Below, piece after piece: positions 1 through 64,000 of a stretch of 64,000 nucleotides of DNA. The translations under genes and the position numbers were made by a program. The notes under the pieces were generated by a model. That model ran no database searches. It had not been told where the DNA came from and saw only the letters and a program-made list of their open reading frames with translations. The stretch spans positions 1-64,000 of the IMG/VR virus record IMGVR_UViG_3300027861_002706. One strand, given 5' to 3'. The stretch comes from a virus. Position 1 is the stretch's first letter. Every line of letters starts with the position of its first letter.

Positions 1-120
1 AAGAATAGAGACTGGATACCCATGTACTTAGTGTGTATGGGGAATAGCTCTAAGGATAAGATAATGATCTATGATAATAAACAAACCTACAGAGATTACA
101 CTCTCCAGATAAAATGCTAG
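1..120 (+). CDS. C-terminal end of an upstream gene (partial, unknown)
   Basis: The first frame is open from the window edge to a TAG at 118-120 and gives 39 residues ending in QIKC. Its stop overlaps the ATG of the next gene at 114, the tight overlap typical of this genome, which is the main reason to believe it is coding. It is polar and rich in K, D and Y. No domain is recognisable from so short a tail, and the start lies outside the window. Confidence 0.5.
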   Translation, partial: KNRDWIPMYLVCMGNSSKDKIMIYDNKQTYRDYTLQIKC

Positions 121-551
121 ATCATAGCAATGTAGAAAGCTGGACTCCAAGCTATTGTGCGGCTCATAAGTCGTACAATAAAGTATCTTTGAATCGCGCT
201 AGCCCAGTTATCTACATGTCTAATCAAACTGAATTTAGAACTGACGATCTAAAGAAGATATTTTCTACCGCAATCTCTTCAGTTGGAGACATTACTAGGG
301 TATGGTATGTTACTGTGGGCTATAGGTATAGCAAAGAGGTAGGGAATTGCCATGGATGGGCATATCTTGACACAGGTAGATTCCATATATCTCTTCCACA
401 TTGGCCTAGTAATATAAAAATGAATGAGCTATGTCAAATAATACAACATGAGATAGATCATTGTTTAGGATTAAACCATGTCGAAATGTTAGACTGGTGG
501 AAATTGAAACCAACATGGAATAAAGAACTAGAGAGACCAAGGAAAAGATAA
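114..551 (+). CDS. Small metzincin-like zinc metalloprotease
   Basis: This 145-residue protein carries HEIDHCLGLNH at residues 112-122, an exact HExxHxxGxxH motif. In metzincins the three histidines bind zinc and the glutamate is the general base. A methionine at 125 is close by, but I cannot show that it is the Met-turn. No signal peptide or prodomain is visible, so it probably acts in the cytoplasm of the infected cell or is packaged. At 145 residues it is about the size of a minimal catalytic domain. The ATG overlaps the stop of the preceding frame. Its target is unknown: processing of phage proteins or attack on a host protein are both possible. The motif is clear; proteolytic activity is inferred. 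Confidence 0.6.
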   Translation: MLDHSNVESWTPSYCAAHKSYNKVSLNRASPVIYMSNQTEFRTDDLKKIFSTAISSVGDITRVWYVTVGYRYSKEVGNCHGWAYLDTGRFHISLPHWPSNIKMNELCQIIQHEIDHCLGLNHVEMLDWWKLKPTWNKELERPRKR

Positions 552-569
552 TGTCAGAAAGCAGAAGCA

Positions 570-1307
570 ATGGATAAAATGGATGAAGAAGTTCTTGTTG
601 TACCTAAGGATATATTCTTTGCCAGGTTCGAATACTTTGAAGGATTCAAGCCAGCTAAGCATTTTTATGACGAGAGTGAGTATACCCATGATCTAGAAGG
701 ACATGAATACACTATGTGTTCTGATCATATTCTTGAGAATAAACATTACATGAAGCGCAGAGATTGTGAAGAAGATCCTAGTTATCTGCAGATTATACCT
801 TACATATGTATATTTCACAATGATGGTATCTTCTATGTTGAACGCGGGAGCGGATCGGGTGAGTCAAGATTACACGGTAAGATATCGATAGGTATGGGCG
901 GGCACTTAAATGAGGACGATTGGGATTGGACCTGGCCAGCATACAACCCGCTACTGAAGAAGTCCTCTACGGTTACACATGGATGTAGGAATGATTTAAT
1001 CCTTCATGGTGCAATGAGAGAACTTTATGAAGAGACTGATATAAACGGTAATATAAATATCACATTTGCTGGCCTTATAAATCATGATTGTGATCCAGTA
1101 AATGCAGTTCATTTAGGTGTAGTATTCTTTGCTAAATTATGGGAAGATGCAACTATACAGCCTAAAGAGCTGGAGAAAATATCTGCACATGGATTGATGT
1201 ATCCACACATACTCATGGACAGTAGACACTATGATAGACTAGAGCTTTGGTCCAAGTCTATCTTAGATAAGCTAAAGGAAATAGATAAGAATGAACATTA
1301 CGGATAA
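570..1307 (+). CDS. Nudix-family hydrolase (phosphoesterase-like)
   Basis: The 245-residue protein has GMGGHLN at 108-114 and, further on, AMRELYEETDI at 148-158. These match the two ends of a Nudix box (G...REUxEE), in which the glutamates hold the metal that cleaves an X-linked nucleoside diphosphate. About 36 residues separate the glycine part from the REL part, much more than in the compact 23-residue box. A similar expanded form occurs in the COG4112-type predicted phosphoesterases. An N-terminal region of about 75 residues precedes the fold. Substrates could be oxidised nucleotides, NDP-sugars or dinucleotides; the sugar operon nearby makes an NDP-sugar tempting but unproven. It lies 18 bp after the metalloprotease gene and overlaps the next gene by 17 bp. 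Confidence 0.7.
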   Translation: MDKMDEEVLVVPKDIFFARFEYFEGFKPAKHFYDESEYTHDLEGHEYTMCSDHILENKHYMKRRDCEEDPSYLQIIPYICIFHNDGIFYVERGSGSGESRLHGKISIGMGGHLNEDDWDWTWPAYNPLLKKSSTVTHGCRNDLILHGAMRELYEETDINGNINITFAGLINHDCDPVNAVHLGVVFFAKLWEDATIQPKELEKISAHGLMYPHILMDSRHYDRLELWSKSILDKLKEIDKNEHYG

Positions 1308-1584
1308 AATAAACGAGTTAAACAAGAAACTTTTTACTGACCTACAAGAAGCATCTTCTGGTAATATGGAAGAGCTTGAAGTTGTTGGAGAAAAGGTAGA
1401 AGGTATTATTAATACATGGGGAAAAGATCTTGCCGAAGCAACTAGGATGGAATGTGATCCACCTCGGTTCAAGGTAAAGATAGATGCTGATTCTGATCAG
1501 CCTTTAATGATTGAACCAGCGAATGATGTTGCCAAAGAGATCTTTGATATTAATGATGTGCTAGGTCTGCAGAAAGATTCTTAA
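1291..1584 (+). CDS. Small acidic protein of unknown function
   Basis: A 97-residue product starts inside the end of the Nudix gene. The first 60 residues look helical and charged (NELNKKL...EELEVVGEKVEGI), and the C-terminal part is acidic. There are no cysteine clusters, signal peptide or membrane segment. It is the last plus-strand gene before a change of direction. I do not recognise the family. The overlap and coherent composition support it being real. Confidence 0.55.
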   Translation: MNITDKINELNKKLFTDLQEASSGNMEELEVVGEKVEGIINTWGKDLAEATRMECDPPRFKVKIDADSDQPLMIEPANDVAKEIFDINDVLGLQKDS

Positions 1585-1753
1585 TTATTTGACCTAGTTC
1601 TTCTTGAGGTATATGTAGTAGGTGACTAGCCTCCTTAGTCCCATGCTCATAGCATAACACAAGAATATATCTCTGATATGCTGTTAATTTTGACAGTAGT
1701 CTTGATTTAGGTTCTACTATTATATCTATGATATGATTTCTTCCAGTATCTTT
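1550..1753 (-). CDS. Possible small helix-turn-helix ORF without a canonical start (tentative)
   Basis: Coordinates are the open stretch between stops: the upstream stop is at 1754-1756 and the terminal TAA is at 1550-1552 on the minus strand. The translation includes KLTAYQRYILVLCYEHGTKE and, after it, ASHLLHIPQEELGQIIKNLS. This reads like three amphipathic helices with the spacing of a sigma-70 region 4 or similar helix-turn-helix. No ATG, GTG or TTG precedes this part; the only early candidates are ATC or ATA around 1725-1732, about 6-10 nt after a GGAAG on the minus strand. The only in-frame GTG falls inside the first helix. It lies between two convergent genes, overlaps the tail of each, and fills an otherwise empty 141-bp gap. 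It may be a real gene with a rare start, a remnant, or chance. Confidence 0.25.
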   Translation of the reverse strand, partial: KDTGRNHIIDIIVEPKSRLLSKLTAYQRYILVLCYEHGTKEASHLLHIPQEELGQIIKNLSADLAHH

Positions 1754-2814
1754 TCAGGATTATGTGCTTTTCTTAGTTCTATTTTTGATTGGTCAGAGAT
1801 GTCTTTGTTCATTGCATAGTCAATTGAATCTTTAAGAGATAGCTGATTTGGGGATGCCCACCAGCTATCACTAGATGAATTACCATCAAAGACAGGAATC
1901 ATAGTATGATCATATATCTGCATGTAGCTTCCTATATCGCTACTCGATGTGTTATGAGTATGTGTGATTGGAACAGTTCCACATAGTGCAGATTGTATGA
2001 CTGTTTGATTTATTCCAGATGTTCTGCTGATATTAATCGAAGTAGAGCACGCGTTATACACTTGTGCTAATTCTTCATCCGCTAATGGGTTAGATAGAAG
2101 AACTATCCTAGGCCCATCCTTACTATTAGATCTCTGTCTGACTTGACTAATCATTTGAATGATAGCAGGATCATCTGCAGTGTTCATAGTATTCTTATAT
2201 GTTCTTAAGATTATGGTTAAATCATTTTGGGTATACTGCGAGCATAATACTTCAAGGACTTCTATTATGCTTGTGGCATCTGATTGTTTTCCCTGGATAA
2301 GAACAGCAGGTTTTCTATCTTCTATCCTAATACCATTTTCCCGGACAGTAACATTCGCAATATCTGCTTCACCTGAAATTTTGCCAAAGATATCTATATC
2401 TATTGGCTCATTAATGATAGCAACATCGCATTCAACGTTTGCTCTAATCGCTGAGGCATAGTCCTCTTCGGAAGTCACTAGAACTTTATCCATCATAGAA
2501 CATTTGCTTACCCATTCTTTTGGAATAGCTGATCCTTTGCCCCATGATATCCATCCTATATTCTTTGCTCCTTCATGTAAGGTCCAGAATTCTGGCGATT
2601 TCATATTAATACATACATCTGGATTTTCTAGTTTAGATTCACATGCTGTTTTAACATCATCGAGAAGTTCTGTTTGAATCATTATACATACAGGGTCATG
2701 TTTAATATTAGTTATTTTAAACTCATGTGAATCTTTATTGTGTTTAAACAAAGCCCTACATCTGGAACTGATAGAATTGGGAGAGTTTATATCTCCAGCA
2801 AGATGTATCTTCAA
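1726..2814 (-). CDS. GT-B fold glycosyltransferase-like protein, catalytic motif altered
   Basis: The 362-residue protein shows the GT4 layout. An acceptor-side domain leads into a segment at about 96-142 of the type iPkeWv...DkVLVTSeeD...IINEPIDIDIF, which in this family lies between the two Rossmann domains. The donor domain follows. The region aligned by eye with the GT4 E-x7-E motif reads SRTSGINQTVIQSALCG, so both glutamates appear replaced. It may be a variant enzyme or a partner subunit of the intact glycosyltransferase encoded just upstream, whose gene overlaps it by 4 bp. It ends the short minus-strand operon 4986-1726. A sugar-transfer role is inferred from fold-level similarity only. 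Confidence 0.6.
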   Translation of the reverse strand: MKIHLAGDINSPNSISSRCRALFKHNKDSHEFKITNIKHDPVCIMIQTELLDDVKTACESKLENPDVCINMKSPEFWTLHEGAKNIGWISWGKGSAIPKEWVSKCSMMDKVLVTSEEDYASAIRANVECDVAIINEPIDIDIFGKISGEADIANVTVRENGIRIEDRKPAVLIQGKQSDATSIIEVLEVLCSQYTQNDLTIILRTYKNTMNTADDPAIIQMISQVRQRSNSKDGPRIVLLSNPLADEELAQVYNACSTSINISRTSGINQTVIQSALCGTVPITHTHNTSSSDIGSYMQIYDHTMIPVFDGNSSSDSWWASPNQLSLKDSIDYAMNKDISDQSKIELRKAHNPEKILEEIIS

Positions 2815-4169
2815 ACTGAAACTCCAATCATTTTTCTTGGTTTACTTACTACCTGCTGTATGAGTTCATGATGCTGCGTGGCTAATAGGTCGTGATCAAA
2901 TCTAGATAGCATATCTATTCTTCCATTCGAAGACAGGGTTTTGTAGAGTTCTTTATTTTTATAAAGACTATAGATTTGTTTTATAGCATGATTAATGTCT
3001 ATGAATCCTCTGTCTATTGAGCTTATGGGCTCTGGATACAGCTCACAATCTACTGAGAGACCGCCCTTCTTTGATATCTCAGGTTGAGCAGTGTAGTCAG
3101 TGTATACGACAGGTAGACCGCAAGCCTGAGCTTCAATCAGAGGTATCCCGAAGCCCTCTCCTCCAGATAAGGAAACAAACAAGTCAAACATATTATAGAG
3201 GTCTGACATTTCAGATGTTTTTAATCCGCTATCTTGAGTAAGTTTACTAGTAAATATTACTGTGTTTCCAAGCCCCCACATGTCTCTATGCAGATTAAAG
3301 TCCCAGCCTATATTTGCTTGGTTATATGCATGCATCCATAGTCGTAAGTCTTCGATTGGTTCACCTGGAGATACGTCTGTAGATTTACAGTACTTACATT
3401 CAGTAGGTATACTGGCAATACTTCTCTTCTGTCGGTTATATATTCCTCTAGTGACTCTATCACATGAATTACAGTTTATATAATTGCCGGTTTTAAGATA
3501 GTAAATGGTCTCAAAAAGATTCCATGGATTCTTTCGAGTTTGATCTTTACCTACCCAGCCAATGATAAAGCTATTAAGTATATCTGGATTTACTGCTTCT
3601 CTCAGTTTTTGTTTCTTATCTTCTGCATATGGATGGAAGATATTATTATCTACTCCGTGGTAGATCATTGCTGGCTTAACTCCAGTAAGATCCTCTACGG
3701 CATCTGCTCCGAACTCACTGGATACTATTGATAGTTCGGCAGCGTTAAGAGTTTTCTCATATCTCAATGGAGTAGGTGTACCATCTATCTCAAGGTATTG
3801 AATATACTTATAGCCTAATTGATTTCTGAGGAAAGACATATGCTCTACCATATATACGTCAGCTAAAGTCCACACTATGTCTGGCTTGAGCTGATTACAT
3901 AATGCCGGGAAGGATTGTGCCCCCCATTTGTCTTGCTCTAGAGGCTTTCGATTACCTTGTGGATCAAAGTTTGTGTTTGTAGGAATTATTTTCCAAGGGA
4001 CTGACTCTATCTCTTTCATTTTGAACCAGCCCTGCTGTACAATCTCGTACTTACCTGTACGCAATAGACGAGTCCATACTTCTCTTATCTGAGAGCCAAA
4101 AGAAGTATGATTGTCAGCGGCGTAGCCACAGATAAGAATCTTTGTTTTGTCCGACTGTTCAGTTTCCAT
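2811..4169 (-). CDS. Family 4-type glycosyltransferase with an inserted zinc ribbon
   Basis: The 452-residue protein is a GT-B glycosyltransferase. The hinge has MIYHGVDNNIFHP at about 168-180. The donor domain starts with FIIGWVGKDQTRKNPW at 201-216, and SGGEGFGIPLIEAQACG at 335-351 contains the E-x7-E nucleotide-sugar motif (E338, E346). Between residues 233 and 261 there is an unusual insertion with C233-x2-C236 and C258-x2-C261, which looks like a zinc ribbon. The donor and acceptor cannot be read from the sequence. It overlaps the nuclease-like gene upstream by 11 bp and the altered glycosyltransferase downstream by 4 bp, so the three are probably made together. Confidence 0.8.
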   Translation of the reverse strand: METEQSDKTKILICGYAADNHTSFGSQIREVWTRLLRTGKYEIVQQGWFKMKEIESVPWKIIPTNTNFDPQGNRKPLEQDKWGAQSFPALCNQLKPDIVWTLADVYMVEHMSFLRNQLGYKYIQYLEIDGTPTPLRYEKTLNAAELSIVSSEFGADAVEDLTGVKPAMIYHGVDNNIFHPYAEDKKQKLREAVNPDILNSFIIGWVGKDQTRKNPWNLFETIYYLKTGNYINCNSCDRVTRGIYNRQKRSIASIPTECKYCKSTDVSPGEPIEDLRLWMHAYNQANIGWDFNLHRDMWGLGNTVIFTSKLTQDSGLKTSEMSDLYNMFDLFVSLSGGEGFGIPLIEAQACGLPVVYTDYTAQPEISKKGGLSVDCELYPEPISSIDRGFIDINHAIKQIYSLYKNKELYKTLSSNGRIDMLSRFDHDLLATQHHELIQQVVSKPRKMIGVSV

Positions 4170-4986
4170 TTAATTCCCTTTTAGCAGAGTTTATCCAGGA
4201 CTCAGGTAAGTCCTTTAACATGAATTTCTGATCACATATCCGATTAAACGGACAAGCAGAGCATTTAGATCTTGAAGTATTTGGCAGGTAAACGCCTTTT
4301 CTAATCAAATCTACTGTATTTGTACATGTCTGCAATGATATGTCAAGCATATATCTAGAAACCTTAGTAGAAATTCTAGGTATTCCAAAGTAAGAGAGGT
4401 ATCTGTGACCGTAAGGATATTCTATCCTATGAGATATGATGTTGTCTATGAAATATCTAGCTAATCCAACATCTATGTGGTCATAATTTTGTATATTCTT
4501 ATATGTTTTATCGTCTATCAACGAAGTAAATTCGTAAGATCTTTTTGATCTGTTGCCATCATTTCTTATGGTCATTAGATCTATCTTGCTCGAGACATGT
4601 AGATCTTCTCCTAGCTCAACAGTGAAAGGATAATTGAACATCGCTATGATGTCTTTACTTATGTCTATGTACTCTATAATAGTATTTATGACGATAAGAC
4701 CTTGAGCGTAGAGTTCGATAAGTCTCTGTGAATCTCTGCAGTTATTTGACAAAGAAGTAAATTTCTCTTTGAATGTTTCAGCTGCATCTGCTATAAAGGA
4801 CCTAGGATGCTTCCTTCTAAGACCCCACTCATTTGCTATGATGAAGAAGGCATCATGCATGGCTTCAACATAAATTTCATTGGCGTTAATTGGTTTGTAG
4901 GGTAAGTTTAGCTCATGTTTATATCTGTAATAAAGCCCGCAAAAAAGATAGTTTTTAATTTGTTCAGAACTGTAAATGTTACTCAT
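4159..4986 (-). CDS. Cas4/RecB-like PD-(D/E)XK protein with degenerate active site
   Basis: The 275-residue protein has the cysteine layout of Cas4/AddB-type iron-sulfur nucleases: C16 near the N-terminus and C242-x2-C245-x5-C251 near the C-terminus. Between them SKIDLMTI supplies D136 and SYEFTS supplies E152, but the expected E-x-K reads E-F-T, so the catalytic lysine is missing at that place. The QxxxY motif is also not evident. It may be a DNA-binding or scaffolding relative rather than an active nuclease, or it may use a displaced lysine (K160). It is the first gene of the leftward operon and diverges from the primase-helicase gene across 17 bp, which suggests a replication or recombination role. 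Confidence 0.6.
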   Translation of the reverse strand: MSNIYSSEQIKNYLFCGLYYRYKHELNLPYKPINANEIYVEAMHDAFFIIANEWGLRRKHPRSFIADAAETFKEKFTSLSNNCRDSQRLIELYAQGLIVINTIIEYIDISKDIIAMFNYPFTVELGEDLHVSSKIDLMTIRNDGNRSKRSYEFTSLIDDKTYKNIQNYDHIDVGLARYFIDNIISHRIEYPYGHRYLSYFGIPRISTKVSRYMLDISLQTCTNTVDLIRKGVYLPNTSRSKCSACPFNRICDQKFMLKDLPESWINSAKRELNGN

Positions 4987-5003
4987 GTTAGTTTGGAATT
5001 CGA
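4987..5003. promoter_or_regulatory. 17-bp divergent junction between two operons
   Basis: The leftward ATG is at 4984-4986 and the rightward GTG at 5004-5006, so only 17 bp separate two divergent gene trains. The promoters must therefore lie within the opposite coding regions, or each train must be read from further away. I found no convincing -35/-10 pair. A GGA at 4995-4997 is spaced to serve the GTG start. A TAG at 4989-4991 in frame rules out a longer primase start, apart from a rare ATT. Confidence 0.3.
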
Positions 5004-7499
5004 GTGGAAAATGATTTAGATGTAATTAAGTCCAAGATCATGCCTTTCTTGTCTCAATATCTTGAAGATATGAAGATAGAAATAGTTACTAGAGGTCATG
5101 ATCAATGGATAAGCTGCCTTAACCCAGAACATGAAGACTCAGATCCTTCCATGCATTTTGTACCGGAGAGTGATAGCACTATATTAAAGTGCTTCTCCTG
5201 TAACGCTAGTTATAATATATTTCATGCTGCAAATATACTTGAAGATAAACCTTTATCGGGAAAAGAATTTATACAAGATAATTTATATTATCTTTGTGAT
5301 AAGTACAGTGTAAAACATGACTTACTATCTATCTCAGAGGATGAACTGCGAGAAATTTCTATCAGAAAGGCCTACAGGGATGCTGCAAAGGTTTTTAGAA
5401 ATCAGTGTATCAAAGATAAAGATTTTTCTTTTGTCAACAGTAGGAATCGGGGTATTTCTGACACTATTGCTGCTAGCATGGGTATTGGAACTGTTTACTG
5501 GGATCCTTTCAAAGAAGAGATGAAGGAACTTGGTCATAACCAGAAATGGTTAGAGTCGATCGGGATCAGCTCAGATTTTATAGGTCTAGACTACCTGACT
5601 TTTATATTAAAAGATGAAAAGGGAGACTGCATAGGACTGGCACGAAGATGGATGCGTTGGAAAAAGGAAGACCATAAGGCAAGCAGGGAATCTGGATCAC
5701 ATTATATACCTAAGTATAAGAACAGCGACAGTACAAAGAATCCATTGTATAAAAAGAATCAATTCCTATACGGACTGTATAGAGCGCTAGAAGCTAAGAC
5801 AAGTAAGATAGATCTTGTTGAAGGATACACTGATGCCATTGCAATGATGCAAGCGGGTCATAGCCACGTTGCTGCAGTCTGTGGTACTGCAATAACAAAA
5901 GATCAAGTTCAGTTACTTAAGGACCTCGGCTTTACAAATATAAATATAACGTTAGACGGCGATGAAGCTGGCATACATAATATGGATAAGTATTTAGAAA
6001 GCTTTAGGTCTACGCCAGGCATAAGAGTTACTATAACTATATTAGAATTTGATGACTCTGTAGAACCAGAAGATAGAGATCCATGCTACTGGATACAGAT
6101 GCATGGTCTTGCTGAATACTTCGAGATAAAAAGAAAGACTGCATTCGATTGGCAACTAGAAAAACTTATATCTAAAAAAGTTGCCTATCCTGATATTGCA
6201 AAGCAGATGATTGACTATATACTGGCTGAATCTTCGGCTATTGACAGAGAATCATTAATAAAAGAGCTGAGCAGTAGAACAGGGATAAGCCGTGACGCCA
6301 TTCAGAAAGAAATTAATAGTAGAACTAACAACAGCGTCAATCAGATTATTGATGAATGTAATAAAAGAATCTCTAGAGCACAAACAGCAGAACAAAAACT
6401 TGAGTTCCTTAGGGCGGCAGTCAGCAAGGCAGAAACCTCAGTAAGACCTAAAGGAGTAGAAGACCTTTCCGTAAGGGCTAGTTATTCTACGATTGAAAAT
6501 ATAACTAACAAGTTTGTACAAGACAATCCTGGCTTGACTGGATGGGATTGCGGCATAGAAGGTATCAATAAATATTTCGGTGGGATACCTAAGTCAAAAG
6601 AGTTGATAGCATTTGGCGGAAATCCTAATACAGGTAAGTCTACTCTCCTATATAATATATGCTATGGGCTATTGAATAACGAGCCTAATGGATTGACCTG
6701 TGCATTTTGGTCACTAGATGATCCTATCGAAAGTGTAACAGCTAAGATGTTAGCTATAAAAACTGGGTTTAGTATAAATCAATGTAAATATGCTAGTAAT
6801 AATATACCTGCGAGAGGTATCAGCACGAGAGATACTCCTGAGTATAAAGAAGCCATTGAATGGATCCATAACGTCACTAGGTCTGGTAAATTCATACCTC
6901 AGTCTACCGGGATGGGTGAAACGATAGAGTCATGTGAAAAATGGCTCCGATCTATACGAGAAGAAACCGGCAATGACATCGTCCTATTCATAGATAGCTT
7001 CCATAATATATCTGGAGGAGGAGATGATGAGAGGATCAAAGCCAAGCGTGCAGCAGAATGGATGCAAAAGATATCCGATACATTAGATCTGACTATCGTA
7101 TGTACTATGGAATGCAATAAGCAGGGAATGAACTCTAAGCGCCCTCATATAGAACATCTTGGTGAGTCAGGCAAGATGGCATTCTCATTCAAATTAGTCG
7201 GAATGGTGTATAACGACTTGCATGAAAACAGAGAGAGAGCCAAGAGCTATTGGACAGATTCTAATGGAAAAGATAGGCCTATTATAGAAGTTTCTTATGA
7301 GAAGAATAAGATTACCTCCTATAAAGGAACACAATCATTTAAGTTTAAAGACGAGTGTGCAACACTAGAGGAAATCAGCTATGCTCAGATCGAAGAGATG
7401 GTAAAAGATAGACATGAAAAGAAGATCGAAAAACAAACTGGCATACCTAATGTCAAACTCTATGAAGGTAATTTAGATGGCTTCAGTAGCACTGGATAG
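5004..7499 (+). CDS. Bifunctional DNA primase-helicase (T7 gp4-like architecture)
   Basis: The 831-residue protein has three parts. A zinc-binding primase head has C38-x4-H43 and C63-x2-C66. A TOPRIM domain has EGYTD at 273-277 and DGDEAG at 318-323, the acidic residues that hold metal for RNA primer synthesis. After a linker of about 130 residues comes a DnaB/RecA-type helicase domain with Walker A GNPNTGKST at 539-547, WSLDDP at 569-574 and Walker B IVLFIDSF at 659-666. It would unwind the fork and prime lagging-strand synthesis in the cytoplasm. It starts at GTG; the next in-frame ATG is codon 13 and would leave the zinc head intact. Its end overlaps the Cas4-like nuclease gene by 23 bp, placing the two at the head of the long rightward operon. 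Confidence 0.93.
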   Translation: MENDLDVIKSKIMPFLSQYLEDMKIEIVTRGHDQWISCLNPEHEDSDPSMHFVPESDSTILKCFSCNASYNIFHAANILEDKPLSGKEFIQDNLYYLCDKYSVKHDLLSISEDELREISIRKAYRDAAKVFRNQCIKDKDFSFVNSRNRGISDTIAASMGIGTVYWDPFKEEMKELGHNQKWLESIGISSDFIGLDYLTFILKDEKGDCIGLARRWMRWKKEDHKASRESGSHYIPKYKNSDSTKNPLYKKNQFLYGLYRALEAKTSKIDLVEGYTDAIAMMQAGHSHVAAVCGTAITKDQVQLLKDLGFTNINITLDGDEAGIHNMDKYLESFRSTPGIRVTITILEFDDSVEPEDRDPCYWIQMHGLAEYFEIKRKTAFDWQLEKLISKKVAYPDIAKQMIDYILAESSAIDRESLIKELSSRTGISRDAIQKEINSRTNNSVNQIIDECNKRISRAQTAEQKLEFLRAAVSKAETSVRPKGVEDLSVRASYSTIENITNKFVQDNPGLTGWDCGIEGINKYFGGIPKSKELIAFGGNPNTGKSTLLYNICYGLLNNEPNGLTCAFWSLDDPIESVTAKMLAIKTGFSINQCKYASNNIPARGISTRDTPEYKEAIEWIHNVTRSGKFIPQSTGMGETIESCEKWLRSIREETGNDIVLFIDSFHNISGGGDDERIKAKRAAEWMQKISDTLDLTIVCTMECNKQGMNSKRPHIEHLGESGKMAFSFKLVGMVYNDLHENRERAKSYWTDSNGKDRPIIEVSYEKNKITSYKGTQSFKFKDECATLEEISYAQIEEMVKDRHEKKIEKQTGIPNVKLYEGNLDGFSSTG

Positions 7500-8436
7500 A
7501 ATACATAATTTATTAGTAAATCCTTACGTTAAAGAGACCAGACGAGGTGGAGCAAGATACCCCAGTAGTTCTAGCACTACATATATAAATCAATATGGAG
7601 AAGATACAGTTGTAGGAACCTGCCTACGACGTCAATGGTACGCTTCTCAGGACTACGAAGAGACTGGTGAGAGGAATGCCGAGGGTACGATGAAGGCCCT
7701 TGCCGGTAACCTCTGGTCTCAGTTCCTAGTTGATAGAATCAAGGAGGCTGGATTCTGGTATGGGGACGAAACGAGCTTCTATAATGCGGAGCTAAATGTC
7801 TCCGGTAGAGTAGATGTCATAGTGGCCGAGGAGGGCACCAGACACCCCGTAGGAGTGGAGATCAAGACGGTTGGGACCTTTGTATCAAAGGGGGTCATCA
7901 AGCCCACAGCAGCCTACCCACTGGCTCCTAAGGAAGACCATGTTCTACAGACAATGATTTATCTATATCATTATAGGAATGCAATCAAGAAATGGGTATT
8001 ACTATATATGGATAGAAATACCATGGAGATGGCTGAGCATGTAGTAAGACTAGAAGAAGAAGACGGCTATCACTACCCTGTAATTTCCAATGAGATGGGC
8101 GTAAAAGAATGGAAACATATCAGGGTAGAAGATATCATTAGACGCTGGCAAGAATTAGAGATTCATATCAAAAATAAGACTTTACCAGAGAGAGACTATG
8201 AGCTACAGTATGCTAACTCTAAGATAGCTGCTATGTACAATACTGGCCGGCTCACTAAAACTGATTCTAAAAGAATCCAAAGAAGAGTAGAAGCTGGTGA
8301 AGTAGATGATAACAAGCCACCTCTACTGGAGAAAGGAGATTGGCAATGTCGATTTTGCCCGTTTCTTCAGGAATGTTATCGAGAAGAGATCGCACCAGAT
8401 CAGATCTCGAACGAACAGATGGATGCAACACTATGA
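7477..8436 (+). CDS. Cas4-like PD-(D/E)XK exonuclease with Fe-S cluster motif
   Basis: The 319-residue protein has an intact RecB/Cas4 nuclease signature: D113 in SGRVDVIV, E128-x-K130 in GVEIKTVG, and Q158-x3-Y162 in LQTMIYLY. Four cysteines (C49; C291-x2-C294-x5-C300) match the [4Fe-4S] clasp of Cas4 and AddB. Such enzymes resect DNA ends, and in phages they sit among replication and recombination genes, as here directly after the primase-helicase. There is no sign of Cas1/Cas2 or a CRISPR array, so a CRISPR role is unlikely. The stretch from about 7640 to 7930, covering the catalytic core, is clearly more GC-rich than the rest of the gene. The stop overlaps the next start as ATGA. Confidence 0.85.
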   Translation: MASVALDRIHNLLVNPYVKETRRGGARYPSSSSTTYINQYGEDTVVGTCLRRQWYASQDYEETGERNAEGTMKALAGNLWSQFLVDRIKEAGFWYGDETSFYNAELNVSGRVDVIVAEEGTRHPVGVEIKTVGTFVSKGVIKPTAAYPLAPKEDHVLQTMIYLYHYRNAIKKWVLLYMDRNTMEMAEHVVRLEEEDGYHYPVISNEMGVKEWKHIRVEDIIRRWQELEIHIKNKTLPERDYELQYANSKIAAMYNTGRLTKTDSKRIQRRVEAGEVDDNKPPLLEKGDWQCRFCPFLQECYREEIAPDQISNEQMDATL

Positions 8437-8693
8437 GTAAGAAGAAACTTCGTACGGTTTATACTAAAGAACATGTGATTGAATCATATCGCGAGGGCTT
8501 AGTAGATGGCATGTCTAAGGGAGAAAGAGTATCTAGCGATATACTTAATCTATATGAAAGGATAAACACTATAAGAAAAGCACTAAAAGATTATGGATAT
8601 ATCCTACCAAACAATCAGCTGTCCTCTAAAGGTGAATCAATGCCAATGATCATTGCTATATTCGATGCTATTGATCTGAAAGAAGAAGAATAA
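8433..8693 (+). CDS. Small helical protein of unknown function
   Basis: I chose the ATG at 8433 because it overlaps the preceding TGA (ATGA). A longer frame opening at 8340 would run far into the nuclease gene. The 86-residue product is charged and mostly helical: a KKK-rich start, two helices about residues 10-60, and an EEE end. No motif is recognised. It sits between the nuclease and gmd in the rightward operon, with one base before the gmd start. Confidence 0.65.
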   Translation: MSKKKLRTVYTKEHVIESYREGLVDGMSKGERVSSDILNLYERINTIRKALKDYGYILPNNQLSSKGESMPMIIAIFDAIDLKEEE

Positions 8694-8694
8694 C

Positions 8695-9702
8695 ATGGAT
8701 AAAGTAGCAATAGTCACTGGTATTACAGGCCAGGATGGATCTTACCTAGCCGAACTTCTTATCTCTAAGGGATACACAGTAGTAGGAACAGTAAGAGCTA
8801 CAGTAACATCAAAGGATGAGAAGTTTAAGAACCTAAATAATATAATTGGTTCTCAAAAGCTCTTTTTAGAGTGCTGTGATATCTGTGACTATGGTGCTAT
8901 TGATAGAATAGTACGTAATTATAGTCCAGTAGAGATATATAATTTAGCTGCACAATCAGATGTAGGAGAATCCTTTAAGACTCCATTGGCTACATGTTCC
9001 ATGAATATGCTTGGCGTAGCAAACCTGCTAGAAGTTATACGGAATAATAATCCCGACATAAGAATGTATCAAGCATCTACATCAGAGATGTTTGGAGATA
9101 ATACTACCACTCCTCAAAATGAAGATACATTGTTCTCTCCAGTTTCTCCGTATGGAGTTGCTAAGTTAGCTGCTCACTACATGGTCAAAAGCTATCGTAG
9201 TTCATATGATATGTTTGCTGCTAACGGAATACTCTTTAATCATGAGAGCCCTCGTAGAGGTGAGAACTTTGTGACTAGAAAGATAACGAAAGCTGCTGCA
9301 AGGATAAAGCTAGGTAAGCAAGATAAGTTAGAGCTAGGCAACCTTGATGCGTTTAGGGACTGGGGATTCGCTGGAGATTATGTAAAAGCAATGTGGTTAA
9401 TACTTCAACAGGATGTACCAGATGACTTCGTAATAGCAAGCGGAGAAACTCATAGCGTGCGAGAACTTCTGGAGTTAGTGTTTAGACATGCTGATCTTAG
9501 TATAGTTGAACATGTGAATACAACAAGTGATTTGTATAGGCCAACAGAAGTACCGAAACTTTGGGGCGATCCCAGTAAAGCAGAAGAGCAATTAGGATGG
9601 AAAAGAGATATGGGATTTGAAGATCTTATTATACATATGTACGAAGAAGATCTTGTGAGAGAGTCGGGAAAAAATACTCAGTACAGTGATATTCTAATCT
9701 AG
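8695..9702 (+). CDS. gmd: GDP-mannose 4,6-dehydratase
   Basis: The 335-residue protein is an extended short-chain dehydrogenase with the NADP-binding GITGQDG at 9-15, typical of Gmd. It also has the catalytic ASTSEMFG at 127-134 (Ser/Thr and E131) and Y153-x3-K157 in SPYGVAK, followed by the substrate-binding FNHESPRRGENFVTRKIT. It converts GDP-D-mannose to GDP-4-keto-6-deoxymannose, the precursor of GDP-fucose, rhamnose, colitose and perosamine. Its length is close to the usual 340-370. A GAAGAAGAA run precedes the ATG and serves as ribosome site. The matching reductase (Fcl) is encoded 9 kb downstream in the same operon, which argues for GDP-L-fucose as product. Confidence 0.92.
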   Translation: MDKVAIVTGITGQDGSYLAELLISKGYTVVGTVRATVTSKDEKFKNLNNIIGSQKLFLECCDICDYGAIDRIVRNYSPVEIYNLAAQSDVGESFKTPLATCSMNMLGVANLLEVIRNNNPDIRMYQASTSEMFGDNTTTPQNEDTLFSPVSPYGVAKLAAHYMVKSYRSSYDMFAANGILFNHESPRRGENFVTRKITKAAARIKLGKQDKLELGNLDAFRDWGFAGDYVKAMWLILQQDVPDDFVIASGETHSVRELLELVFRHADLSIVEHVNTTSDLYRPTEVPKLWGDPSKAEEQLGWKRDMGFEDLIIHMYEEDLVRESGKNTQYSDILI

Positions 9703-10245
9703 ATGGCTAAAAGAAAAAGATATACTGTTCAAGAGATGAGAGCAATGGCTGCTCAAAATCAAAACGATTTTGATATGGTAGCCAAATGGAAAGGTTCTCA
9801 GTCTGACGTAGTAGAACAAAACATTAACTGCCTGGTCTGCGGCGCTCCTAATATAATGATAATTCATAGACATAATATGGTTAATGTAATGGGTGCTAAG
9901 TATCTCTGTGATGCTTGTACTGATTTTGGTTGGGCATGGATGGGTAATCTATGCGCAGAAGATCCAGAAGAAGCACGTCAAAGAGGCACTGTGATAGAGG
10001 AAGGTAGATCGATATCTACTCTAGAAGAGAACGCGAAGGCCGGGGGCGATCGCCTTGAAGCAAATGGAATGTTATTTGGCAGTAGAAAAAAGATTCAAAG
10101 TAGTAATCAGAATCCCACTGCAGCCTATAAGCCTATAAGAAACTTTGATGATGATACTCTTCTATTGCATCTATCTAAATGTAAACACCCCAGAGATATC
10201 GATGAAGGTAAGTCTTGGGAGCTTTGGATAGAAAAGAAGAGATGA
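9703..10245 (+). CDS. Zinc-ribbon-like protein of unknown function
   Basis: The 180-residue protein directly abuts gmd. It begins with a basic MAKRKR stretch and has two CxxC pairs (C43/C46 in CLVCGAPN and C69/C72 in CDACTDF), which probably bind one zinc ion. The remainder is charged, with a C-terminal helix ending in EKKR. Such small zinc-ribbon proteins are common in phages and may contact nucleic acid or other proteins. I do not recognise a named family. Its stop overlaps the next start as ATGA. Confidence 0.6.
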   Translation: MAKRKRYTVQEMRAMAAQNQNDFDMVAKWKGSQSDVVEQNINCLVCGAPNIMIIHRHNMVNVMGAKYLCDACTDFGWAWMGNLCAEDPEEARQRGTVIEEGRSISTLEENAKAGGDRLEANGMLFGSRKKIQSSNQNPTAAYKPIRNFDDDTLLLHLSKCKHPRDIDEGKSWELWIEKKR

Positions 10246-11216
10246 AGCTTTTGTATATGGCACAACTTGTCATGAATCCTATTGGTGGTGCTGAGATAAG
10301 CACTATCAATTTAATAGATAGTTTAAAATCCAACGGGGTAATTGTAGATTATATAGACTCTTCTAACGTAGAAAAGTTCAATCAAGATATAAGTATAATG
10401 GGTCCTGAAAAATATTTCAAAGACTATGATGCAATTTTAACTCAATTAAACTGGACAGGACAAGTATTAGACTTGGCAAAAGCGGCTGGGAAAAAAGCCA
10501 TATACTTTTTCCATAGCTGGGAACATATATGTAAAGTTGGTCACACTGGAATAATTCCATCTATATGTAATAGGATTTGTCGCCATTGTTTCTATAAGAA
10601 TAAAGAGTTTAAGCCAGATTATACTGTAGCAAACTCAGAATATACAAAAAAAATGCTGGAAGATCACTATGATATAAAAAGTGAGGTGATATATCCTTCA
10701 CTTAATCTAAAAGATTTTATATGTAAGGATCGTTCACCAGAGTATATTACTATGTCAAGACTGCATTATATGAAAGGCACAGATAGATTTATTAAAATAG
10801 CTAAACGAATGCCTGACCATAAGTTTAGGATAGTAGGCTATGGTAAAGAGGAGTGGGATGATGACATACCAGCGAACGTTACTGTATCTGGGCACCTAAG
10901 CCCTAAAGAATGCTACCAGGAAGCGTCTCTGTGGTTATCTCCTTCTAGATTCGATTCATTTGGAATGACAGTTATAGAAGCTCAACTAAATAATATACCT
11001 ACGATAGCAACAAATATATGCGCAGTAAAAGAAGATGAGACTGTCATGTTAGGATCTACTATAGATGACGGAGATGATATAGATGAATGGATAGAAAAGA
11101 TATCATATTGGAACAAGAAAGTAGATACGATAAAGCCGAGTAGGTCTATGCTAGAAAAATTTGTCACGACAGAATCGGGGGCTACTCTTATAAAGATTAT
11201 AGAAAACTTAACGTGA
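10242..11216 (+). CDS. Family 4-type glycosyltransferase
   Basis: Starting at the ATG that overlaps the preceding stop (ATGA), this encodes 324 residues; a frame open from 10215 would add nine residues inside the previous gene. GT-B features are clear. NPIGGAEISTINLIDSL lies near the N-terminus, as in many GT4 enzymes. SRLHYMKGTDRFI opens the donor domain. FDSFGMTVIEAQ, after the segment LSPSR, carries the catalytic/nucleotide-sugar region. A cysteine-containing loop (ICNRICRHC) lies in the acceptor half. Donor and acceptor are unknown. It opens a block of four consecutive glycosyltransferase genes. Confidence 0.85.
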   Translation: MKLLYMAQLVMNPIGGAEISTINLIDSLKSNGVIVDYIDSSNVEKFNQDISIMGPEKYFKDYDAILTQLNWTGQVLDLAKAAGKKAIYFFHSWEHICKVGHTGIIPSICNRICRHCFYKNKEFKPDYTVANSEYTKKMLEDHYDIKSEVIYPSLNLKDFICKDRSPEYITMSRLHYMKGTDRFIKIAKRMPDHKFRIVGYGKEEWDDDIPANVTVSGHLSPKECYQEASLWLSPSRFDSFGMTVIEAQLNNIPTIATNICAVKEDETVMLGSTIDDGDDIDEWIEKISYWNKKVDTIKPSRSMLEKFVTTESGATLIKIIENLT

Positions 11217-12142
11217 AGATTTTACTGACACTTAATAAAACACTATCTAACGGGAAATCAAAATGGCTAGATAGTGGTTACTATAATGTATATCTACCCT
11301 TAAAAGATCTAGATCATGAAGTTTATCTTTGGGATACAGTAGAACCAGACAATCCTAACTATTCAAAAGTAGTTGAAGATTTTAAACCTGATTTGATATT
11401 TTGCTGTATTACTGGTGACCAAAGCTTGACACCTGCAGAACATCTTTGTATGGAAAGTATTTCAAAAGAGACAGAAAAAGGTAACTGCAAGACTTTTAAT
11501 TGGTTTTGCGACGATGTCTGGCGATTTGATAACTTCTCTAGTAAGATGTGTAAGCTATTTCATGTATGCTCTACTACAGAACCTAGCTATATCTCTAAGT
11601 ATAAAGAAATTGGATATAAGAATATTATATTAGGGGGATGGCATGTTAATAAGGATTTTCACTTAGCAACAAATAATAACAAGATACACGACATGGTCTT
11701 TATTGGGCATCTAAATAATCCAGAAAGAGTATGGCTTATAGATTACTTAAGGACTAGTAAGGTTGACATTAAAACTTTTCGAGGAGTAGACCATGGTGAT
11801 ATGGTTAGTAAAATGAGCCAATCTAAAATAGGTATAAACTTTAGTAAAAACTATTGTGGGTTTCCAGTCAAGACCCAAGTTAAATTAAGACCATTTGAAA
11901 TAGCTGCAGCAAATAGTCTAATATTTACTCAGTATCATAAAGATCTTGAATATTTTTTTGAGCCAGAGAAAGAAATGATTTGTTTTAAAGATGAAATAGA
12001 AATGCTCGATAAAGCTAAGTTTTTATTATCAAATCAAAATCAAATAAAAAGAATTACTAATAGCGGTAATGTTAGGTTTAATAACGAACATGAATCTCAT
12101 ATTAGAATGAAAAAAATACTGCAAGAAGCAATGGATAAATGA
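11213..12142 (+). CDS. CgeB-like GT-B glycosyltransferase
   Basis: The 309-residue protein starts at a GTG overlapping the preceding TGA. The C-terminal half has the CgeB/Glyco_trans_1_2 pattern: IGINFSKN...KLRPFEIAAANSLIFTQY and an acidic end of the donor domain (FEPEKEMICFKDEIEM). The N-terminal half has a Rossmann-like opening (MKILLTLNK) and an FNWFCDDVWRFD segment typical of this group. These enzymes are inferred to transfer sugars in surface polysaccharide or glycoprotein clusters. The next gene is of the same general type, so the pair may come from duplication or make sequential linkages. Confidence 0.75.
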   Translation: MKILLTLNKTLSNGKSKWLDSGYYNVYLPLKDLDHEVYLWDTVEPDNPNYSKVVEDFKPDLIFCCITGDQSLTPAEHLCMESISKETEKGNCKTFNWFCDDVWRFDNFSSKMCKLFHVCSTTEPSYISKYKEIGYKNIILGGWHVNKDFHLATNNNKIHDMVFIGHLNNPERVWLIDYLRTSKVDIKTFRGVDHGDMVSKMSQSKIGINFSKNYCGFPVKTQVKLRPFEIAAANSLIFTQYHKDLEYFFEPEKEMICFKDEIEMLDKAKFLLSNQNQIKRITNSGNVRFNNEHESHIRMKKILQEAMDK

Positions 12143-13035
12143 AAATTTATATAAAAGACCATCCTTCTCATGCTGGTAAGTGGATATATCGTGGCTACTT
12201 TTCTGCCTGGAGTTTCTTAAAATACGAACCTGTTTTTTATAACAGCCTTGATATAGTTAAAGAACAAAACTATATGATCATGTCAACAGATTCCTCAGTA
12301 TCTCTTAAAGATTTAGATACAATAAGTAAATCTGAAAAATCTTTTATTTTTGTTCAGCCTAACTGCTTTCCAGATCCATGGGGAAAACATCCAAACTTTT
12401 ATTCTTGTTGCAAGGATGAAATTATAGACTCACTAAATAAAATGACAAATGTTATTTTATGGACTTTTCTAGATACTAAAGATGAATACTATAAAAAATG
12501 GGACAAAATTTATACCATTCCATTAGCATATGATTCACTAAACTATAGCAAGAATATAGAAAATAAATACAATTTCGATGTCTGCTTTATCGGTGGAATA
12601 GCAGACAATGGATTCAATGAAAAGTATAAAATAATGTGTGACCATTTTGATGTACTTAGAAACTCGAACCTGCAATGCGGAATTTTTATAAACAAAAACT
12701 TAAGTCACCAAGAAGAAAATGATATTATCTGTACCAGCAGAGTCACGTTAAACATACATGATGCGTACCAGAGAGAGCTAGGACTGGACACCAATGAAAG
12801 AACTTTTAAAAGTCTTGGATTGAATGGATGTTTGGTCAGCGATAAAGTTAATCAAATTTCAAGAATTTTTCCATATATACAAATGTCTAGTGATCCAAGT
12901 GAAATGCTAAATATAGTTCAGCACTATATTTCTATGAGAAGTGATCAACTTCAAGAGATAAAAGATAGTAATAGGGAATTGATAGCTAAAGACCATACTT
13001 ATATTGAACGAGTAAAGGAAATTCTAAAAAAATGA
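12139..13035 (+). CDS. CgeB-like glycosyltransferase, second copy
   Basis: The 298-residue protein overlaps its upstream neighbour by 4 bp (ATGA). The C-terminal part VTLNIHDAYQRELGLDTNER, followed by TFKSLGLNGCLVSDKV, matches the donor-binding region of CgeB-like GT-B enzymes: a conserved N/R-E/R-F-E position followed by a small-residue turn. The N-terminal half is divergent, with FVQPNCFPDPWG and WTFLDTKDEYYKKWD. The gene is noticeably richer in A+T than the flanking structural region, with heavy AAA/AAT codon use. Substrate unknown. Confidence 0.65.
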   Translation: MKIYIKDHPSHAGKWIYRGYFSAWSFLKYEPVFYNSLDIVKEQNYMIMSTDSSVSLKDLDTISKSEKSFIFVQPNCFPDPWGKHPNFYSCCKDEIIDSLNKMTNVILWTFLDTKDEYYKKWDKIYTIPLAYDSLNYSKNIENKYNFDVCFIGGIADNGFNEKYKIMCDHFDVLRNSNLQCGIFINKNLSHQEENDIICTSRVTLNIHDAYQRELGLDTNERTFKSLGLNGCLVSDKVNQISRIFPYIQMSSDPSEMLNIVQHYISMRSDQLQEIKDSNRELIAKDHTYIERVKEILKK

Positions 13036-13760
13036 ATCCTAAAGTATCTATAATAATACCCTGCTACAATACAGAAAAGTATGTGGAGCAATGTGTATAT
13101 TCTGCTTTAGACCAAGACTATAAAAACATAGAGGTTATTGCTGTCGATAATGAAAGCACTGATACAACAAGGGATCTTTTGCTTGAAATACAAAAGAAGA
13201 GAATCGAACTAATAGTAGATGACGCACCAAATCTTCATAAGTACTCTTGGGATGAAGCAAGAAATGTAGCTTTAGAAAGATGTACTGGAGACTATATAAC
13301 TTTTATTTGCTCTGATGACTTCTTAGAAAAAGAATATATATCTACTTACGTGAAGTTTTTAAACGCCAATCCAGAGTATTTGGCTATGCAGAGCCCCATA
13401 AGGGGAGTACAAGATGGACAACCTACAAGCATTCAATCTCATTCCTATGGTTCATTAGAAAATTTTAAGCAGCAATGCCTACAGGGATGTCCAGTAAATA
13501 CACCTACCGTAATTTATAGTAAAAAACTGTATAATGATGGACTGTTAAAAACTTTCCCAGAAAAATACTACGGAGCAGCTGACTACGACTTATATTGCAG
13601 ACTAGCCGATAATGAAGTAATGATACATTTACTTCCCATGTGGATCGGCTATAACTATAGGTGGCATCCTGAGCAGTGCACGTGGGGAATGCATAAAGAA
13701 CCCGTTAGTTATGATCAGTTAATTCAGAATTACTGGAGAGATAAATGGACACAGGTTTAA
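13032..13760 (+). CDS. Family 2 glycosyltransferase (GT-A)
   Basis: The 242-residue protein has the standard GT2 opening KVSIIIPCYNTEKYVEQCVY at 4-23, then IEVIAVDNESTD, which contacts the nucleotide. GDYITFICSDDFLEKEY provides the D-x-D/SDD metal site at about 95. A later ED/AD region (GAADYDLYCRLAD) matches the catalytic base and lipid or acceptor side. It has no membrane segments, so it acts at the cytoplasmic face. It overlaps the CgeB-like gene by 4 bp and the ThDP-alpha gene by 16 bp. Confidence 0.88.
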   Translation: MNPKVSIIIPCYNTEKYVEQCVYSALDQDYKNIEVIAVDNESTDTTRDLLLEIQKKRIELIVDDAPNLHKYSWDEARNVALERCTGDYITFICSDDFLEKEYISTYVKFLNANPEYLAMQSPIRGVQDGQPTSIQSHSYGSLENFKQQCLQGCPVNTPTVIYSKKLYNDGLLKTFPEKYYGAADYDLYCRLADNEVMIHLLPMWIGYNYRWHPEQCTWGMHKEPVSYDQLIQNYWRDKWTQV

Positions 13761-14353
13761 CCCCATCTGATTTAAGAGCATTTGAACTAAAAGTCTTTGA
13801 CTTATTTAAAAACAAGAAGATTAAATCCCCCATACATTTAAGAGGGGGAAATGAAGAGCAGCTAATAGAAATATTTAAGGGTATTAATCCGGAAGACTAT
13901 CTCTTTCTTACATGGGCTAGTCACCTGGAGTGTCTTTTAAAAGGTGTACCGGAAGAAGAAATACTAGAAGCCATACTTGCAAACAAATCCATATGTTTGT
14001 CATTTAAAGAATACAATGTACTGTCTTCTGCAATTGTTGGAGGCAATGCCCCTATAGCTACAGGAATTGCCCTGGGTTTAAAGCTGAACAGTAAAGAAAA
14101 CGGGGTGTGGTGCTTTGTTGGCGACATGTCTTTCTATACTGGCGCAGTACAGGAGAGCATTAGATACTCTGAAGTACATGATCTCCCTATAACTTTTGTA
14201 ATAGCAGACAATAAAAAGAGCGTAGAAACCCCCACGTCTGCTGTCTGGGGGACAGGCATAAAAGACTTGGCCGATAAATCAAATAAGTGTATCTACTATG
14301 AGTACGAAAATTACTTTTTGCACGCTGGAATTGGAGAGAAGGTACTCTTTTGA
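13745..14353 (+). CDS. ThDP-dependent enzyme, alpha (pyrophosphate-binding) subunit
   Basis: The 202-residue protein resembles the E1-alpha of 2-oxo acid dehydrogenases and the N-terminal half of transketolases. HLRGG at 31-35, then GGNAPIATGIALGLKL and GDM at 126-128, followed 28 residues later by N156, make the Mg/ThDP pyrophosphate motif (GDG...N, here GDM). It is shorter than a full E1-alpha. Together with the next gene it forms a split catalytic core. Comparable pairs in sugar pathways (AviB1/AviB2 in avilamycin biosynthesis) add a two-carbon unit to a keto-sugar. The neighbouring rfbH-like and dehydratase genes support such a role rather than central metabolism. Confidence 0.8.
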   Translation: MDTGLTPSDLRAFELKVFDLFKNKKIKSPIHLRGGNEEQLIEIFKGINPEDYLFLTWASHLECLLKGVPEEEILEAILANKSICLSFKEYNVLSSAIVGGNAPIATGIALGLKLNSKENGVWCFVGDMSFYTGAVQESIRYSEVHDLPITFVIADNKKSVETPTSAVWGTGIKDLADKSNKCIYYEYENYFLHAGIGEKVLF

Positions 14354-14877
14354 ATTACGCAGAAGAGCTTAAAAAAGCAATGCTTTATTTGTCAGAACAG
14401 CCAGACACTATATTCATTGGACAAAGCATGGAATATGGTGGAATTGCAATGGCAAGTTCATTTGACACGATACCAGCTGACAAGAAGATGGAGATGCCTG
14501 TAGCAGAAAATCTACAGATGGGTATATCTACCGGCTTAGCTCTAACAGGACATGTACCTGTATCAGTTTATCCAAGATGGAACTTTTTATTGCTAGCAGT
14601 AGACCAATTGGTAAACCACTTAGATAAATTGTCTGAAATGACTAGAGGAAAATATAATCCAAAAGTAATCATACGCGTTGCAGTTGGAGTCAAGTCACCA
14701 ATTGACCCGCAAGAACAACATGTAGGTGATTTTACTGAAGGGTTTAAAAGTATACTAAGAAATATAAATGTTGTTAAATTAAACAACGCAGAAGATATAA
14801 TGCGAGAGTATAAGAAAGCATACACTAGTGAAGATGGCGTATCTACCGTATTAGTAGAAGAGCATCAGTTTGCCTAG
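14350..14877 (+). CDS. ThDP-dependent enzyme, beta (pyrimidine-binding) subunit
   Basis: The 175-residue protein starts at TTG overlapping the preceding stop (TTGA). It matches the transketolase/E1-beta pyrimidine domain: MPVAENLQMGISTGLALTG at 49-67 holds E53, the glutamate that activates the cofactor's aminopyrimidine ring. VSVYPRWNFLLLAVDQLVNH follows. The usual C-terminal transketolase domain of E1-beta is absent; the protein ends directly after VLVEEHQFA. With the alpha subunit this gives the two domains needed for catalysis, but not the domain often used for assembly or lipoyl partner contact, so it probably does not belong to a pyruvate dehydrogenase complex. Confidence 0.8.
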   Translation: MNYAEELKKAMLYLSEQPDTIFIGQSMEYGGIAMASSFDTIPADKKMEMPVAENLQMGISTGLALTGHVPVSVYPRWNFLLLAVDQLVNHLDKLSEMTRGKYNPKVIIRVAVGVKSPIDPQEQHVGDFTEGFKSILRNINVVKLNNAEDIMREYKKAYTSEDGVSTVLVEEHQFA

Positions 14878-15706
14878 GGTTTTAATCACTGGAATAACAG
14901 GGTTCTTAGGTAAAGAACTAAAGGAGTACCTGTTTTCCTATGAAATCACAGGTATATCCAGATCAAGTGAGATCTCGATTGATCTTACAGACAGATCACA
15001 GGTAGATCTGTTCTTTAAATGCAATAGCTTCTTTGACTACGTCATACATACTTCTGTTGCCGGTGGTAAAAGAGGTGTTTACGACGACTACGATGTATTG
15101 TTGAAAAATCTATTAATGTTTGACAATATAATATCTAATAAAAGACACTTCGGTAAAATGTTTAATTTTTGTTCTGGCGCAGCATTCGGAAGATCAAACA
15201 ATGTAGTTCAGGAAAAAGAAGAAAACATTGGAAAGTATTGGCCTACAGATTACTACGGACTATCAAAAAATATAATAGCAAGAAAAATTAAGCAATTAAA
15301 TTACGTATATAATCTTAGATTATTTGGATGCTTTGGAAGACATGAGGGGTTCTCCAGATTCATCGGGTCTTATATCAGACAGATTAAATATGGTGAACGA
15401 CCAGTAATTCATCAAGACAAGCAGATGGATTTCATATCTGCACAAGATGTGTCAAAAATTATAGAATACTATATAGAAAATCAAGATCAAGATCTACCTA
15501 GAGACATTAACCTTGTCTACCCAGAAAAATTAAGGATACTAGACATAGCAAAAAAGATTGAAAGAATAACTGGTTCAGGTATACTATCTTTAATCCAAAA
15601 CCCTGGAATGGGAAACACATATACTGGTGATGGATCCAAGCTTCAGTTGCTAGGAATAGAATTAGATGGTTTAACAAAAGGAATTGAAGATTATGTCATC
15701 AAGTAA
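14870..15706 (+). CDS. NAD(P)-dependent sugar epimerase/reductase (extended SDR)
   Basis: The 278-residue protein starts at TTG inside the end of the ThDP-beta gene. GITGFLG at 8-14 is the dinucleotide motif. S102 in NFCSGAAFG and Y129-x3-K133 in YYGLSK are the SDR catalytic residues. The later part has DFISAQDVSKIIEYY, the usual extended-SDR substrate-domain contact. In this position, between a ThDP pair and an rfbH-like gene, it could reduce a keto group on the side chain or ring of the sugar, as YerF does in yersiniose synthesis. The exact reaction is inferred from context; epimerase is the main alternative. Confidence 0.8.
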   Translation: MPRVLITGITGFLGKELKEYLFSYEITGISRSSEISIDLTDRSQVDLFFKCNSFFDYVIHTSVAGGKRGVYDDYDVLLKNLLMFDNIISNKRHFGKMFNFCSGAAFGRSNNVVQEKEENIGKYWPTDYYGLSKNIIARKIKQLNYVYNLRLFGCFGRHEGFSRFIGSYIRQIKYGERPVIHQDKQMDFISAQDVSKIIEYYIENQDQDLPRDINLVYPEKLRILDIAKKIERITGSGILSLIQNPGMGNTYTGDGSKLQLLGIELDGLTKGIEDYVIK

Positions 15707-17021
15707 AGACGATGTCTTAAAGGCTGTTAGAGAATTTTTCCGTGGTAAAAGTTCTAGCTGGGACAAAGAGAAAGACTGGGTAAAGTATTCAGGGCCGTCC
15801 TTTGACGAAGAAGAATATGTAGCAGCAGTTGAATCACTGTTATCAGAATGGCTCATATTTGGCAAATATGCTGCTGAGTTTGAGCGAGTTTTTCCAAAGT
15901 ACTTAGGTAAAAAGTCAGGGATCCTAACTAACTCTGGTAGCTCAGCCAATCTGTTAATGATGACAGCAGCTAAATCAAATAACTTGTATGGATTTGAGCC
16001 CGGAACAAAGATACTTACACCTGTAGTATGTTTTCCAACTACAATTAATCCGATTCTACAAAACGGGTTTGAACCCGTTTTTGTAGATGTAGAACTGCCT
16101 AGCTTAAATCTCAACTTAGATCATGTAGAAAGAAAGCTTGCTGAGTATCCTGACATAAAAGGTATTACTTTTGCCCATGTCTTAGGTAACCCTCCAGATA
16201 TGGAAAGACTTATGAGTATTGTAAAAGAACATAATCTAGTCTTTTTTGAAGATGCCTGCGACGCCCTGGGCTCATACTATGACGGCAATAAGCTTGGATC
16301 ATATGGACATATGTCTAGCTGTTCATTTTTCCCTGCCCATCATATGAGTATGGGGGAGGGGGGCCTTGTAGCCACCGACAATGCAAGAGCAAGGAAGGTT
16401 CTAACCTCCACACGCGATTGGGGAAGAGCCTGCTATTGCAATACTGCTAAGCCTGGAGACGTGACCTGCGAGACTGCCTGTGGTGACAGATTTAAGAACT
16501 GGCTGCCCGGTATGCCAGAGGTAACATATGATCATAGATATGTATTTGACGAAATTGGATACAATTTAAAGCCATTAGACCTGCAGGCAGCCATGGGATT
16601 AAAGCAATTAGACAAGTTGGAAAAGCTAGATGCTGCAAGAAGAAGCAACTATAAAAAATTATATAAAATATTCTCTAAATACGAAGAGTATTTTTATTTA
16701 CCAGAAGCAACTAAAAAGTCTGATCCATGTTGGTTTGGATTCTCTATAATTGTAAAAGACAACTCACCTTACAAAAGAGAAGATATAGTTAGACATCTGG
16801 AAGCAAACAGGATACAGACTAGATCCTATTTTAGTGGAAACATCTTAGCTCACCCAGGGTACAATCATATGGCCAAAGGACGTGACCTAGATAAGGAATT
16901 CCCTGTTGCAAAAAAGGTTACAGCAGATTGTTTTTTCCTTGGCACATTCATAGGGCTTACCGAAGAAAAGATAGACTACATAGAGGAAAAGCTAGATAGT
17001 CTACTCAAGGGAAAACAATGA
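15693..17021 (+). CDS. rfbH: RfbH-like NDP-4-keto-6-deoxyhexose 3-dehydrase
   Basis: I chose the ATG at 15693, preceded by AAGGAA; a TTG nine bases upstream is possible. The 442-residue protein is of the DegT aminotransferase fold, but the PLP lysine position reads H in FFPAHHMSMGEGG, as in RfbH/AscC (E1). That enzyme uses PMP to remove the C3 hydroxyl of CDP-4-keto-6-deoxyglucose. Numbering from the upstream TTG, C192-x57-C250-x-C252 matches the E1 [2Fe-2S] motif. The last ligand (C262 or C266) is shifted by an insertion compared with the usual x7 spacing. DIGYNLKP-type DEIGYNLKPLDLQAAMGL follows as in RfbH. The partner reductase (E3) is not in the window. A GC-rich patch covers about 16320-16500. 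Confidence 0.85.
   Translation: MSSSKDDVLKAVREFFRGKSSSWDKEKDWVKYSGPSFDEEEYVAAVESLLSEWLIFGKYAAEFERVFPKYLGKKSGILTNSGSSANLLMMTAAKSNNLYGFEPGTKILTPVVCFPTTINPILQNGFEPVFVDVELPSLNLNLDHVERKLAEYPDIKGITFAHVLGNPPDMERLMSIVKEHNLVFFEDACDALGSYYDGNKLGSYGHMSSCSFFPAHHMSMGEGGLVATDNARARKVLTSTRDWGRACYCNTAKPGDVTCETACGDRFKNWLPGMPEVTYDHRYVFDEIGYNLKPLDLQAAMGLKQLDKLEKLDAARRSNYKKLYKIFSKYEEYFYLPEATKKSDPCWFGFSIIVKDNSPYKREDIVRHLEANRIQTRSYFSGNILAHPGYNHMAKGRDLDKEFPVAKKVTADCFFLGTFIGLTEEKIDYIEEKLDSLLKGKQ
16057..16086. repeat. Inverted repeat inside the rfbH-like gene
   Basis: AAAACGGG (16060-16067) and CCCGTTTT (16074-16081) flank a 6-nt loop. The outer bases CTAC/GTAG extend the symmetry with one bulged T. The A run on one side and T run on the other resemble a bidirectional terminator, but it lies in coding sequence for QNGFEPVFVDVE, a conserved DegT-family segment, so it may be coincidental. 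Confidence 0.4.
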
Positions 17022-17965
17022 AAATAGTTTATGTAACAGGGTGTTTGGGTTTTATAGGATCCCACATAACGGCCAGATACTTAGATGAAGGATGGATGGT
17101 CTATGGTATAGATAAGTGTACTTACGCATCAAATACTGACCTTCTAGATAAGTTTAGGCAGTTTCCTAACTTTAGGTTTGAAAAAACTGATATAAAAGAT
17201 ATAAAACATTTATATGACTGCGACTACATAATAAATACTGCTGCAGAATCACATGTGGAAAACAGTATTATTAATAGCGATGAATTTATTAATAGTAATG
17301 TGCTTGGAGTAAAAAACTTACTTGATTTAATTAGAAATAAGGCAAAGAACTGTAATCCTAGACCAATAATGCTACACATTAGTACGGATGAGGTCTATGG
17401 AGACATCGAAAGCGGCAACCATACAGAAGAAAATTTGCTACGCCCTAGCAACCCATACTCGGCTGTTAAAGCTGCTGCAGACATGCTAGTGCTAGCATGG
17501 GCACGCACATATGGCATTGAATATATAATATTACGTCCTACTAATAACTATGGCATTGGACAATACCCAGAAAAGTTAATACCTTTATCAGTAAAAAATC
17601 TAATAAGAAATAAAAAGATCAGATTACATGATGAAGGAAGACCTATACGTAATTGGTTGCATGTAGAAGATACAACTGATGCCGTAATGAAAGTAATTGA
17701 ATCTGGCCAAGTAAATAATATATATAATATTGCAGGAGGATTTGAACAAACAAATGCCGATACAGTAAAAAAGGTTATATCTGCATATCATAATACTGAA
17801 GACTGGCAAGCCTATGTAGATTTCAATTATTCGCGTAAGGGACAAGACGTAAGATACGCCCTAGACGACACAAAAATAAAAGCTTTAGGGTGGGAACCTA
17901 AAAGGGTATTCGACGAAGAAATAAATCTAATTGTAAAGCACTACAAGGAAAATTTTATATGGTAG
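17018..17965 (+). CDS. rmlB: NDP-glucose 4,6-dehydratase (RmlB-like)
   Basis: The 315-residue extended SDR has TGCLGFIG at 7-14 and DKCTYASN at 32-39. AAESHVENSI at 75-84 is near-diagnostic of RmlB, and the catalytic triad region STDEVYGD (T123, D124, E125) is intact. PYSAVK carries Y147-x3-K151, and RPTNNYGIGQYPEKLIP follows. It oxidises, dehydrates and re-reduces NDP-glucose to NDP-4-keto-6-deoxyglucose. The D-E pair is that of dTDP-type enzymes, but in this setting the substrate could be CDP-glucose, feeding the rfbH-like dehydrase whose gene overlaps it by 4 bp. No nucleotidyltransferase (RmlA or RfbF) is present in the window, so the activated sugar would come from the host or another phage gene. 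Confidence 0.9.
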   Translation: MKIVYVTGCLGFIGSHITARYLDEGWMVYGIDKCTYASNTDLLDKFRQFPNFRFEKTDIKDIKHLYDCDYIINTAAESHVENSIINSDEFINSNVLGVKNLLDLIRNKAKNCNPRPIMLHISTDEVYGDIESGNHTEENLLRPSNPYSAVKAAADMLVLAWARTYGIEYIILRPTNNYGIGQYPEKLIPLSVKNLIRNKKIRLHDEGRPIRNWLHVEDTTDAVMKVIESGQVNNIYNIAGGFEQTNADTVKKVISAYHNTEDWQAYVDFNYSRKGQDVRYALDDTKIKALGWEPKRVFDEEINLIVKHYKENFIW

Positions 17966-18813
17966 ATAGTAAAATGAAAACAGCATGCTTAATCTACGCA
18001 ACGAAAAGTTTCCACGAAAGGTTAGCTCATTGTGCACTTAGAAGTTTTAAAAAATGGCACCCAACTATCCCTGTAATAGGGGTTAAGACTGATCACGTTA
18101 CTCCTGATATAGAAATGTCAGAGTTGGACGAAGAGATGCTTATGGTTATAGGTATACGGAAATATGCTCTTGCAAGTAGAGCTATGAAAGAGAATAACCT
18201 AGATAAGATTATAATTCTAGGGTCTGATACTATTACCTGTGGAGTACTAGATGAATTTATAGACAATAACTCAGCAGACATCCTAGCAACTTTGGATTAC
18301 CCATACCCTATATCTACCGCCGTATTTAATGGACAAGGGTATGAACATTTAAATGCTGATGTTGTATGTTTTAACTCTACGGAAGCTATTGATAGTATTG
18401 TTGAAAGAAGCCCTGCGCACGGTCATTGGTGTGAGCAAGGTGGTTTAAATGAAGTGTACTATACATCTGGATTTAAATGTGAAACCGTAGACTCCCCATA
18501 TAATGAATCTAATGTTGCATATAATGTTAGATCCAAAGGTAATACAGTAGCATCCCCTATGACTCAATGGGAATACACTAATAAGTTTATAGTTAGAGAT
18601 TCTAAGTTACTCATACCTACTCCCACCTTACAAACTAGATTGAAGCATTTGAAAGTATGGCATTATTGTGAAGGGTTCGGATGTTTGGATTACACATCCC
18701 AGAAAGAACGTATGGATTATTGGTTTACTAAAGGGTTTAACGAAGAAACTAAAAAATTCTTTAAAGAAGAGTGTGATTGCGGGGATTTCTTTGATGGAGA
18801 TTTTACACTATGA
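17959..18813 (+). CDS. GT-A nucleotide-diphospho-sugar transferase (GT8/GT77-like)
   Basis: The 284-residue protein begins with MKTACLIYATKSF-type strand-loop sequence (an inner ATG at 17974 is an alternative start). IIILGSDTITCG at 85-95 looks like the metal-binding region, with SDT in place of DxD. DILATLDYP and CEQGGLNEVYY (about 158-168) correspond to the acceptor/donor floor seen as D/EQ..LN in GT8-type enzymes. The C-terminus is acidic and cysteine-rich (EECDCGDFFDGD). It overlaps the dehydratase and GDP-fucose synthase genes by a few bases. Donor unknown; GDP-fucose or the dideoxy sugar made by its neighbours are the natural candidates. Confidence 0.65.
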   Translation: MVDSKMKTACLIYATKSFHERLAHCALRSFKKWHPTIPVIGVKTDHVTPDIEMSELDEEMLMVIGIRKYALASRAMKENNLDKIIILGSDTITCGVLDEFIDNNSADILATLDYPYPISTAVFNGQGYEHLNADVVCFNSTEAIDSIVERSPAHGHWCEQGGLNEVYYTSGFKCETVDSPYNESNVAYNVRSKGNTVASPMTQWEYTNKFIVRDSKLLIPTPTLQTRLKHLKVWHYCEGFGCLDYTSQKERMDYWFTKGFNEETKKFFKEECDCGDFFDGDFTL

Positions 18814-19709
18814 AAGTAGTAGTTACAGGAGGCTCGGGATTTCTAGGAACTAGGCTTCAATTAAAAAACCCAGATTGGATTTATATTTCATCAAAAGACG
18901 CAGACTTAACCAATTATAATGAGTGTATAAACCTTTTCAACAAGTACACTCCCGACGCAATCATACACTTGGCTGCTAAAGTAGGAGGTATCAAGGAGAA
19001 TGCTACGAAACCTGCCGAATTCTATGATATTAATATACAGGTAAATACTAATGTTTTAAAAGCCTCATACAAGTGTGGCATTAAACGAGTTTTATCCTGT
19101 TTGAGTACTTGCACCTTCCCTGATGCAGTTTCGTCCTACCCTTTCTCAGAAGATAATATATTCGATGGACCTCCCGCTATTACTAATAGGGCTTACGGAT
19201 TCACAAAAAGGGCTTTGTACATTCAAACTCTAGCATATAGAGAGCAGTATGGAGTTAATTATTCCTGCTTCTGCCCTTCTAACCTTTACGGACCTAATGA
19301 TAATTTTGATTTGGAGTCTTCCCACTTCGTACCTGCTCTTATAAGGAAATTAGAAGAATCTGAAGATGGAGATAGTTTAGAGTTATGGGGAACTGGAAAT
19401 CCAAAGAGACAGCAACTTTATGTCGATGACTTAGCAGAGATCATCCCCATACTATTGGAAAAACATAATTCGGACATACCTCTTATCGTTGCACCGAATG
19501 AAAACTTTAGTATAAAGGAGATGGCAGATATCAGTAGATCTATAATAGGTCGAGAGATAACTTTCACATTCAATGGAAGCCTTGATGGACAGTTTAGAAA
19601 GGATGGGTCTAATGAAAAGTTTAAAGAGCTCGTCCCAGACTTCGAATTTACTTCTTTTAAGAAAGGATTAAAGCAAACTTATGAGTGGTTTAAAGAAAGA
19701 ACAAGATGA
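18810..19709 (+). CDS. fcl: GDP-L-fucose synthase (epimerase/reductase)
   Basis: The 299-residue SDR has VTGGSGFLG at 5-13, HLAAKVGGIKEN at 53-64, the S99-T-C101 segment in CLSTCTFP, and Y129-x3-K133 in RAYGFTK. SNLYGPNDNFDLESSHFVPALI carries H172. These match Fcl/WcaG, where Ser, Cys, Tyr, Lys and His carry out 3,5-epimerisation and 4-reduction of GDP-4-keto-6-deoxymannose. The C-terminal region fits the family's substrate domain. With Gmd encoded at the start of the operon, the phage has both steps from GDP-mannose to GDP-L-fucose. It overlaps the previous gene by 4 bp. Confidence 0.92.
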   Translation: MKVVVTGGSGFLGTRLQLKNPDWIYISSKDADLTNYNECINLFNKYTPDAIIHLAAKVGGIKENATKPAEFYDINIQVNTNVLKASYKCGIKRVLSCLSTCTFPDAVSSYPFSEDNIFDGPPAITNRAYGFTKRALYIQTLAYREQYGVNYSCFCPSNLYGPNDNFDLESSHFVPALIRKLEESEDGDSLELWGTGNPKRQQLYVDDLAEIIPILLEKHNSDIPLIVAPNENFSIKEMADISRSIIGREITFTFNGSLDGQFRKDGSNEKFKELVPDFEFTSFKKGLKQTYEWFKERTR

Positions 19710-20340
19710 TTTTAATTGGGAGATGTACACCACCCTATACTATGAGAGAGAGATGGTAGAGGGACTCCAAAGACGGGATTCGCTCGACATGTTGGTAAAG
19801 AGTTCTTATGTTGATCGAGCCTTAGAGCCTAAAGTGGTATACTCGGATAACCTGCACTCTAATTGGAAAGAGTTATATAATCAGATATGTACGCTAGGGG
19901 TTAGCTCTGTCTTTGAATGTGGTACTGGATGTGCCCATCATTTAATTAACATATGCAAGCTTTGTCCTGAAATAATGATTAATGGTTGTGATTATTCCCA
20001 ATCTCAAATAGACTTAGGGTACAAGTATTTCTCCTTAATAGAGTATTCCTTTGCTAAAAGACTTAAGATAGTAGATATGACTACTCAAGAAGCTACAAAA
20101 GGACTACCTACCTCTGAATTTGTATATACGCAAGCTGTAACTATGCATCTAAGTTGGGATAGAGCTAAAAAGTTCTTAACTAATATGGGAAAGTTATCTA
20201 GTAAGTATGTCTATTTGATCGAAAATATTTATGCGCATGATTACTCCGCACTATTGAAAGAAGCTTTACCTGAGTTTGAAATAGCATCCGCTAATTCTGA
20301 TTATATTATAGGAGCAATCTTATTAAAGAGGAAAAGATGA
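19681..20340 (+). CDS. Class I SAM-dependent methyltransferase
   Basis: The 219-residue protein has motif I VFECGTGCAHHL at 77-88, then NGCDYSQSQI at 101-110 (acidic residue binding the SAM ribose) and a motif-IV-like FVYTQAVTMHL. The N-terminal 75 residues are helical and may bind substrate. The start at 19681 overlaps fcl by 29 bp; an ATG at 19723 would trim 14 residues. As the last gene of the sugar operon it may O-methylate a sugar, as is common for capping O-antigen chains, but a protein or nucleic acid target cannot be excluded. Its stop directly abuts the stop of the convergent gene. Confidence 0.75.
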   Translation: MSGLKKEQDDFNWEMYTTLYYEREMVEGLQRRDSLDMLVKSSYVDRALEPKVVYSDNLHSNWKELYNQICTLGVSSVFECGTGCAHHLINICKLCPEIMINGCDYSQSQIDLGYKYFSLIEYSFAKRLKIVDMTTQEATKGLPTSEFVYTQAVTMHLSWDRAKKFLTNMGKLSSKYVYLIENIYAHDYSALLKEALPEFEIASANSDYIIGAILLKRKR

Positions 20341-20354
20341 TCAATCTGCTCCTA
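20309..20354. terminator. Inverted repeat across the convergent operon junction
   Basis: TAGGAGCA (20309-20316) and TGCTCCTA (20347-20354) are perfect complements around a 30-nt centre that contains both stop codons (20338-20343). A smaller ATCTT/AAGAT pair nests inside. There is no long T run on either side, so it is not a textbook rho-independent terminator. It could still slow or process transcripts that meet at this zero-gap convergent junction. Confidence 0.3.
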
Positions 20355-20598
20355 ATATGGGCTCTATAGTTACATATCTTACTCTAGTGACGGCGCCCTT
20401 TGGTATAGATGTAACACTACCTACTGTGTCGTCGTCGTGTGAGTACGTAGAGCATATCACAACAGCCTTGTCGTCATTCCTGAGTACATACCCCATGGTA
20501 ACAAACCTCTGTGGTTCGATGAGCTGAGCCTCTTCTTGGGTCCGCCACTCATCATCCCCTATAATATCTAGCCACTCTACTATTACTGCTTTTAGCAT
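20341..20598 (-). CDS. Small conserved-type phage protein, function unknown
   Basis: The 85-residue product is mostly beta-strand by eye: VIVEWLDIIGDDEW, MGYVLRNDDKAVVICSTYS, then a Gly/Val-rich SIPKGAVTRVRYV. The pattern WxDI...W..EEA..L.P....GYVL..DD..V.I.S resembles a short protein seen in many phages and mobile elements with no assigned role. It is the last gene of the long leftward operon. Its stop touches the stop of the convergent methyltransferase gene. Confidence 0.65.
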   Translation of the reverse strand: MLKAVIVEWLDIIGDDEWRTQEEAQLIEPQRFVTMGYVLRNDDKAVVICSTYSHDDDTVGSVTSIPKGAVTRVRYVTIEPILGAD

Positions 20599-20599
20599 T

Positions 20600-20878
20600 T
20601 TATCTTCTATCTTCTATGAACTCTTCCCAATTAAACTTATGTATTGTCCAGCCCGAGAACTGAGACATATCTACAGTACCATACTCTACTATCTCATTCT
20701 TCTCTGAATCATATAATCCCACTCTGGCTGTACCTGATGCGTTAAGTATAAGCATTGCAGAGTCCGGATGTCTGACTATCGTATCAGGTTTAGCCGGTGT
20801 GCCGCTACACCCCGTTATCAATCCGATCATTAATATCGTCGATAATGCTATCATCAAGCTCTTCCCTGAGGTCTTCAT
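20600..20878 (-). CDS. Small lipoprotein (possible outer-membrane spanin)
   Basis: The 92-residue protein has a positively charged start, a hydrophobic stretch LMIALSTILMIGLITGC at about 8-24 and a lipobox LITGC, with C24 as the lipidation site. The mature part of about 69 residues is predicted to lie in the periplasm. Its start lies inside the upstream 60-codon gene in another frame. A small lipoprotein encoded out of frame within a membrane-protein gene is the Rz1/Rz arrangement, so an o-spanin role in lysis is possible. No endolysin or holin is present nearby to confirm it. A virion- or exclusion-related lipoprotein is the alternative. Confidence 0.65.
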   Translation of the reverse strand: MKTSGKSLMIALSTILMIGLITGCSGTPAKPDTIVRHPDSAMLILNASGTARVGLYDSEKNEIVEYGTVDMSQFSGWTIHKFNWEEFIEDRR

Positions 20879-20987
20879 TGTTACCTACCTGTCTAATTGA
20901 GCTGCTAGATCTATTCTTTTTAGTAAAGAACCAGTCTACTAGTAAGCCGAGTATAGATTTAAGTATACCCTTAAGCTTATCTAACAC
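20805..20987 (-). CDS. Short membrane or amphipathic-helix protein overlapping the lipoprotein gene
   Basis: It starts at GTG, sharing one base with the stop of the upstream gene (TAGTG), and encodes 60 residues. A hydrophobic/amphipathic segment KLKGILKSILGLLVDWFF at 4-21 is followed by a charged, helical tail (EDLREELDDSIIDDINDRID). About 74 bp overlap the lipoprotein gene in a different frame. This would fit an inner-membrane spanin partner in layout, but 60 residues is shorter than known i-spanins. It could also be a small holin-like or regulatory protein. Confidence 0.5.
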   Translation of the reverse strand: MLDKLKGILKSILGLLVDWFFTKKNRSSSSIRQVGNNEDLREELDDSIIDDINDRIDNGV

Positions 20988-21310
20988 TATGATATCTCTA
21001 AAACGGCAGCTATTACATCTATAGTCGTCGCGTTGCCTGCTGTGACTTGTATGGCATCACTCGCCTCTAAGACTAATGTGCCGTCTATTATCTGTAAAGA
21101 GGAGTTGGCTGGCAAATCAGCTGCAGTCACGATTGAGGCCACGTTACCTCCTTGCTCTCGTACGACTACCGTCACAGTTGTGTCTGACGCAGTAGTATTA
21201 GAGCAGTATATGGACTTAACTATAGATGTAGTTAGGGCAGGCGCAGTATATAACGTGGTTGCGCTAGTGGGGACATCAACTAACGAGGCGTTCTTATATG
21301 TATTTGCCAT
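20987..21310 (-). CDS. Probable virion surface protein, beta-rich
   Basis: The 107-residue product is dominated by T, S, A and V with alternating strands: TTLYTAPALTTSIVKSIYCS, TTVTVVVRE, and SLQIIDGTLVLEASDAIQVT. Small proteins of this pattern are found in tail regions of many phages and are presumed to form a compact beta-sandwich. It overlaps its upstream neighbour as TAATG, so the two are probably co-translated. Function unknown; a structural or fibre accessory role is inferred from position. Confidence 0.6.
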   Translation of the reverse strand: MANTYKNASLVDVPTSATTLYTAPALTTSIVKSIYCSNTTASDTTVTVVVREQGGNVASIVTAADLPANSSLQIIDGTLVLEASDAIQVTAGNATTIDVIAAVLEIS

Positions 21311-21672
21311 TAGGGTAATTCTCCAGTTACTTCCGTTAGTCCTATGGCATCAAGCATCTCAATAAAGCTACATGCTTGGCCGACTGAGGTTACATTACTT
21401 GCCTGGACTACGTGTGTGTCAGGATCCACTCTAGCATAGGAAAGGGTAGTTAGCTCCCCCATTCTTGCTTGCATTCCAGTGAGCATATCTTGAGTAGACA
21501 TGGTATTAGCGCCCAGGTGTGTAGCAGGATATTCTGCGTCTGCAGATATTTCTATGTTAAAGCTATATACATCATCTGGATTGTTAGTTACACCAGTAGC
21601 TATCTCTTGAGCTAGTGTATGGTCGGAGGTATTTATCACGAGGTAGTGTCTATATATCCAATCACTAGGCAT
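21310..21672 (-). CDS. Small tail-region protein of unknown function
   Basis: The 120-residue protein has no recognised domain. It is neutral to acidic, with short strands near the N-terminus (WIYRHYLVINTSDHTLAQEI) and a helix around MSTQDMLTGMQARMGEL. It overlaps both neighbours as TAATG, so its translation is coupled to the LamG-like protein before it. Probably a structural or chaperone-like accessory of the fibre operon. Confidence 0.55.
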   Translation of the reverse strand: MPSDWIYRHYLVINTSDHTLAQEIATGVTNNPDDVYSFNIEISADAEYPATHLGANTMSTQDMLTGMQARMGELTTLSYARVDPDTHVVQASNVTSVGQACSFIEMLDAIGLTEVTGELP

Positions 21673-22562
21673 TATGGTGCTCCTGCAAAGTAAATATGAT
21701 TGCTCGGTAATGGGATATTATATTTTGCGGATAAATATCCCTCCATTTTCTGTCTATCGGATGTACTAATCATTGTATTAAATACTGCAGCTTCATACAT
21801 ATAATCTTGATATATACCATTAGATCCATTACCCTTACTACCTAAGGTATATGTAGTTAAATCAACATTATCTCTAGAGATATACGCGATATGACCACCA
21901 CTACCATTAAACCATACATACAAGTCAGTTATATTACCTGATCTATATTCTATTCCCATGCACATTATTGCAGGATAAGAATGCCCTAAATCTGTACCTA
22001 GCTGCATGGATCTATTATGTTGATTACTTCCATCATTCCTATATATAGTGATTTTGTTAGTAGATACGCTACCGTCTGTATCCACAAACATTCTTACTGC
22101 TAAATGCTTATGTGCATTTGTTTGACCAGAAGAATCATTGAAAGAAATCAAGTATTTATTCCCTGAATAGTTTATAATCTCCGCGACTACTATCATAAAG
22201 AAGTTATAGTTACTAGTAGAGGGGAATGAATCCGTGAATAAATCATCTCCTCCGTCAAAATACAAGGCGTCATATCCATTCAATTGATGATCTGTCTTAT
22301 ATGTAGGCTTTTTACTAGTAGTAGACTGTGCAAGAGTAAGACCATTCCCGCTACTATCAGACCAAGAGGCAACTGGATCATTATGGTTAAGACTAAGTGT
22401 GTCTACCTTATGCCAAGCCTCCAGCGTAGCAATGTCTGTAGGAGTGAATTTAGCAGCAGAACTATGGAGTCTCCCTCGTTTTCTCTCCTTGAGATGTTGG
22501 TTCAACGACATCATTCCTTTTTCAGGAACGTGTCGCCGGTCTATACCTATTCTTTTAGTCAT
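21672..22562 (-). CDS. LamG/concanavalin A-like tail protein
   Basis: The 296-residue protein has the pattern FTPTDIATLEAWHKVDTLSL, WSDSSGNGLTLAQ and ALYFDGGDDLFTD, then a strand-rich region ending with the fold's last strands and a helix (KMEGYLSAKYNIPLP). This is the recurrent LamG-like jelly roll of phage and surface proteins that bind glycans. The N-terminal 35 residues are basic and could anchor it. A strong AGGAT ribosome site precedes the ATG. It follows the giant fibre and probably helps recognise the host surface. Confidence 0.75.
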   Translation of the reverse strand: MTKRIGIDRRHVPEKGMMSLNQHLKERKRGRLHSSAAKFTPTDIATLEAWHKVDTLSLNHNDPVASWSDSSGNGLTLAQSTTSKKPTYKTDHQLNGYDALYFDGGDDLFTDSFPSTSNYNFFMIVVAEIINYSGNKYLISFNDSSGQTNAHKHLAVRMFVDTDGSVSTNKITIYRNDGSNQHNRSMQLGTDLGHSYPAIMCMGIEYRSGNITDLYVWFNGSGGHIAYISRDNVDLTTYTLGSKGNGSNGIYQDYMYEAAVFNTMISTSDRQKMEGYLSAKYNIPLPSNHIYFAGAP

Positions 22563-22566
22563 GTTA

Positions 22567-25500
22567 TTATCCTATAAACCAAGCAAATGCTTCTGCAGGA
22601 GTAAGATCAGAAGACCCGCCACCACCAGGAAGATTTCCTATTTGAACTTTCTTTTTAGCATGCAGTGCTGCACTATCTTCAATGATAAGAAGGTCTGCCG
22701 ATACCGGAGTTGTCTTTTCAGTAAGAGACGATATTTCAGCCGCGACATTATCATGGATAGCAGTTCCATCTGCTCCATCATCAACTGTCGGGTTAGGATA
22801 GGTACCGCCTAGATCACCACCGGCTGATCCATTTGGTGGACGACTAGCACTTGAGTCATCCAATGTGGCATCAGTAACAACAGCGTTTAATTCAGCTAGA
22901 GTTCCGGCATCAAGATTACCTATGTCTGTATTATGCGGATTAGTTTTACTGCTGAGATGGGTATCTATGGTAGCATGAGTATTACTGCCTACATTTTGTA
23001 TAGCAGTATGGTCTATATCGCCTTCAATAAAGTGTACTGTTCCGCTAGCAGTATGCGCATTAAAATCTACTAATGCAGCCTTAGTATCTCCTAAGGTATC
23101 TACATATGTTTTATTGGCTGCATCGAGAGTTGATCCAGGAGCTTTTGTAACTGTTAGTGTTTTGCCAGCTGGAATAGTAAGACTACCTGATATAGTTTGA
23201 TCACCAGTAGCAGTTTTATCAAGATATACATCTGAAAGATCTCCATGGTTAAAGTTCTTCGGCATATTAGCCGTAGACCCTCCTGGAAGATCAGCAGGAT
23301 TTAGATTCTTAATAGTCGATTCAATGCCGATATAATCTATATGGGCCTGTTGATAGTAAAGGGCAAGATTTGAACCTGCATTGATATAATGCCCAGTCTC
23401 AGGAACAAGTTTAAGATATATATTGTCTCCAGTAAATGGATTTATTATTGCAGGCGAGTGTATCACTCCGATCGCGTTTGTTGGAACAATATTTCCTGTG
23501 GCTAAGACGCTTCCAGTAGTATGTACTCCTCCTGTTACGGAGACAGGATAGATAGAGTAATCCATAGAGACTAAGTAGATGGCATTGCCAGCTTTACTCA
23601 TATGTACGTGGACTTCTTCAATAGTAGATTCATATCCTGGCTCGATAATATTTGTATTATATTCTTTATATTCTATCACTGGATCAGTGTAAGTATCATC
23701 AACATCGTCGGTTATAGTATTGCCATGTATCGAATCAGCTAAAGTAAATGATTCGGATTGAAAATCATGTTCGAATAGATGTATATGACGATTAACAAAT
23801 TTAGAAACACTAGTATCCCAAACTAGCGAATCCATTCCACTTACATTTGTTACAGATACATCCGCTAATCCAGCAATACTAGTGAAGTGTATGTCTGTGT
23901 CACTGGTGTGGAGTATAATGGTTGCAGACTGAGCATTAAAGTTATCAACGGTGGCATAGCTACCGAAGTCAACTATCTGGGACTCAGTGATATCTATCTC
24001 ACCAGTCGTGAAGTGGATGCCCGTGTCGCCAGTGTGTGGTACAAACTCACTGGTTAATGTATATTGTGGGTGGTCATTGTCGGATAGCCCAAGTATGTTC
24101 CCGTGATCTATCTCACCAGTAGTGAAGTGGATGCTCGCATCACCGGTGTGACCTGTAAAGTTGCCACTGAGGTCGTTAACATAAGTGTTGGTAGCATATG
24201 TGCCAAGGTCAACTATCTGGGACTCAGTGATACTGATCTGGCTTGTTGTAAAGTGGATGCCCGTGTCACCAGTATGCCCTGTCATGGCTGTGACATGGTT
24301 ATCTATATCATCATGACTGTTAATACCTATGTTAGTTATAAGAGTGTGATTGATATCGCCTTGAGTAAAGTGGATATCGGCATTACCTGTGTGCCCTGTA
24401 AAGTTGCCACTAAGAGTATCAACATCACTGCTACTACCGGCTGGAACCCACGCCGGCATAGCATCTATTCCTCTAGTTTCCAGCACGTATCCACTATTAG
24501 CGGCGTCTAATTCTATCCAGTCTCCTCCGCTGTTAATCAGAATGGAGCCAGTGTCTGTGTTATTTTCAGTAACATTACCAAAATTATCTAAAGATACTCC
24601 AGCATATGCCACACTTCCAGGGGTAGAAACCCATCCTCCATAGGCAGTCTGGTATATTAAAAAATGTCCCTGGGTGGCGTGGGCGGGGTATCCAGGAGTA
24701 GATGGATGGCTTACATCACCTATATCAATCAGGCCTGTTATTGAAGCAGTTGCCCATGATGGATAGCCATCGGAGCCTTGCTGCAGAAACAGTCCAGTAT
24801 TGTCAGTACCTGTGACTAGTCCTGTTAAAGTTGATCCAGTACCATAATATATTGATCCATCGTCGATTGGATTAGGAGTATCTGAAAGACCGATGAAGTC
24901 ACTAGCGCCGGCGCCGGCGCTACCACTCACATTAGCAGGTTTCCAAGTTCCACCTGTGAATGTTAATACTTGTCCTGCAGAAGGAGAAATAGCAGATACG
25001 TCATCTAATCCAGTAAGCTTAGTGAAGTGTATGTCCGCGTTACTGATATGCGGTATAAAATCACTAGTTAATGTGTACTGGGGGTGGTCATTGTCAAGTA
25101 GCCCAGCTATGTTTCCGTGATCTATCTCACCTGTAGTAAAGTGAATGCTTGCATCCCCAGTGTGCCCTGTGAAGTTGCCACTAAGAGTATCAATATCACC
25201 GACACCACCAGCTGGAACCCACGCCGGCAAAGCATCTGTTCCTCTTGTCTCCAAGACATATCCGCTATTAGCAGGGTCTAGCTCTATCCACGTTGCACCG
25301 CTGTTAATTAGAAGAGAACCAGTGTTTATATTGTCTACAGTGACGTTACTTAAATAACCGAAAGGTATCCGTTCCGCCATAATAGCGGGAGTTACCGGAA
25401 CCCAAAAACCTGAGTCGGTTAGGTTTGCTTCATATACTAGAACCTTCCACGGCTCGGGTGCTCCATATACTTCGAAATTAACATCTGTTAATCCAGATAG

Positions 25501-28500
25501 CGTAGAGCTACCACCGCCGCCGCCACCAAAGTTACTAGTAGCAGCACCAGTCCAGTTACTACCGTCGTAAACTAAAACTTCGCCGGCTGCAGGATCATCA
25601 TCTACACCACCTATGTCGCTTAGGCTGCTGCTATTAAGCCAACTACCAGTAAGCATTTCTACCATACCAGTCCAGTATGGTGTAGTAGCTGCCGCGCCAG
25701 TACTTATAAGTACATGGTCGACAGAGTTAGGAGGCTCTAGCGCATCCCATTCTGAGCCATTCCAACGAAGCAAAGCCCCTGCATTTGTGGGTGCAGGAAG
25801 ATGACCTCCTTCAATGCCTGCCCAATAAGGATAACCTATTGTGCTCTGCCGTAGATATTTACTGGCGCCATCGCCGGAAGGCAACAGATCAATTCTACCT
25901 CCACTGAATATATATATATCTCCGTTTTGTGGTGCAGCCGGTAAGCCATGATCTCCCCAGCCAAAAGCAGTATTCCAGTCACCAACCTTTGTATAAGTAA
26001 TATCACGGATTCCTATATTAATCTTATCAGCGGTTCCCATATCAATATTGAAGCCGCTAGCATCGAGGTTGCCACCTAGCTGAGGAGATGTATCTTCAAC
26101 AATACTTGATATGCCGCCGCCAGCACCCGCAGGGGTATCCCATCTTATATATCCGTCAGGACCTTGTTGTAAGAATTTTCCGGTACTACTCTCACCTGTA
26201 GCTAGTCCTGTTATTTTGTCATCAGTAACATAGAGCACTTCTCCGTTATCAATAGCTAGTGTAGTATCATCAAGATCAATGAAGCTAAGTGTTGCTATAG
26301 CTGCAGCGTTGGTCGCACCTGTGCTCGCTATGTTACTCACGTTGGTTGCTATATTACTCACATTGGTTGCTATGGCTGCAGCGTTGGTCGCACCTGTGCT
26401 CGCTATGTTGCTCGCATTGGTTGCTATATTACTCACATTGGTTGCTATGGCTGCAGCGTTGGTCGCACCTGTGCTTGCTATGTTACTCACGTTGGTTGCT
26501 ATATTACTCACATTGGTTGCTATGGCTGCAGCGTTGGTCGCACCTGTGCTTGCTATGTTACTCACGTTGGTTGCTATATTACTCACATTGGTCGCTATAG
26601 CTGCAGCATTGGTTGCTCCAGTGCTCGCTATGTTGCTCGCATTGGTTGCTATGTCGCTCACGTTGGTCGCTATAGCTGCAGCATTGGTTGCTCCAGTGCT
26701 CGCTATGTTGCTCACGTTGGTTGCTATGTCGCTCACGTTGGTCGCTATAGCTGCAGCATTGGTTGCTCCAGTGCTCGCTATGTTGCTCGCATTGGTTGCT
26801 ATTGCTGCAGCATTGGTCGCACCTGTGCTTGCTACAAGAGTATCTACTTCAGATTCTCTGTAATATAGAACATCTCCCCTACCGGTAGTTAAATACTGTC
26901 CATGGTCATCGCCATCTAGGTTTAGTAGGCTAGCGTGGCTTATACTGCCTAAATCTACTGTGCCACTAGCTATTCCACTAGCATGCCCAAATTCATCGAA
27001 TGATATATCTCGTATAAAGGTATTTCCTGCATTATCTGAGTCTGGAGCTACTGGAGTAACAGCGGGATGAGCAGTTAAATACCCAAGAGTTCCATGGTTG
27101 CCCCAACCATGAGCTGTATTCCATTGCCCTATATTAGCTGCATCCGCAGCATTAATAGTAACAGTGCCATCCCCATCAGAAACTACAATGCCGGCACTGC
27201 TAAAGTCTGAAGTTGGGGCATACTGGGGATGATCAGCAACATCCTCTAGGCCACCTAATAAACCATGACTTATACTGCCTGGAGCTATAGTATCTTGACC
27301 AACAGTAGCTACGTGTCCATGTGTATTAAACGTCATTGCAGAAATAAATTTGTTAGTCGCAGCAGTTATATTATCCGGCTGACTAAAATTACCACCACTA
27401 ATATTTCCGTGATTTATTTGAGTTTCATCAAAAGAAATACCTATGCCATCGGCATCACCTGCTGTAGTTACAAATGAACCATCACCGGACATGTATAAGA
27501 CCGGATCTGTACTAGCATCTACTACAAGGCCGCCATCTCCTGCTGCACCTGAGAATCCGTCACCACCAACACCACCGGCTCCACCATCACCAAGAGTATC
27601 GGCAACATATCCAATAAATATCTGTGGAGTAGGTATAGTGTTACAAAATCTATCAAATACTTGTTTTACTATCACAGTATTAGACCCAGCGGCGGCATGG
27701 CTAGATATATCTACAAATAAACTCAGCCCATCAGCCGATAATGTAGTATTCGCACCAACATCATTTCCCCCATTAACTGTTATATTCCCAGGCCCAGTCA
27801 TACAAGCTAGATCAACTTGATGTGTGAAGGTAAGCATCACTGTAGTAGGCAGGGCTCCAGAGTCTACCAGTGCAGCATATTGTGGGAATGAGTTGTCTAA
27901 TGCGGGTACAGGTCTCTCGAAATACAATATATATAGTGTTAAACTTTGCTGATTGATGTTAACCAGCGATTGCGCTATGACATCTTTGTATTTTACTCCT
28001 ACTGAGTTTAGATAAGCTGCAAGTCTGTTCTGTACATTTGCGTATCTAGGTATAGAGACCTCTAATACACCTAGATATCCTTGTCTTTTAACTACAGGAG
28101 GGTGATCTTCTCCTCTATCGTGAAAAGATGCCGCACCTATGGTATAGGATATTGCACGTATACCTAGTCCTTGATCAGACAGAGCATTACCGGCTCTGTC
28201 AGACACTGATACAATCTCAAGAGTTTTAACTCCTGCGATATTGTATCCAGCAATACTACCTACATCAATATTAAGTATATACTCATCTACTGACAGTAGA
28301 TTCGCAGCTACATCTGTCTGATTATACTTAACAGACCCTAATTTTATAGACCCGGGATTTATCTTATTATTAAATACTATAGAAACTTTGGCAGGAGCTG
28401 CACCTGTAGAAAATGCTCCTCCGTTAGGAGGGAATATGCTTTCTGGGTAAAATTCATTCTCTTGTACAGATAATCTAAGAGCTACGTTCTTCTCTTGATC

Positions 28501-28644
28501 ATTACCTATAGCTTCAAACTTTATAATTTTTGTAGAGTCTACCGGACTCTCTCTATCTGTGAGAGAGTGTAAGATCCGTTTAAATCCAGATAGACTATTC
28601 GGGTTACCTGGGTCATGATTATAGAAGTATTCTACTATAGGCAT
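22567..28644 (-). CDS. Giant tail fibre / adhesin (2025 residues)
   Basis: Domains in order: two Ig-like units (about 60-165 and 255-345; the second has strand and D..GN spacing like SbsA/Big_5 domains), a glycine-rich hinge at about 355-375, and repeated beta modules with DHGQY or DHPQY and NIGQWNTAHGW motifs. A coiled-coil array follows at about 604-784, then several near-identical copies of a GNFTGHTGD.SIHFTTGEIDH module. The C-terminal end contains ANKTYVDTLGD, SLTEKTTPVSADLLIIEDSA and KKKVQIGNLP, common at the distal end of phage fibres. It is almost certainly trimeric and binds the host surface. The repeats make it prone to length change by recombination. It is the longest gene in the window. 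Confidence 0.88.
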   Translation of the reverse strand: MPIVEYFYNHDPGNPNSLSGFKRILHSLTDRESPVDSTKIIKFEAIGNDQEKNVALRLSVQENEFYPESIFPPNGGAFSTGAAPAKVSIVFNNKINPGSIKLGSVKYNQTDVAANLLSVDEYILNIDVGSIAGYNIAGVKTLEIVSVSDRAGNALSDQGLGIRAISYTIGAASFHDRGEDHPPVVKRQGYLGVLEVSIPRYANVQNRLAAYLNSVGVKYKDVIAQSLVNINQQSLTLYILYFERPVPALDNSFPQYAALVDSGALPTTVMLTFTHQVDLACMTGPGNITVNGGNDVGANTTLSADGLSLFVDISSHAAAGSNTVIVKQVFDRFCNTIPTPQIFIGYVADTLGDGGAGGVGGDGFSGAAGDGGLVVDASTDPVLYMSGDGSFVTTAGDADGIGISFDETQINHGNISGGNFSQPDNITAATNKFISAMTFNTHGHVATVGQDTIAPGSISHGLLGGLEDVADHPQYAPTSDFSSAGIVVSDGDGTVTINAADAANIGQWNTAHGWGNHGTLGYLTAHPAVTPVAPDSDNAGNTFIRDISFDEFGHASGIASGTVDLGSISHASLLNLDGDDHGQYLTTGRGDVLYYRESEVDTLVASTGATNAAAIATNASNIASTGATNAAAIATNVSDIATNVSNIASTGATNAAAIATNVSDIATNASNIASTGATNAAAIATNVSNIATNVSNIASTGATNAAAIATNVSNIATNVSNIASTGATNAAAIATNVSNIATNASNIASTGATNAAAIATNVSNIATNVSNIASTGATNAAAIATLSFIDLDDTTLAIDNGEVLYVTDDKITGLATGESSTGKFLQQGPDGYIRWDTPAGAGGGISSIVEDTSPQLGGNLDASGFNIDMGTADKINIGIRDITYTKVGDWNTAFGWGDHGLPAAPQNGDIYIFSGGRIDLLPSGDGASKYLRQSTIGYPYWAGIEGGHLPAPTNAGALLRWNGSEWDALEPPNSVDHVLISTGAAATTPYWTGMVEMLTGSWLNSSSLSDIGGVDDDPAAGEVLVYDGSNWTGAATSNFGGGGGGSSTLSGLTDVNFEVYGAPEPWKVLVYEANLTDSGFWVPVTPAIMAERIPFGYLSNVTVDNINTGSLLINSGATWIELDPANSGYVLETRGTDALPAWVPAGGVGDIDTLSGNFTGHTGDASIHFTTGEIDHGNIAGLLDNDHPQYTLTSDFIPHISNADIHFTKLTGLDDVSAISPSAGQVLTFTGGTWKPANVSGSAGAGASDFIGLSDTPNPIDDGSIYYGTGSTLTGLVTGTDNTGLFLQQGSDGYPSWATASITGLIDIGDVSHPSTPGYPAHATQGHFLIYQTAYGGWVSTPGSVAYAGVSLDNFGNVTENNTDTGSILINSGGDWIELDAANSGYVLETRGIDAMPAWVPAGSSSDVDTLSGNFTGHTGNADIHFTQGDINHTLITNIGINSHDDIDNHVTAMTGHTGDTGIHFTTSQISITESQIVDLGTYATNTYVNDLSGNFTGHTGDASIHFTTGEIDHGNILGLSDNDHPQYTLTSEFVPHTGDTGIHFTTGEIDITESQIVDFGSYATVDNFNAQSATIILHTSDTDIHFTSIAGLADVSVTNVSGMDSLVWDTSVSKFVNRHIHLFEHDFQSESFTLADSIHGNTITDDVDDTYTDPVIEYKEYNTNIIEPGYESTIEEVHVHMSKAGNAIYLVSMDYSIYPVSVTGGVHTTGSVLATGNIVPTNAIGVIHSPAIINPFTGDNIYLKLVPETGHYINAGSNLALYYQQAHIDYIGIESTIKNLNPADLPGGSTANMPKNFNHGDLSDVYLDKTATGDQTISGSLTIPAGKTLTVTKAPGSTLDAANKTYVDTLGDTKAALVDFNAHTASGTVHFIEGDIDHTAIQNVGSNTHATIDTHLSSKTNPHNTDIGNLDAGTLAELNAVVTDATLDDSSASRPPNGSAGGDLGGTYPNPTVDDGADGTAIHDNVAAEISSLTEKTTPVSADLLIIEDSAALHAKKKVQIGNLPGGGGSSDLTPAEAFAWFIG
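26294..26835 (-). repeat. 75-bp tandem array encoding a 25-residue coiled-coil repeat
   Basis: Seen on the protein strand, the motif STGATNAAAIAT occurs eight times, at 25-residue spacing except for a shorter first interval. The units are IASTGATNAAA plus two IATNVSN-type heptads (11+7+7 residues). At DNA level the units are near-identical 75-mers, with a few alternating variants (NVSD, NASN). It forms the stalk of the giant fibre. Confidence 0.9.
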
Positions 28645-28646
28645 AT

Positions 28647-29171
28647 TTAGCCAACCGCAAAATCAACCTGCACAGTCAGCTTGGTGACATTGGTAGCCGC
28701 CTTGACGTCCAGTATTAGAGAACTGGTATTAGAAAGTGCGGCACCCGTGTCGGGGCCCTTTAGCTGCCATGCACTTGACGCTCCTGTAAGGTCGGCCGTT
28801 AATATTTCTGTTGTATCATTAAGGAAGTTGGCTGTGAGCCCATCTCCAGAATATATGACCTTTACTTCACCTATAGTAACATCTGTTCCAGGTCTCAATA
28901 GATAGAATTGTCCGGTTTCTATATTAGTTGAGCTACTAAATATATTTGAAACGTTATGTGTGAGTATCCTTGAGTTAAGGCTGGCATTATTCGACTCTAA
29001 ATCAGTGATATCAGATTTAACAGCAACAATAGAATTCTCGTTTGCTTGTATACGAGTCTCCTGTAGTTTACTAAGCGCCAATAGCTCTGCTTTAGCAGCC
29101 TTAAGATCTATCTGCTTTTGCTTAGCGGATAGAAGGCTATCTATATCGGGATTAGTGTATGGATCTGCCAC
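28647..29171 (-). CDS. Coiled-coil plus beta-domain tail protein
   Basis: The 174-residue protein has a long helical first half (residues 10-70, AKQKQIDLKAAKAELLALSK and following, heptad-like with regular L/I positions). A beta-rich domain follows, with RPGTDVTIGEVKVIYSGDGL and a last stretch SLILDVKAATNVTKLTVQVDF. The form suggests a trimeric attachment or chaperone-like collar for the giant fibre encoded 3 bp downstream. There is no direct motif match. Confidence 0.65.
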   Translation of the reverse strand: MADPYTNPDIDSLLSAKQKQIDLKAAKAELLALSKLQETRIQANENSIVAVKSDITDLESNNASLNSRILTHNVSNIFSSSTNIETGQFYLLRPGTDVTIGEVKVIYSGDGLTANFLNDTTEILTADLTGASSAWQLKGPDTGAALSNTSSLILDVKAATNVTKLTVQVDFAVG

Positions 29172-29173
29172 TT

Positions 29174-29395
29174 TTAATCCTTATCATCATGATCTTCATC
29201 ATGATCTTTCTTTTTCTTCTTCCATTTTCTTCGCATAATTTTTTCTAGTGTTGATTTACTACACTTCTTTTTTTTATGTGTAAAATTTGATTCCACTACT
29301 AATGGCGTAGCTGCCTTCTTCTTTTTAGGAAGACCTAGCACCTTTCTTATCAACATATGCAATGCTGAGAAAATTGATCTAATTGGGTTTGCCAT
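29174..29395 (-). CDS. Very basic small protein with His/Asp-rich tail
   Basis: The 73-residue protein has an amphipathic N-terminal helix (IRSIFSALHMLIRKVLGLPK) and lysine runs (KKKK twice and KKKKK). It ends in an acidic, histidine-containing tail (DHDEDHDDKD). The lysine runs are coded by long A tracts on the minus strand, one of eight. The composition suggests nucleic acid or membrane contact, but nothing specific can be assigned. It overlaps the 39-codon gene upstream. Confidence 0.6.
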   Translation of the reverse strand: MANPIRSIFSALHMLIRKVLGLPKKKKAATPLVVESNFTHKKKKCSKSTLEKIMRRKWKKKKKDHDEDHDDKD

Positions 29396-29498
29396 TTTTC
29401 TTCCTCCTTTTCTGTTGATCTTTCTTTTTTCCAGAAGATTTCTTTATCCGAGAAGCTTTTGTTTTTTTACTAGAGTATGAACCTGGACCGAAAGCCAT
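29379..29498 (-). CDS. 39-residue lysine-rich protein
   Basis: A short frame with GGAGATAAAA directly before its ATG encodes a product starting MAFGPGSYSSKKTKASRIKK. It contains 15 lysines or arginines among 39 residues and no acidic residue except one aspartate. It fills the 119-bp gap between two accepted genes, and its end overlaps the start of the 73-residue basic protein. The good ribosome site and fit in the operon support it. Function unknown: nucleic acid binding or a packaged virion peptide is possible. Confidence 0.55.
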   Translation of the reverse strand: MAFGPGSYSSKKTKASRIKKSSGKKKDQQKRRKKNGKPN

Positions 29499-29514
29499 TT
29501 TTTATCTCCTATTC

Positions 29515-30810
29515 CTACGATACACTGTACTGAAGACCTATTGAGTCAAGCACAGGGGTAGTACCTGCGAAGAAGTTACTGCTGACAGATGCAGTTTCTA
29601 TGTAGTTAAGAGTAGTAATAACATATATATTATCGACTGTTCCTAAATCTATCGGTTGCACAAGACTTTGTGGACTAGAGTTTATACTAGAGTCCCATAG
29701 GATATTATTCCCAAGTAGGTCTGAGGCAATCTTAAACCGCATGTTATCTATATCTTTAGTATAATCAGGAGTAGTCTCAAAGAGATGTAGGCCTTTAAAT
29801 TTCTTATTAGGAGGACAAGTAAACTTTGTTATAAATGTATGGTTGTCACCGAGAGAAGCTGTAGCAGAATATGTTTTATCAAACTCTGACAGCTGGAGGC
29901 CTAGCTCTTGTAGGCCATAGCTAAAGACTTTTCGGCCGTTCTCTTCATACCAATTTCTCTGCCTAAGTCTTATCTTTATCCTTTGTACAGATTGGGTAGA
30001 GAAGAAGAATCTGGAGTCGCGTGCATTATCTAAGGGAAGAGCAGTAGTTGGAAAAATGGGGTATGAATTTCCTGGCGCACTAAAACCACCAGATAGATCC
30101 GCGCTTATACCCAAGTCGAACACATCTACCTGCGACACAGGATATGGCCTGATGTATAGGGCATTCGCTTCAGTGTTAGCCTGGTCAGGTATCCTGACAG
30201 TGAGCTCTACCTGTACTTCTTCAACATCGCTATCTAAATCGAACTCTACTTTTCTTTGCCAATAGCTTTGATTGTCTCCATTGAATGCATTCTCTGGATT
30301 ACCTTGAGATAGTTTTACGTAGCCGGATTCATAGTCTACAAGCTCTATAATAGACGTGACATCTATTTGAATAGACTGAGATATAGGCACAATGCTGCCA
30401 GAAATTATACTATTCGTATAAAACTTGTTTTCTACTGCATTTATGGGTACAGTCGCTTGGTTAAATAGTGTATTAATCCTGGGTTTTGTAGATTGATTGG
30501 TTCCTGGGAAAGTGATACCAGTCAGGTCTGTCATGGACTTAAATGCTTTTATGCGTAAATTTTGTGCAGCCCTGATGGCTCTGTCAAAGGACTCCTCGTC
30601 CTCGAGCTGGGCTACTCTCTTCTTTAAGTTAGAAATTTCTCTTATAGCTGTGTTTAATACATCAAGAGTGGAGCTCTCATTGACGTTTACCTGGTTTACA
30701 GTGTTTTGCAAATCAGCGATCGTAGAGTCTACAAATTTATTCATATCAGAACTGCTTATTCGGCCGTTCTGAGGTATTCTCATTCGTTCTGTCGTTAAGT
30801 GTACTGACAT
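29515..30810 (-). CDS. Discoidin-like virion protein (431 residues)
   Basis: A short N-terminal part with a coiled coil (about 30-80, ending ISNLKKRVAQLEDEES) leads to a beta-rich body. The segment FNGDNQSYWQRKVEFDLDSD with later IKIRLRQRNWYEENGRKVF and YGLQELGLQL follows the spacing of discoidin (F5/8 type C) folds: an N-D-...-W loop, a strand pair and a closing aromatic/leucine strand. The same plan recurs in the next three genes upstream. These domains usually bind glycans. No enzymatic motif is visible. Confidence 0.6.
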   Translation of the reverse strand: MSVHLTTERMRIPQNGRISSSDMNKFVDSTIADLQNTVNQVNVNESSTLDVLNTAIREISNLKKRVAQLEDEESFDRAIRAAQNLRIKAFKSMTDLTGITFPGTNQSTKPRINTLFNQATVPINAVENKFYTNSIISGSIVPISQSIQIDVTSIIELVDYESGYVKLSQGNPENAFNGDNQSYWQRKVEFDLDSDVEEVQVELTVRIPDQANTEANALYIRPYPVSQVDVFDLGISADLSGGFSAPGNSYPIFPTTALPLDNARDSRFFFSTQSVQRIKIRLRQRNWYEENGRKVFSYGLQELGLQLSEFDKTYSATASLGDNHTFITKFTCPPNKKFKGLHLFETTPDYTKDIDNMRFKIASDLLGNNILWDSSINSSPQSLVQPIDLGTVDNIYVITTLNYIETASVSSNFFAGTTPVLDSIGLQYSVS

Positions 30811-30811
30811 T

Positions 30812-33748
30812 TTAACCTATTCTAGCATTATACCTAAAGACTTTAGGCGTGACTCCGCCATCTGCTGTTCTGTCCTTTAGCATAGTGATTTTAACCATGA
30901 CTTTTCTTGCTTCCACTTGACCAGGTATCTCGTACTGGTACTTCATAAGAAAATCTTCTGAAGTCTGTTCGGCAAAACTAGTTACAACTCCTGCATTATC
31001 TGTCACTGCTTGATAATTATATAATTCTGCTGTTGATCCAGGCTGAAAATTAAGCACAATTTTACCATTTACTATTGCAAAATGATCATGATTAGTTCTA
31101 AGCACTGAGTTCTTGAGGAAATCATAAGTCACCTCGCTCATTGCCACGCGTGTCGATTGGAGGTCAACGAAGTACTTTCCTCCTCTTACGAATATGTAAT
31201 CTCCAGCTATATCCTTCAGCTCTATCACCTTTTTGACCGCAGCAGTTGAAAAGACTGCAGGATCTCTAGATTTTACAATAATTTGGTGCCATCCTCTAGG
31301 TATAAATGGAGTCTCAGTCGAGTTAGATAGATCAATTGTGAACTGTGGCGAATTTATTATGAATTTCTCTCCAACGACTAGGTCTAATGCTAGAGGGTTG
31401 TACTCTATCTTCACTGGATCAAGAGAAGGCTGATATACCCAGGTAGAGTATGTATGGAGGTCTGTTGGAGTTTCTTTATAATAAAAGTCTATATATACTG
31501 CCAGATCTCCTTGATTTGGGAGTATACCGCCAGAAGGGATCCTTGTTATCGAACCTTGATTGATGTTTATACTGTAATCGGGACCCTGGTTATACACTTC
31601 TTCATCATCTGGATCACCGAATTTACTAGTGACCTTTATCGTTGGCCTAATTACGGCGTTTTTACCTCTAGGGATAAACCTATATACAGCCTCTACTTGT
31701 TCATCTGACCTTATATTCATAAGAGATTTCATATATATATTATTGTCTCGTATTCCAGCAACACGCTTTGTTATATCTGGGTCTATACTGTAGTCAACAG
31801 ACAATATTTGCCCAGACGAATCAATGCTACTTCCACTGTCGGTTATTCTTATGCCGCCATCGAATAGACCCTCGAGGTCTGTAGTCAAGATATAGTCTGT
31901 ATCGCGCTCGTACGTCAAACTCTGCCCAGAGTTGGGTCCGCTACTCTGTACTCCTGTTTCTCTCACGATAGGTTCATTTGCAGGAAGAGATTGGGACACT
32001 AGTGGAAAATCAGACAAAGTACTAACGTTAAATCCGCTAAGTGTTATTTGTTCTCCAACTATATTCATTTGACTACCATACCGGTTAAGCTTATATATGG
32101 AATAGTCTGGTCTGGGGTCTGATATTGGATTTATATCTAGAGTTGGGAATAATCCCATAGATTGAGGCTTATAATCTATTGGATTAGCTACCGTTAACTT
32201 AGTCTTTATCTCGCTACCCACGCCTCCGCCGGCGTATACCTCATACCCCGAGTTAATCGCTGCAGATTCACTTAATACAGTATATATGTTCTGAAAATCT
32301 CCTCCGTTGAAGGAGATATAGGAGTTTTTAACTTGCCTAAGTATAACCTCTTCATTTATATTTCTATTCCACCCACCAAATCCCCTGAATAGTTGGGCAG
32401 ATGCAAATACATTAGAATCTCCACTATCTATTCCTATTGGTAGCCCGTAAAAATCTATGCCTTTATGTGTTTCAGTTGAAATCAAGCCAGATGGAGCATG
32501 TATATCTCTTGATTTATAGGCTCCATTCCTAAATTCTATAGTTCTTTTCCCAGGTATATCGCTTGATTTATTAGAAGGTACTACGAGCTGCCAATCGCCT
32601 ATCTTGTTACTAGAAGAGTCAGCCAAGCAGACATAATAGTTTATGCTACATGCAGTAGGTATAGTTTCTGACGAAGTGAGGGACACTCTATTGATATTTC
32701 TAGCGAGACCTTTAGGTTTTAACACCTTAGAGATATATTGTCCTTCAGTAGCGGTACCTAGTGAATAGAAGCCTACGTGCTTGAGGCCAAACATATAGAT
32801 GAAGTTTCCATTTTGGTCTTCTTCATCGTATTCTTGTTTCGTTATAATAAACCTAACTTTTTCTACTTGAGTAGAAGGAAAATCCATATTATATGTCTTA
32901 GATTCTTGCTCAATCGATACGGATTCCGGTGTCTGTGGAAATATTATATAGTTGATATCATCAACCGTGTATTGCATTTGAACCTGCATGGGCTTACCGG
33001 AGTGTGGTATCAGTTGCACTCTAGTGATACTAAATACGCTGTCGGAAATGGCTGATAGTGGGATATCAAATTGTATAGCGAGAGGGCCCGGAGTACTGGT
33101 AACAACATCGTATCTCCATGGAGAATAGATATCAGAGAATGCATTTCCAAATCCAGCAGCAGGTCCATGATTAGATGAAACCACATCTCTGGAAGCTATA
33201 ACTGGCCAGGAGTCTTTCTCATATAAATGATTTAGCTTTATCTTTGACCCAGCAAGGTTGCTATACGGCAAGGATAGGCATCCTTCACGGACATCGACTA
33301 TATCTTTTGTACTGAGGTTTAGATTTGTCTTGGCTGTGGACTGAAAATTATCAAAGACCCCAAAAAAGTTGCCGTTCGCGTTATCTATAATAAATAACAA
33401 ATTATCTAAATAATCAATTATCTCATTCATCTGCTGAGATTGAGCCCTATATGAAAGATCAAACGTATTCAGTTTCATTAGCGTATTTGCTACTATATCC
33501 GTGATTTCATCATAGGCAATATCTATGTCAAACTCGAATCTCTCAAAAAAGCTATTGTAATGATCTATATTAAATACTCGTTTTCTTTCTTGAGGCTTAT
33601 ATCTCAATGTAGGTAGCCCATAGCTATCGCCAAGGATCTCTCCTATCTTATTCTGAAGGGCGCTAGTATCTAACAGCTTACCATCTTGCATCTGCATTAA
33701 TGATAGGTCAGCTATTAGCTTAGTTATTTGTTTTTTAGATAATGACAT
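30812..33748 (-). CDS. Large discoidin-like virion protein (978 residues)
   Basis: The helical N-terminal region (about 1-150) includes EIIDYLDNLLFII. A beta-sandwich at about 190-350 has SPWRYDVVTSTPGPLAIQFD, then ITRVQLIPHSGKPMQVQMQY and VEKVRFIITKQEYDEEDQNG with YMFGLKHVGFYSLG. This shares its layout with the three neighbouring proteins. Several further beta domains fill the C-terminal 600 residues. It probably builds part of the baseplate periphery or fibre network. No catalytic residues recognised. Confidence 0.6.
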   Translation of the reverse strand: MSLSKKQITKLIADLSLMQMQDGKLLDTSALQNKIGEILGDSYGLPTLRYKPQERKRVFNIDHYNSFFERFEFDIDIAYDEITDIVANTLMKLNTFDLSYRAQSQQMNEIIDYLDNLLFIIDNANGNFFGVFDNFQSTAKTNLNLSTKDIVDVREGCLSLPYSNLAGSKIKLNHLYEKDSWPVIASRDVVSSNHGPAAGFGNAFSDIYSPWRYDVVTSTPGPLAIQFDIPLSAISDSVFSITRVQLIPHSGKPMQVQMQYTVDDINYIIFPQTPESVSIEQESKTYNMDFPSTQVEKVRFIITKQEYDEEDQNGNFIYMFGLKHVGFYSLGTATEGQYISKVLKPKGLARNINRVSLTSSETIPTACSINYYVCLADSSSNKIGDWQLVVPSNKSSDIPGKRTIEFRNGAYKSRDIHAPSGLISTETHKGIDFYGLPIGIDSGDSNVFASAQLFRGFGGWNRNINEEVILRQVKNSYISFNGGDFQNIYTVLSESAAINSGYEVYAGGGVGSEIKTKLTVANPIDYKPQSMGLFPTLDINPISDPRPDYSIYKLNRYGSQMNIVGEQITLSGFNVSTLSDFPLVSQSLPANEPIVRETGVQSSGPNSGQSLTYERDTDYILTTDLEGLFDGGIRITDSGSSIDSSGQILSVDYSIDPDITKRVAGIRDNNIYMKSLMNIRSDEQVEAVYRFIPRGKNAVIRPTIKVTSKFGDPDDEEVYNQGPDYSININQGSITRIPSGGILPNQGDLAVYIDFYYKETPTDLHTYSTWVYQPSLDPVKIEYNPLALDLVVGEKFIINSPQFTIDLSNSTETPFIPRGWHQIIVKSRDPAVFSTAAVKKVIELKDIAGDYIFVRGGKYFVDLQSTRVAMSEVTYDFLKNSVLRTNHDHFAIVNGKIVLNFQPGSTAELYNYQAVTDNAGVVTSFAEQTSEDFLMKYQYEIPGQVEARKVMVKITMLKDRTADGGVTPKVFRYNARIG

Positions 33749-33750
33749 GA

Positions 33751-36321
33751 TTAACCCCTAGATAGACTGGTCTTAGGGACTAGTTTTACGCGATATTTTT
33801 TGAGCACAGGTGTGTAATACTCGGGATTAGCTAACGACGGATCGTTTTTCATCACAGCCTTTAGTCTGACTTGTTTAGCAGGCATCTCTGTCGTAATAGC
33901 CTTTATAGTAGTAGATCCTCCAGGCCCTGAGGTTTCAAAATTCACAGTAAGTATCTCCGGGACTACATTACCCTCGTTAGAGTACAGAGTTGGATGTCCT
34001 GTAGGATTTATGCGGTGCCAATCTCCATCATTAAAGGAGATATAGTACTCTATGTATCTCCTTTCAGGACTAAACTCAGCTGGGATCTCTTCGACTACCT
34101 CTAGTTGAGCTTTTATAATCTCTTTAGGAGTAGAAAAGCTTTTGCTTACTAGTTCAGAAGTCGGAGAAAATTTATAGTTAAACACAGATAGTTCTCTAAC
34201 TCCTATAGCATATCTCACCTTATCATAGTTCACTTCTAGCCATTGTTTTGCAATACTCCAACCGCTATCATCATGTGTAGTAGTCGTTTTAACACTTGTT
34301 TTTGAACCAAATAGAGCAGAAAGAACCCCGGCGATTATAGCGACTGGAATGGCGACAGGAGCAAGAGCTGCGAATGGTATAGCAAGTGCAACAGATCCAC
34401 CACCGGCGACTGCGCTTGCTAGAAGAGATCCCCCTATTCCAGCTCCCCCTGTGCTAGACCCCGAGACGCCTGCAGAATGAGAACCTGCGGCTGATTCTGG
34501 ACTGAAATCATCTACTGTATTATTATTACTATATATAGCTATAGTCTGAAGATAGTTCAGCTTGACAACTCTAGATATAAGGGTTTTACTTTTAGTTGTT
34601 GTATTCGTGTCTTTAGTAGACCCGTACCACTTTTTTTTCCGTTTTCTTACATGTACTGTAGTGTCAATCTCTCTTACCATTTGAACCGAAAGTCGCTGAT
34701 AGAGTGCTGGTACAGGTACTTTTTGTATTATTTTGAGTCGTACGTACCTGGAGAATGTCATTGGAAAGCTAAATACGCCCTTACCTCGGAAAGAGTACCT
34801 ATCGGGAGCTAGCACTTGTACGGCAACATCTGCCTGTAGCTCCTCGTTGGCTTCATCTGTTAAAACATTAGCGAATCTATGCTTGTACATGCCTGGAATA
34901 GTTTTGAACCCCTCAGATTCTGTGCCTGCAGTAGACACATCAGTTATTTCCATCCAAGCTGTTTCACCAAAGTTGATAGGCTGAAGGCTTACCCAGCTAA
35001 CAGGCTTTACTTGACCTAGATCTATCGTAATCTGTATCTCAAAATCTTCATTATCTGTTTGAATAGCTAAATCTCTAAGCTCGTCTAAGGAAAACTCTTC
35101 TGTACCTGGAGTTTGCTCAATTTTCTTGACGTATTCAGCTTCCCAGAATGATGCACTGCTCTCATCAAACATTCTTCTTCTTACTGCATTTTTCTCTGCC
35201 TCGCTGGCACCTCTATCAAACAACAGTAGGTCTTGAGCGCGCATAGCAGTACCGGGGATGTAACCATCTTGCTGTGTGGGGTCGAAAGGCTCATTTGTTG
35301 TATTGATCGTTTGGGTTGAATTTAGTTGCTCATCAGATATCCTGAATGGCCTCTCATCAAGATGCCATTGGCCACCCTCTGGTCTAGCTTGACCCATGAA
35401 ATTGTAGAAATTACCCTCGTAATATCTATTAACATTATCTGTTCTTGGAATACCCCCGACTATTCCAATCGTAGGCGGCGCGGGCTGTGGCGCAGACGTT
35501 CCTCCAGGTACTGTTCCTACTCCAGGATCTACTCCTTGTTGGGAACCATACCAGGCTCCTCCGCCTCCGAGTCCGGCATTACCAGTCATTGAGGGAATCG
35601 TTGTTGGAGTACCTACTGCACCTCCAGCAACAGCCCCAGCAGCAGGCGCAGCAGTAGGCGCAGCAGTAGGCGCAGCAGTAGGCGCAGTAGCTGATTCATT
35701 TACATAGAATCCCCCATTATCTGTTAGTATACTTGAAGGAGCGAGAGGTTCACAAGTGACTTTAGTTCCACCACCAACTAGATTGACGGATTCAATTCTA
35801 TTTAAAGTAACAAGACCATCTGCTGTTCTGACATCTGCGCTTGGTGCGGATAGGGCGAAAGCACCATCTACCTTTTTAATACTTTGAAAATCATCACCAA
35901 CGACAAGTACCTCTTGACCAAGCTGACCTTGGAATAGCCTGACATCAGTTATCTTAGATAGCGCAACTTCGCTGCGGTTCTCTAATTCTTTACCCATCTG
36001 TTTGGCGGCGTTATAAGACCCTATCACAATCGGCTTTATCGCGTTAGTCTCATCGGTACATACGGACAAGTCCTCCATTGCATCTAATATGGTGTCATTG
36101 TATTTTTCAGCTACTACGACATCTCCTTTAGTCAAAGGAGAGAACTGGAATCTAGGAGATTTAGCTTTAGTAAAGAATCTTTTAAACTCTATGAATAAGT
36201 CTGTCAGTATATCGAATATACTCCCACGATCTCTTTCGGAGTTTCTCCTGACAATACGGTCAAATAGCGCCGCAATCTTATTCTTGGTTAGCCTAGAGCG
36301 GTTTGGGTTCTTGAATCTCAT
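33751..36321 (-). CDS. Discoidin-like virion protein with a hydrophobic segment (856 residues)
   Basis: The layout is a basic helical N-terminus, a TAAP-repeat linker at about 212-227 followed by a Gly/Pro-rich stretch, and a discoidin-like body at about 430-560 (IQITIDLGQVKPVSWVSLQP, FSRYVRLKIIQKVPVP). A lysine-rich loop (RKRKKKW) follows. At about 620-668 there is a long hydrophobic, glycine/alanine-rich stretch (VALAIPFAALAPVAIPVAII) unlike a soluble virion domain. Strand-rich sequence follows to the end. The hydrophobic part could insert into the host envelope or be buried in the tail. No enzyme motif seen. Confidence 0.6.
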   Translation of the reverse strand: MRFKNPNRSRLTKNKIAALFDRIVRRNSERDRGSIFDILTDLFIEFKRFFTKAKSPRFQFSPLTKGDVVVAEKYNDTILDAMEDLSVCTDETNAIKPIVIGSYNAAKQMGKELENRSEVALSKITDVRLFQGQLGQEVLVVGDDFQSIKKVDGAFALSAPSADVRTADGLVTLNRIESVNLVGGGTKVTCEPLAPSSILTDNGGFYVNESATAPTAAPTAAPTAAPAAGAVAGGAVGTPTTIPSMTGNAGLGGGGAWYGSQQGVDPGVGTVPGGTSAPQPAPPTIGIVGGIPRTDNVNRYYEGNFYNFMGQARPEGGQWHLDERPFRISDEQLNSTQTINTTNEPFDPTQQDGYIPGTAMRAQDLLLFDRGASEAEKNAVRRRMFDESSASFWEAEYVKKIEQTPGTEEFSLDELRDLAIQTDNEDFEIQITIDLGQVKPVSWVSLQPINFGETAWMEITDVSTAGTESEGFKTIPGMYKHRFANVLTDEANEELQADVAVQVLAPDRYSFRGKGVFSFPMTFSRYVRLKIIQKVPVPALYQRLSVQMVREIDTTVHVRKRKKKWYGSTKDTNTTTKSKTLISRVVKLNYLQTIAIYSNNNTVDDFSPESAAGSHSAGVSGSSTGGAGIGGSLLASAVAGGGSVALAIPFAALAPVAIPVAIIAGVLSALFGSKTSVKTTTTHDDSGWSIAKQWLEVNYDKVRYAIGVRELSVFNYKFSPTSELVSKSFSTPKEIIKAQLEVVEEIPAEFSPERRYIEYYISFNDGDWHRINPTGHPTLYSNEGNVVPEILTVNFETSGPGGSTTIKAITTEMPAKQVRLKAVMKNDPSLANPEYYTPVLKKYRVKLVPKTSLSRG
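35639..35686 (-). repeat. 12-bp tandem repeat encoding a TAAP linker
   Basis: Four consecutive copies of gcagtaggcgca on the plus strand (the first with one mismatch) encode repeats of Thr-Ala-Ala-Pro on the minus strand. They form a flexible Ala/Pro linker between the N-terminal and central parts of the 856-residue protein. Such short in-frame units readily change copy number. Confidence 0.85.
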
Positions 36322-38951
36322 AGCTTTGTATTCTTTATCTTTACTTTGATGTTATCTACTTTAGGGGTTATGTCTGTAACAATATTCACGTTACATCTCA
36401 TAGTTATATTGACCTTTACGTACTGTGTAAGCCACCTATAAAATACTTTTATATTACTTTGTTTAATTGGCTTACTAAAATATATGAATGGTCCTGCTTG
36501 GATATATTGATATTCGAGTCCAACAGCATTGTCGTCTACAAATGCGGGGTTCTCTAGTTTTTCAAAATCCGTGAGATTGAATGCTTTGACGTCATTGACA
36601 AACACTCGTGTCGGCTCATAGGTATTATCCTGAAAATAGAATCTTCGGCCATCGACATAGTAGGACTGGCCAGCTTGGTACTCAGTAGAGCTATTAGTAG
36701 ATCCCGCATAGTTGCTAGCCAGAGTCATGCTTGTGGCGTTTGTTATGGATTCTATCTGATATGTTTCAGTTTCATTTTTGACGCGGAAATAATTAGTTAC
36801 TCCGATAGATGTGTCTATGTTAGATGTAAAATCTGTTAGGTATCCAGTTACCGCGGTATCGCTGTTAGTAGTAGCGACTGTTCCAGCCATGTAGTTTGGT
36901 TTTGTAGGCTCGAATATCCATTTATCGGACTCTCCATCTAGCTTAGTCCAAGACGATGCATTATTTATTATCTCGTATTCGGTGTATGGGTAGTACGAAA
37001 GTCTTATCGCATTGTTTGTATTGGTTTCTGTGAATGTTTCACCATCACTAAACTCTTTTGAGTCAAACACTTTTAGTGCGTTGACTGTAACCGCAGATGG
37101 CAACACCCAGTAGTCGATAGTATATATAGCATTAGAATCAAAATTGTTTACAATAGTGAGTTTACCGAAGCTGCCCGATGTGTCGAATGTATACTCGGAT
37201 AGTAGGATTCGCATTCCGTTTTTTCGAATAACTACGGCAGAGCCCTGTAGGGGTTTAAATCTAGTGTAACCATACTCATCTGCTCTAGGAATTTTTAAGT
37301 ACTCATCCTTAACTTTATATCCAGAAATACCTTGTACGGTACTAATCCTAGGCGCGCTATCTGGTAATATAGGAATTCTTGTGTTGTCTGCAAATTCAAG
37401 TTCGTACTCTATGGAGGTTCTATTAAATTTAGTGTATCCATCATTAAATTCAGGATGAATCTCTGTAGCTTCTAGTTGGATCTCAGTGATAGTAGCATTC
37501 GAGTTGAATTTTGGTGATTCATAGTATGATACTGGCTGGTATCGTACATATGATATATCTATAGATCGTATCCCATATATATATTCAAATTTCTTTACTT
37601 CTATGGTTTCTGGAGTGTTAGGTTTATCCGGTTGATCAGATCCCATTAGCGATGCAATTGACTTACTTTTAGGAAGAGCTATCTTATGCAATATGCTAGT
37701 CATAGCATCAGTAAAATTTTGCATATTTTTATACTGATCTTTTTGTTTTACATCTTGAAAATGCATGTATCTTATCTCTTCAGATACCATATGGACTGCA
37801 TTTAGGAAGGCTAATTTTTCTGGCTCAGCTTTTATAACTCCATAATTCATATCGTCTAATTTAAAATCAAACATAGAATCGTCATATTCTGATTGAGCTA
37901 TCTGACTCCATAGCATTTGGTTATGGACTATGTTTGCTGGTAAATGATATATATTTTTATCATAGTTTTCTTGCTCAAGTACTATAATCAGATTAGACAT
38001 AGCGATTGGCCTGAATGATATCTCGTACCAATCGAGTGTAGGCTCCTTTACGGTAAACCCGGGCACAGTTCTGTATGTGCTCTCAGAAGGATTTTGCTTA
38101 TATGCAAGATCTACTATTCTTACAGGATAAGGAGCAAATGGGAGAATAGATATGTTATTTACTTTACTTGTTTTTGGGAACTGAATCTCTATCTCACCGA
38201 TCGCGCCATTGGAAGTATAGCTTGTGCCTAATCCGGCATCAGAGGTAGTTTGATAAGTATGTTTAACAACTTCATCTGTAAGAACCAGCTGGGCCCAAAA
38301 TGTTCTTGGATCATTATCGAGCATATTGTCGGTATCAAATGACTGATCTAAGTTATTAGTTATTCCACCGCCAAGATTCTTAATAGTTACTACAGTCTCA
38401 GATTCACCAGTTCTCTTGTCTTGGACTCTAGCTCTGCTGCGTTCACCTAGTTCTAATTTTCTTACATCAGTATCAACGATGGCTTTAGGTTGTCTTTTAG
38501 TAGCGTTTCTGGCATCAGAAAAATCTATGTATTTAAGGTCCTGATACTGGGGATTATCTTTTAAAAATTGGTACTTCTCTATCTCATTCAGGGACTTAAT
38601 GATTGATGCTTTAGACTGTGTAAAATCTGCTAAGTTGGATGCAAATGACGTACTTGCTATTTTATCTACCTGATTTAGCTCAGAATAGAGTGCAAACATG
38701 TCTACATACAGTTCTTTTTGTGTGTCGTTCCAGTCTTCTGAGCTAATTCTTTCACCAGGTATTGCTTCTCTGAACTTAGTTATAGGTTCAAGAGTCGATT
38801 TAGCTATCCTTTTGATCAGGGTAGCTAATAGCTCCTTGGCTTCACCGGAGTTACTTACCATACCCGCTTTAATCTCTGAGTTAATCAGGGACTTGAGCGC
38901 GGAACGTCTACCCTTAGATAGAACAGATGATATTTGTTGTAGTAGCTTCAT
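36318..38951 (-). CDS. Discoidin-like virion protein (877 residues)
   Basis: After a helical N-terminal part (1-170) comes the clearest discoidin-like signature of the group: LDQSFDTDNMLDNDPRTFWA at about 200. IGEIEIQFPKTSKVNNISIL, PYPVRIVDLAYK and MSNLIIVLEQENYDKNIYHL follow. A second beta-rich region with YTRFKPLQGSAVVIRKNGMR, and a C-terminal part including YYVDGRRFYFQDNTYEPTRV, complete it. It overlaps both neighbours by 4 bp, so the set is translated as a unit. Likely role: glycan-binding baseplate or fibre component. Confidence 0.62.
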   Translation of the reverse strand: MKLLQQISSVLSKGRRSALKSLINSEIKAGMVSNSGEAKELLATLIKRIAKSTLEPITKFREAIPGERISSEDWNDTQKELYVDMFALYSELNQVDKIASTSFASNLADFTQSKASIIKSLNEIEKYQFLKDNPQYQDLKYIDFSDARNATKRQPKAIVDTDVRKLELGERSRARVQDKRTGESETVVTIKNLGGGITNNLDQSFDTDNMLDNDPRTFWAQLVLTDEVVKHTYQTTSDAGLGTSYTSNGAIGEIEIQFPKTSKVNNISILPFAPYPVRIVDLAYKQNPSESTYRTVPGFTVKEPTLDWYEISFRPIAMSNLIIVLEQENYDKNIYHLPANIVHNQMLWSQIAQSEYDDSMFDFKLDDMNYGVIKAEPEKLAFLNAVHMVSEEIRYMHFQDVKQKDQYKNMQNFTDAMTSILHKIALPKSKSIASLMGSDQPDKPNTPETIEVKKFEYIYGIRSIDISYVRYQPVSYYESPKFNSNATITEIQLEATEIHPEFNDGYTKFNRTSIEYELEFADNTRIPILPDSAPRISTVQGISGYKVKDEYLKIPRADEYGYTRFKPLQGSAVVIRKNGMRILLSEYTFDTSGSFGKLTIVNNFDSNAIYTIDYWVLPSAVTVNALKVFDSKEFSDGETFTETNTNNAIRLSYYPYTEYEIINNASSWTKLDGESDKWIFEPTKPNYMAGTVATTNSDTAVTGYLTDFTSNIDTSIGVTNYFRVKNETETYQIESITNATSMTLASNYAGSTNSSTEYQAGQSYYVDGRRFYFQDNTYEPTRVFVNDVKAFNLTDFEKLENPAFVDDNAVGLEYQYIQAGPFIYFSKPIKQSNIKVFYRWLTQYVKVNITMRCNVNIVTDITPKVDNIKVKIKNTKL

Positions 38952-40210
38952 TCAAACTCCAACAGTGTGTCAACACCTAGAGTTACATGTTTGGATATTC
39001 GACGCTTGATCTCAGCTATTGTCATTACATCTTTAACTTCTTCTGGTATCTCTGCGATGATTACAGATGATCCTGGGTAAGGCACCCCGTCAGCAAATCC
39101 AACATCAGTAACAGAGTACATGTTTTTATTCTTTTGCAAGCTGCTACTGTACTCTGCATCTTTTATTCCACCACCTCTGGTACGTGTATCTAGTATATTT
39201 GTATCTTCTACGGTATTAGTCTGTCTGATATGGTATCCACCAAGGATAAGTATCGGCTCATTTTCAGCAGGCAAAGAAACTATCGCGTCTAATAGGTTGT
39301 TAGATATCTTATGATAGATAGACTTACCTCGAGATATCCCATCTGGATGAACCTCTGTTGGTTTCAAGTATATAAGTACATATCTGCCAGCTACGCCTGG
39401 GTTCTGTTCTATGGCCGGGTTCAGATTTATCTTATCATATACATACGAGATATCTTTATACGTATATTCTACAAAGACTTCAGAATTTTGAGGTAGCTCT
39501 TCTTTAAGATATATGAAGCCGTTTTGCTCGTCTACATCTTCTATCATGTCATATAAAGGTACACCGCCATCTACAGATATATCTATATTACTATCTCTAT
39601 AGTATAGTGGTTTATCTCTCAGTATTATTTTTTTTCTATCTGAGAATAGTCCTTTATCTGCACCTGGCTTATACGGGCGGCCATAGACAGGATGCCAGAG
39701 TTGGTTTTCATACTCCGGTACACTGAATATATAGTTTTTACCACCGTGAGATTTAGATATTGTTCCTATATCGATTCTTGGATACCATGGTGCGGTTCTA
39801 TCGCTGTCACTTACTCCGTCTATTCGTATTCTAGTTTCTTCTTCGTACCTAACTACATGTCTTTTTAGATCTATAAAGTAGCCACCCTCATAGTTGGGAG
39901 CAGAGGTGTTAGTCACCAGTTCACCAGTATCTAAATTTAGCGCCTCGTTCAAAGCTACTGCTTTAAATGGGAGGTTAGAGACATTGATATCTCTTTGAAA
40001 ATCCCTTATATTTTTATCAGTGTATATTATCTCTATTGTTTTAGCAGGAGACATTTGCTCCAAGACAACACTGGTGTCAGTTCCAGAAATACTAAAATCT
40101 GTACCAAAGGTACCAGAATTAGAATGATAGACGATAAGCCCTCGGGACTTATCTCTTTTCTCCACATAGTGGACTGGTATCTTTTGGTGCGGGTCTGAAA
40201 ATCTGGTCAT
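38948..40210 (-). CDS. Virion protein, beta-rich (420 residues)
   Basis: The protein is strand-rich throughout and lacks a recognised motif. Characteristic parts are the opening KIPVHYVEKRDKSRGLIVYH, the middle NIDISVDGGVPLYDMIEDVD and LPQNSEVFVEYTYKDISYVY, and a C-terminal helix MTIAEIKRRISKHVTLGVDT. The D.GFIYLKEELPQNS pattern resembles a segment in the 1358-residue neighbour. A CAGGATAAC ribosome site precedes its ATG. Assigned to the tail from its position and composition. Confidence 0.6.
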   Translation of the reverse strand: MTRFSDPHQKIPVHYVEKRDKSRGLIVYHSNSGTFGTDFSISGTDTSVVLEQMSPAKTIEIIYTDKNIRDFQRDINVSNLPFKAVALNEALNLDTGELVTNTSAPNYEGGYFIDLKRHVVRYEEETRIRIDGVSDSDRTAPWYPRIDIGTISKSHGGKNYIFSVPEYENQLWHPVYGRPYKPGADKGLFSDRKKIILRDKPLYYRDSNIDISVDGGVPLYDMIEDVDEQNGFIYLKEELPQNSEVFVEYTYKDISYVYDKINLNPAIEQNPGVAGRYVLIYLKPTEVHPDGISRGKSIYHKISNNLLDAIVSLPAENEPILILGGYHIRQTNTVEDTNILDTRTRGGGIKDAEYSSSLQKNKNMYSVTDVGFADGVPYPGSSVIIAEIPEEVKDVMTIAEIKRRISKHVTLGVDTLLEFE

Positions 40211-40211
40211 G

Positions 40212-43200
40212 TTATCCTGTATTTACGTATAAATCGTATCTGCCTGCATTAGCGGTTAAAACTGTAAAGTAAGTATCTTGTCCAGCAGTCCCATACTGCA
40301 CTATGGGCTCTGGATTTATGACTTCTCTCTTTCCAGGTATCAACTTGTATGAATTCGCGCTATCTGATGCATTATATTCTACAAAGATAGACTTCCCTGA
40401 TAAAGATAAAAAGTGGCTATATATAACAACTGCGAAATTACCTGCAGGAAGATCATTATTATAGAAGTCCTTTGAAGATACTTCTATGTCGTAAGGGTAC
40501 TGGGCTATATCTAGCTCAGTACCATTTTCTGAGACTATCCTTATCTCAGGCTTTAGCACATCTAGATCTGATACTAAGATCCCGGATTTGTTGAGATAAT
40601 ACCTACCTCTGCCCACTAGATACTTATAGAATAAGGGGTACGGCGCTTCTAGATCTCTTCCAACAGCAGATCTATTAGATATTACTATATCCGTAGTGTC
40701 TATTTGTCCCCCATAATAGAGCTGTGTTCCAGCGATGTATTCAACTACTTGATTTTGGAGTGAGAACTTACCGCGGAGATGGTTAGAGATATTAGCCGAC
40801 TCCATATCTGAAAGATCTATAATTGATATATTATTATCTGCATCTAGATCAGGTGTATTTATCTTTGCTAAGTTCACACTACCATCAGGTACGGTAGGAG
40901 CTATCCTGAATGGAGACTTTGTCTCACACACAACAGCTGCTATTCCACTAGATATAATGGTCCTATCAAATGAATTTGTATACTTATATGGCCTATCGCT
41001 GGATATCTTATATGAACCAAAGTCTACATATAGATGAGTATCCCCTGCGGTTCCCTCAGGCATGACAGCGTAGGCCACTCGAGGACTAGTGGCTAGTACT
41101 CTTCCTGTATTCAATTTGGATCCCCCTACATATACGTCTAAGGGAGGATCTGATTTGATAGTATCTGTCTGACTCCAGTCAGAGAAGGTAGAGCTATCTA
41201 ATAGACCTTCTATCACAGTTAGTTCATCTATTGATCCGACACAGCTAGCAGCTATCTCTATTCCCGGTTTAGCTGCCCCTCCAACATTCATATAATTGCT
41301 GATGGTCTGGGGAACCAACTCAGTAAATTCTTCGTAAGTTCCTGCGACCCAGGTTCTAACTGAAGTAGTCGTAGGATCTATTGCGACACCACACGACCTA
41401 TATGTATTGGTTCCTGCGTATGCGGAAGTATGAGAGTGAGATAAACGAGGTGAAGCGTTACCGTTATACACATCTACATACAGGTAGCCACTGGTGTCAA
41501 TACCTATATCATAACCCTTGATAGAGGCACCCGTTGAAATGTATCTGACTATACTGGATTTTTGAATTGGATTTCTATATCCACCAAACTTGAAGAACAC
41601 AGACATCGGCTGATCGTTACCGCCAGCCATGCCAGCATCGTATGGCACAAGCATTCCGCCATATATCTCTGATCCATTATTTAAGAACGATCTAGCGAAG
41701 TGGGTAGCTGATCCTATGACGCCAGATTCACCTCTAATAGTAATCCTTCTTTTTGCATGAGGTATTATTGCTTCATTGTTAGTTCCGCCCCAGAACTCCA
41801 CATCGTCTACAATAGGACCAGCTGATTCATTGAAGTGAAGAAGTGTCTGTGTTTTCCAATCGCTAGCAGTCCCTGCTCCAGTATACGCTGGTATCTCGTA
41901 TATATTTCTGAAGAATGGATCTACTATACCGGCGGATTGTGCATAATTAGATAGACTGGCTGCGGAAGTTTCTATCCTTAATTCATCTATTCTCATATGT
42001 GTAGGATTATTATTAAGATTATCGGAACCTGCGAATATACCTCCGTCACTCAGATCCATATCACCTATACTGGCAGATCTAGTGAGTGCGTTTAACTCTC
42101 CGTCGATTGAGGCACTTAGGTAAGTACCTCTTTTTGATATACTTATCAAGCTATCCTTATTGAGAGGTACTGGCCAAGTTCCTGTCGCAGAGACAGAATT
42201 GGCCCGCAAAATAGGATAGCCCTTGTTATCTAAGGATAATTTTATTTCATTACTAGATCCTACAGCATAAAAAATTACTCCATTATTAGATAAGTTATAG
42301 GCTAATAGATTAGCATAAAAATCTATGGTCCAATCAGCAGCAGCAAAATTATAAGCATTAGTCGTAATTGCATAAAATGATCCTTTTGTTATATCATGTA
42401 ATCGTATATTTGATACGCTGAACTCTGTTTTATCTGGCGCGATATCCTGTGTGGATGTCCATGATATTTTGTTATTACCATCAACAAAATCCTCAATTAA
42501 GAGCTCAACTTCTTTTACGCCTTTATAGTCAAAGTTGGTGAAATAGGATGTATTCAATAATGAACCATTATCATGTACAACTTTAATTGCACCAAAAGCA
42601 ATATCTAAATGGAACTTGAGAAGCTTATCTCCATCAGAGCCAGTGATATTTGTTATTGCAAAACCATCAGATAGTCCAGTAGAATGAGCCTTAACTACTT
42701 GAGCGTTATATGGAGTACCGGTAAGATTGTCCGCTGCGATATCTAGGTAATGTGTGCCAGCGGAAAATTCTATGGTTTCATTAGAGTTAGCAATAATCTC
42801 TAGTCCGCTACCAATAAATCCAAAGGCCGTACCAACACCAGTGTCTCCGTTAGGATCCACATACCCCGTGACGTCTATAAACGTATCTAAAAATGATGTA
42901 GCATTAGTGGCCGACACTGCAGAAGTTCCAAGCTGAATTTGTTCATTAAAGACTCCCGCTATACCTGACTGGACTTCAAGTGTGGTCTGCCCTGTTATGT
43001 CATTTGTAGAGGAGTCCACTAGATCAGATCCACTATTAAAATGATATAAACCTACAGTGGTAGAGGATGGAATTCTTTCCGATCTTAGGTTATTAGTACT
43101 ATCCAATTGGATAGCTATTGTATTGCCGCCGTCTACTCCACCCCAGCTAGGCTCTAATATTATCTTAGATTTGTCCGAGGAAGATTTGAGTGTGATGCGA

Positions 43201-44288
43201 TCGACTCGCGGAGGTTCTGCAGTCCCATCTGTAGACGCTTGGCTTATATAGAATCTTAATTTATCTGTACCATCCCCTGCTGTAGGTATTCCATTGATTA
43301 GTATCTCTTGATTAGGTACGCTGGTGATAGTTGTGTACGATCCATAGTCTGTCCAATTGGCGGTCACGCTGCTCTTATACTGTGGCTTTATCTTAGTCAG
43401 TCCGTTGCCGGTCTCTATCTCGCTAACTACATAAATGGCGTTATACTTTGTAAGGCCAAGACTAGGAGCATATTCTGGAGTAATGGCGGTTTGTTCTCCA
43501 GTAGAGTATATGCCTGAAGCAATTGAATCTTCGTCAAGATACATTCCTGACGCGGATTGATATATATAATCAACTAATGTTTTACCTATAGTTTCTGGAG
43601 AAGTTGTATCGCTGCCAGTATCGAATGCACCTAGCTGTAATTTTTTTGATACGGTTGCTCCAGTAAACTTATCGATACCAGCGAAAGCACTACCGTCCTG
43701 TAGTAATACATAGTAGTCATCTTGTTTGAATCCAAATCTTAGTCTTTGTGGAGCAGCTTCTAGATCTATAGGTATGAAGTCTGTAGCGCCTCTAACTCCT
43801 ACACCTGAATCAACAAAATAAAATTCTATTCGTTGGGCACCATCATCGACTAGCATGCTATGGCCAAGCTTAGTAGACGATGTATCCGCTATAGGGACTT
43901 GGACTCTAGTTTCAATTGTGTATCCAGCAGTGTTACTCACAGAATTAAAGTATGAAGTTTCTGTTAGATGAAAATATTCAGAGGTAGCAGTAGTTTCAAA
44001 GTTTAGAAATGAGCCACCAACAGCAAACCTACTCGAAGAATGTCCACCTCCTGCAGATATATCGAATTGACTTTCTAACACACCTGGAGCAGGAGATATA
44101 TCATTTTGATTAGTCCATGTTGGAGTAATCCACGTGGTTCCGATATATCCCGTGTTAGACGCATTAGATAATAGTCTTAGCGTACTACCAACTATACCGA
44201 TTTGAGTAGAGTCACTTAGCGTGAATCCATCAGTCTCTGTATCCAGAAACTCTTCAGTAGATAGATGTGCACTAGGAGGAGTAAACAT
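40212..44288 (-). CDS. Multi-domain LamG-like virion protein (1358 residues)
   Basis: At least three jelly-roll (concanavalin A/LamG-like) units can be seen: about 70-260 (NTAGYTIETRVQVPIAD...FVDSGVGVRGA), from about 415 (TVGLYHFNSGSDLVDSSTND, FAAADWTIDFYANLLAYNLS), and from about 840 (TQTLLHFNESAGPIVDD, DQPMSVFFKFGGYRN). The LYHFN/LLHFNE plus D.S. opening is the usual start of a phage LamG unit. The C-terminal 250 residues are a separate beta region. It is likely a glycan-binding element of the tail periphery. It overlaps the 255-residue gene by 17 bp. Confidence 0.72.
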   Translation of the reverse strand: MFTPPSAHLSTEEFLDTETDGFTLSDSTQIGIVGSTLRLLSNASNTGYIGTTWITPTWTNQNDISPAPGVLESQFDISAGGGHSSSRFAVGGSFLNFETTATSEYFHLTETSYFNSVSNTAGYTIETRVQVPIADTSSTKLGHSMLVDDGAQRIEFYFVDSGVGVRGATDFIPIDLEAAPQRLRFGFKQDDYYVLLQDGSAFAGIDKFTGATVSKKLQLGAFDTGSDTTSPETIGKTLVDYIYQSASGMYLDEDSIASGIYSTGEQTAITPEYAPSLGLTKYNAIYVVSEIETGNGLTKIKPQYKSSVTANWTDYGSYTTITSVPNQEILINGIPTAGDGTDKLRFYISQASTDGTAEPPRVDRITLKSSSDKSKIILEPSWGGVDGGNTIAIQLDSTNNLRSERIPSSTTVGLYHFNSGSDLVDSSTNDITGQTTLEVQSGIAGVFNEQIQLGTSAVSATNATSFLDTFIDVTGYVDPNGDTGVGTAFGFIGSGLEIIANSNETIEFSAGTHYLDIAADNLTGTPYNAQVVKAHSTGLSDGFAITNITGSDGDKLLKFHLDIAFGAIKVVHDNGSLLNTSYFTNFDYKGVKEVELLIEDFVDGNNKISWTSTQDIAPDKTEFSVSNIRLHDITKGSFYAITTNAYNFAAADWTIDFYANLLAYNLSNNGVIFYAVGSSNEIKLSLDNKGYPILRANSVSATGTWPVPLNKDSLISISKRGTYLSASIDGELNALTRSASIGDMDLSDGGIFAGSDNLNNNPTHMRIDELRIETSAASLSNYAQSAGIVDPFFRNIYEIPAYTGAGTASDWKTQTLLHFNESAGPIVDDVEFWGGTNNEAIIPHAKRRITIRGESGVIGSATHFARSFLNNGSEIYGGMLVPYDAGMAGGNDQPMSVFFKFGGYRNPIQKSSIVRYISTGASIKGYDIGIDTSGYLYVDVYNGNASPRLSHSHTSAYAGTNTYRSCGVAIDPTTTSVRTWVAGTYEEFTELVPQTISNYMNVGGAAKPGIEIAASCVGSIDELTVIEGLLDSSTFSDWSQTDTIKSDPPLDVYVGGSKLNTGRVLATSPRVAYAVMPEGTAGDTHLYVDFGSYKISSDRPYKYTNSFDRTIISSGIAAVVCETKSPFRIAPTVPDGSVNLAKINTPDLDADNNISIIDLSDMESANISNHLRGKFSLQNQVVEYIAGTQLYYGGQIDTTDIVISNRSAVGRDLEAPYPLFYKYLVGRGRYYLNKSGILVSDLDVLKPEIRIVSENGTELDIAQYPYDIEVSSKDFYNNDLPAGNFAVVIYSHFLSLSGKSIFVEYNASDSANSYKLIPGKREVINPEPIVQYGTAGQDTYFTVLTANAGRYDLYVNTG

Positions 44289-45039
44289 CGTTTGGTGCTT
44301 TCACTGTTGTCCAATCACTATACTGTGAGACCTCGTCATATATAGTTCGATAGGCTACTCTAAAGCCATACTCAACGCCAGAATTAATAGTCCTTGTTAT
44401 AACACCATGCTTTCTGTCTAGTATATGTCCTGGAGAAGAGATACTACCGAACCTTGCCCAGCCAAACATTGTGCTAACGTTACCAGTATTCTCATGGTAC
44501 ATTTCAATCTTATAGTGATCTATGTATGGTATCAGACTTTTCCCAGATATAGAACTAAATGGTATACCTAGTTCTACGTAGTAGTAATTATTCTCCTTCA
44601 AAACAACCTTGCTAATGGGATGAGGTTTAGTATACATAAGGGAATTAACATCTATGCTACTAGTATTTCCATTTGCATCTACAAATGAGAATGAGAATGT
44701 GGATATATCTCCACTACTTATTATAGAAGTGTCGATCGTTAGATCGTAAACATAGTTAGTAGTCGCTGGACAAAATACTCCTATATCTGTACTAGATCCA
44801 ACAATTATATTAGGTGTGCCTATACATTCAATAGCGCATGTACATTCTTGCGGGAATAAACTTTCCTCGAAAGTGACCCTGATACCACCACCTTCATCGA
44901 ATCCTGTAAGAGAGAATGGTGGTGGAGTGTATCCTTTTTGAAAATTATAGATAGATCCATTGATACACTCCTCAGAGCATTCATCTAAGGGGAGCGGTAT
45001 TATTGGCATGTTTGTAGCACCGATATAAAAATCTGTCAT
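44272..45039 (-). CDS. Cysteine-rich virion protein with FN3-like end (255 residues)
   Basis: The N-terminal half contains a run of cysteines (C18, C22, then CTCAIEC and a further FC), unusual for a cytoplasm-assembled protein unless they bind metal. The C-terminal half (IDHYKIEMYHENTGNVSTMF, then EYGFRVAYRTIYDEVSQYSD) has the strand order of a fibronectin type III domain. The preceding 1152-residue protein also ends in a cysteine-rich region, so the two may interact. Function unknown, structural by context. Confidence 0.58.
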   Translation of the reverse strand: MTDFYIGATNMPIIPLPLDECSEECINGSIYNFQKGYTPPPFSLTGFDEGGGIRVTFEESLFPQECTCAIECIGTPNIIVGSSTDIGVFCPATTNYVYDLTIDTSIISSGDISTFSFSFVDANGNTSSIDVNSLMYTKPHPISKVVLKENNYYYVELGIPFSSISGKSLIPYIDHYKIEMYHENTGNVSTMFGWARFGSISSPGHILDRKHGVITRTINSGVEYGFRVAYRTIYDEVSQYSDWTTVKAPNDVYSS

Positions 45040-48000
45040 AGTCCTAGAATCTCCGCATCAGTACAATCGGGTGTAAAGTTTCCGTCTGGACCTATAATAC
45101 CCACTCTGAACACTATTTTGAACATAATCGACTGAGTGGAGAAGAATGACGAAAAGTGATTGCACATATCAGCTACATAGTTGTAGGTCCCGGGGATAGC
45201 AAAATCTCCATCTCCACTATGCTGAGTATCGGTTTTAAGTGGCACTAGTTCATGCCAGGATCCATCGGTTCCGTTAGTAGTATCTATGGAGAACGAGCAC
45301 AGATCGTAAAAGACTTGGTATCGTTTACCAGAGGGTGCAGTTGTAGGATTGCCTAGCGCATCGCACACGTATATATTTGTAGTTATATCTATCAGACAAG
45401 GGTTTGAAGGTCGCTGACATATCTGTACCGTCTCAACTTTCCATTCATTAGTTGGACAGACTACGCATTCTCCATCTCCAGGCGTGGGAACGTCTGTAGG
45501 GGGAGGTGGTGGAAGTCCTCCTGAGTCTCCGGGATCCGGCATATTCTCTGGTGGCTCATCTCCTGCCGGTATGATATCGCCATTCATGTTAGGTGGAGCA
45601 AGAGGGCAATGGAACACAGGCAGGCTAGGTAGAGTATAAGTGCTCACTGGTAACAACGCATTTGAGTCTAGGCTAAGATTCCCTGTGACAATAACATCGT
45701 TATACTGGCCTGCAGCACCTTGTGCATAGACAGTGATTCCGTCGCCTGGAAGACTATCAAACCCTAGATACGGAGTATCTCCTGCAACCACTTGATTTAT
45801 TTGTCCAGCAACACCTGTTTCATATCCACTGACAACAGGAAGTAACATATATCCGTCATGGTTTGTACTAACCATGGTATTGTAGTCATTCCTGTTGTTG
45901 TTAAGAACTACTAATCCATTGATAATAGGAGTCTGTATCGCTCCGCCCATATATCCAGACCCGTTAGCTATTCCGCTAAAAGTGAGGTCTGTTGGATGTG
46001 CTAAATTGCTTCCTACTATAGTATATGCATAAGCACAATGGACCTTGTCTTCTACATCGGTTACTTGTATGTCTATATCTGCCCCAAGTGTAGTTGAATA
46101 TTGGAGATAGCAATTATGTGCGCCAGGGAATATTTCTACTCCGTCTATAGCAAATCTACTGGAGGAAACTCCAGTAGAAGACCCATCTGTGACCGTGAGT
46201 TTAGTCTTAAGTCCTCTGCTCGAAGCTATCTGAGGTATCTTCACTACGAAGTCTACTGTATCTGCAGTAGCGACTAGCCTACGTTTTTCACCTGGTCTCG
46301 GGTATATTCTTGTAGCGTATCTCCATGCAGGATTATTCGTAAGGTCTGCCAGGCTACCTGGTAAGAATGGCGACTGTGAAGTGTATCCTTCTACAGTGTA
46401 TCCATCCGGAGCAATAACTACTGACTCATCAGATGAGACAAGCAGCTTATTATTCGAGCTAAATACCATTCCAATAACCCTAGCTGCTCCAGGGGCTAGT
46501 CCAGGCGGAATGATCGCATTCATAAATGAGTATGATGATGGACGAATGTTAATCTTATTATGGGCAAACCACCTAAAGGATTGATCTGAAGTTAAGATAC
46601 CTAATATGACCAAGCACCCGTGCTCTGTACGATGCTTGGATCTATTCACGATCCCAAGACTAGCTGGTGTGACTAGGTTGGTATCAACGATAGATGAATC
46701 GTTCACAGTAGTATAGGCCTTTAGCGCTACACTTTTATTTACTATATCGAATATGCCATTAAGTACTTCTTCGGACTCAAAGTTCAGGAAGGGCCCTACC
46801 CCATAGAAAACTCCTGCACCACCGTTATATATAACATTAGAGTCACCGACTGTATTGAAATCTCCAGAGACTGGTATCTCGTAGTCCTGGTTAGCATTAG
46901 TCGGAGATAGCGGCTCGGTAGATCTTCTGAAAAAGTTCTTTGTTTTGAACTTGTCGGAACTAACAAGTCTATTGACTAAGAATAGCTCCATAGCAGATGT
47001 GGGAGATGATGATGCAATTCCGTCTTTTGAGCTGGCTGGCTTCAGAAGCCTGCCGTGGACATCTGTCTTGACCGGTGCCTTGACGGCATGTTTGGCCAGT
47101 AACTCTATTATATTTTTACCTGGAGTTTTATAGGTATATGCATCTAAGTTTAATGAGCCCGCCCCAGACAATTCACTTGCGTTAAGCAGAGTATATGTGG
47201 GGTTAGCTTTTCCATCAGTTGTTATTAAAGATGAGCCTAGTGCTCTGCTCGCTACTTTTGTTGTCAGATATTCAGTTCTAGATCCGACTATATCGCTAAA
47301 GGCTCCTTGCTTGAATATTTGATTCGAAAGTACGGTTGTTGTTCCAGGCTGATTTGGGGTATTCTCGATAGCTGACCGAGTGACCATTCCTGGTAGATTA
47401 AGCAGCCCTCCAGCCAGGGAAGCACGGCCTCTTTCCGCTTCCCTGTACTCTGCTATCCTGGTTAATGGCTTCTTAGAGGACAGAATGTCTCGTGAATTTG
47501 GATTTATTCCACTAGGTCTTCTCTTATCTCCCTGAGATGGACCTTTCTCTGGTTTGAATTTGGTATTCATTCGGGTTTTTCGTGCGTATCTGGCTCCGGG
47601 TACTGCACTATTCGGTGGCATATCTGCCGCAGGAGTATCGGTTGAACTATCCGACCCTCCTGGGATAGAAGAATCGTTACCTTCATCCGCAGTGCCTCCA
47701 GAGGAGCTTGGGGGCCCTCCAGACTCAGCGGACGAGTCTGCCTCTGTACCAGCCCCACCTCCCGCTGCAGAGTCTCCACCGCCTCCTGGGGCAGTCACCG
47801 GAGGAGGAGGAGGCCAAGTAGTGTTAGCAGGCAGCTCGTTCTCAGCGGTGTTAGGCATATCAAAAGGTATACCCATAAGGGATATACAGTAGTTAAAGTT
47901 GTTCAATAGAAATGCGCTTTGATCAGCTGAAGCTTGATCGCCAGCAGTCATTGTCTCATGGGTAAATGGTCCAATAATATCAACTCCGTAGTCCCAAGCA

Positions 48001-48494
48001 ATTCCTACCGTTATTTGTTCATTCTCAGGTAAGACTAGTGGAAATACGCTATTGATATCTACCATTGTCATTAAGCCAGTTTCGCCCTGTCCAGGTAAGT
48101 ATGGCAGATTATGGGTATATGTAAAACTTGTGTTTTGCATATCCCATATTCCTGGGCAGGTCATTAACAATTCGAATATGATTACATTTCTGGTTGTGAG
48201 CCAGTAAGTAAAGTCTCCGACAGGGGTATAGTCTGATTCTATATAAGTTAATGCTGTAGCAAGAAAAATCTCAAGATCGGCTGGATTTAACCACACCCAA
48301 TCGCCTGTTCCTGTAGTTCCATCAGGATTATTTGCTGGTAAAGATGCTGTACCTGATGGCATTTCTGGCCAATGCACATGCATAGCGGGGTATGATACGC
48401 CTTCAACAGTATGCCATCCTATAGGCAATCCCTCTTGAAACTGGAGGCAAGCATTGACTACTTGAACGCAGGGGACAGCAATTCCGTCTGGCAT
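45036..48494 (-). CDS. Large virion protein with Pro/Gly/Ser-rich linkers (1152 residues)
   Basis: A folded N-terminal part (about 1-220, with aromatic-rich WLNPADLEIFLATALTYIES) is followed by a low-complexity Pro/Gly/Ser/Asp segment at about 225-330. A large beta-rich central body comes next. A second proline run (GGLPPPPPTDVPTPGDG) at about 1010-1030 precedes a cysteine-rich C-terminal domain (CVVCP, ICQRPSNPC, VCDALG). A GGAGAG ribosome site lies before the start. The linkers suggest an extended, jointed component. No enzyme signature seen. Confidence 0.6.
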   Translation of the reverse strand: MPDGIAVPCVQVVNACLQFQEGLPIGWHTVEGVSYPAMHVHWPEMPSGTASLPANNPDGTTGTGDWVWLNPADLEIFLATALTYIESDYTPVGDFTYWLTTRNVIIFELLMTCPGIWDMQNTSFTYTHNLPYLPGQGETGLMTMVDINSVFPLVLPENEQITVGIAWDYGVDIIGPFTHETMTAGDQASADQSAFLLNNFNYCISLMGIPFDMPNTAENELPANTTWPPPPPVTAPGGGGDSAAGGGAGTEADSSAESGGPPSSSGGTADEGNDSSIPGGSDSSTDTPAADMPPNSAVPGARYARKTRMNTKFKPEKGPSQGDKRRPSGINPNSRDILSSKKPLTRIAEYREAERGRASLAGGLLNLPGMVTRSAIENTPNQPGTTTVLSNQIFKQGAFSDIVGSRTEYLTTKVASRALGSSLITTDGKANPTYTLLNASELSGAGSLNLDAYTYKTPGKNIIELLAKHAVKAPVKTDVHGRLLKPASSKDGIASSSPTSAMELFLVNRLVSSDKFKTKNFFRRSTEPLSPTNANQDYEIPVSGDFNTVGDSNVIYNGGAGVFYGVGPFLNFESEEVLNGIFDIVNKSVALKAYTTVNDSSIVDTNLVTPASLGIVNRSKHRTEHGCLVILGILTSDQSFRWFAHNKINIRPSSYSFMNAIIPPGLAPGAARVIGMVFSSNNKLLVSSDESVVIAPDGYTVEGYTSQSPFLPGSLADLTNNPAWRYATRIYPRPGEKRRLVATADTVDFVVKIPQIASSRGLKTKLTVTDGSSTGVSSSRFAIDGVEIFPGAHNCYLQYSTTLGADIDIQVTDVEDKVHCAYAYTIVGSNLAHPTDLTFSGIANGSGYMGGAIQTPIINGLVVLNNNRNDYNTMVSTNHDGYMLLPVVSGYETGVAGQINQVVAGDTPYLGFDSLPGDGITVYAQGAAGQYNDVIVTGNLSLDSNALLPVSTYTLPSLPVFHCPLAPPNMNGDIIPAGDEPPENMPDPGDSGGLPPPPPTDVPTPGDGECVVCPTNEWKVETVQICQRPSNPCLIDITTNIYVCDALGNPTTAPSGKRYQVFYDLCSFSIDTTNGTDGSWHELVPLKTDTQHSGDGDFAIPGTYNYVADMCNHFSSFFSTQSIMFKIVFRVGIIGPDGNFTPDCTDAEILGL

Positions 48495-48509
48495 ACTACT
48501 CTCCTGCTA

Positions 48510-51500
48510 TTAAACCAATGACCACGCCACTGTGTTCTTGAATGGGTTATGGGCTACTACCTTCATTGATAAATGTTTGGCCTGTATGCCGGCGACTCTA
48601 TCTGGTGCAGCAGCTGTTATTTTTAAGTCTATTTCTGCGTCGTAATCAACTATTATATCTCCAGTTATCTGATCAAGCACCGTTTTATCTATATTGATAG
48701 CATAGTGTTGATCAACTGTGACCCAGGCTAATCTTCTATTATACGTGACTTCTATTGGTTGATCCTGATTCCCCGAGATAAGGATCTGACCTTTTGTATC
48801 ATCATATATAAATTCGCCATGTCCAGGTTTGTCTTGATAGCTTAAAGCTAGTACTCTGTCAAAGACTGACCCAGTAGACATTTTACACACGATGCTGCCT
48901 ATCACCGCATAGTCTCCTACATCGTATTTTGTAATACCATTAATAACTGAGAGAGGCGCAATTGTTCGTGTATAATTGCTAGAAGACTCTAGGCTATATA
49001 CAGTGAGATTCTGGTCTCTTACTACTATATTGCCATGATTGATATTAGCTATTTTATAGTCTACAGGTAGTTTGCCAAAGGTCTTGTCCATAGCAGTTCC
49101 TGAGGGGAACGTGGTTGTCTGAGACGCTAGAGGTTTATTCCCCCTGTATTGTATATCTGAAATACTAGGGGCTTCTGTAAAAAAGTTAACCGTTCCATTC
49201 GCGTCAGATTCCACCTCTATCAGCTGCCCATACTTATCTGGGAAGCCTAGCTCTCTATGTAGCAGTGAACCCGGGTATAGTCCTTTTGGTTCTATTAGCT
49301 CAAGGAATATTCGTTTAAACGCATATGGATTATTCTTATCATCTAGGATACGGATGCTAACAAACTCTGGTCCACTACCTTGGACGCAGAGTTGTGCACT
49401 AGACGGAGCCTCTATCTTAGTTGGTCCAGGAACATCAAGATCCCATGTGATATGATTATCGATATACGTTCCTGAGCTATGGTAATGAGTTGTCTTAGAG
49501 AACTTATTTTTACCAGAAGTTTTAGCCCATGGGAGATATTTGATTCTTCCCGCTTGCCAAAACCAGTCAGTTAGTATAGTAGAGTTATACGGTGCTGCGG
49601 CATCAAAATCTGAAGCAGGAACTGGTCCAATCTGGAGGAATCCATTTGTTGAAGAATTTCTGAGAGGGGAGAGTGTGAGATCCTTGACTTCATAGAAGCC
49701 AGAGTTTGTAGACTCATACTCCACAGTCATATCAGACATGTTTGGTATACGGTTATATCGAGTAGGCTCAATTCCCTTTTCAAACTGTAGACAGTCTACT
49801 CCCATAGGATTACCGGTTTCAGAGTATATCCTGAATTGTATTTTTCTTGTATTAGTATCTATCGGTATTAGATCTGTATCTATCTTTGACAATGTAGTAG
49901 TATCTGTTGGTGCAGTAGTCACATAAGATGCTACCGGATATGATTCTCCTGAGTTCCCTATTCCTATACCAAGCCTTTGCCATGGAGAGGCAGTAGACGC
50001 AAGCGACATATCTGAAGAAATCTCATATGAGTATCCACTATTATGCTTGAGCAGAACATCATTTCCATCATATGTCAAGAAATCGAAGTACATCTTTCCC
50101 GTCTCATTGGGTGCTGCAGTATACAGTGAGAAGAAATAGTTCTGGTCAGGATCTATATCGACTACTTCTTGAGCGACATAATGGTCCGAGTAGTTACCTG
50201 TTGGAACATCGAAGACCAGCATGTTCTCACCCATCAAAGGTCTCAACGCGCTGAACCCACTGACCTGGACCATTGACCTGGAAGATATTCTTCCATCTGT
50301 TTTAAGCATATAGTCGAACGGAACTTCCGCTCCAACATGCATAAAGGTCGTAGCTCCCAAAGTTCTTGCAACAAACTGTTCAGTTATATTCAAGTTAATA
50401 GGGTCATTAACTGTAGTAGAGTATACCCCGCCATTAGACTGATGTGCATAGGCTGGATCATCTTGAACAGTAGAGAACGGATTAGCGACGTATACAAAAT
50501 CTGATGTATCAATGTTATAATCAACTATAAGATCGGATACTATATTGCCGTATTCGAACTGTGGATTAAGCGCGAGGTTAGAGTCCTGATGAAAGTTTAG
50601 CTTTACACCTTCGGGAGACATTGCAGTGTTAAATTCATAAGGAAGTAGACTATTAGAATCTAATAATCTAATTGTATCATCGGTTATAACGATAGGCGCA
50701 GCATCCTTAGGATTTTCTGGGAAGATGTATCGTTTTATACCGTCCCTGATCCTGAATCTATACATAACATCTCGTAGCGTAAATTTCTCATGGTCACTAG
50801 ACCAGAGTCTAACTTTGCCATGTATCGCTATAACGTCAGCTTCCGATGTTATATCTAGGCCTTTATGTTTGAGTACAAATTTATCCCCAAAAATCTCAAA
50901 TGAACTACTAGTTAATACTTGCTTGCCGGAGACGTACAGTACGGGAGAACGTATCTCTCTAGGCATAGTGAATACAGTCTGCCTAATGGCATCCAGAGTA
51001 TATGCTTTCTTGTCAGCATAGAGGTAGTATGGTTTTTCTCTTATAAAGAAGAACCCAGACTTTACTTCTGGCATCCAACAGCTGACGGAAGATTGATACT
51101 GTTCTGTGACAGCATCTATGTGAGAAAGAACTCCACCGATCACACATTCTACATTATCTATATTCTGTAGATCGGGGTCACTTTCCACAGTCGCACCAAA
51201 GAAACCTCCCGCTACGGCCATTTCATTGGCTCCAATAGTAGGTGCAGATCCACGAGAGTTGCCTAATACATCTGAGCAGAGAAGAGAGTCATCTATATAA
51301 TCATCTAGCTCGCTAGCGGGATCTCCACATACCTCCTTACCCATAGCTATGCAGGGTGAAGAGGCAAGCATGTTCAAGTCTATGCTCGAATTAGCTATGT
51401 CAGTGTTTTGTACTATGAATACAGGGTCTTGCGAGATAGAGTAGCTATCGCTATCTACGTTATTGCTTGTTACATTTCTCCAGTCAGTCAGAGTTTCTAC

Positions 51501-52286
51501 CAGAGTAACCGCAATTGAACCATCCGATAGCTCTTCTCTGATCTTAGCTACGTTACCGTTAAGCGAATATAGGTCATTAAAGTTTGACTGCAGATTAGTC
51601 AGGTCCCGCTGATTTATCATCAGTGTGTTCCCTGCAATAGTAAACAATAAGTTATTGAATAAGGTAGCCTTGCCGTGATCAAGAACACCTTGGCCCTGAT
51701 CCTTTTGTAGCTCGATATAGACACAAGTATCTGTGCTAGAAGAGGCCTGCTGGTCGTTGAACACCGTATTATACACGAGTGCTACATCTTTGACTAGAGT
51801 AGTTACTATACCATACTTAGCGTTAAAGACTATATTGTTTAGGATCTGTGCTTGGTCAGATTGATAAATCCATATGCCTACATTCTCACTATCTAGGACT
51901 ATATTTTTTTCTATGATTAGATTGTGGCAATTAGGTCCAGTAGAAATACCTTTTTGGAATCCGCGGAAGTACATCCTTCTAATAGTCACATAGCTGGTAC
52001 CTGATCCGATAGAACATCCATTAATAAATGATCCAGTAATAGCTTGAGTTTTTAGTGCATCAATAATTGGCAGGATGTTATTAGCTGCGCCTATAACTAA
52101 TCTATTGATAGCTGTTGGCTTAAGTATATTCTCTGGTATAAAAAATCCAGCGTATATTCCATCTTCTGAAATAATAATGTTATGTTCTTCAGTAAATTCA
52201 ACGGATCCTTGGTCAAAGATTAATTGACTGATGGCATCTTGGACTTCTGTATATAGCTGATTCGGTCCTACAAAATAATTGGCCAT
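48510..52286 (-). CDS. Tailspike-like protein with right-handed beta-helix (1258 residues)
   Basis: Residues of about 70-250 show the parallel beta-helix pattern of pectate-lyase-like folds: NGCSIGSGTSYVTIRRMYFR, NCHNLIIEKNIVLDSENVGI, AQILNNIVFNAKYGIVTTLV and ALVYNTVFND, with N- and I/V-rich rungs. Phage tailspikes use this fold to bind or cut surface glycans; catalytic residues cannot be identified here. A jelly-roll unit follows at about 690-860 and ends with DCLQFEKGIEPTRYNR, a motif also present in the 607-residue tail protein. The rest is beta-rich. It starts with GPNQLYTEVQDAI, typical of repetitive spike proteins. Confidence 0.78.
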   Translation of the reverse strand: MANYFVGPNQLYTEVQDAISQLIFDQGSVEFTEEHNIIISEDGIYAGFFIPENILKPTAINRLVIGAANNILPIIDALKTQAITGSFINGCSIGSGTSYVTIRRMYFRGFQKGISTGPNCHNLIIEKNIVLDSENVGIWIYQSDQAQILNNIVFNAKYGIVTTLVKDVALVYNTVFNDQQASSSTDTCVYIELQKDQGQGVLDHGKATLFNNLLFTIAGNTLMINQRDLTNLQSNFNDLYSLNGNVAKIREELSDGSIAVTLVETLTDWRNVTSNNVDSDSYSISQDPVFIVQNTDIANSSIDLNMLASSPCIAMGKEVCGDPASELDDYIDDSLLCSDVLGNSRGSAPTIGANEMAVAGGFFGATVESDPDLQNIDNVECVIGGVLSHIDAVTEQYQSSVSCWMPEVKSGFFFIREKPYYLYADKKAYTLDAIRQTVFTMPREIRSPVLYVSGKQVLTSSSFEIFGDKFVLKHKGLDITSEADVIAIHGKVRLWSSDHEKFTLRDVMYRFRIRDGIKRYIFPENPKDAAPIVITDDTIRLLDSNSLLPYEFNTAMSPEGVKLNFHQDSNLALNPQFEYGNIVSDLIVDYNIDTSDFVYVANPFSTVQDDPAYAHQSNGGVYSTTVNDPINLNITEQFVARTLGATTFMHVGAEVPFDYMLKTDGRISSRSMVQVSGFSALRPLMGENMLVFDVPTGNYSDHYVAQEVVDIDPDQNYFFSLYTAAPNETGKMYFDFLTYDGNDVLLKHNSGYSYEISSDMSLASTASPWQRLGIGIGNSGESYPVASYVTTAPTDTTTLSKIDTDLIPIDTNTRKIQFRIYSETGNPMGVDCLQFEKGIEPTRYNRIPNMSDMTVEYESTNSGFYEVKDLTLSPLRNSSTNGFLQIGPVPASDFDAAAPYNSTILTDWFWQAGRIKYLPWAKTSGKNKFSKTTHYHSSGTYIDNHITWDLDVPGPTKIEAPSSAQLCVQGSGPEFVSIRILDDKNNPYAFKRIFLELIEPKGLYPGSLLHRELGFPDKYGQLIEVESDANGTVNFFTEAPSISDIQYRGNKPLASQTTTFPSGTAMDKTFGKLPVDYKIANINHGNIVVRDQNLTVYSLESSSNYTRTIAPLSVINGITKYDVGDYAVIGSIVCKMSTGSVFDRVLALSYQDKPGHGEFIYDDTKGQILISGNQDQPIEVTYNRRLAWVTVDQHYAINIDKTVLDQITGDIIVDYDAEIDLKITAAAPDRVAGIQAKHLSMKVVAHNPFKNTVAWSLV

Positions 52287-54388
52287 TAGTCTGTCACAAT
52301 TCCAGCAGTGTTCCCACCTGCGCTAGAAGAAGGAGCACTAGAGGCAGTCTGGGAAATGATTCGGGTAGTTTGAAGCGGGGCTGTCACTGGGATAACTCGA
52401 GTAGACTTTTCTCTAACAGTCACGAGCAAGTCCGTGTTCGCACCTATGCCGCTTTTGAGCTGATCTGGATCTACTCCAATGTAGTTGAGCTCTGAGCCGT
52501 CAATAATGTTAGAGTAGTTATAGGCGTATGCTTCGTTGCTGCTTAGTGGAGTTATAAACCCAGAGTTCTGTTGAGCCCAATATCCATACGTAAAGTCGTA
52601 GTTCGTTGGAAGAGATGTTCTACCGATCGCTTCATTCTTGTCTGTTTGCCATACACTTCTATCTGCTACTGCAAGGCCCCACTGTATTTTGAACTTGGCA
52701 GATAGGTTATCTGCATAGGTGTTTATCTTAGTGCCAAAGTAATTGTTGTGCTGGTTGACATACTGGCCGTAGAAGCCTTCATCTTGAAGTGCTTCTATAT
52801 TACAGTTAGCCCATTTAATAGGCAATCCAGTCACTTCATTCCCACCATTGTCTAAGTAGTATCTATCACTAGCAGTAGTGGGAGGCATCTTCTGCAGATA
52901 GTCTATTGGAGATCCGGTATCAACAGTAGATCCTGTTGTTACGGAGAATAGAAGTGTGTTATTTATCGCCATATTTGTTATAAAATCAGCAGCATCTTTA
53001 AATGTTTTTCCTTTTTTAGCTAGAGACTCTGCATATGAATATGATATGAATACAGGGTTTTCTAGTAGAGAGTTATTTTTAAAGTGTATCTTGTCTTTTG
53101 TAGAGTACCAATTATTCTTATTTGGTATTTCATTACCTACAGGGGATTCTACTCTTATAACAGCCGAGGTAGGTGTCTTTTTTAATTCAATAGTCCAATC
53201 AAATGGATCTATCTTGTGCCGCTCGTGTTTTACATAGAACAAATTACAAAAGATCTGTAACTTGTCGGAAGATATAGCTATGTTAGCTATGCTGTTTGGA
53301 TGATCTTTGGCAAAGTTTGCGTGCGGAATCAAAGTTAACGCCGCATCATCAAAGACAATATCCAGCTCCCTTATCACAGAGTTGAGTAATGGGAGATAGT
53401 TTGTACCTCCCCTATGCTTATAAACATCGAAAAGTCTACGCTTGTAATTTATATTGTCTTCTTTTGGTATTCTTTCTAGTCCCAGCAAGTAGCCAAATTT
53501 ATCGAATACATTATAAAATTGATGATATCTTTGTTCGGACGTGTTTATATCTATATGTATTATTTTATATCTGGAATAGGTTCCTTTCTTATCTATTGCT
53601 CTGACTAATAGCTTTTCTTTTATGTTATGGATTGGTACTTCCGCGGACCATGCGGTAGAACTAAGTATAGTCGTATTTCTAGTGGACCCATTTATCTCTA
53701 TACTAGAGATATCTGGAGCTTTGCTACCAGCGATCGTAGTTGTTATACCATTGACCTTTTGATCGTATCTATCTATGCTCCATGAATAATCGAATATGAT
53801 TGTCTTTGGTTCAAAGAACTGTACCTGAGAAGGGAATCCTCTAGATCCATTCTCCGCTACAGGTATGACTCGCCATAGATATTTATGATATTCGGCATTA
53901 ACTAGTTCAATCATATCTATAAGATCTATAGTATATGAGAGCTTTTGCTTTAGTGGCGTTTCGTAGTCTATATCAGATACAACGTTAGATCCTACAACGA
54001 GATTAGTAAACTGCTTCAAGAGAGGATTCGACTTGACCTGCTGGTCAAGTATAAATGGCTCAAAGTTATCATCTAAATTTTCTTTGCCGAGATCTGGAGT
54101 TATCTCAAGTATATAACTAGATGGCATTTCTGCCTCGATAGGAACACCTTCATATCCAGTAAGATCAACTGCTCCAGTGTAGACAACTCCAGTAGTAGTC
54201 TCTATCATATCGGCAAATGAACTTTGCCAGTAATATGTTAAGTCGCTATAGGATCTTGTTGCTGAGTTATAGTCGGCTGGAACTTCTGGTCTAGGTAGCA
54301 CTTGGCTACCAACGCCAACATTGATGGCACCGAAAGGCTGAGTGAATCCGTCAAAAGGGGCTCCTTCTGGTACTCCGGTATGTGCCAT
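52286..54388 (-). CDS. Baseplate or fibre-attachment protein with FN3-like part (700 residues)
   Basis: The N-terminal third has an FN3-like stretch (YHKYLWRVIPVAENGSRGFP). The middle contains YLLGLERIPKEDNINYKRRL and YKHRGGTNYLPLLNSVIREL, a pattern recurring in phage baseplate/fibre proteins where a short helical domain joins the baseplate. The C-terminus is Ser/Ala-rich. It lies between the beta-helix spike and a fibre-like protein and shares a base with each, which fits a linker role. No enzyme motif. Confidence 0.6.
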   Translation of the reverse strand: MAHTGVPEGAPFDGFTQPFGAINVGVGSQVLPRPEVPADYNSATRSYSDLTYYWQSSFADMIETTTGVVYTGAVDLTGYEGVPIEAEMPSSYILEITPDLGKENLDDNFEPFILDQQVKSNPLLKQFTNLVVGSNVVSDIDYETPLKQKLSYTIDLIDMIELVNAEYHKYLWRVIPVAENGSRGFPSQVQFFEPKTIIFDYSWSIDRYDQKVNGITTTIAGSKAPDISSIEINGSTRNTTILSSTAWSAEVPIHNIKEKLLVRAIDKKGTYSRYKIIHIDINTSEQRYHQFYNVFDKFGYLLGLERIPKEDNINYKRRLFDVYKHRGGTNYLPLLNSVIRELDIVFDDAALTLIPHANFAKDHPNSIANIAISSDKLQIFCNLFYVKHERHKIDPFDWTIELKKTPTSAVIRVESPVGNEIPNKNNWYSTKDKIHFKNNSLLENPVFISYSYAESLAKKGKTFKDAADFITNMAINNTLLFSVTTGSTVDTGSPIDYLQKMPPTTASDRYYLDNGGNEVTGLPIKWANCNIEALQDEGFYGQYVNQHNNYFGTKINTYADNLSAKFKIQWGLAVADRSVWQTDKNEAIGRTSLPTNYDFTYGYWAQQNSGFITPLSSNEAYAYNYSNIIDGSELNYIGVDPDQLKSGIGANTDLLVTVREKSTRVIPVTAPLQTTRIISQTASSAPSSSAGGNTAGIVTD

Positions 54389-54389
54389 C

Positions 54390-56516
54390 CTAAACCTCTA
54401 TTTTAATACGGACCCAGGTGTCTGTACTAGGTACTTCGATAACAGCTGTTTTTCTATCTATGGGGGAGATAGCACCAGTGGTTATCTGAGTCACAGCTCC
54501 AGGGCCATCGGCACTAGTACCGGCTGTATGGATAGTTACCTTGTAGTCCTGAGCTCTAAAGTCTCCGCCTAAATTATGATATATAGTAGGAGTAGTCGAG
54601 GCAAACTTCCTCCACGTAGAGTCATACTTACCGGCTGGCCTATAGGTAGTGAGTTGATCAAAAGTACTGCCGCCGTTATGCTCCGCTTCTGCAACTAGAA
54701 TACTTTGGTCACTAGGAACTCCATAGTCGGATCCATACCATACTCCGTCAGATTCTAGTCCCGCAGATGCAACACTGTTCTCATTGGCTAGAGATAAGTA
54801 CTTAGTACCAGCATCAGCCGAATTGACAGAAGCAGTATCGGCATTAACATTAGACTTTACTATACCTCTGACATCGGCTACTACTGGGTTAGTAGTGCTA
54901 GCAGTAATATCAAAATCATTGCCATTGAGTGCGACAAAATCAGGATTACAGAAATATGGGTTATATATCCTATAGGACATACCAGATGCAGGCAGGGAGC
55001 TGAGTGTCCTTGACAACTGCCAGCTAGTAGTCGCACTGTTGTATGCAGCTATGGGAATCTTTTCTCCTGCGCTTGGCCCACTGCGGATATCAAATATCCA
55101 TGTGCCATCGTTGAATCTATCTGTATAGTATAGGCCACCTCCGGCAATATTAACGAGTAAAGCGTTACTGGATATCGTAGTATCTACGACTAGATCACCT
55201 GTAGTAGAGTCTTGAGTGGCAGTGCTAGCCGCCCCTCCGGTTAAAGTTCCATCCTCTGCCATTTGACCAATAGAACATATATTGACAGTATCGCCGCACC
55301 AGTCAGGTCCAGCAGGACGCATATACTTATGCCTATTGGCAATGTATGATGGATCTAATCCATCTACCAAGGAGGGGGTTGTTCCGCCATGGTTATTCAA
55401 AATAATATCTCTATTAATAGTTACATCATGCTCAGTAGTACTACCAACCTGATCTATTCTACCGCTAACTGTTAAATCTCCAGCGATATAAACTTTATCC
55501 GCAGATCCGTTGCCGAGATATGCATCACCGTTTACTTGAAGATCTTCTTGGAAGGTATTCACTTGAATTTCAGCTTGCGAATTTATGACAGTATGACCAC
55601 CTAAAGTGAATAAGTTACCTGCGATATAGGTATTACCATAAACCCTCAAAGCGTCATGGACTCCTTGATCCCTACCGGAATCATCAAGGAACAAAGCAGA
55701 GGTTACTGCCGCATCGGTAATTCCGGTAGATCTTGTAGTGCCCGTAGGAGACATACTTACGAGACCTATCATATTAAGGATATCGCCAGTATGGTCTGTT
55801 ATAGTGCCAGTCATAGGGTCAAGAGCACTACCACCCTCGAATGAGCCACAGTATACCTTGAACTCATTCGCGTTAATCTCAACTACATCATTAGAATTCC
55901 CTAAAGTGATAGTATGGCCTGGCTGCCCATCTAGAGATTTAAAAGAGATGTCTTCAGCTAATCCCTGAACATGTATTCTCTTGGGAAGTTTACTATCGAT
56001 CTTAGCATTTGTGCTCTTGACTAGTACCTCTGCGGATCTTACACCTTCATTCTTTGTAGATCCTGCGCCCGCCCATATCTCTAGCTTATGCAATACATCT
56101 TGCATCTGACTTAGATATTCACCATAGTATTTATCAGGATCAGCAAGATAAGTTAGAGTAAAGTCGCTAGCAGGGAGAGCACTAAAATACACTACCCCAT
56201 GATTATAATCAGTGAGCCCCGTATCGAGTGTACCAAAGGTAGATTCTACTGTGCTTCCTAGTCGAGGCTTATGGTTCATATACAGAGCGTTATTGTTAGA
56301 TACATCTATGTCGCCGGTTAGATGCTTCTCGTCGCTAACAGATACAGAAACTTGCTGATCGTCTGTCTTATTGACAAAGACATCATAATATGTAGGCCAG
56401 AGTATGTTTGGCGCAGCAGGATGATATGGATTATTCTGTACTAGCCTATTCAGGCTAGTATTGATAAAAGAAGTGTTCTTATCAGGCGAACTATCTGAAT
56501 GAGTTGTATATGCCAT
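54390..56516 (-). CDS. Fibre-like tail protein (708 residues)
   Basis: A helical N-terminal region (QMQDVLHKLEIWAGAGSTKN at about 140) precedes a repetitive strand region with YIAGNLFTLGGHTVINSQAE, VNGDAYLGNGSADKVYIAGD and LTVSGRIDQVGS. This G-D-x-x-V/L-x-G pattern is typical of triple-stranded beta-helical fibre shafts. The C-terminal part is a separate beta domain (TDTWVRIKIEV end). It is likely a trimeric fibre or collar attached to the baseplate. An AGGATAAAA site precedes the start. Confidence 0.68.
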   Translation of the reverse strand: MAYTTHSDSSPDKNTSFINTSLNRLVQNNPYHPAAPNILWPTYYDVFVNKTDDQQVSVSVSDEKHLTGDIDVSNNNALYMNHKPRLGSTVESTFGTLDTGLTDYNHGVVYFSALPASDFTLTYLADPDKYYGEYLSQMQDVLHKLEIWAGAGSTKNEGVRSAEVLVKSTNAKIDSKLPKRIHVQGLAEDISFKSLDGQPGHTITLGNSNDVVEINANEFKVYCGSFEGGSALDPMTGTITDHTGDILNMIGLVSMSPTGTTRSTGITDAAVTSALFLDDSGRDQGVHDALRVYGNTYIAGNLFTLGGHTVINSQAEIQVNTFQEDLQVNGDAYLGNGSADKVYIAGDLTVSGRIDQVGSTTEHDVTINRDIILNNHGGTTPSLVDGLDPSYIANRHKYMRPAGPDWCGDTVNICSIGQMAEDGTLTGGAASTATQDSTTGDLVVDTTISSNALLVNIAGGGLYYTDRFNDGTWIFDIRSGPSAGEKIPIAAYNSATTSWQLSRTLSSLPASGMSYRIYNPYFCNPDFVALNGNDFDITASTTNPVVADVRGIVKSNVNADTASVNSADAGTKYLSLANENSVASAGLESDGVWYGSDYGVPSDQSILVAEAEHNGGSTFDQLTTYRPAGKYDSTWRKFASTTPTIYHNLGGDFRAQDYKVTIHTAGTSADGPGAVTQITTGAISPIDRKTAVIEVPSTDTWVRIKIEV

Positions 56517-56523
56517 TTTTATC

Positions 56524-58347
56524 CTATGTCACGCAAATTTGATCGTATTTCTCTCTGGTAAAGAACTGCCCGTCGTCAGCATCTATGTAGTAGTCATACG
56601 CAAAATCGGTTTCATACTTAATTACTCCGTCATTTGTTTCTACGACAAACTTAGATCTGCTTCCATCGACTTTGCCCATCTGGCTGAACAAAACGCTCCC
56701 TGTCTCAACTCCGGTATTGAATAAGCTAGCAGTTGCATCTGGAACCTTAAAGTCTTGAATACACTCAAGATAGGTTCCCTGAAATCCCCTTTTCGAGGAT
56801 ATAAACTTAAATGTATAGTATACTCTAGCACCTAGAGACTCTCTACAAAAAGCTACTAAATAGTCATGATCAATGGTGAGGGCTCGTATCGCTAAAGTAT
56901 AAGTCTCTGATCCAGAATTCATGTGATCTTTTATAACAGTATACTTATTTGTATTGTCTCCGAAATAGTCTCTTTCAGCTATCGCAAAAGATCCATAGTC
57001 ATCATTGAATTGCAGAGAGCTCTTTTTTATCTTAGAGGAGTCATGCGGGTCAATACTCCATTTCATAGTAGAAGATGCTCTCTCATACTGATTTGTAGCC
57101 AGACCCATAGTATTCACAGATATGGCCGACTCTGTTGAGGGGGCTACGCTTCGCAATCTAGTTGGTATCGCATCATTGTAAAATGTATTTTCATCAGTAA
57201 CTTTGAAGATCCTAGTTTTAGGCCGTATATTATAGTATGAAGTATTTGAGTTTAAGACGACTGAAGTCTGAGTATAGTCAGAAGTATTATTGGAGTATAC
57301 ATTATATGTTTCATCAGAATAAACCATAGACAGTTTTGCCCAGGGTACTGTTTCTCCATCTCTTCTTGTCCATCTCGTTGGTATTTTTCCTATTTCTAAT
57401 TGAAAGCAATCGATATAAAATGAATAGTCGCTAGTATTATACCTATAGTCAGATTTAATATTGCATTTTATATAAGCAGAAGGTTTAGCCAAAGATATAG
57501 TAGTATGCACCTTTTCCCAATAAGCGATCTGACCGGTTGAGTTATCTGAGAGTATCCCTTCTTCCGTGGTGGAGGTAGGTATATCAACATATGATTGCCC
57601 AATTGATCCATCCACATACAGTACGTCAAGTTGTAGTTGATTGCTATCAATTATATTTGTATCTATTCTACCAGAATGGTTTGGGACCATGACCATTGCG
57701 GATAGCACTAGGTCTTGACCTTTAGGCATGCTTATAGCATACGACTGATACGCTGATGCGTACTCTCCAGATTCAACAGAAATAGCTAATGCGTTACCGG
57801 CGCTTAAACTATATTCGGAGTCTGCTTTGACTATAGCTCCAGTAGATTTATCTATTGCCCATCGACATGGTGTGTCTGGTATGGCTCTTCCTGGTATCGA
57901 GAGGTCAGAGTTGTATATAACATTCGGACTTACTTGTTCAGCTAGATCCTGACCTACCTTGGGATAGTCTTGTATAAACCCGGAATAAGCTAAATCAGAT
58001 TCTACAGTATCTAGGTATTTATTTTTCTTCCCGGCAAAATGTTGTTCGGATAAATACTCAGCGCTCATAGCAAAGCCATTTATAAGTTGCTGGTAATTAC
58101 TCGTATCGTTAAATCTACCTGCGTGCCAAAATGGTAAATCGTTACAGATCATTTGAGTATGGTCGGACCAATGTCCTGCTAGTTTATTAAATGAATTGCC
58201 AGTAGACGCATCAAAACTATAGCTTATATCTAATTCATTGGTCTGGACAGGTACCGGCAGATAGCTATACCTTAAAGTGAGCTCATTATACTCTACTCTG
58301 TTGTAGGCATACGTAACCTTTAGGGTTTTATAATCTGAATCTGCCAT
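56524..58347 (-). CDS. Tail protein with carbohydrate-binding-like jelly roll (607 residues)
   Basis: Residues of about 150-330 resemble a CBM4/9-type jelly roll: ALAISVESGEYASAYQSYAI, GQDLVLSAMVMVPNHSGR, and the closing FYIDCFQLEIGKIPTRWTR. The closing motif matches one in the 1258-residue spike. Before it is a helical, baseplate-type region (MICNDLPFWHAGRFNDTSNY); after it come two further beta regions, the last including GSVLFSQMGKVDGSRSKFVV. It probably presents a sugar-binding domain near the baseplate. Confidence 0.65.
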   Translation of the reverse strand: MADSDYKTLKVTYAYNRVEYNELTLRYSYLPVPVQTNELDISYSFDASTGNSFNKLAGHWSDHTQMICNDLPFWHAGRFNDTSNYQQLINGFAMSAEYLSEQHFAGKKNKYLDTVESDLAYSGFIQDYPKVGQDLAEQVSPNVIYNSDLSIPGRAIPDTPCRWAIDKSTGAIVKADSEYSLSAGNALAISVESGEYASAYQSYAISMPKGQDLVLSAMVMVPNHSGRIDTNIIDSNQLQLDVLYVDGSIGQSYVDIPTSTTEEGILSDNSTGQIAYWEKVHTTISLAKPSAYIKCNIKSDYRYNTSDYSFYIDCFQLEIGKIPTRWTRRDGETVPWAKLSMVYSDETYNVYSNNTSDYTQTSVVLNSNTSYYNIRPKTRIFKVTDENTFYNDAIPTRLRSVAPSTESAISVNTMGLATNQYERASSTMKWSIDPHDSSKIKKSSLQFNDDYGSFAIAERDYFGDNTNKYTVIKDHMNSGSETYTLAIRALTIDHDYLVAFCRESLGARVYYTFKFISSKRGFQGTYLECIQDFKVPDATASLFNTGVETGSVLFSQMGKVDGSRSKFVVETNDGVIKYETDFAYDYYIDADDGQFFTREKYDQICVT

Positions 58348-58351
58348 TCAA

Positions 58352-58828
58352 CTAGACTTCCCCAATGATGCCTATTGTAGTAGACGCGCCAACCTCTGAA
58401 GGAAGGTTAGCTGGAATAGATTGCTTGATCCAAATATGAAAATCGCCCCCAATACCAAGGCTGGCTGTGACTTCAACTGCATTTGCAAGTCCGATAGGTT
58501 CAACAAAGGTTGCGCCACTGGGCAAAGTTGTTGGCGTGCTGATTAAGTTAGATCCATCTAGAGCTATTTGAATCTGTCCAGGGTGTTTGACATTGTTTAG
58601 AAATATTTTTACGTTTTTGATTGGAGTACCCGACGTGTTCTCTACCCAAATCTTTTGATACCTTACCCGAGCATCTTGACCAATATAATCGCTAACTCCT
58701 TCTGGAAAAACATCACTAAGTGTAGCTCCTATTAGCGTACTTGTTGCTGCACCACCAACGGTATTATTGTCTGGAGGACTACTTATATTCCAACTCGCAG
58801 ACTGGTAAAAAGTTACATCAAGTGCCAT
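58352..58828 (-). CDS. Small beta-sandwich baseplate-associated protein
   Basis: The 158-residue protein is strand-rich. The stretch ARVRYQKIWVENTSGTPIKN followed by VKIFLNNVKHPGQIQIALDG fits a compact beta-sandwich of a type found next to baseplate genes in phages. It abuts the baseplate J-like gene (shared base at 58828) and sits directly before the first large tail protein. A connector or wedge accessory role is inferred. Confidence 0.6.
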   Translation of the reverse strand: MALDVTFYQSASWNISSPPDNNTVGGAATSTLIGATLSDVFPEGVSDYIGQDARVRYQKIWVENTSGTPIKNVKIFLNNVKHPGQIQIALDGSNLISTPTTLPSGATFVEPIGLANAVEVTASLGIGGDFHIWIKQSIPANLPSEVGASTTIGIIGEV

Positions 58829-59967
58829 TATTGCCTCACCATTATCGGGTTAATCTCATCTTCGTCAGGAACGAAGAGCTCGTCCTCTTCTAGTCTTAGA
58901 TCTCTTATCGCCTGAACTCTCTTATTTATACAGAGAAATACAACTTCTGCACTTGAGATCGAACTATCTGCGCTAAGAACTGCCGATACAATCCGGCTCA
59001 TGCTAAGATCATCTCCTGGTCGCATGGCGCCTATTGCCGCCTCCACCTTGAACTCAGCCTGCCTAATGATAGTTTCTTTCAATGAATCATTAACTCGATT
59101 TGAAAAAGATATTTTAACTTCTATTTTTACTGGTATATAATCATATTCTCTTATATTAAAAGATATACCAAATCCTGTTGAACTTGCTAAGCTCTCGCGG
59201 ACCATAGCTAATGTTGATTGAGATACTCTATTGCCTGTGGGGAGTAGATATACATCATAGGACCCTGATCCTGAGACGCCTAACCTTAAGTCTACGCTGG
59301 CAACATCTTGAAACCTCATTAAGCCAGATATAATATTAGAAGAATTTGCACCTTCTGATGCAACTGCGGCATTCGATATTCGAGATCTAAACGAGCTATC
59401 TAACTCTCTCCCCTTGGAATAGTTTATTGCATTAGTGTTAGTTACATAAACATCAGGATTGCCTAAATCATGGACTGTAAATTCTCCGGGTCCAATGTTA
59501 AGCAGCCCATCACTAGATGTAGATACTGAAACAAATACGAATGTATCTGTATCATTAAAAGAAGTTGAGTTTGATGTTGTTAGGGAGGTTCCATCATCGA
59601 ACCGAGATATCTTTATTCCGGCAGGTATCACATTGCTGCCTAGCACGCGCTTTAATGTATTTACTCCAGTTACATAAAACTTTATAAGCTTATCACCAGC
59701 CGTCGCTTTAAAATTGCTTAAGTCTAATCTTGATACTCCAAAAATAGATCCGATGAGATCAAGGTAGTAACCAGAAGCTGTATCCAGATACGCCATACTG
59801 GAAGAGTCTGCTATCTCTCCAGATAATCTAGCCATCTGAGTATTCATAATATCAGTTATACTTCTTACGGAGCTTCCTACACCTAGGTTAGTGAACGGTG
59901 TATTCAATGCGATAAATCTTAAACTCTCGTCTTGAAATTGACTAAATGACTTTCTCTTTTTAGGCAT
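58828..59967 (-). CDS. Baseplate J-like protein (T4 gp6-like wedge)
   Basis: The 379-residue protein has the features of the baseplate J family (PF04865-type): an N-terminal helical part with NLGVGSSVRSITDIMNTQMA and SSMAYLDTASGYYLDLIGSI, then a central beta part. SSFRSRISNAAVASEGANSS opens the usual J-domain, followed by GLMRFQDVASVDLRLG and the two-domain C-terminus (VRESLASSTGFGISFNIREY, IPVKIEVKISFS). In contractile tails this protein forms the inner baseplate ring that triggers sheath contraction. It adjoins the gp25-like gene, the standard order in myoviruses. Confidence 0.85.
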   Translation of the reverse strand: MPKKRKSFSQFQDESLRFIALNTPFTNLGVGSSVRSITDIMNTQMARLSGEIADSSSMAYLDTASGYYLDLIGSIFGVSRLDLSNFKATAGDKLIKFYVTGVNTLKRVLGSNVIPAGIKISRFDDGTSLTTSNSTSFNDTDTFVFVSVSTSSDGLLNIGPGEFTVHDLGNPDVYVTNTNAINYSKGRELDSSFRSRISNAAVASEGANSSNIISGLMRFQDVASVDLRLGVSGSGSYDVYLLPTGNRVSQSTLAMVRESLASSTGFGISFNIREYDYIPVKIEVKISFSNRVNDSLKETIIRQAEFKVEAAIGAMRPGDDLSMSRIVSAVLSADSSISSAEVVFLCINKRVQAIRDLRLEEDELFVPDEDEINPIMVRQ

Positions 59968-60395
59968 TATGCTACTGCTTCCAGTGTGCCATTATTAAAG
60001 TCATACTTGTATGCTAGAATTATATCTTCCGAACTAATACTTGTAATAAGCTCCATTATGGGCTCCTTGATCTTAAGTATTATAGCAATCTCATGATTAC
60101 CAACAGAGACTACTTCTAGGCTATGGTTAGACCAGTTAAGAATCCCTTGATCATTTAAACGTTGACTGATATGGAGTTTTATCATATTTCTTGTATGTCC
60201 GTCATTGGGTCTCCCAATAAAACGATCTGGACTTGCTCCAAAGTTTTTATGCGGATTATAGTCAGAGTATTCTGTCAGTAAGCAAAAATTAATAGCTCTT
60301 ACGAGCGACACCGCCGAACTAGACCCCTGTAGATCGCCCGCAAATACGGACAGATCTCCATCTACTGTAGTATGTATGTCTGTCTCTGCGTACAT
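59967..60395 (-). CDS. gp25-like baseplate wedge protein
   Basis: The 142-residue protein has the size and gene position of gp25/W-like baseplate proteins. LVRAINFCLLTEYSDYNPHK followed by NFGASPDRFIGRP matches the family's Leu-T-x-x-G-x-x-x-P-x-x-G core loosely. HISQRLNDQG and strand-rich ends follow. This protein joins the J-like protein in the baseplate wedge and nucleates the sheath. The match is moderate; the location directly before the J-like gene is the stronger argument. Confidence 0.65.
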   Translation of the reverse strand: MYAETDIHTTVDGDLSVFAGDLQGSSSAVSLVRAINFCLLTEYSDYNPHKNFGASPDRFIGRPNDGHTRNMIKLHISQRLNDQGILNWSNHSLEVVSVGNHEIAIILKIKEPIMELITSISSEDIILAYKYDFNNGTLEAVA

Positions 60396-60401
60396 TTGAT
60401 C

Positions 60402-60836
60402 CTACTCCGGTAGAAACGAATCGTAATCGATCACTTCGTAAATATACTTAATTTCCCTCTTGTATTCATCTCTATCTAGCTCCTCTAAACCTTTTATTAT
60501 CTCAGATCCTAGTGTTAATAGAAACAAGAATTCGCTGTTATCTGGCCCTAATATAGAAAAGGGGGTTAATGGAGTAGAGGGGATCTCTGATGCCCTATTA
60601 TCTATGGCATTTCCACCAAGTATAGTATTTTCTGGAGCTGCTTCACTTCTAAGAGTATCTGAATCTAGTTCAATTTCGTCCCTATTGGCAGTGATTCCAC
60701 CTGCTCCTTCATCTAGCCCAGGAGTGATCTTGACTTCCCCTCTATGGGGATTCCATGTTATCGGGCCAAGATTGATGTCACCATTATTCAGAAACACCTT
60801 AGGAACTTGTATTCTCTCGGGATCTAGAGTAGACAT
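60402..60836 (-). CDS. Baseplate-region protein of unknown function (144 residues)
   Basis: An acidic protein with a strand-rich first half (VFLNNGDINLGPITWNPHRG) and a helical C-terminal part (LGSEIIKGLEELDRDEYKRE). No recognised motif. It sits between the gp25-like gene and the 245-residue protein, with 6- and 11-bp gaps. A baseplate or hub-accessory role is inferred from position only. Confidence 0.6.
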   Translation of the reverse strand: MSTLDPERIQVPKVFLNNGDINLGPITWNPHRGEVKITPGLDEGAGGITANRDEIELDSDTLRSEAAPENTILGGNAIDNRASEIPSTPLTPFSILGPDNSEFLFLLTLGSEIIKGLEELDRDEYKREIKYIYEVIDYDSFLPE

Positions 60837-60847
60837 TTATTCCTCTT

Positions 60848-61585
60848 TTAACTACTTCGATTATTCATTGCTGGTCTTTTAACTACTTGGATAACACCTT
60901 TATCACATCCATCGTTCAATATTGCTTGCATACCATTTTGTAAATTTTTTCCTAAGGAGTTACTATTGCTGACATCTGCCGACTTAATTTGCTCAGATAC
61001 TCCGATAGGAACTATACTCGTATGTCTAATATCTCCTGGATTTTTCCATGATATATCTAGTATAGTTATATGTGAAACATCGCTAGGTGCTCCAGTTCTT
61101 GCATTAGAAATCTCTAATTTGATAATAGGACTGTTTATAGGATTAGTAAAATCTATGTGGACATCACCAAAATAGCCCTTAGGCATTTTCCTTGTATAAG
61201 CACTAGCCCAATTAGCTATATATAAACCAATAGCCCGATCAGTAGTCTCGTCAGAAGTTTCAATAGCATCTATCTCTGTCTGAGTGAGGAAGCCAGACTT
61301 AACGTCTGACTTTAAAAATTCTATCTGATCGTTGATGCTACCCGATAGGCTATTTAGTTTATCCATTACCTTATTATATCGAGATCGCTCCATTATGACC
61401 ACATACTGTTGTGTTCCAGTAGTTATCTCGCCTTTTATATTAATGATATCTCCTATTACGGGAGTACTTGTATCAAGATAAGGACCCCTGTAAACAATAG
61501 CGTGCTCTATAAAGCTGCTATTATGCATACTGGGGTGATTTTTGGCATACTCAACTAGTTTGTTGCCCGGTGTACTTCTCGCCAT
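60848..61585 (-). CDS. Baseplate-region protein of unknown function (245 residues)
   Basis: The protein has a strand-rich opening (VYRGPYLDTSTPVIGDIINI), a helical middle with RYNKVMDKLNSLSGSINDQI, and a beta-rich end. The C-terminal 40 residues are polar and include NDGCDKGVIQVVKRP. The family is not recognised. Its place between the large hub-like protein and the gp25-like protein suggests a baseplate hub or tail-tip role, but no motif confirms this. Confidence 0.6.
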   Translation of the reverse strand: MARSTPGNKLVEYAKNHPSMHNSSFIEHAIVYRGPYLDTSTPVIGDIINIKGEITTGTQQYVVIMERSRYNKVMDKLNSLSGSINDQIEFLKSDVKSGFLTQTEIDAIETSDETTDRAIGLYIANWASAYTRKMPKGYFGDVHIDFTNPINSPIIKLEISNARTGAPSDVSHITILDISWKNPGDIRHTSIVPIGVSEQIKSADVSNSNSLGKNLQNGMQAILNDGCDKGVIQVVKRPAMNNRSS

Positions 61586-61594
61586 CAGATTCGC

Positions 61595-64000
61595 CTACCC
61601 TTCTTCAAATTGATCGAGTATATCCGGGGCTTCTCCTTGAGAAGCGATAAAGTCAGCCCAGAGGTATCGCGCCTGCTCCATTATGTTATCTATGCCATGA
61701 GGATTGCTACTTGCGACATCGATTGCACGGAGCCCGGCAGAGAACACTGTATTATTATATCTTAAAAGTTTTATCTTGGCCGGGAGGTATACTGGTATAC
61801 TCCCATCAATACGGTGAGCGCCGGCAGAGAACACGTCTCCTTCATTTGCATCTATAACCGTTTGCTGAGATATAACTGGATTCAAGTACTCATCCATAAC
61901 ACTACTTCCACCTCGAAGCATCAATCGCCCATACACAACATTCAACCATATAGCTCTTGCTCCAGCGGTGATTCCTGCTCCAGCGATAGAGCCTATCGCA
62001 GCGTTTCTAGCAGATATCGCTGCGGTGTATGCCGCCGTCTCAGCAGCAGTAGCAGTAGCAGGAAGAGCCCCAGCGGCTATCAGCCTTATCTGCTCTCGTG
62101 TTAACATTGCCTCAGCTCTGGCTCCCAGGTGGCCAAAAAGGCCTGCGCCGAGGCCTTGGCTAGAGGAGGTGCCTCCACCAAATATAGCTCTACCTGCACT
62201 TATCAGTGGATCGCTAAGGCTATAAGGTGCATAGCCACTCTCTCCTGGCTGTAATGCCATTTTTTTAAGCGGTGCTCGAGCAACACCCTCTGCGAGGCGT
62301 CTGTTTGCTCTGTTTATACGTACATTTTGTCCGTATCTGTAGCCTCTTCTAAGAACGTTTCTGAATCCGGTTGTTGCCCAATTCCGCCAAACTGCTCGTT
62401 GTGCGACTCTTGCTCCAACAACGACTCCTGCTCCAGCGAGTCGAGCGCCGCTCGTAAGTATCGTTTTAAGTGTGAACCAGACACCTGATGTTATGCCACC
62501 GGTGAATATCGAGCCAAATAACGCTGCAACAGTTATTGTGTCCATTACGCCCATAAAGGTTTTACCGTTAGCAAAAGAATACATCCATCTCTCGGCCTGG
62601 CCTGCATTATACGTTCCCAAAAAGCTATTCACTCGGGTTAGACCTACTGGAACTACAGTAGTCGTCCATCCGCTAGTAGAACTGTAGTTTTGTATAACAC
62701 GTTCAGCCATTATTTCTCCATGGATATTATTGACATTATCTACAATCCTAACTGAGTCATAAGGTTTAATATTTCTACCAATCATGATTAAATTACCACG
62801 ATACATCTTTGATAAACCTTGTGCTAATCTGAAGTTATTAACTTGTAGAGCTAGATTAGGAGTAGTCGCATTTATCTCTGTAAAAGTTTCAAGGATATCT
62901 TCTGGACCAGCATATAATCCTGCATAATTCATGCCCACCGAATTTTTCCTGGGCCATATCCCAAACTCTTGGTCAGAATCTATCTGAAAAACCCCTGCTG
63001 ACTTATTGATTCCACCTTCTTCTATGCCATAGTTAGTTGGCCCCCAATCACCCCACCCCGCTGTTTCATTAACAGTATTAATGGGTACTCTCAAGGAAAC
63101 TGCACTCCACATATCGGACTGTGTCGCAACTACATTATTTGCTATTAGGTCATGATCAGAAGAGACTACATGGTGATCCCTAAATAGTTTATGAGTAAAC
63201 GGTAGCATCTCGCTAGTATCGTCTTTGCTATTCATTATATCTTGCAGGACATCATTGTCTCTTTCTTCGCCATCTAATCCGATAGGGTTGAGTAGCTTGG
63301 TTGCCAGCTGAAGAGCTTGTTTGTATTCCATCAATGTTTTTACTATATAATCAACTGCAAGACTGTTGCCTGCTGCGGGATTCCTTGCAAAAGAAGTAGA
63401 GAGCTCTTCTCTCTTCGACATAAGATTTTTAAAGATCGAGATTTTCCTATCGGTACGAGAAGTATCCATAAATGTTGATGTCAGGAAGGGAACAATAGCT
63501 ATTTGTTCCGTAGAGTTGACTTGCCAACTAGCATCGAGGTTTACCTCGACGGCAGCTCCTTCCTCTTTGCTCGTTGACTTAAATAATCCAAAGTCCGACT
63601 CGTTGCTAATCAACAATGGCCAAAAATCTAATCTCTGCCCCGCGTGGTGGACTGCATTTCCGCTAATCGTAGTACTATTAACTTCGAGAGTGTTATTCAA
63701 TAAAGCACTAAGGCTAATGCTAGTATATAGCGGATTAGGCTTAAATGAATTTCCTCCAAAATTATATAAGGAGTTCCAGTTGGTTGTATTAAGTACATTC
63801 TTGCTGTTTAATCTGATCTTAGCTATAGCCTTAGAAGCTGTAGCTAGTTTGGTAAAGTCTGCTTCAGTTAATTTGCTCGTGTCTAAATTAAGGAATATAG
63901 CGAGCAAATTAGCATGCACGTCATCAGAAAGGTAAGGTTCATCAGAGATGGGCCTGAAGAGTGTATTCACCACTAGGTCTTCTAATTCCTTAAAGCCTCC
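61595..64000 (-). CDS. Large baseplate hub/tail-tip protein, N-terminus beyond the window
   Basis: The frame is open to the window edge (upstream residues read GGFKELEDLV before a GTG at 63971-63973), so the gene probably starts outside; at least 801 residues are visible. The first 450 visible residues are mixed, with WGPTNYGIEEGGINKSAGVF and GEIMAERVIQNYSSTSGWTT, the latter like the end of a hub protein beta domain. After that come hydrophobic, glycine/alanine-rich stretches (about 470-530: VAALFGSIFTGGITSGVWFT and ARLAGAGVVVGARVAQR; and later an Ala-rich stretch near MLTREQIRLIAAGALPATAT). These could be membrane-active or buried helices. Hub or tape-measure-like roles are both possible. 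Confidence 0.6.
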   Translation of the reverse strand, partial: GGFKELEDLVVNTLFRPISDEPYLSDDVHANLLAIFLNLDTSKLTEADFTKLATASKAIAKIRLNSKNVLNTTNWNSLYNFGGNSFKPNPLYTSISLSALLNNTLEVNSTTISGNAVHHAGQRLDFWPLLISNESDFGLFKSTSKEEGAAVEVNLDASWQVNSTEQIAIVPFLTSTFMDTSRTDRKISIFKNLMSKREELSTSFARNPAAGNSLAVDYIVKTLMEYKQALQLATKLLNPIGLDGEERDNDVLQDIMNSKDDTSEMLPFTHKLFRDHHVVSSDHDLIANNVVATQSDMWSAVSLRVPINTVNETAGWGDWGPTNYGIEEGGINKSAGVFQIDSDQEFGIWPRKNSVGMNYAGLYAGPEDILETFTEINATTPNLALQVNNFRLAQGLSKMYRGNLIMIGRNIKPYDSVRIVDNVNNIHGEIMAERVIQNYSSTSGWTTTVVPVGLTRVNSFLGTYNAGQAERWMYSFANGKTFMGVMDTITVAALFGSIFTGGITSGVWFTLKTILTSGARLAGAGVVVGARVAQRAVWRNWATTGFRNVLRRGYRYGQNVRINRANRRLAEGVARAPLKKMALQPGESGYAPYSLSDPLISAGRAIFGGGTSSSQGLGAGLFGHLGARAEAMLTREQIRLIAAGALPATATAAETAAYTAAISARNAAIGSIAGAGITAGARAIWLNVVYGRLMLRGGSSVMDEYLNPVISQQTVIDANEGDVFSAGAHRIDGSIPVYLPAKIKLLRYNNTVFSAGLRAIDVASSNPHGIDNIMEQARYLWADFIASQGEAPDILDQFEEG

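Follow-up and report, generated by a model that had tools for sequence, protein, structure and literature searches.

A viral sugar cassette with an exchangeable ThDP enzyme slot, probably for a branched 3,6-dideoxyhexose

The DNA analysed here (the window) comprises positions 1-64,000 of a viral sequence, IMG/VR record IMGVR_UViG_3300027861_002706, the whole of which spans 117.6 kb. Between positions 13745 and 17965 lie five open reading frames on the same strand, each overlapping the next, and their assignment in a first-pass annotation to ThDP alpha, ThDP beta, SDR, RfbH-like and RmlB-like genes is confirmed, for both reading frames and families (Table 1). The same gene set is found on two further viral contigs, with alpha chains 75-78% identical, and dozens of other contigs carry it with exchanges. 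In relatives, a gene similar in size to the family-2 glycosyltransferase also precedes the ThDP slot.

Table 1. Genes of the cassette and of the surrounding sugar cluster, by position in the window
Feature	Coordinates	Strand	Remarks
GDP-mannose 4,6-dehydratase (Gmd-like), same sugar cluster	8695..9702	+	family match
Glycosyltransferase, Glycos_transf_1 type	10215..11216	+	
Glycosyltransferase, PF13524, CgeB-like	11213..12142	+	
Glycosyltransferase, PF13524, CgeB-like	12139..13035	+	
Family-2 glycosyltransferase	13032..13760	+	directly 5' of the ThDP slot
ThDP enzyme alpha chain	13745..14353	+	202 aa, PP domain only; GDM-X27-N, AlphaFold and PDB matches
ThDP enzyme beta chain	14350..14877	+	175 aa, Pyr domain only; no transketolase C-terminal domain
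Extended SDR	14870..15706	+	Epimerase PF01370; YxxxK at Tyr129-Lys133; proposed YerF-like branch-ketone reductase
RfbH/E1-type NDP-4-keto-6-deoxyhexose 3-dehydrase	15684..17021	+	His220 replacing the PLP lysine; Cys192, 250, 252, 266
RmlB-type NDP-glucose 4,6-dehydratase	17018..17965	+	STDEVYG, YxxxK; closest to dTDP-glucose enzymes
Probable glycosyltransferase	17959..18813	+	no Pfam match; assigned by reading the sequence only
GDP-fucose synthase-like (Fcl), same sugar cluster	18810..19709	+	family match
Methyltransferase-like protein	19681..20340	+	phrog_3382

The two ThDP chains are each about half the normal E1 size and amount to just those two domains of an E1-type 2-oxo-acid enzyme that bind ThDP, with the catalytic residues kept. 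The alpha chain matches E1_dh (PF00676, 52 bits, residues 11-165), has a His60 that is invariant within its family, and is modelled by AlphaFold at pLDDT 92, with human pyruvate dehydrogenase (PDH) E1-alpha as the top PDB match (4.4e-13). The beta chain gives only a weak Transket_pyr match (22.7 bits, under the cut-off); its family profile retrieves E1-beta chains at 1e-10, its Glu53 and His124 are invariant, and its fold agrees with that of E1-beta (pLDDT 92; top PDB match PDH E1-beta, TM 0.85). Membership in the E1 type (alphaKADH2), with a PP domain in alpha and a Pyr domain in beta, is met by sequence, profile and fold. Full-length PDH E1 chains with a transketolase-C domain and an E2 partner are not what is encoded here, as neither a transketolase-C (PF02780) nor an E2 catalytic domain (PF00198) was found across the 117.6-kb record, and full-length E1-alpha forms a separate group on the alpha tree (support 99). 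Because the pair consists only of two ThDP-binding domains, it cannot be a normal pyruvate dehydrogenase; a mini-PDH was also considered and was rejected for the lack of PF02780 and PF00198 in the record. Nor is the pair YerE-like (a single chain with TPP_N/M/C), being E1-type, with no PF02776/TPP_enzyme_N in the 117.6-kb record. Within the E1 superfamily the pair falls in a short family of its own, without the E1-beta C-terminal domain. Had it grouped with a central-metabolic pyruvate dehydrogenase or transketolase, the first-pass reading would have been refuted; no such grouping was observed.

The distribution of the short family extends beyond the cassette. Elsewhere it adjoins a DegT aminotransferase, a B12-radical-SAM protein and an RmlC-like epimerase, and because of these other contexts it is not, as a family, specific to RfbH products; the RfbH/SDR-linked alpha chains nevertheless form strong clusters, with 5 changes on the tree vs 36.8 in shuffles. 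A plasmid search with alpha retrieved E1-alpha-type genes, at ~30% identity or below. GTDB genomes contain at least 14 cellular relatives, and an RfbH cassette was seen in none of the neighbourhoods inspected. In the phylum of the Bacteroidales bin L088, covered by 297 genomes, the seed genome gave the only strong alpha match; the others scored 118 bits or less in frames of at least 310 aa, and those weak matches that were inspected resemble ordinary E1-alpha, several of them beside E1-beta or E2 genes.

The RfbH-like protein scores 449.8 bits against NF011936 (cut-off 423) and carries an FFPAHH motif placing His220 at the position of the PLP lysine, on which ground a transaminase was rejected. 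Cysteines for a [2Fe-2S] cluster follow the pattern C-X57-C-X-C...C, all four being invariant in the phage set, with a last spacing of 13 instead of 7. The hallmarks of RfbH/E1 3-dehydrases, His for lysine and four [2Fe-2S] cysteines, are met, and the closest solved structure is CDP-4-keto-6-deoxyglucose 3-dehydrase (6e-96), with ColD far behind (4e-48). Two partners are missing, and their absence counts against the preferred reading. The first-pass annotation had noted that an E3 reductase and a nucleotidyltransferase were absent from the window; the same is true of the whole 117.6-kb record, possibly incomplete, in which no Fer2, NAD_binding_1 or NTP_transferase domain was found. No E3 was detected near 138 phage RfbH genes either, with weak probes (single-sequence search and motif). 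SpnQ has demonstrated that such an enzyme can work without a dedicated E3 (PMC8987622), and therefore only the two-enzyme E1/E3 system fails, not the identity of the 3-dehydrase. Both the E3 function and the nucleotidyltransferase are likely supplied by the host.

The RmlB-like protein reaches 306 bits with TIGR01181, under the cut-off of 365, and far less (79) with CDP_4_6_dhtase; catalytic motifs are present and its ten top PDB matches are all named dTDP- or TDP-glucose dehydratases. The nucleotide is inferred, and is likely dTDP. The best solved relative of the SDR by profile is dTDP-4-dehydrorhamnose reductase. Of the 44 SDR loci with full context, 42 also have a ThDP enzyme (16 alpha/beta, 14 transketolase, 11 YerE, 1 double), more than have an RfbH (34/44), and a ThDP gene lies within 60 bp of the SDR in many cases (22 beta, 13 TK-C, 2 YerE). 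On its motif and this linkage alone, the SDR is proposed to reduce the branch ketone, as YerF does; the activity is inferred. Used as a marker of the cassette, the SDR had no match among the 50,697 named-phage records searched.

The evidence that carries the interpretation comes from a survey of IMG/VR that covered 138 distinct RfbH genes of phages and in which a ThDP carboligase was counted when within 6.5 kb. One was present at 115 loci: alpha/beta at 38, YerE-like at 36, split transketolase at 31, combinations at 9 and a partial gene at 1. Many of 31 RfbH+SDR+RmlB loci apparently lacking a ThDP enzyme proved to carry a split transketolase and are counted with it. ThDP, SDR and RmlB genes occur together at 85 of the 138; RmlB is within reach at 120, 106 of which also have a ThDP gene. 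Restricted to the 68 loci retrieved solely through the RfbH query, the count with a ThDP carboligase is 50. As a point against the reading, a control centred on Fcl also shows ThDP genes, at 5 of 38 loci where no RfbH is within reach. Of the 23 loci with no ThDP gene, some lie on short contigs and some have just Gmd/Fcl. The sampled loci are related sequences and the tallies are not independent counts.

Three unrelated ThDP families, the short E1-type alpha/beta, YerE/JanthE-like enzymes and split transketolases, share one slot next to the same SDR, and a locus usually has only one of them. The RfbH tree shows no fewer than 42 switches of ThDP type, and the closest typed RfbH to that of the window (73% identical, L184) has a split transketolase in the slot. 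PanB- or MhpE/F-like donor genes are present at 14 of 44 YerE loci vs 1 of 94 others, and none were found in loci with alpha/beta alone; one locus, L071, holds both an MhpE/F-YerE module and alpha/beta. The phage YerE-like enzymes match JanthE (8rph) at 595 and 433 bits, and the next acetolactate synthase at 260 and 236; JanthE is a characterised YerE-like enzyme (PMC12188165). Exactly these three superfamilies have an established or proposed role in branching sugars in bacteria (PMC12247030). The interchange of three carboligase families beside conserved SDR, RfbH and RmlB supports ThDP-dependent branching of an NDP-4-keto-3,6-dideoxy sugar, followed by reduction.

By far the best reading is that the cassette makes a 4-C-branched 3,6-dideoxyhexose of the yersiniose type. 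This is likely, with no enzyme assayed, and the first-pass proposal of a branched 3,6-dideoxy sugar gains the support of slot exchange, its step order being retained as inference. Substrates, donor, product and biological role are likewise inferred. The RmlB-like enzyme would convert host NDP-glucose, most likely dTDP-glucose, to NDP-4-keto-6-deoxyglucose, from which the RfbH-like PMP/[2Fe-2S] enzyme would take off the C3 hydroxyl, drawing on host ferredoxin/flavodoxin systems for electrons, without a dedicated E3, as in SpnQ. The alpha/beta pair, in whose alpha chain the ThDP motif reads GDM where GDG is usual (a point against this reading), would pass an acyl carbanion, most likely the two-carbon unit of pyruvate, onto the ketone at C4, which would become a tertiary alcohol bearing an acetyl branch. 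KbDH-alpha/beta, also E1-type, joins pyruvate to ketones in vitro (PMC12247030). The SDR would turn the branch ketone into hydroxyethyl, and glycosyltransferases of the cluster would transfer the sugar to a glycan, whether of the virion, of the host surface or on DNA. Relatives of this phage have a split transketolase or a YerE-like enzyme, the latter in some cases accompanied by genes for making its donor, in place of the alpha/beta pair, so the branch chemistry would vary as a module.

A bolder reading, which as a whole is more likely than not, is that uncultivated phages diversify a C4-branched dideoxy sugar on a surface glycan with a modular cassette (RmlB, RfbH, SDR), through repeated swaps among three families with donor genes travelling with one of them, and that the minimal E1-type alpha/beta pairs make up a mainly viral family of carboligases that accept ketones.

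Among the alternatives, another donor remains possible and overlaps the preferred reading as a variant: alpha/beta may transfer a longer 2-oxo acid or a glycolyl rather than an acetyl unit. PanB or MhpE/F genes with YerE-like enzymes suggest different donors in related slots, L071 combines such a module with alpha/beta, and split transketolases are expected to transfer hydroxyacetyl (PMC12247030). However, known E1-type branching enzymes give C2 branches only, KbDH being restricted to pyruvate (PMC12247030), and the lack of PanB or Mhp genes at alpha/beta-only loci is consistent with an always-available donor. It is unlikely that the product is a plain 3,6-dideoxyhexose, with RmlB and RfbH making the 4-keto-3,6-dideoxy sugar, the SDR reducing C4 and the ThDP pair unrelated. 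SDRs of this superfamily reduce C4 ketones in abequose and paratose pathways, and the best solved relative noted above is in keeping with such kinship; yet the SDR retains a ThDP partner whichever the family, often directly adjoining, and a C4 reductase would use up the ThDP acceptor. Also unlikely is a colitose-like route in which RfbH acts on GDP-4-keto-6-deoxymannose from the cluster's Gmd instead of the RmlB product. Gmd and Fcl genes flank the cassette, and some phage RfbH genes adjoin gmd/fcl with no ThDP gene in reach; against this, the window RfbH is nearest to E1 and keeps the iron-sulfur cysteines that ColD lacks (PMC8987622), and RmlB, mostly with a ThDP gene, accompanies most phage RfbH genes. 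A reduced pyruvate dehydrogenase or acetoin enzyme rerouting host carbon, with no link to sugars, is very unlikely: PDH E1 is nearest to both chains by sequence and fold, but the record lacks the E1-beta C-terminal and E2 catalytic domains, full-length E1-alpha stands apart, and the pair sits in an overlapping sugar operon where other carboligases replace it.

Branched 3,6-dideoxy sugars occur in bacterial O-antigens, and related octoses in antibiotics. If the preferred reading is true, many phages build and vary some of the most elaborate deoxysugars known, exchanging the branch-adding enzyme as a module. The survey also provides a large natural set of putative ketone-accepting ThDP enzymes, including split transketolases and the minimal two-domain E1 type, groups with few or no characterised examples (PMC12247030). 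The split transketolases reported earlier are 13 streptomycete sequences, none of them assayed in vitro (PMC12247030); with a large phage set, their proposed branching role is therefore directly testable.

Of known systems, the yersiniose pathway of Yersinia pseudotuberculosis (4,6-dehydratase, E1/E3, YerE, YerF) has the same order as that inferred for the phage cassette: 4,6-dehydration, C3 deoxygenation, ThDP acylation at C4 and branch reduction. The Yersinia pathway is CDP-linked, with a dedicated E3 and, in YerE, a one-chain member of the FAD/ThDP decarboxylase family, whereas the window has a short E1-type alpha/beta and an RmlB-type dehydratase, with no E3 or nucleotidyltransferase found. 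Counterparts of YerE, ErwE and JanthE occupy the same slot in sister phage cassettes, in a superfamily different from that of the window pair. AviB1/AviB2, Pau11/Pau12, the aldgamycin pair and KbDH-alpha/beta (alphaKADH2) are two-chain E1-type enzymes that place a C2 branch on a keto-deoxysugar, as is proposed for the phage pair; these come from antibiotic clusters, whereas the phage chains are trimmed to the ThDP-binding domains. The split-gene transketolases of the miharamycin and amipurimycin clusters correspond in type to the third occupant of the phage slot, also a split transketolase. Among cyanophages, S-SM2 and P-TIM68 encode a 'transketolase central region-containing protein' (phrog_34187) in which homologous alpha and beta are fused in one chain of ~400 aa, the alpha part being 36-41% identical to that of the window; it too lies in phage sugar clusters, with a zinc alcohol dehydrogenase, a kinase and a phosphoheptose isomerase as neighbours and no RfbH in the annotated stretch.

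The slot beside the SDR, RfbH and RmlB-like genes, in which a ThDP-dependent carboligase is encoded, is occupied by an alpha/beta pair in the window and two other loci (L197, L225), by a split transketolase in four (L184, L205, L241, L254), and by a YerE-like enzyme in a further four (L185, L209, L253, L164), the arrangement being otherwise alike. Searches for alpha, beta, the SDR and RfbH supplied the surveyed loci, which were annotated with profiles built in the present analysis at fixed thresholds; those other than the window are IMG/VR contigs, whose viral status was taken from that resource. Pfam searches on representatives confirmed the split transketolase halves, the three-domain YerE-like protein, and the PanB, MhpE-type and MhpF-type proteins. 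Two phage YerE-like enzymes scored 595 and 433 bits against 8rph, versus 260 and 236 bits for the best acetolactate synthase; the protein in 8rph, JanthE, is itself YerE-like and can use 4-hydroxy-2-oxovalerate (PMC12188165).

A ThDP gene was found within 6.5 kb of RfbH for 115 of 138 distinct phage RfbH proteins (alpha/beta 38, YerE-like 36, split transketolase 31, combinations 9, partial 1), and ThDP, SDR and RmlB genes occurred together at 85 of the 138. Such a gene need not occupy the slot itself, and a few alpha/beta counts (e.g. L038, L045, L050) are DegT-linked pairs near an opposite-strand RfbH gene. Loci retrieved by the RfbH query itself carried a ThDP gene in 50/68 cases, while the SDR-centred count (4 kb either side) gave a ThDP partner in 42/44 and RfbH in 34/44. 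The RfbH tree requires at least 42 switches of ThDP type and the SDR tree at least 31; both are approximate FastTree phylogenies, and well-supported branches alone force far fewer switches. Pairs of ThDP types co-occurred below expectation, with P values that are descriptive only because the rows are related by descent. In an Fcl-centred control, ThDP genes were present in 8/13 loci with RfbH versus 5/38 without it. As four of these five carry the cassette SDR and four carry RmlB, they resemble the same cassette, with RfbH absent or out of reach.

The IMG/VR virus record totals 117.6 kb, of which the window covers bases 1-64000, and is possibly incomplete; it contains baseplate, primase-helicase and structural genes, as well as genes beyond the window that, from reading the sequence only, we take to be terminase- and portal-like. 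The five open reading frames of the first-pass annotation held, with coordinates unchanged and each overlapping its neighbour. By Pfam, NCBIfam and PHROGs, they encode the alpha chain of an E1-type ThDP enzyme, a beta chain with a weak transketolase-Pyr match, an extended SDR, an RfbH above the curated cut-off and an RmlB-like dehydratase. Four recognisable glycosyltransferases and Gmd lie upstream of this unit, and Fcl downstream.

Coordinates and gene content of the cassette and of side observations
Locus	Coordinates	Feature	Surroundings or remarks
Window	7477-8436	Cas4-like exonuclease family protein (phrog_1706, phrog_1990)	Directly upstream of sugar cluster
Window	13745-17965 (+)	ThDP alpha, ThDP beta, SDR, RfbH, RmlB-like	Five overlapping genes
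Window	22567-28644	Probable fibre protein, 2025 aa	Repeated NASNIASTGATNAAAIATN-type segments
L071 (one viral contig)	2007-10006	RfbH, JanthE-like ThDP enzyme, acylating acetaldehyde dehydrogenase, 4-hydroxy-2-oxovalerate aldolase	Also RmlB, alpha/beta, SDR
L193	5256-7974	PanB-like ketopantoate hydroxymethyltransferase	Between YerE-like gene and SDR
L185, L209		PanB-like ketopantoate hydroxymethyltransferase	Between YerE-like gene and SDR
L002	9922-11667	B12-binding radical SAM protein, Pfam-confirmed	Adjoining cassette
L190, L202, L204, L112		B12-binding radical SAM protein, weak matches	Downstream of rmlB
L003; L004 (cyanophages)	9992-11200; 10049-11194	Fused alpha-beta ThDP enzyme of S-SM2, P-TIM68; sole annotation, transketolase central region protein	Kinase, nucleotidyltransferase, phosphoheptose isomerase genes
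L009 and similar loci	6473-10833 (L009)	Second large phage alpha/beta group	B12-binding radical SAM protein, RmlC-like epimerase, DegT aminotransferase without RfbH motif

The alpha chain bears the ThDP motif GDM-X27-N. In the beta chain, Glu53, which aligns with the glutamate in the PISE motif of E1-beta, and His124 are invariant. AlphaFold predicted both chains with confidence (pLDDT 92 each), and the resulting folds match pyruvate dehydrogenase E1-alpha and E1-beta. The ends of both chains coincide with those of the ThDP domains, and neither a transketolase-C domain nor an E2 catalytic domain was found anywhere in the 117.6-kb record.

The window RfbH has His220 at the aminotransferase lysine position and the E1 [2Fe-2S] cysteines C192-X57-C250-X-C252-X13-C266, invariant in the aligned phage set. 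Its closest solved structures are CDP-4-keto-6-deoxyglucose 3-dehydrases (6e-96), with ColD, which lacks the [2Fe-2S] cluster (PMC8987622), at 4e-48; the RmlB-like 4,6-dehydratase is closest to dTDP-glucose enzymes. The absence from the window of E3, the reductase partner of RfbH, and of a nucleotidyltransferase, noted in the first reading, held and extends to the whole, possibly incomplete, record. Neither was detected near phage RfbH genes by motif or single-sequence searches, which for E3 are weak probes only. The NDP-glucose and electron carriers are therefore likely drawn from the host, by analogy with SpnQ (PMC8987622), a 3-dehydrase without a dedicated E3.

In viral contigs, the alpha alignment search matched 507 relatives, of which 80 were retrieved, and a limited scan of GTDB genomes gave at least 14. 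Among 297 genomes of one phylum, the sole strong match was the seed genome; the remaining matches (<=118 bits) have longer frames, and those inspected resemble ordinary E1-alpha. In the alpha tree, full-length E1-alpha forms a group apart and RfbH/SDR-linked alphas cluster strongly. A fused alpha-beta form occurs in cyanophages S-SM2 and P-TIM68, and the L009-type group probably serves another branched or amino sugar route.

PanB- or Mhp-type genes accompany 14/44 YerE loci versus 1/94 other loci. The expected product of an MhpE-type aldolase is 4-hydroxy-2-oxovalerate, and in L071 such an aldolase adjoins the JanthE-like enzyme; from its gene content, this contig is inferred to hold a complete-looking erwiniose-type donor route together with an alpha/beta pair. 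The PanB-like gene could point to a hydroxymethylated 2-oxo acid donor, and the B12-binding radical SAM protein may be an extra sugar modifier in some phages. E1-type branching enzymes reportedly use pyruvate as donor and form C2 branches (PMC12247030), and loci with alpha/beta alone have no accompanying donor genes; acetyl from pyruvate is therefore, by analogy and with no assay, the likeliest donor for the pair.

In the proposed pathway, the 4-keto-3,6-dideoxy intermediate would be acylated by the slot enzyme, giving a branch ketone that the SDR, in a YerF-like role, would reduce. The exchange of three families beside a constant SDR is what acylation followed by reduction would be expected to give, although acylation, reduction and product are inferred without an assay. 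The open-access literature searched contained no description of such phage cassettes, which is not proof of absence. Keto-sugar branching is known or proposed for three ThDP superfamilies, namely YerE-like decarboxylases, E1-type alphaKADH2 pairs and split transketolases (PMC12247030), and in phages the same three interchange in one slot beside a constant SDR.
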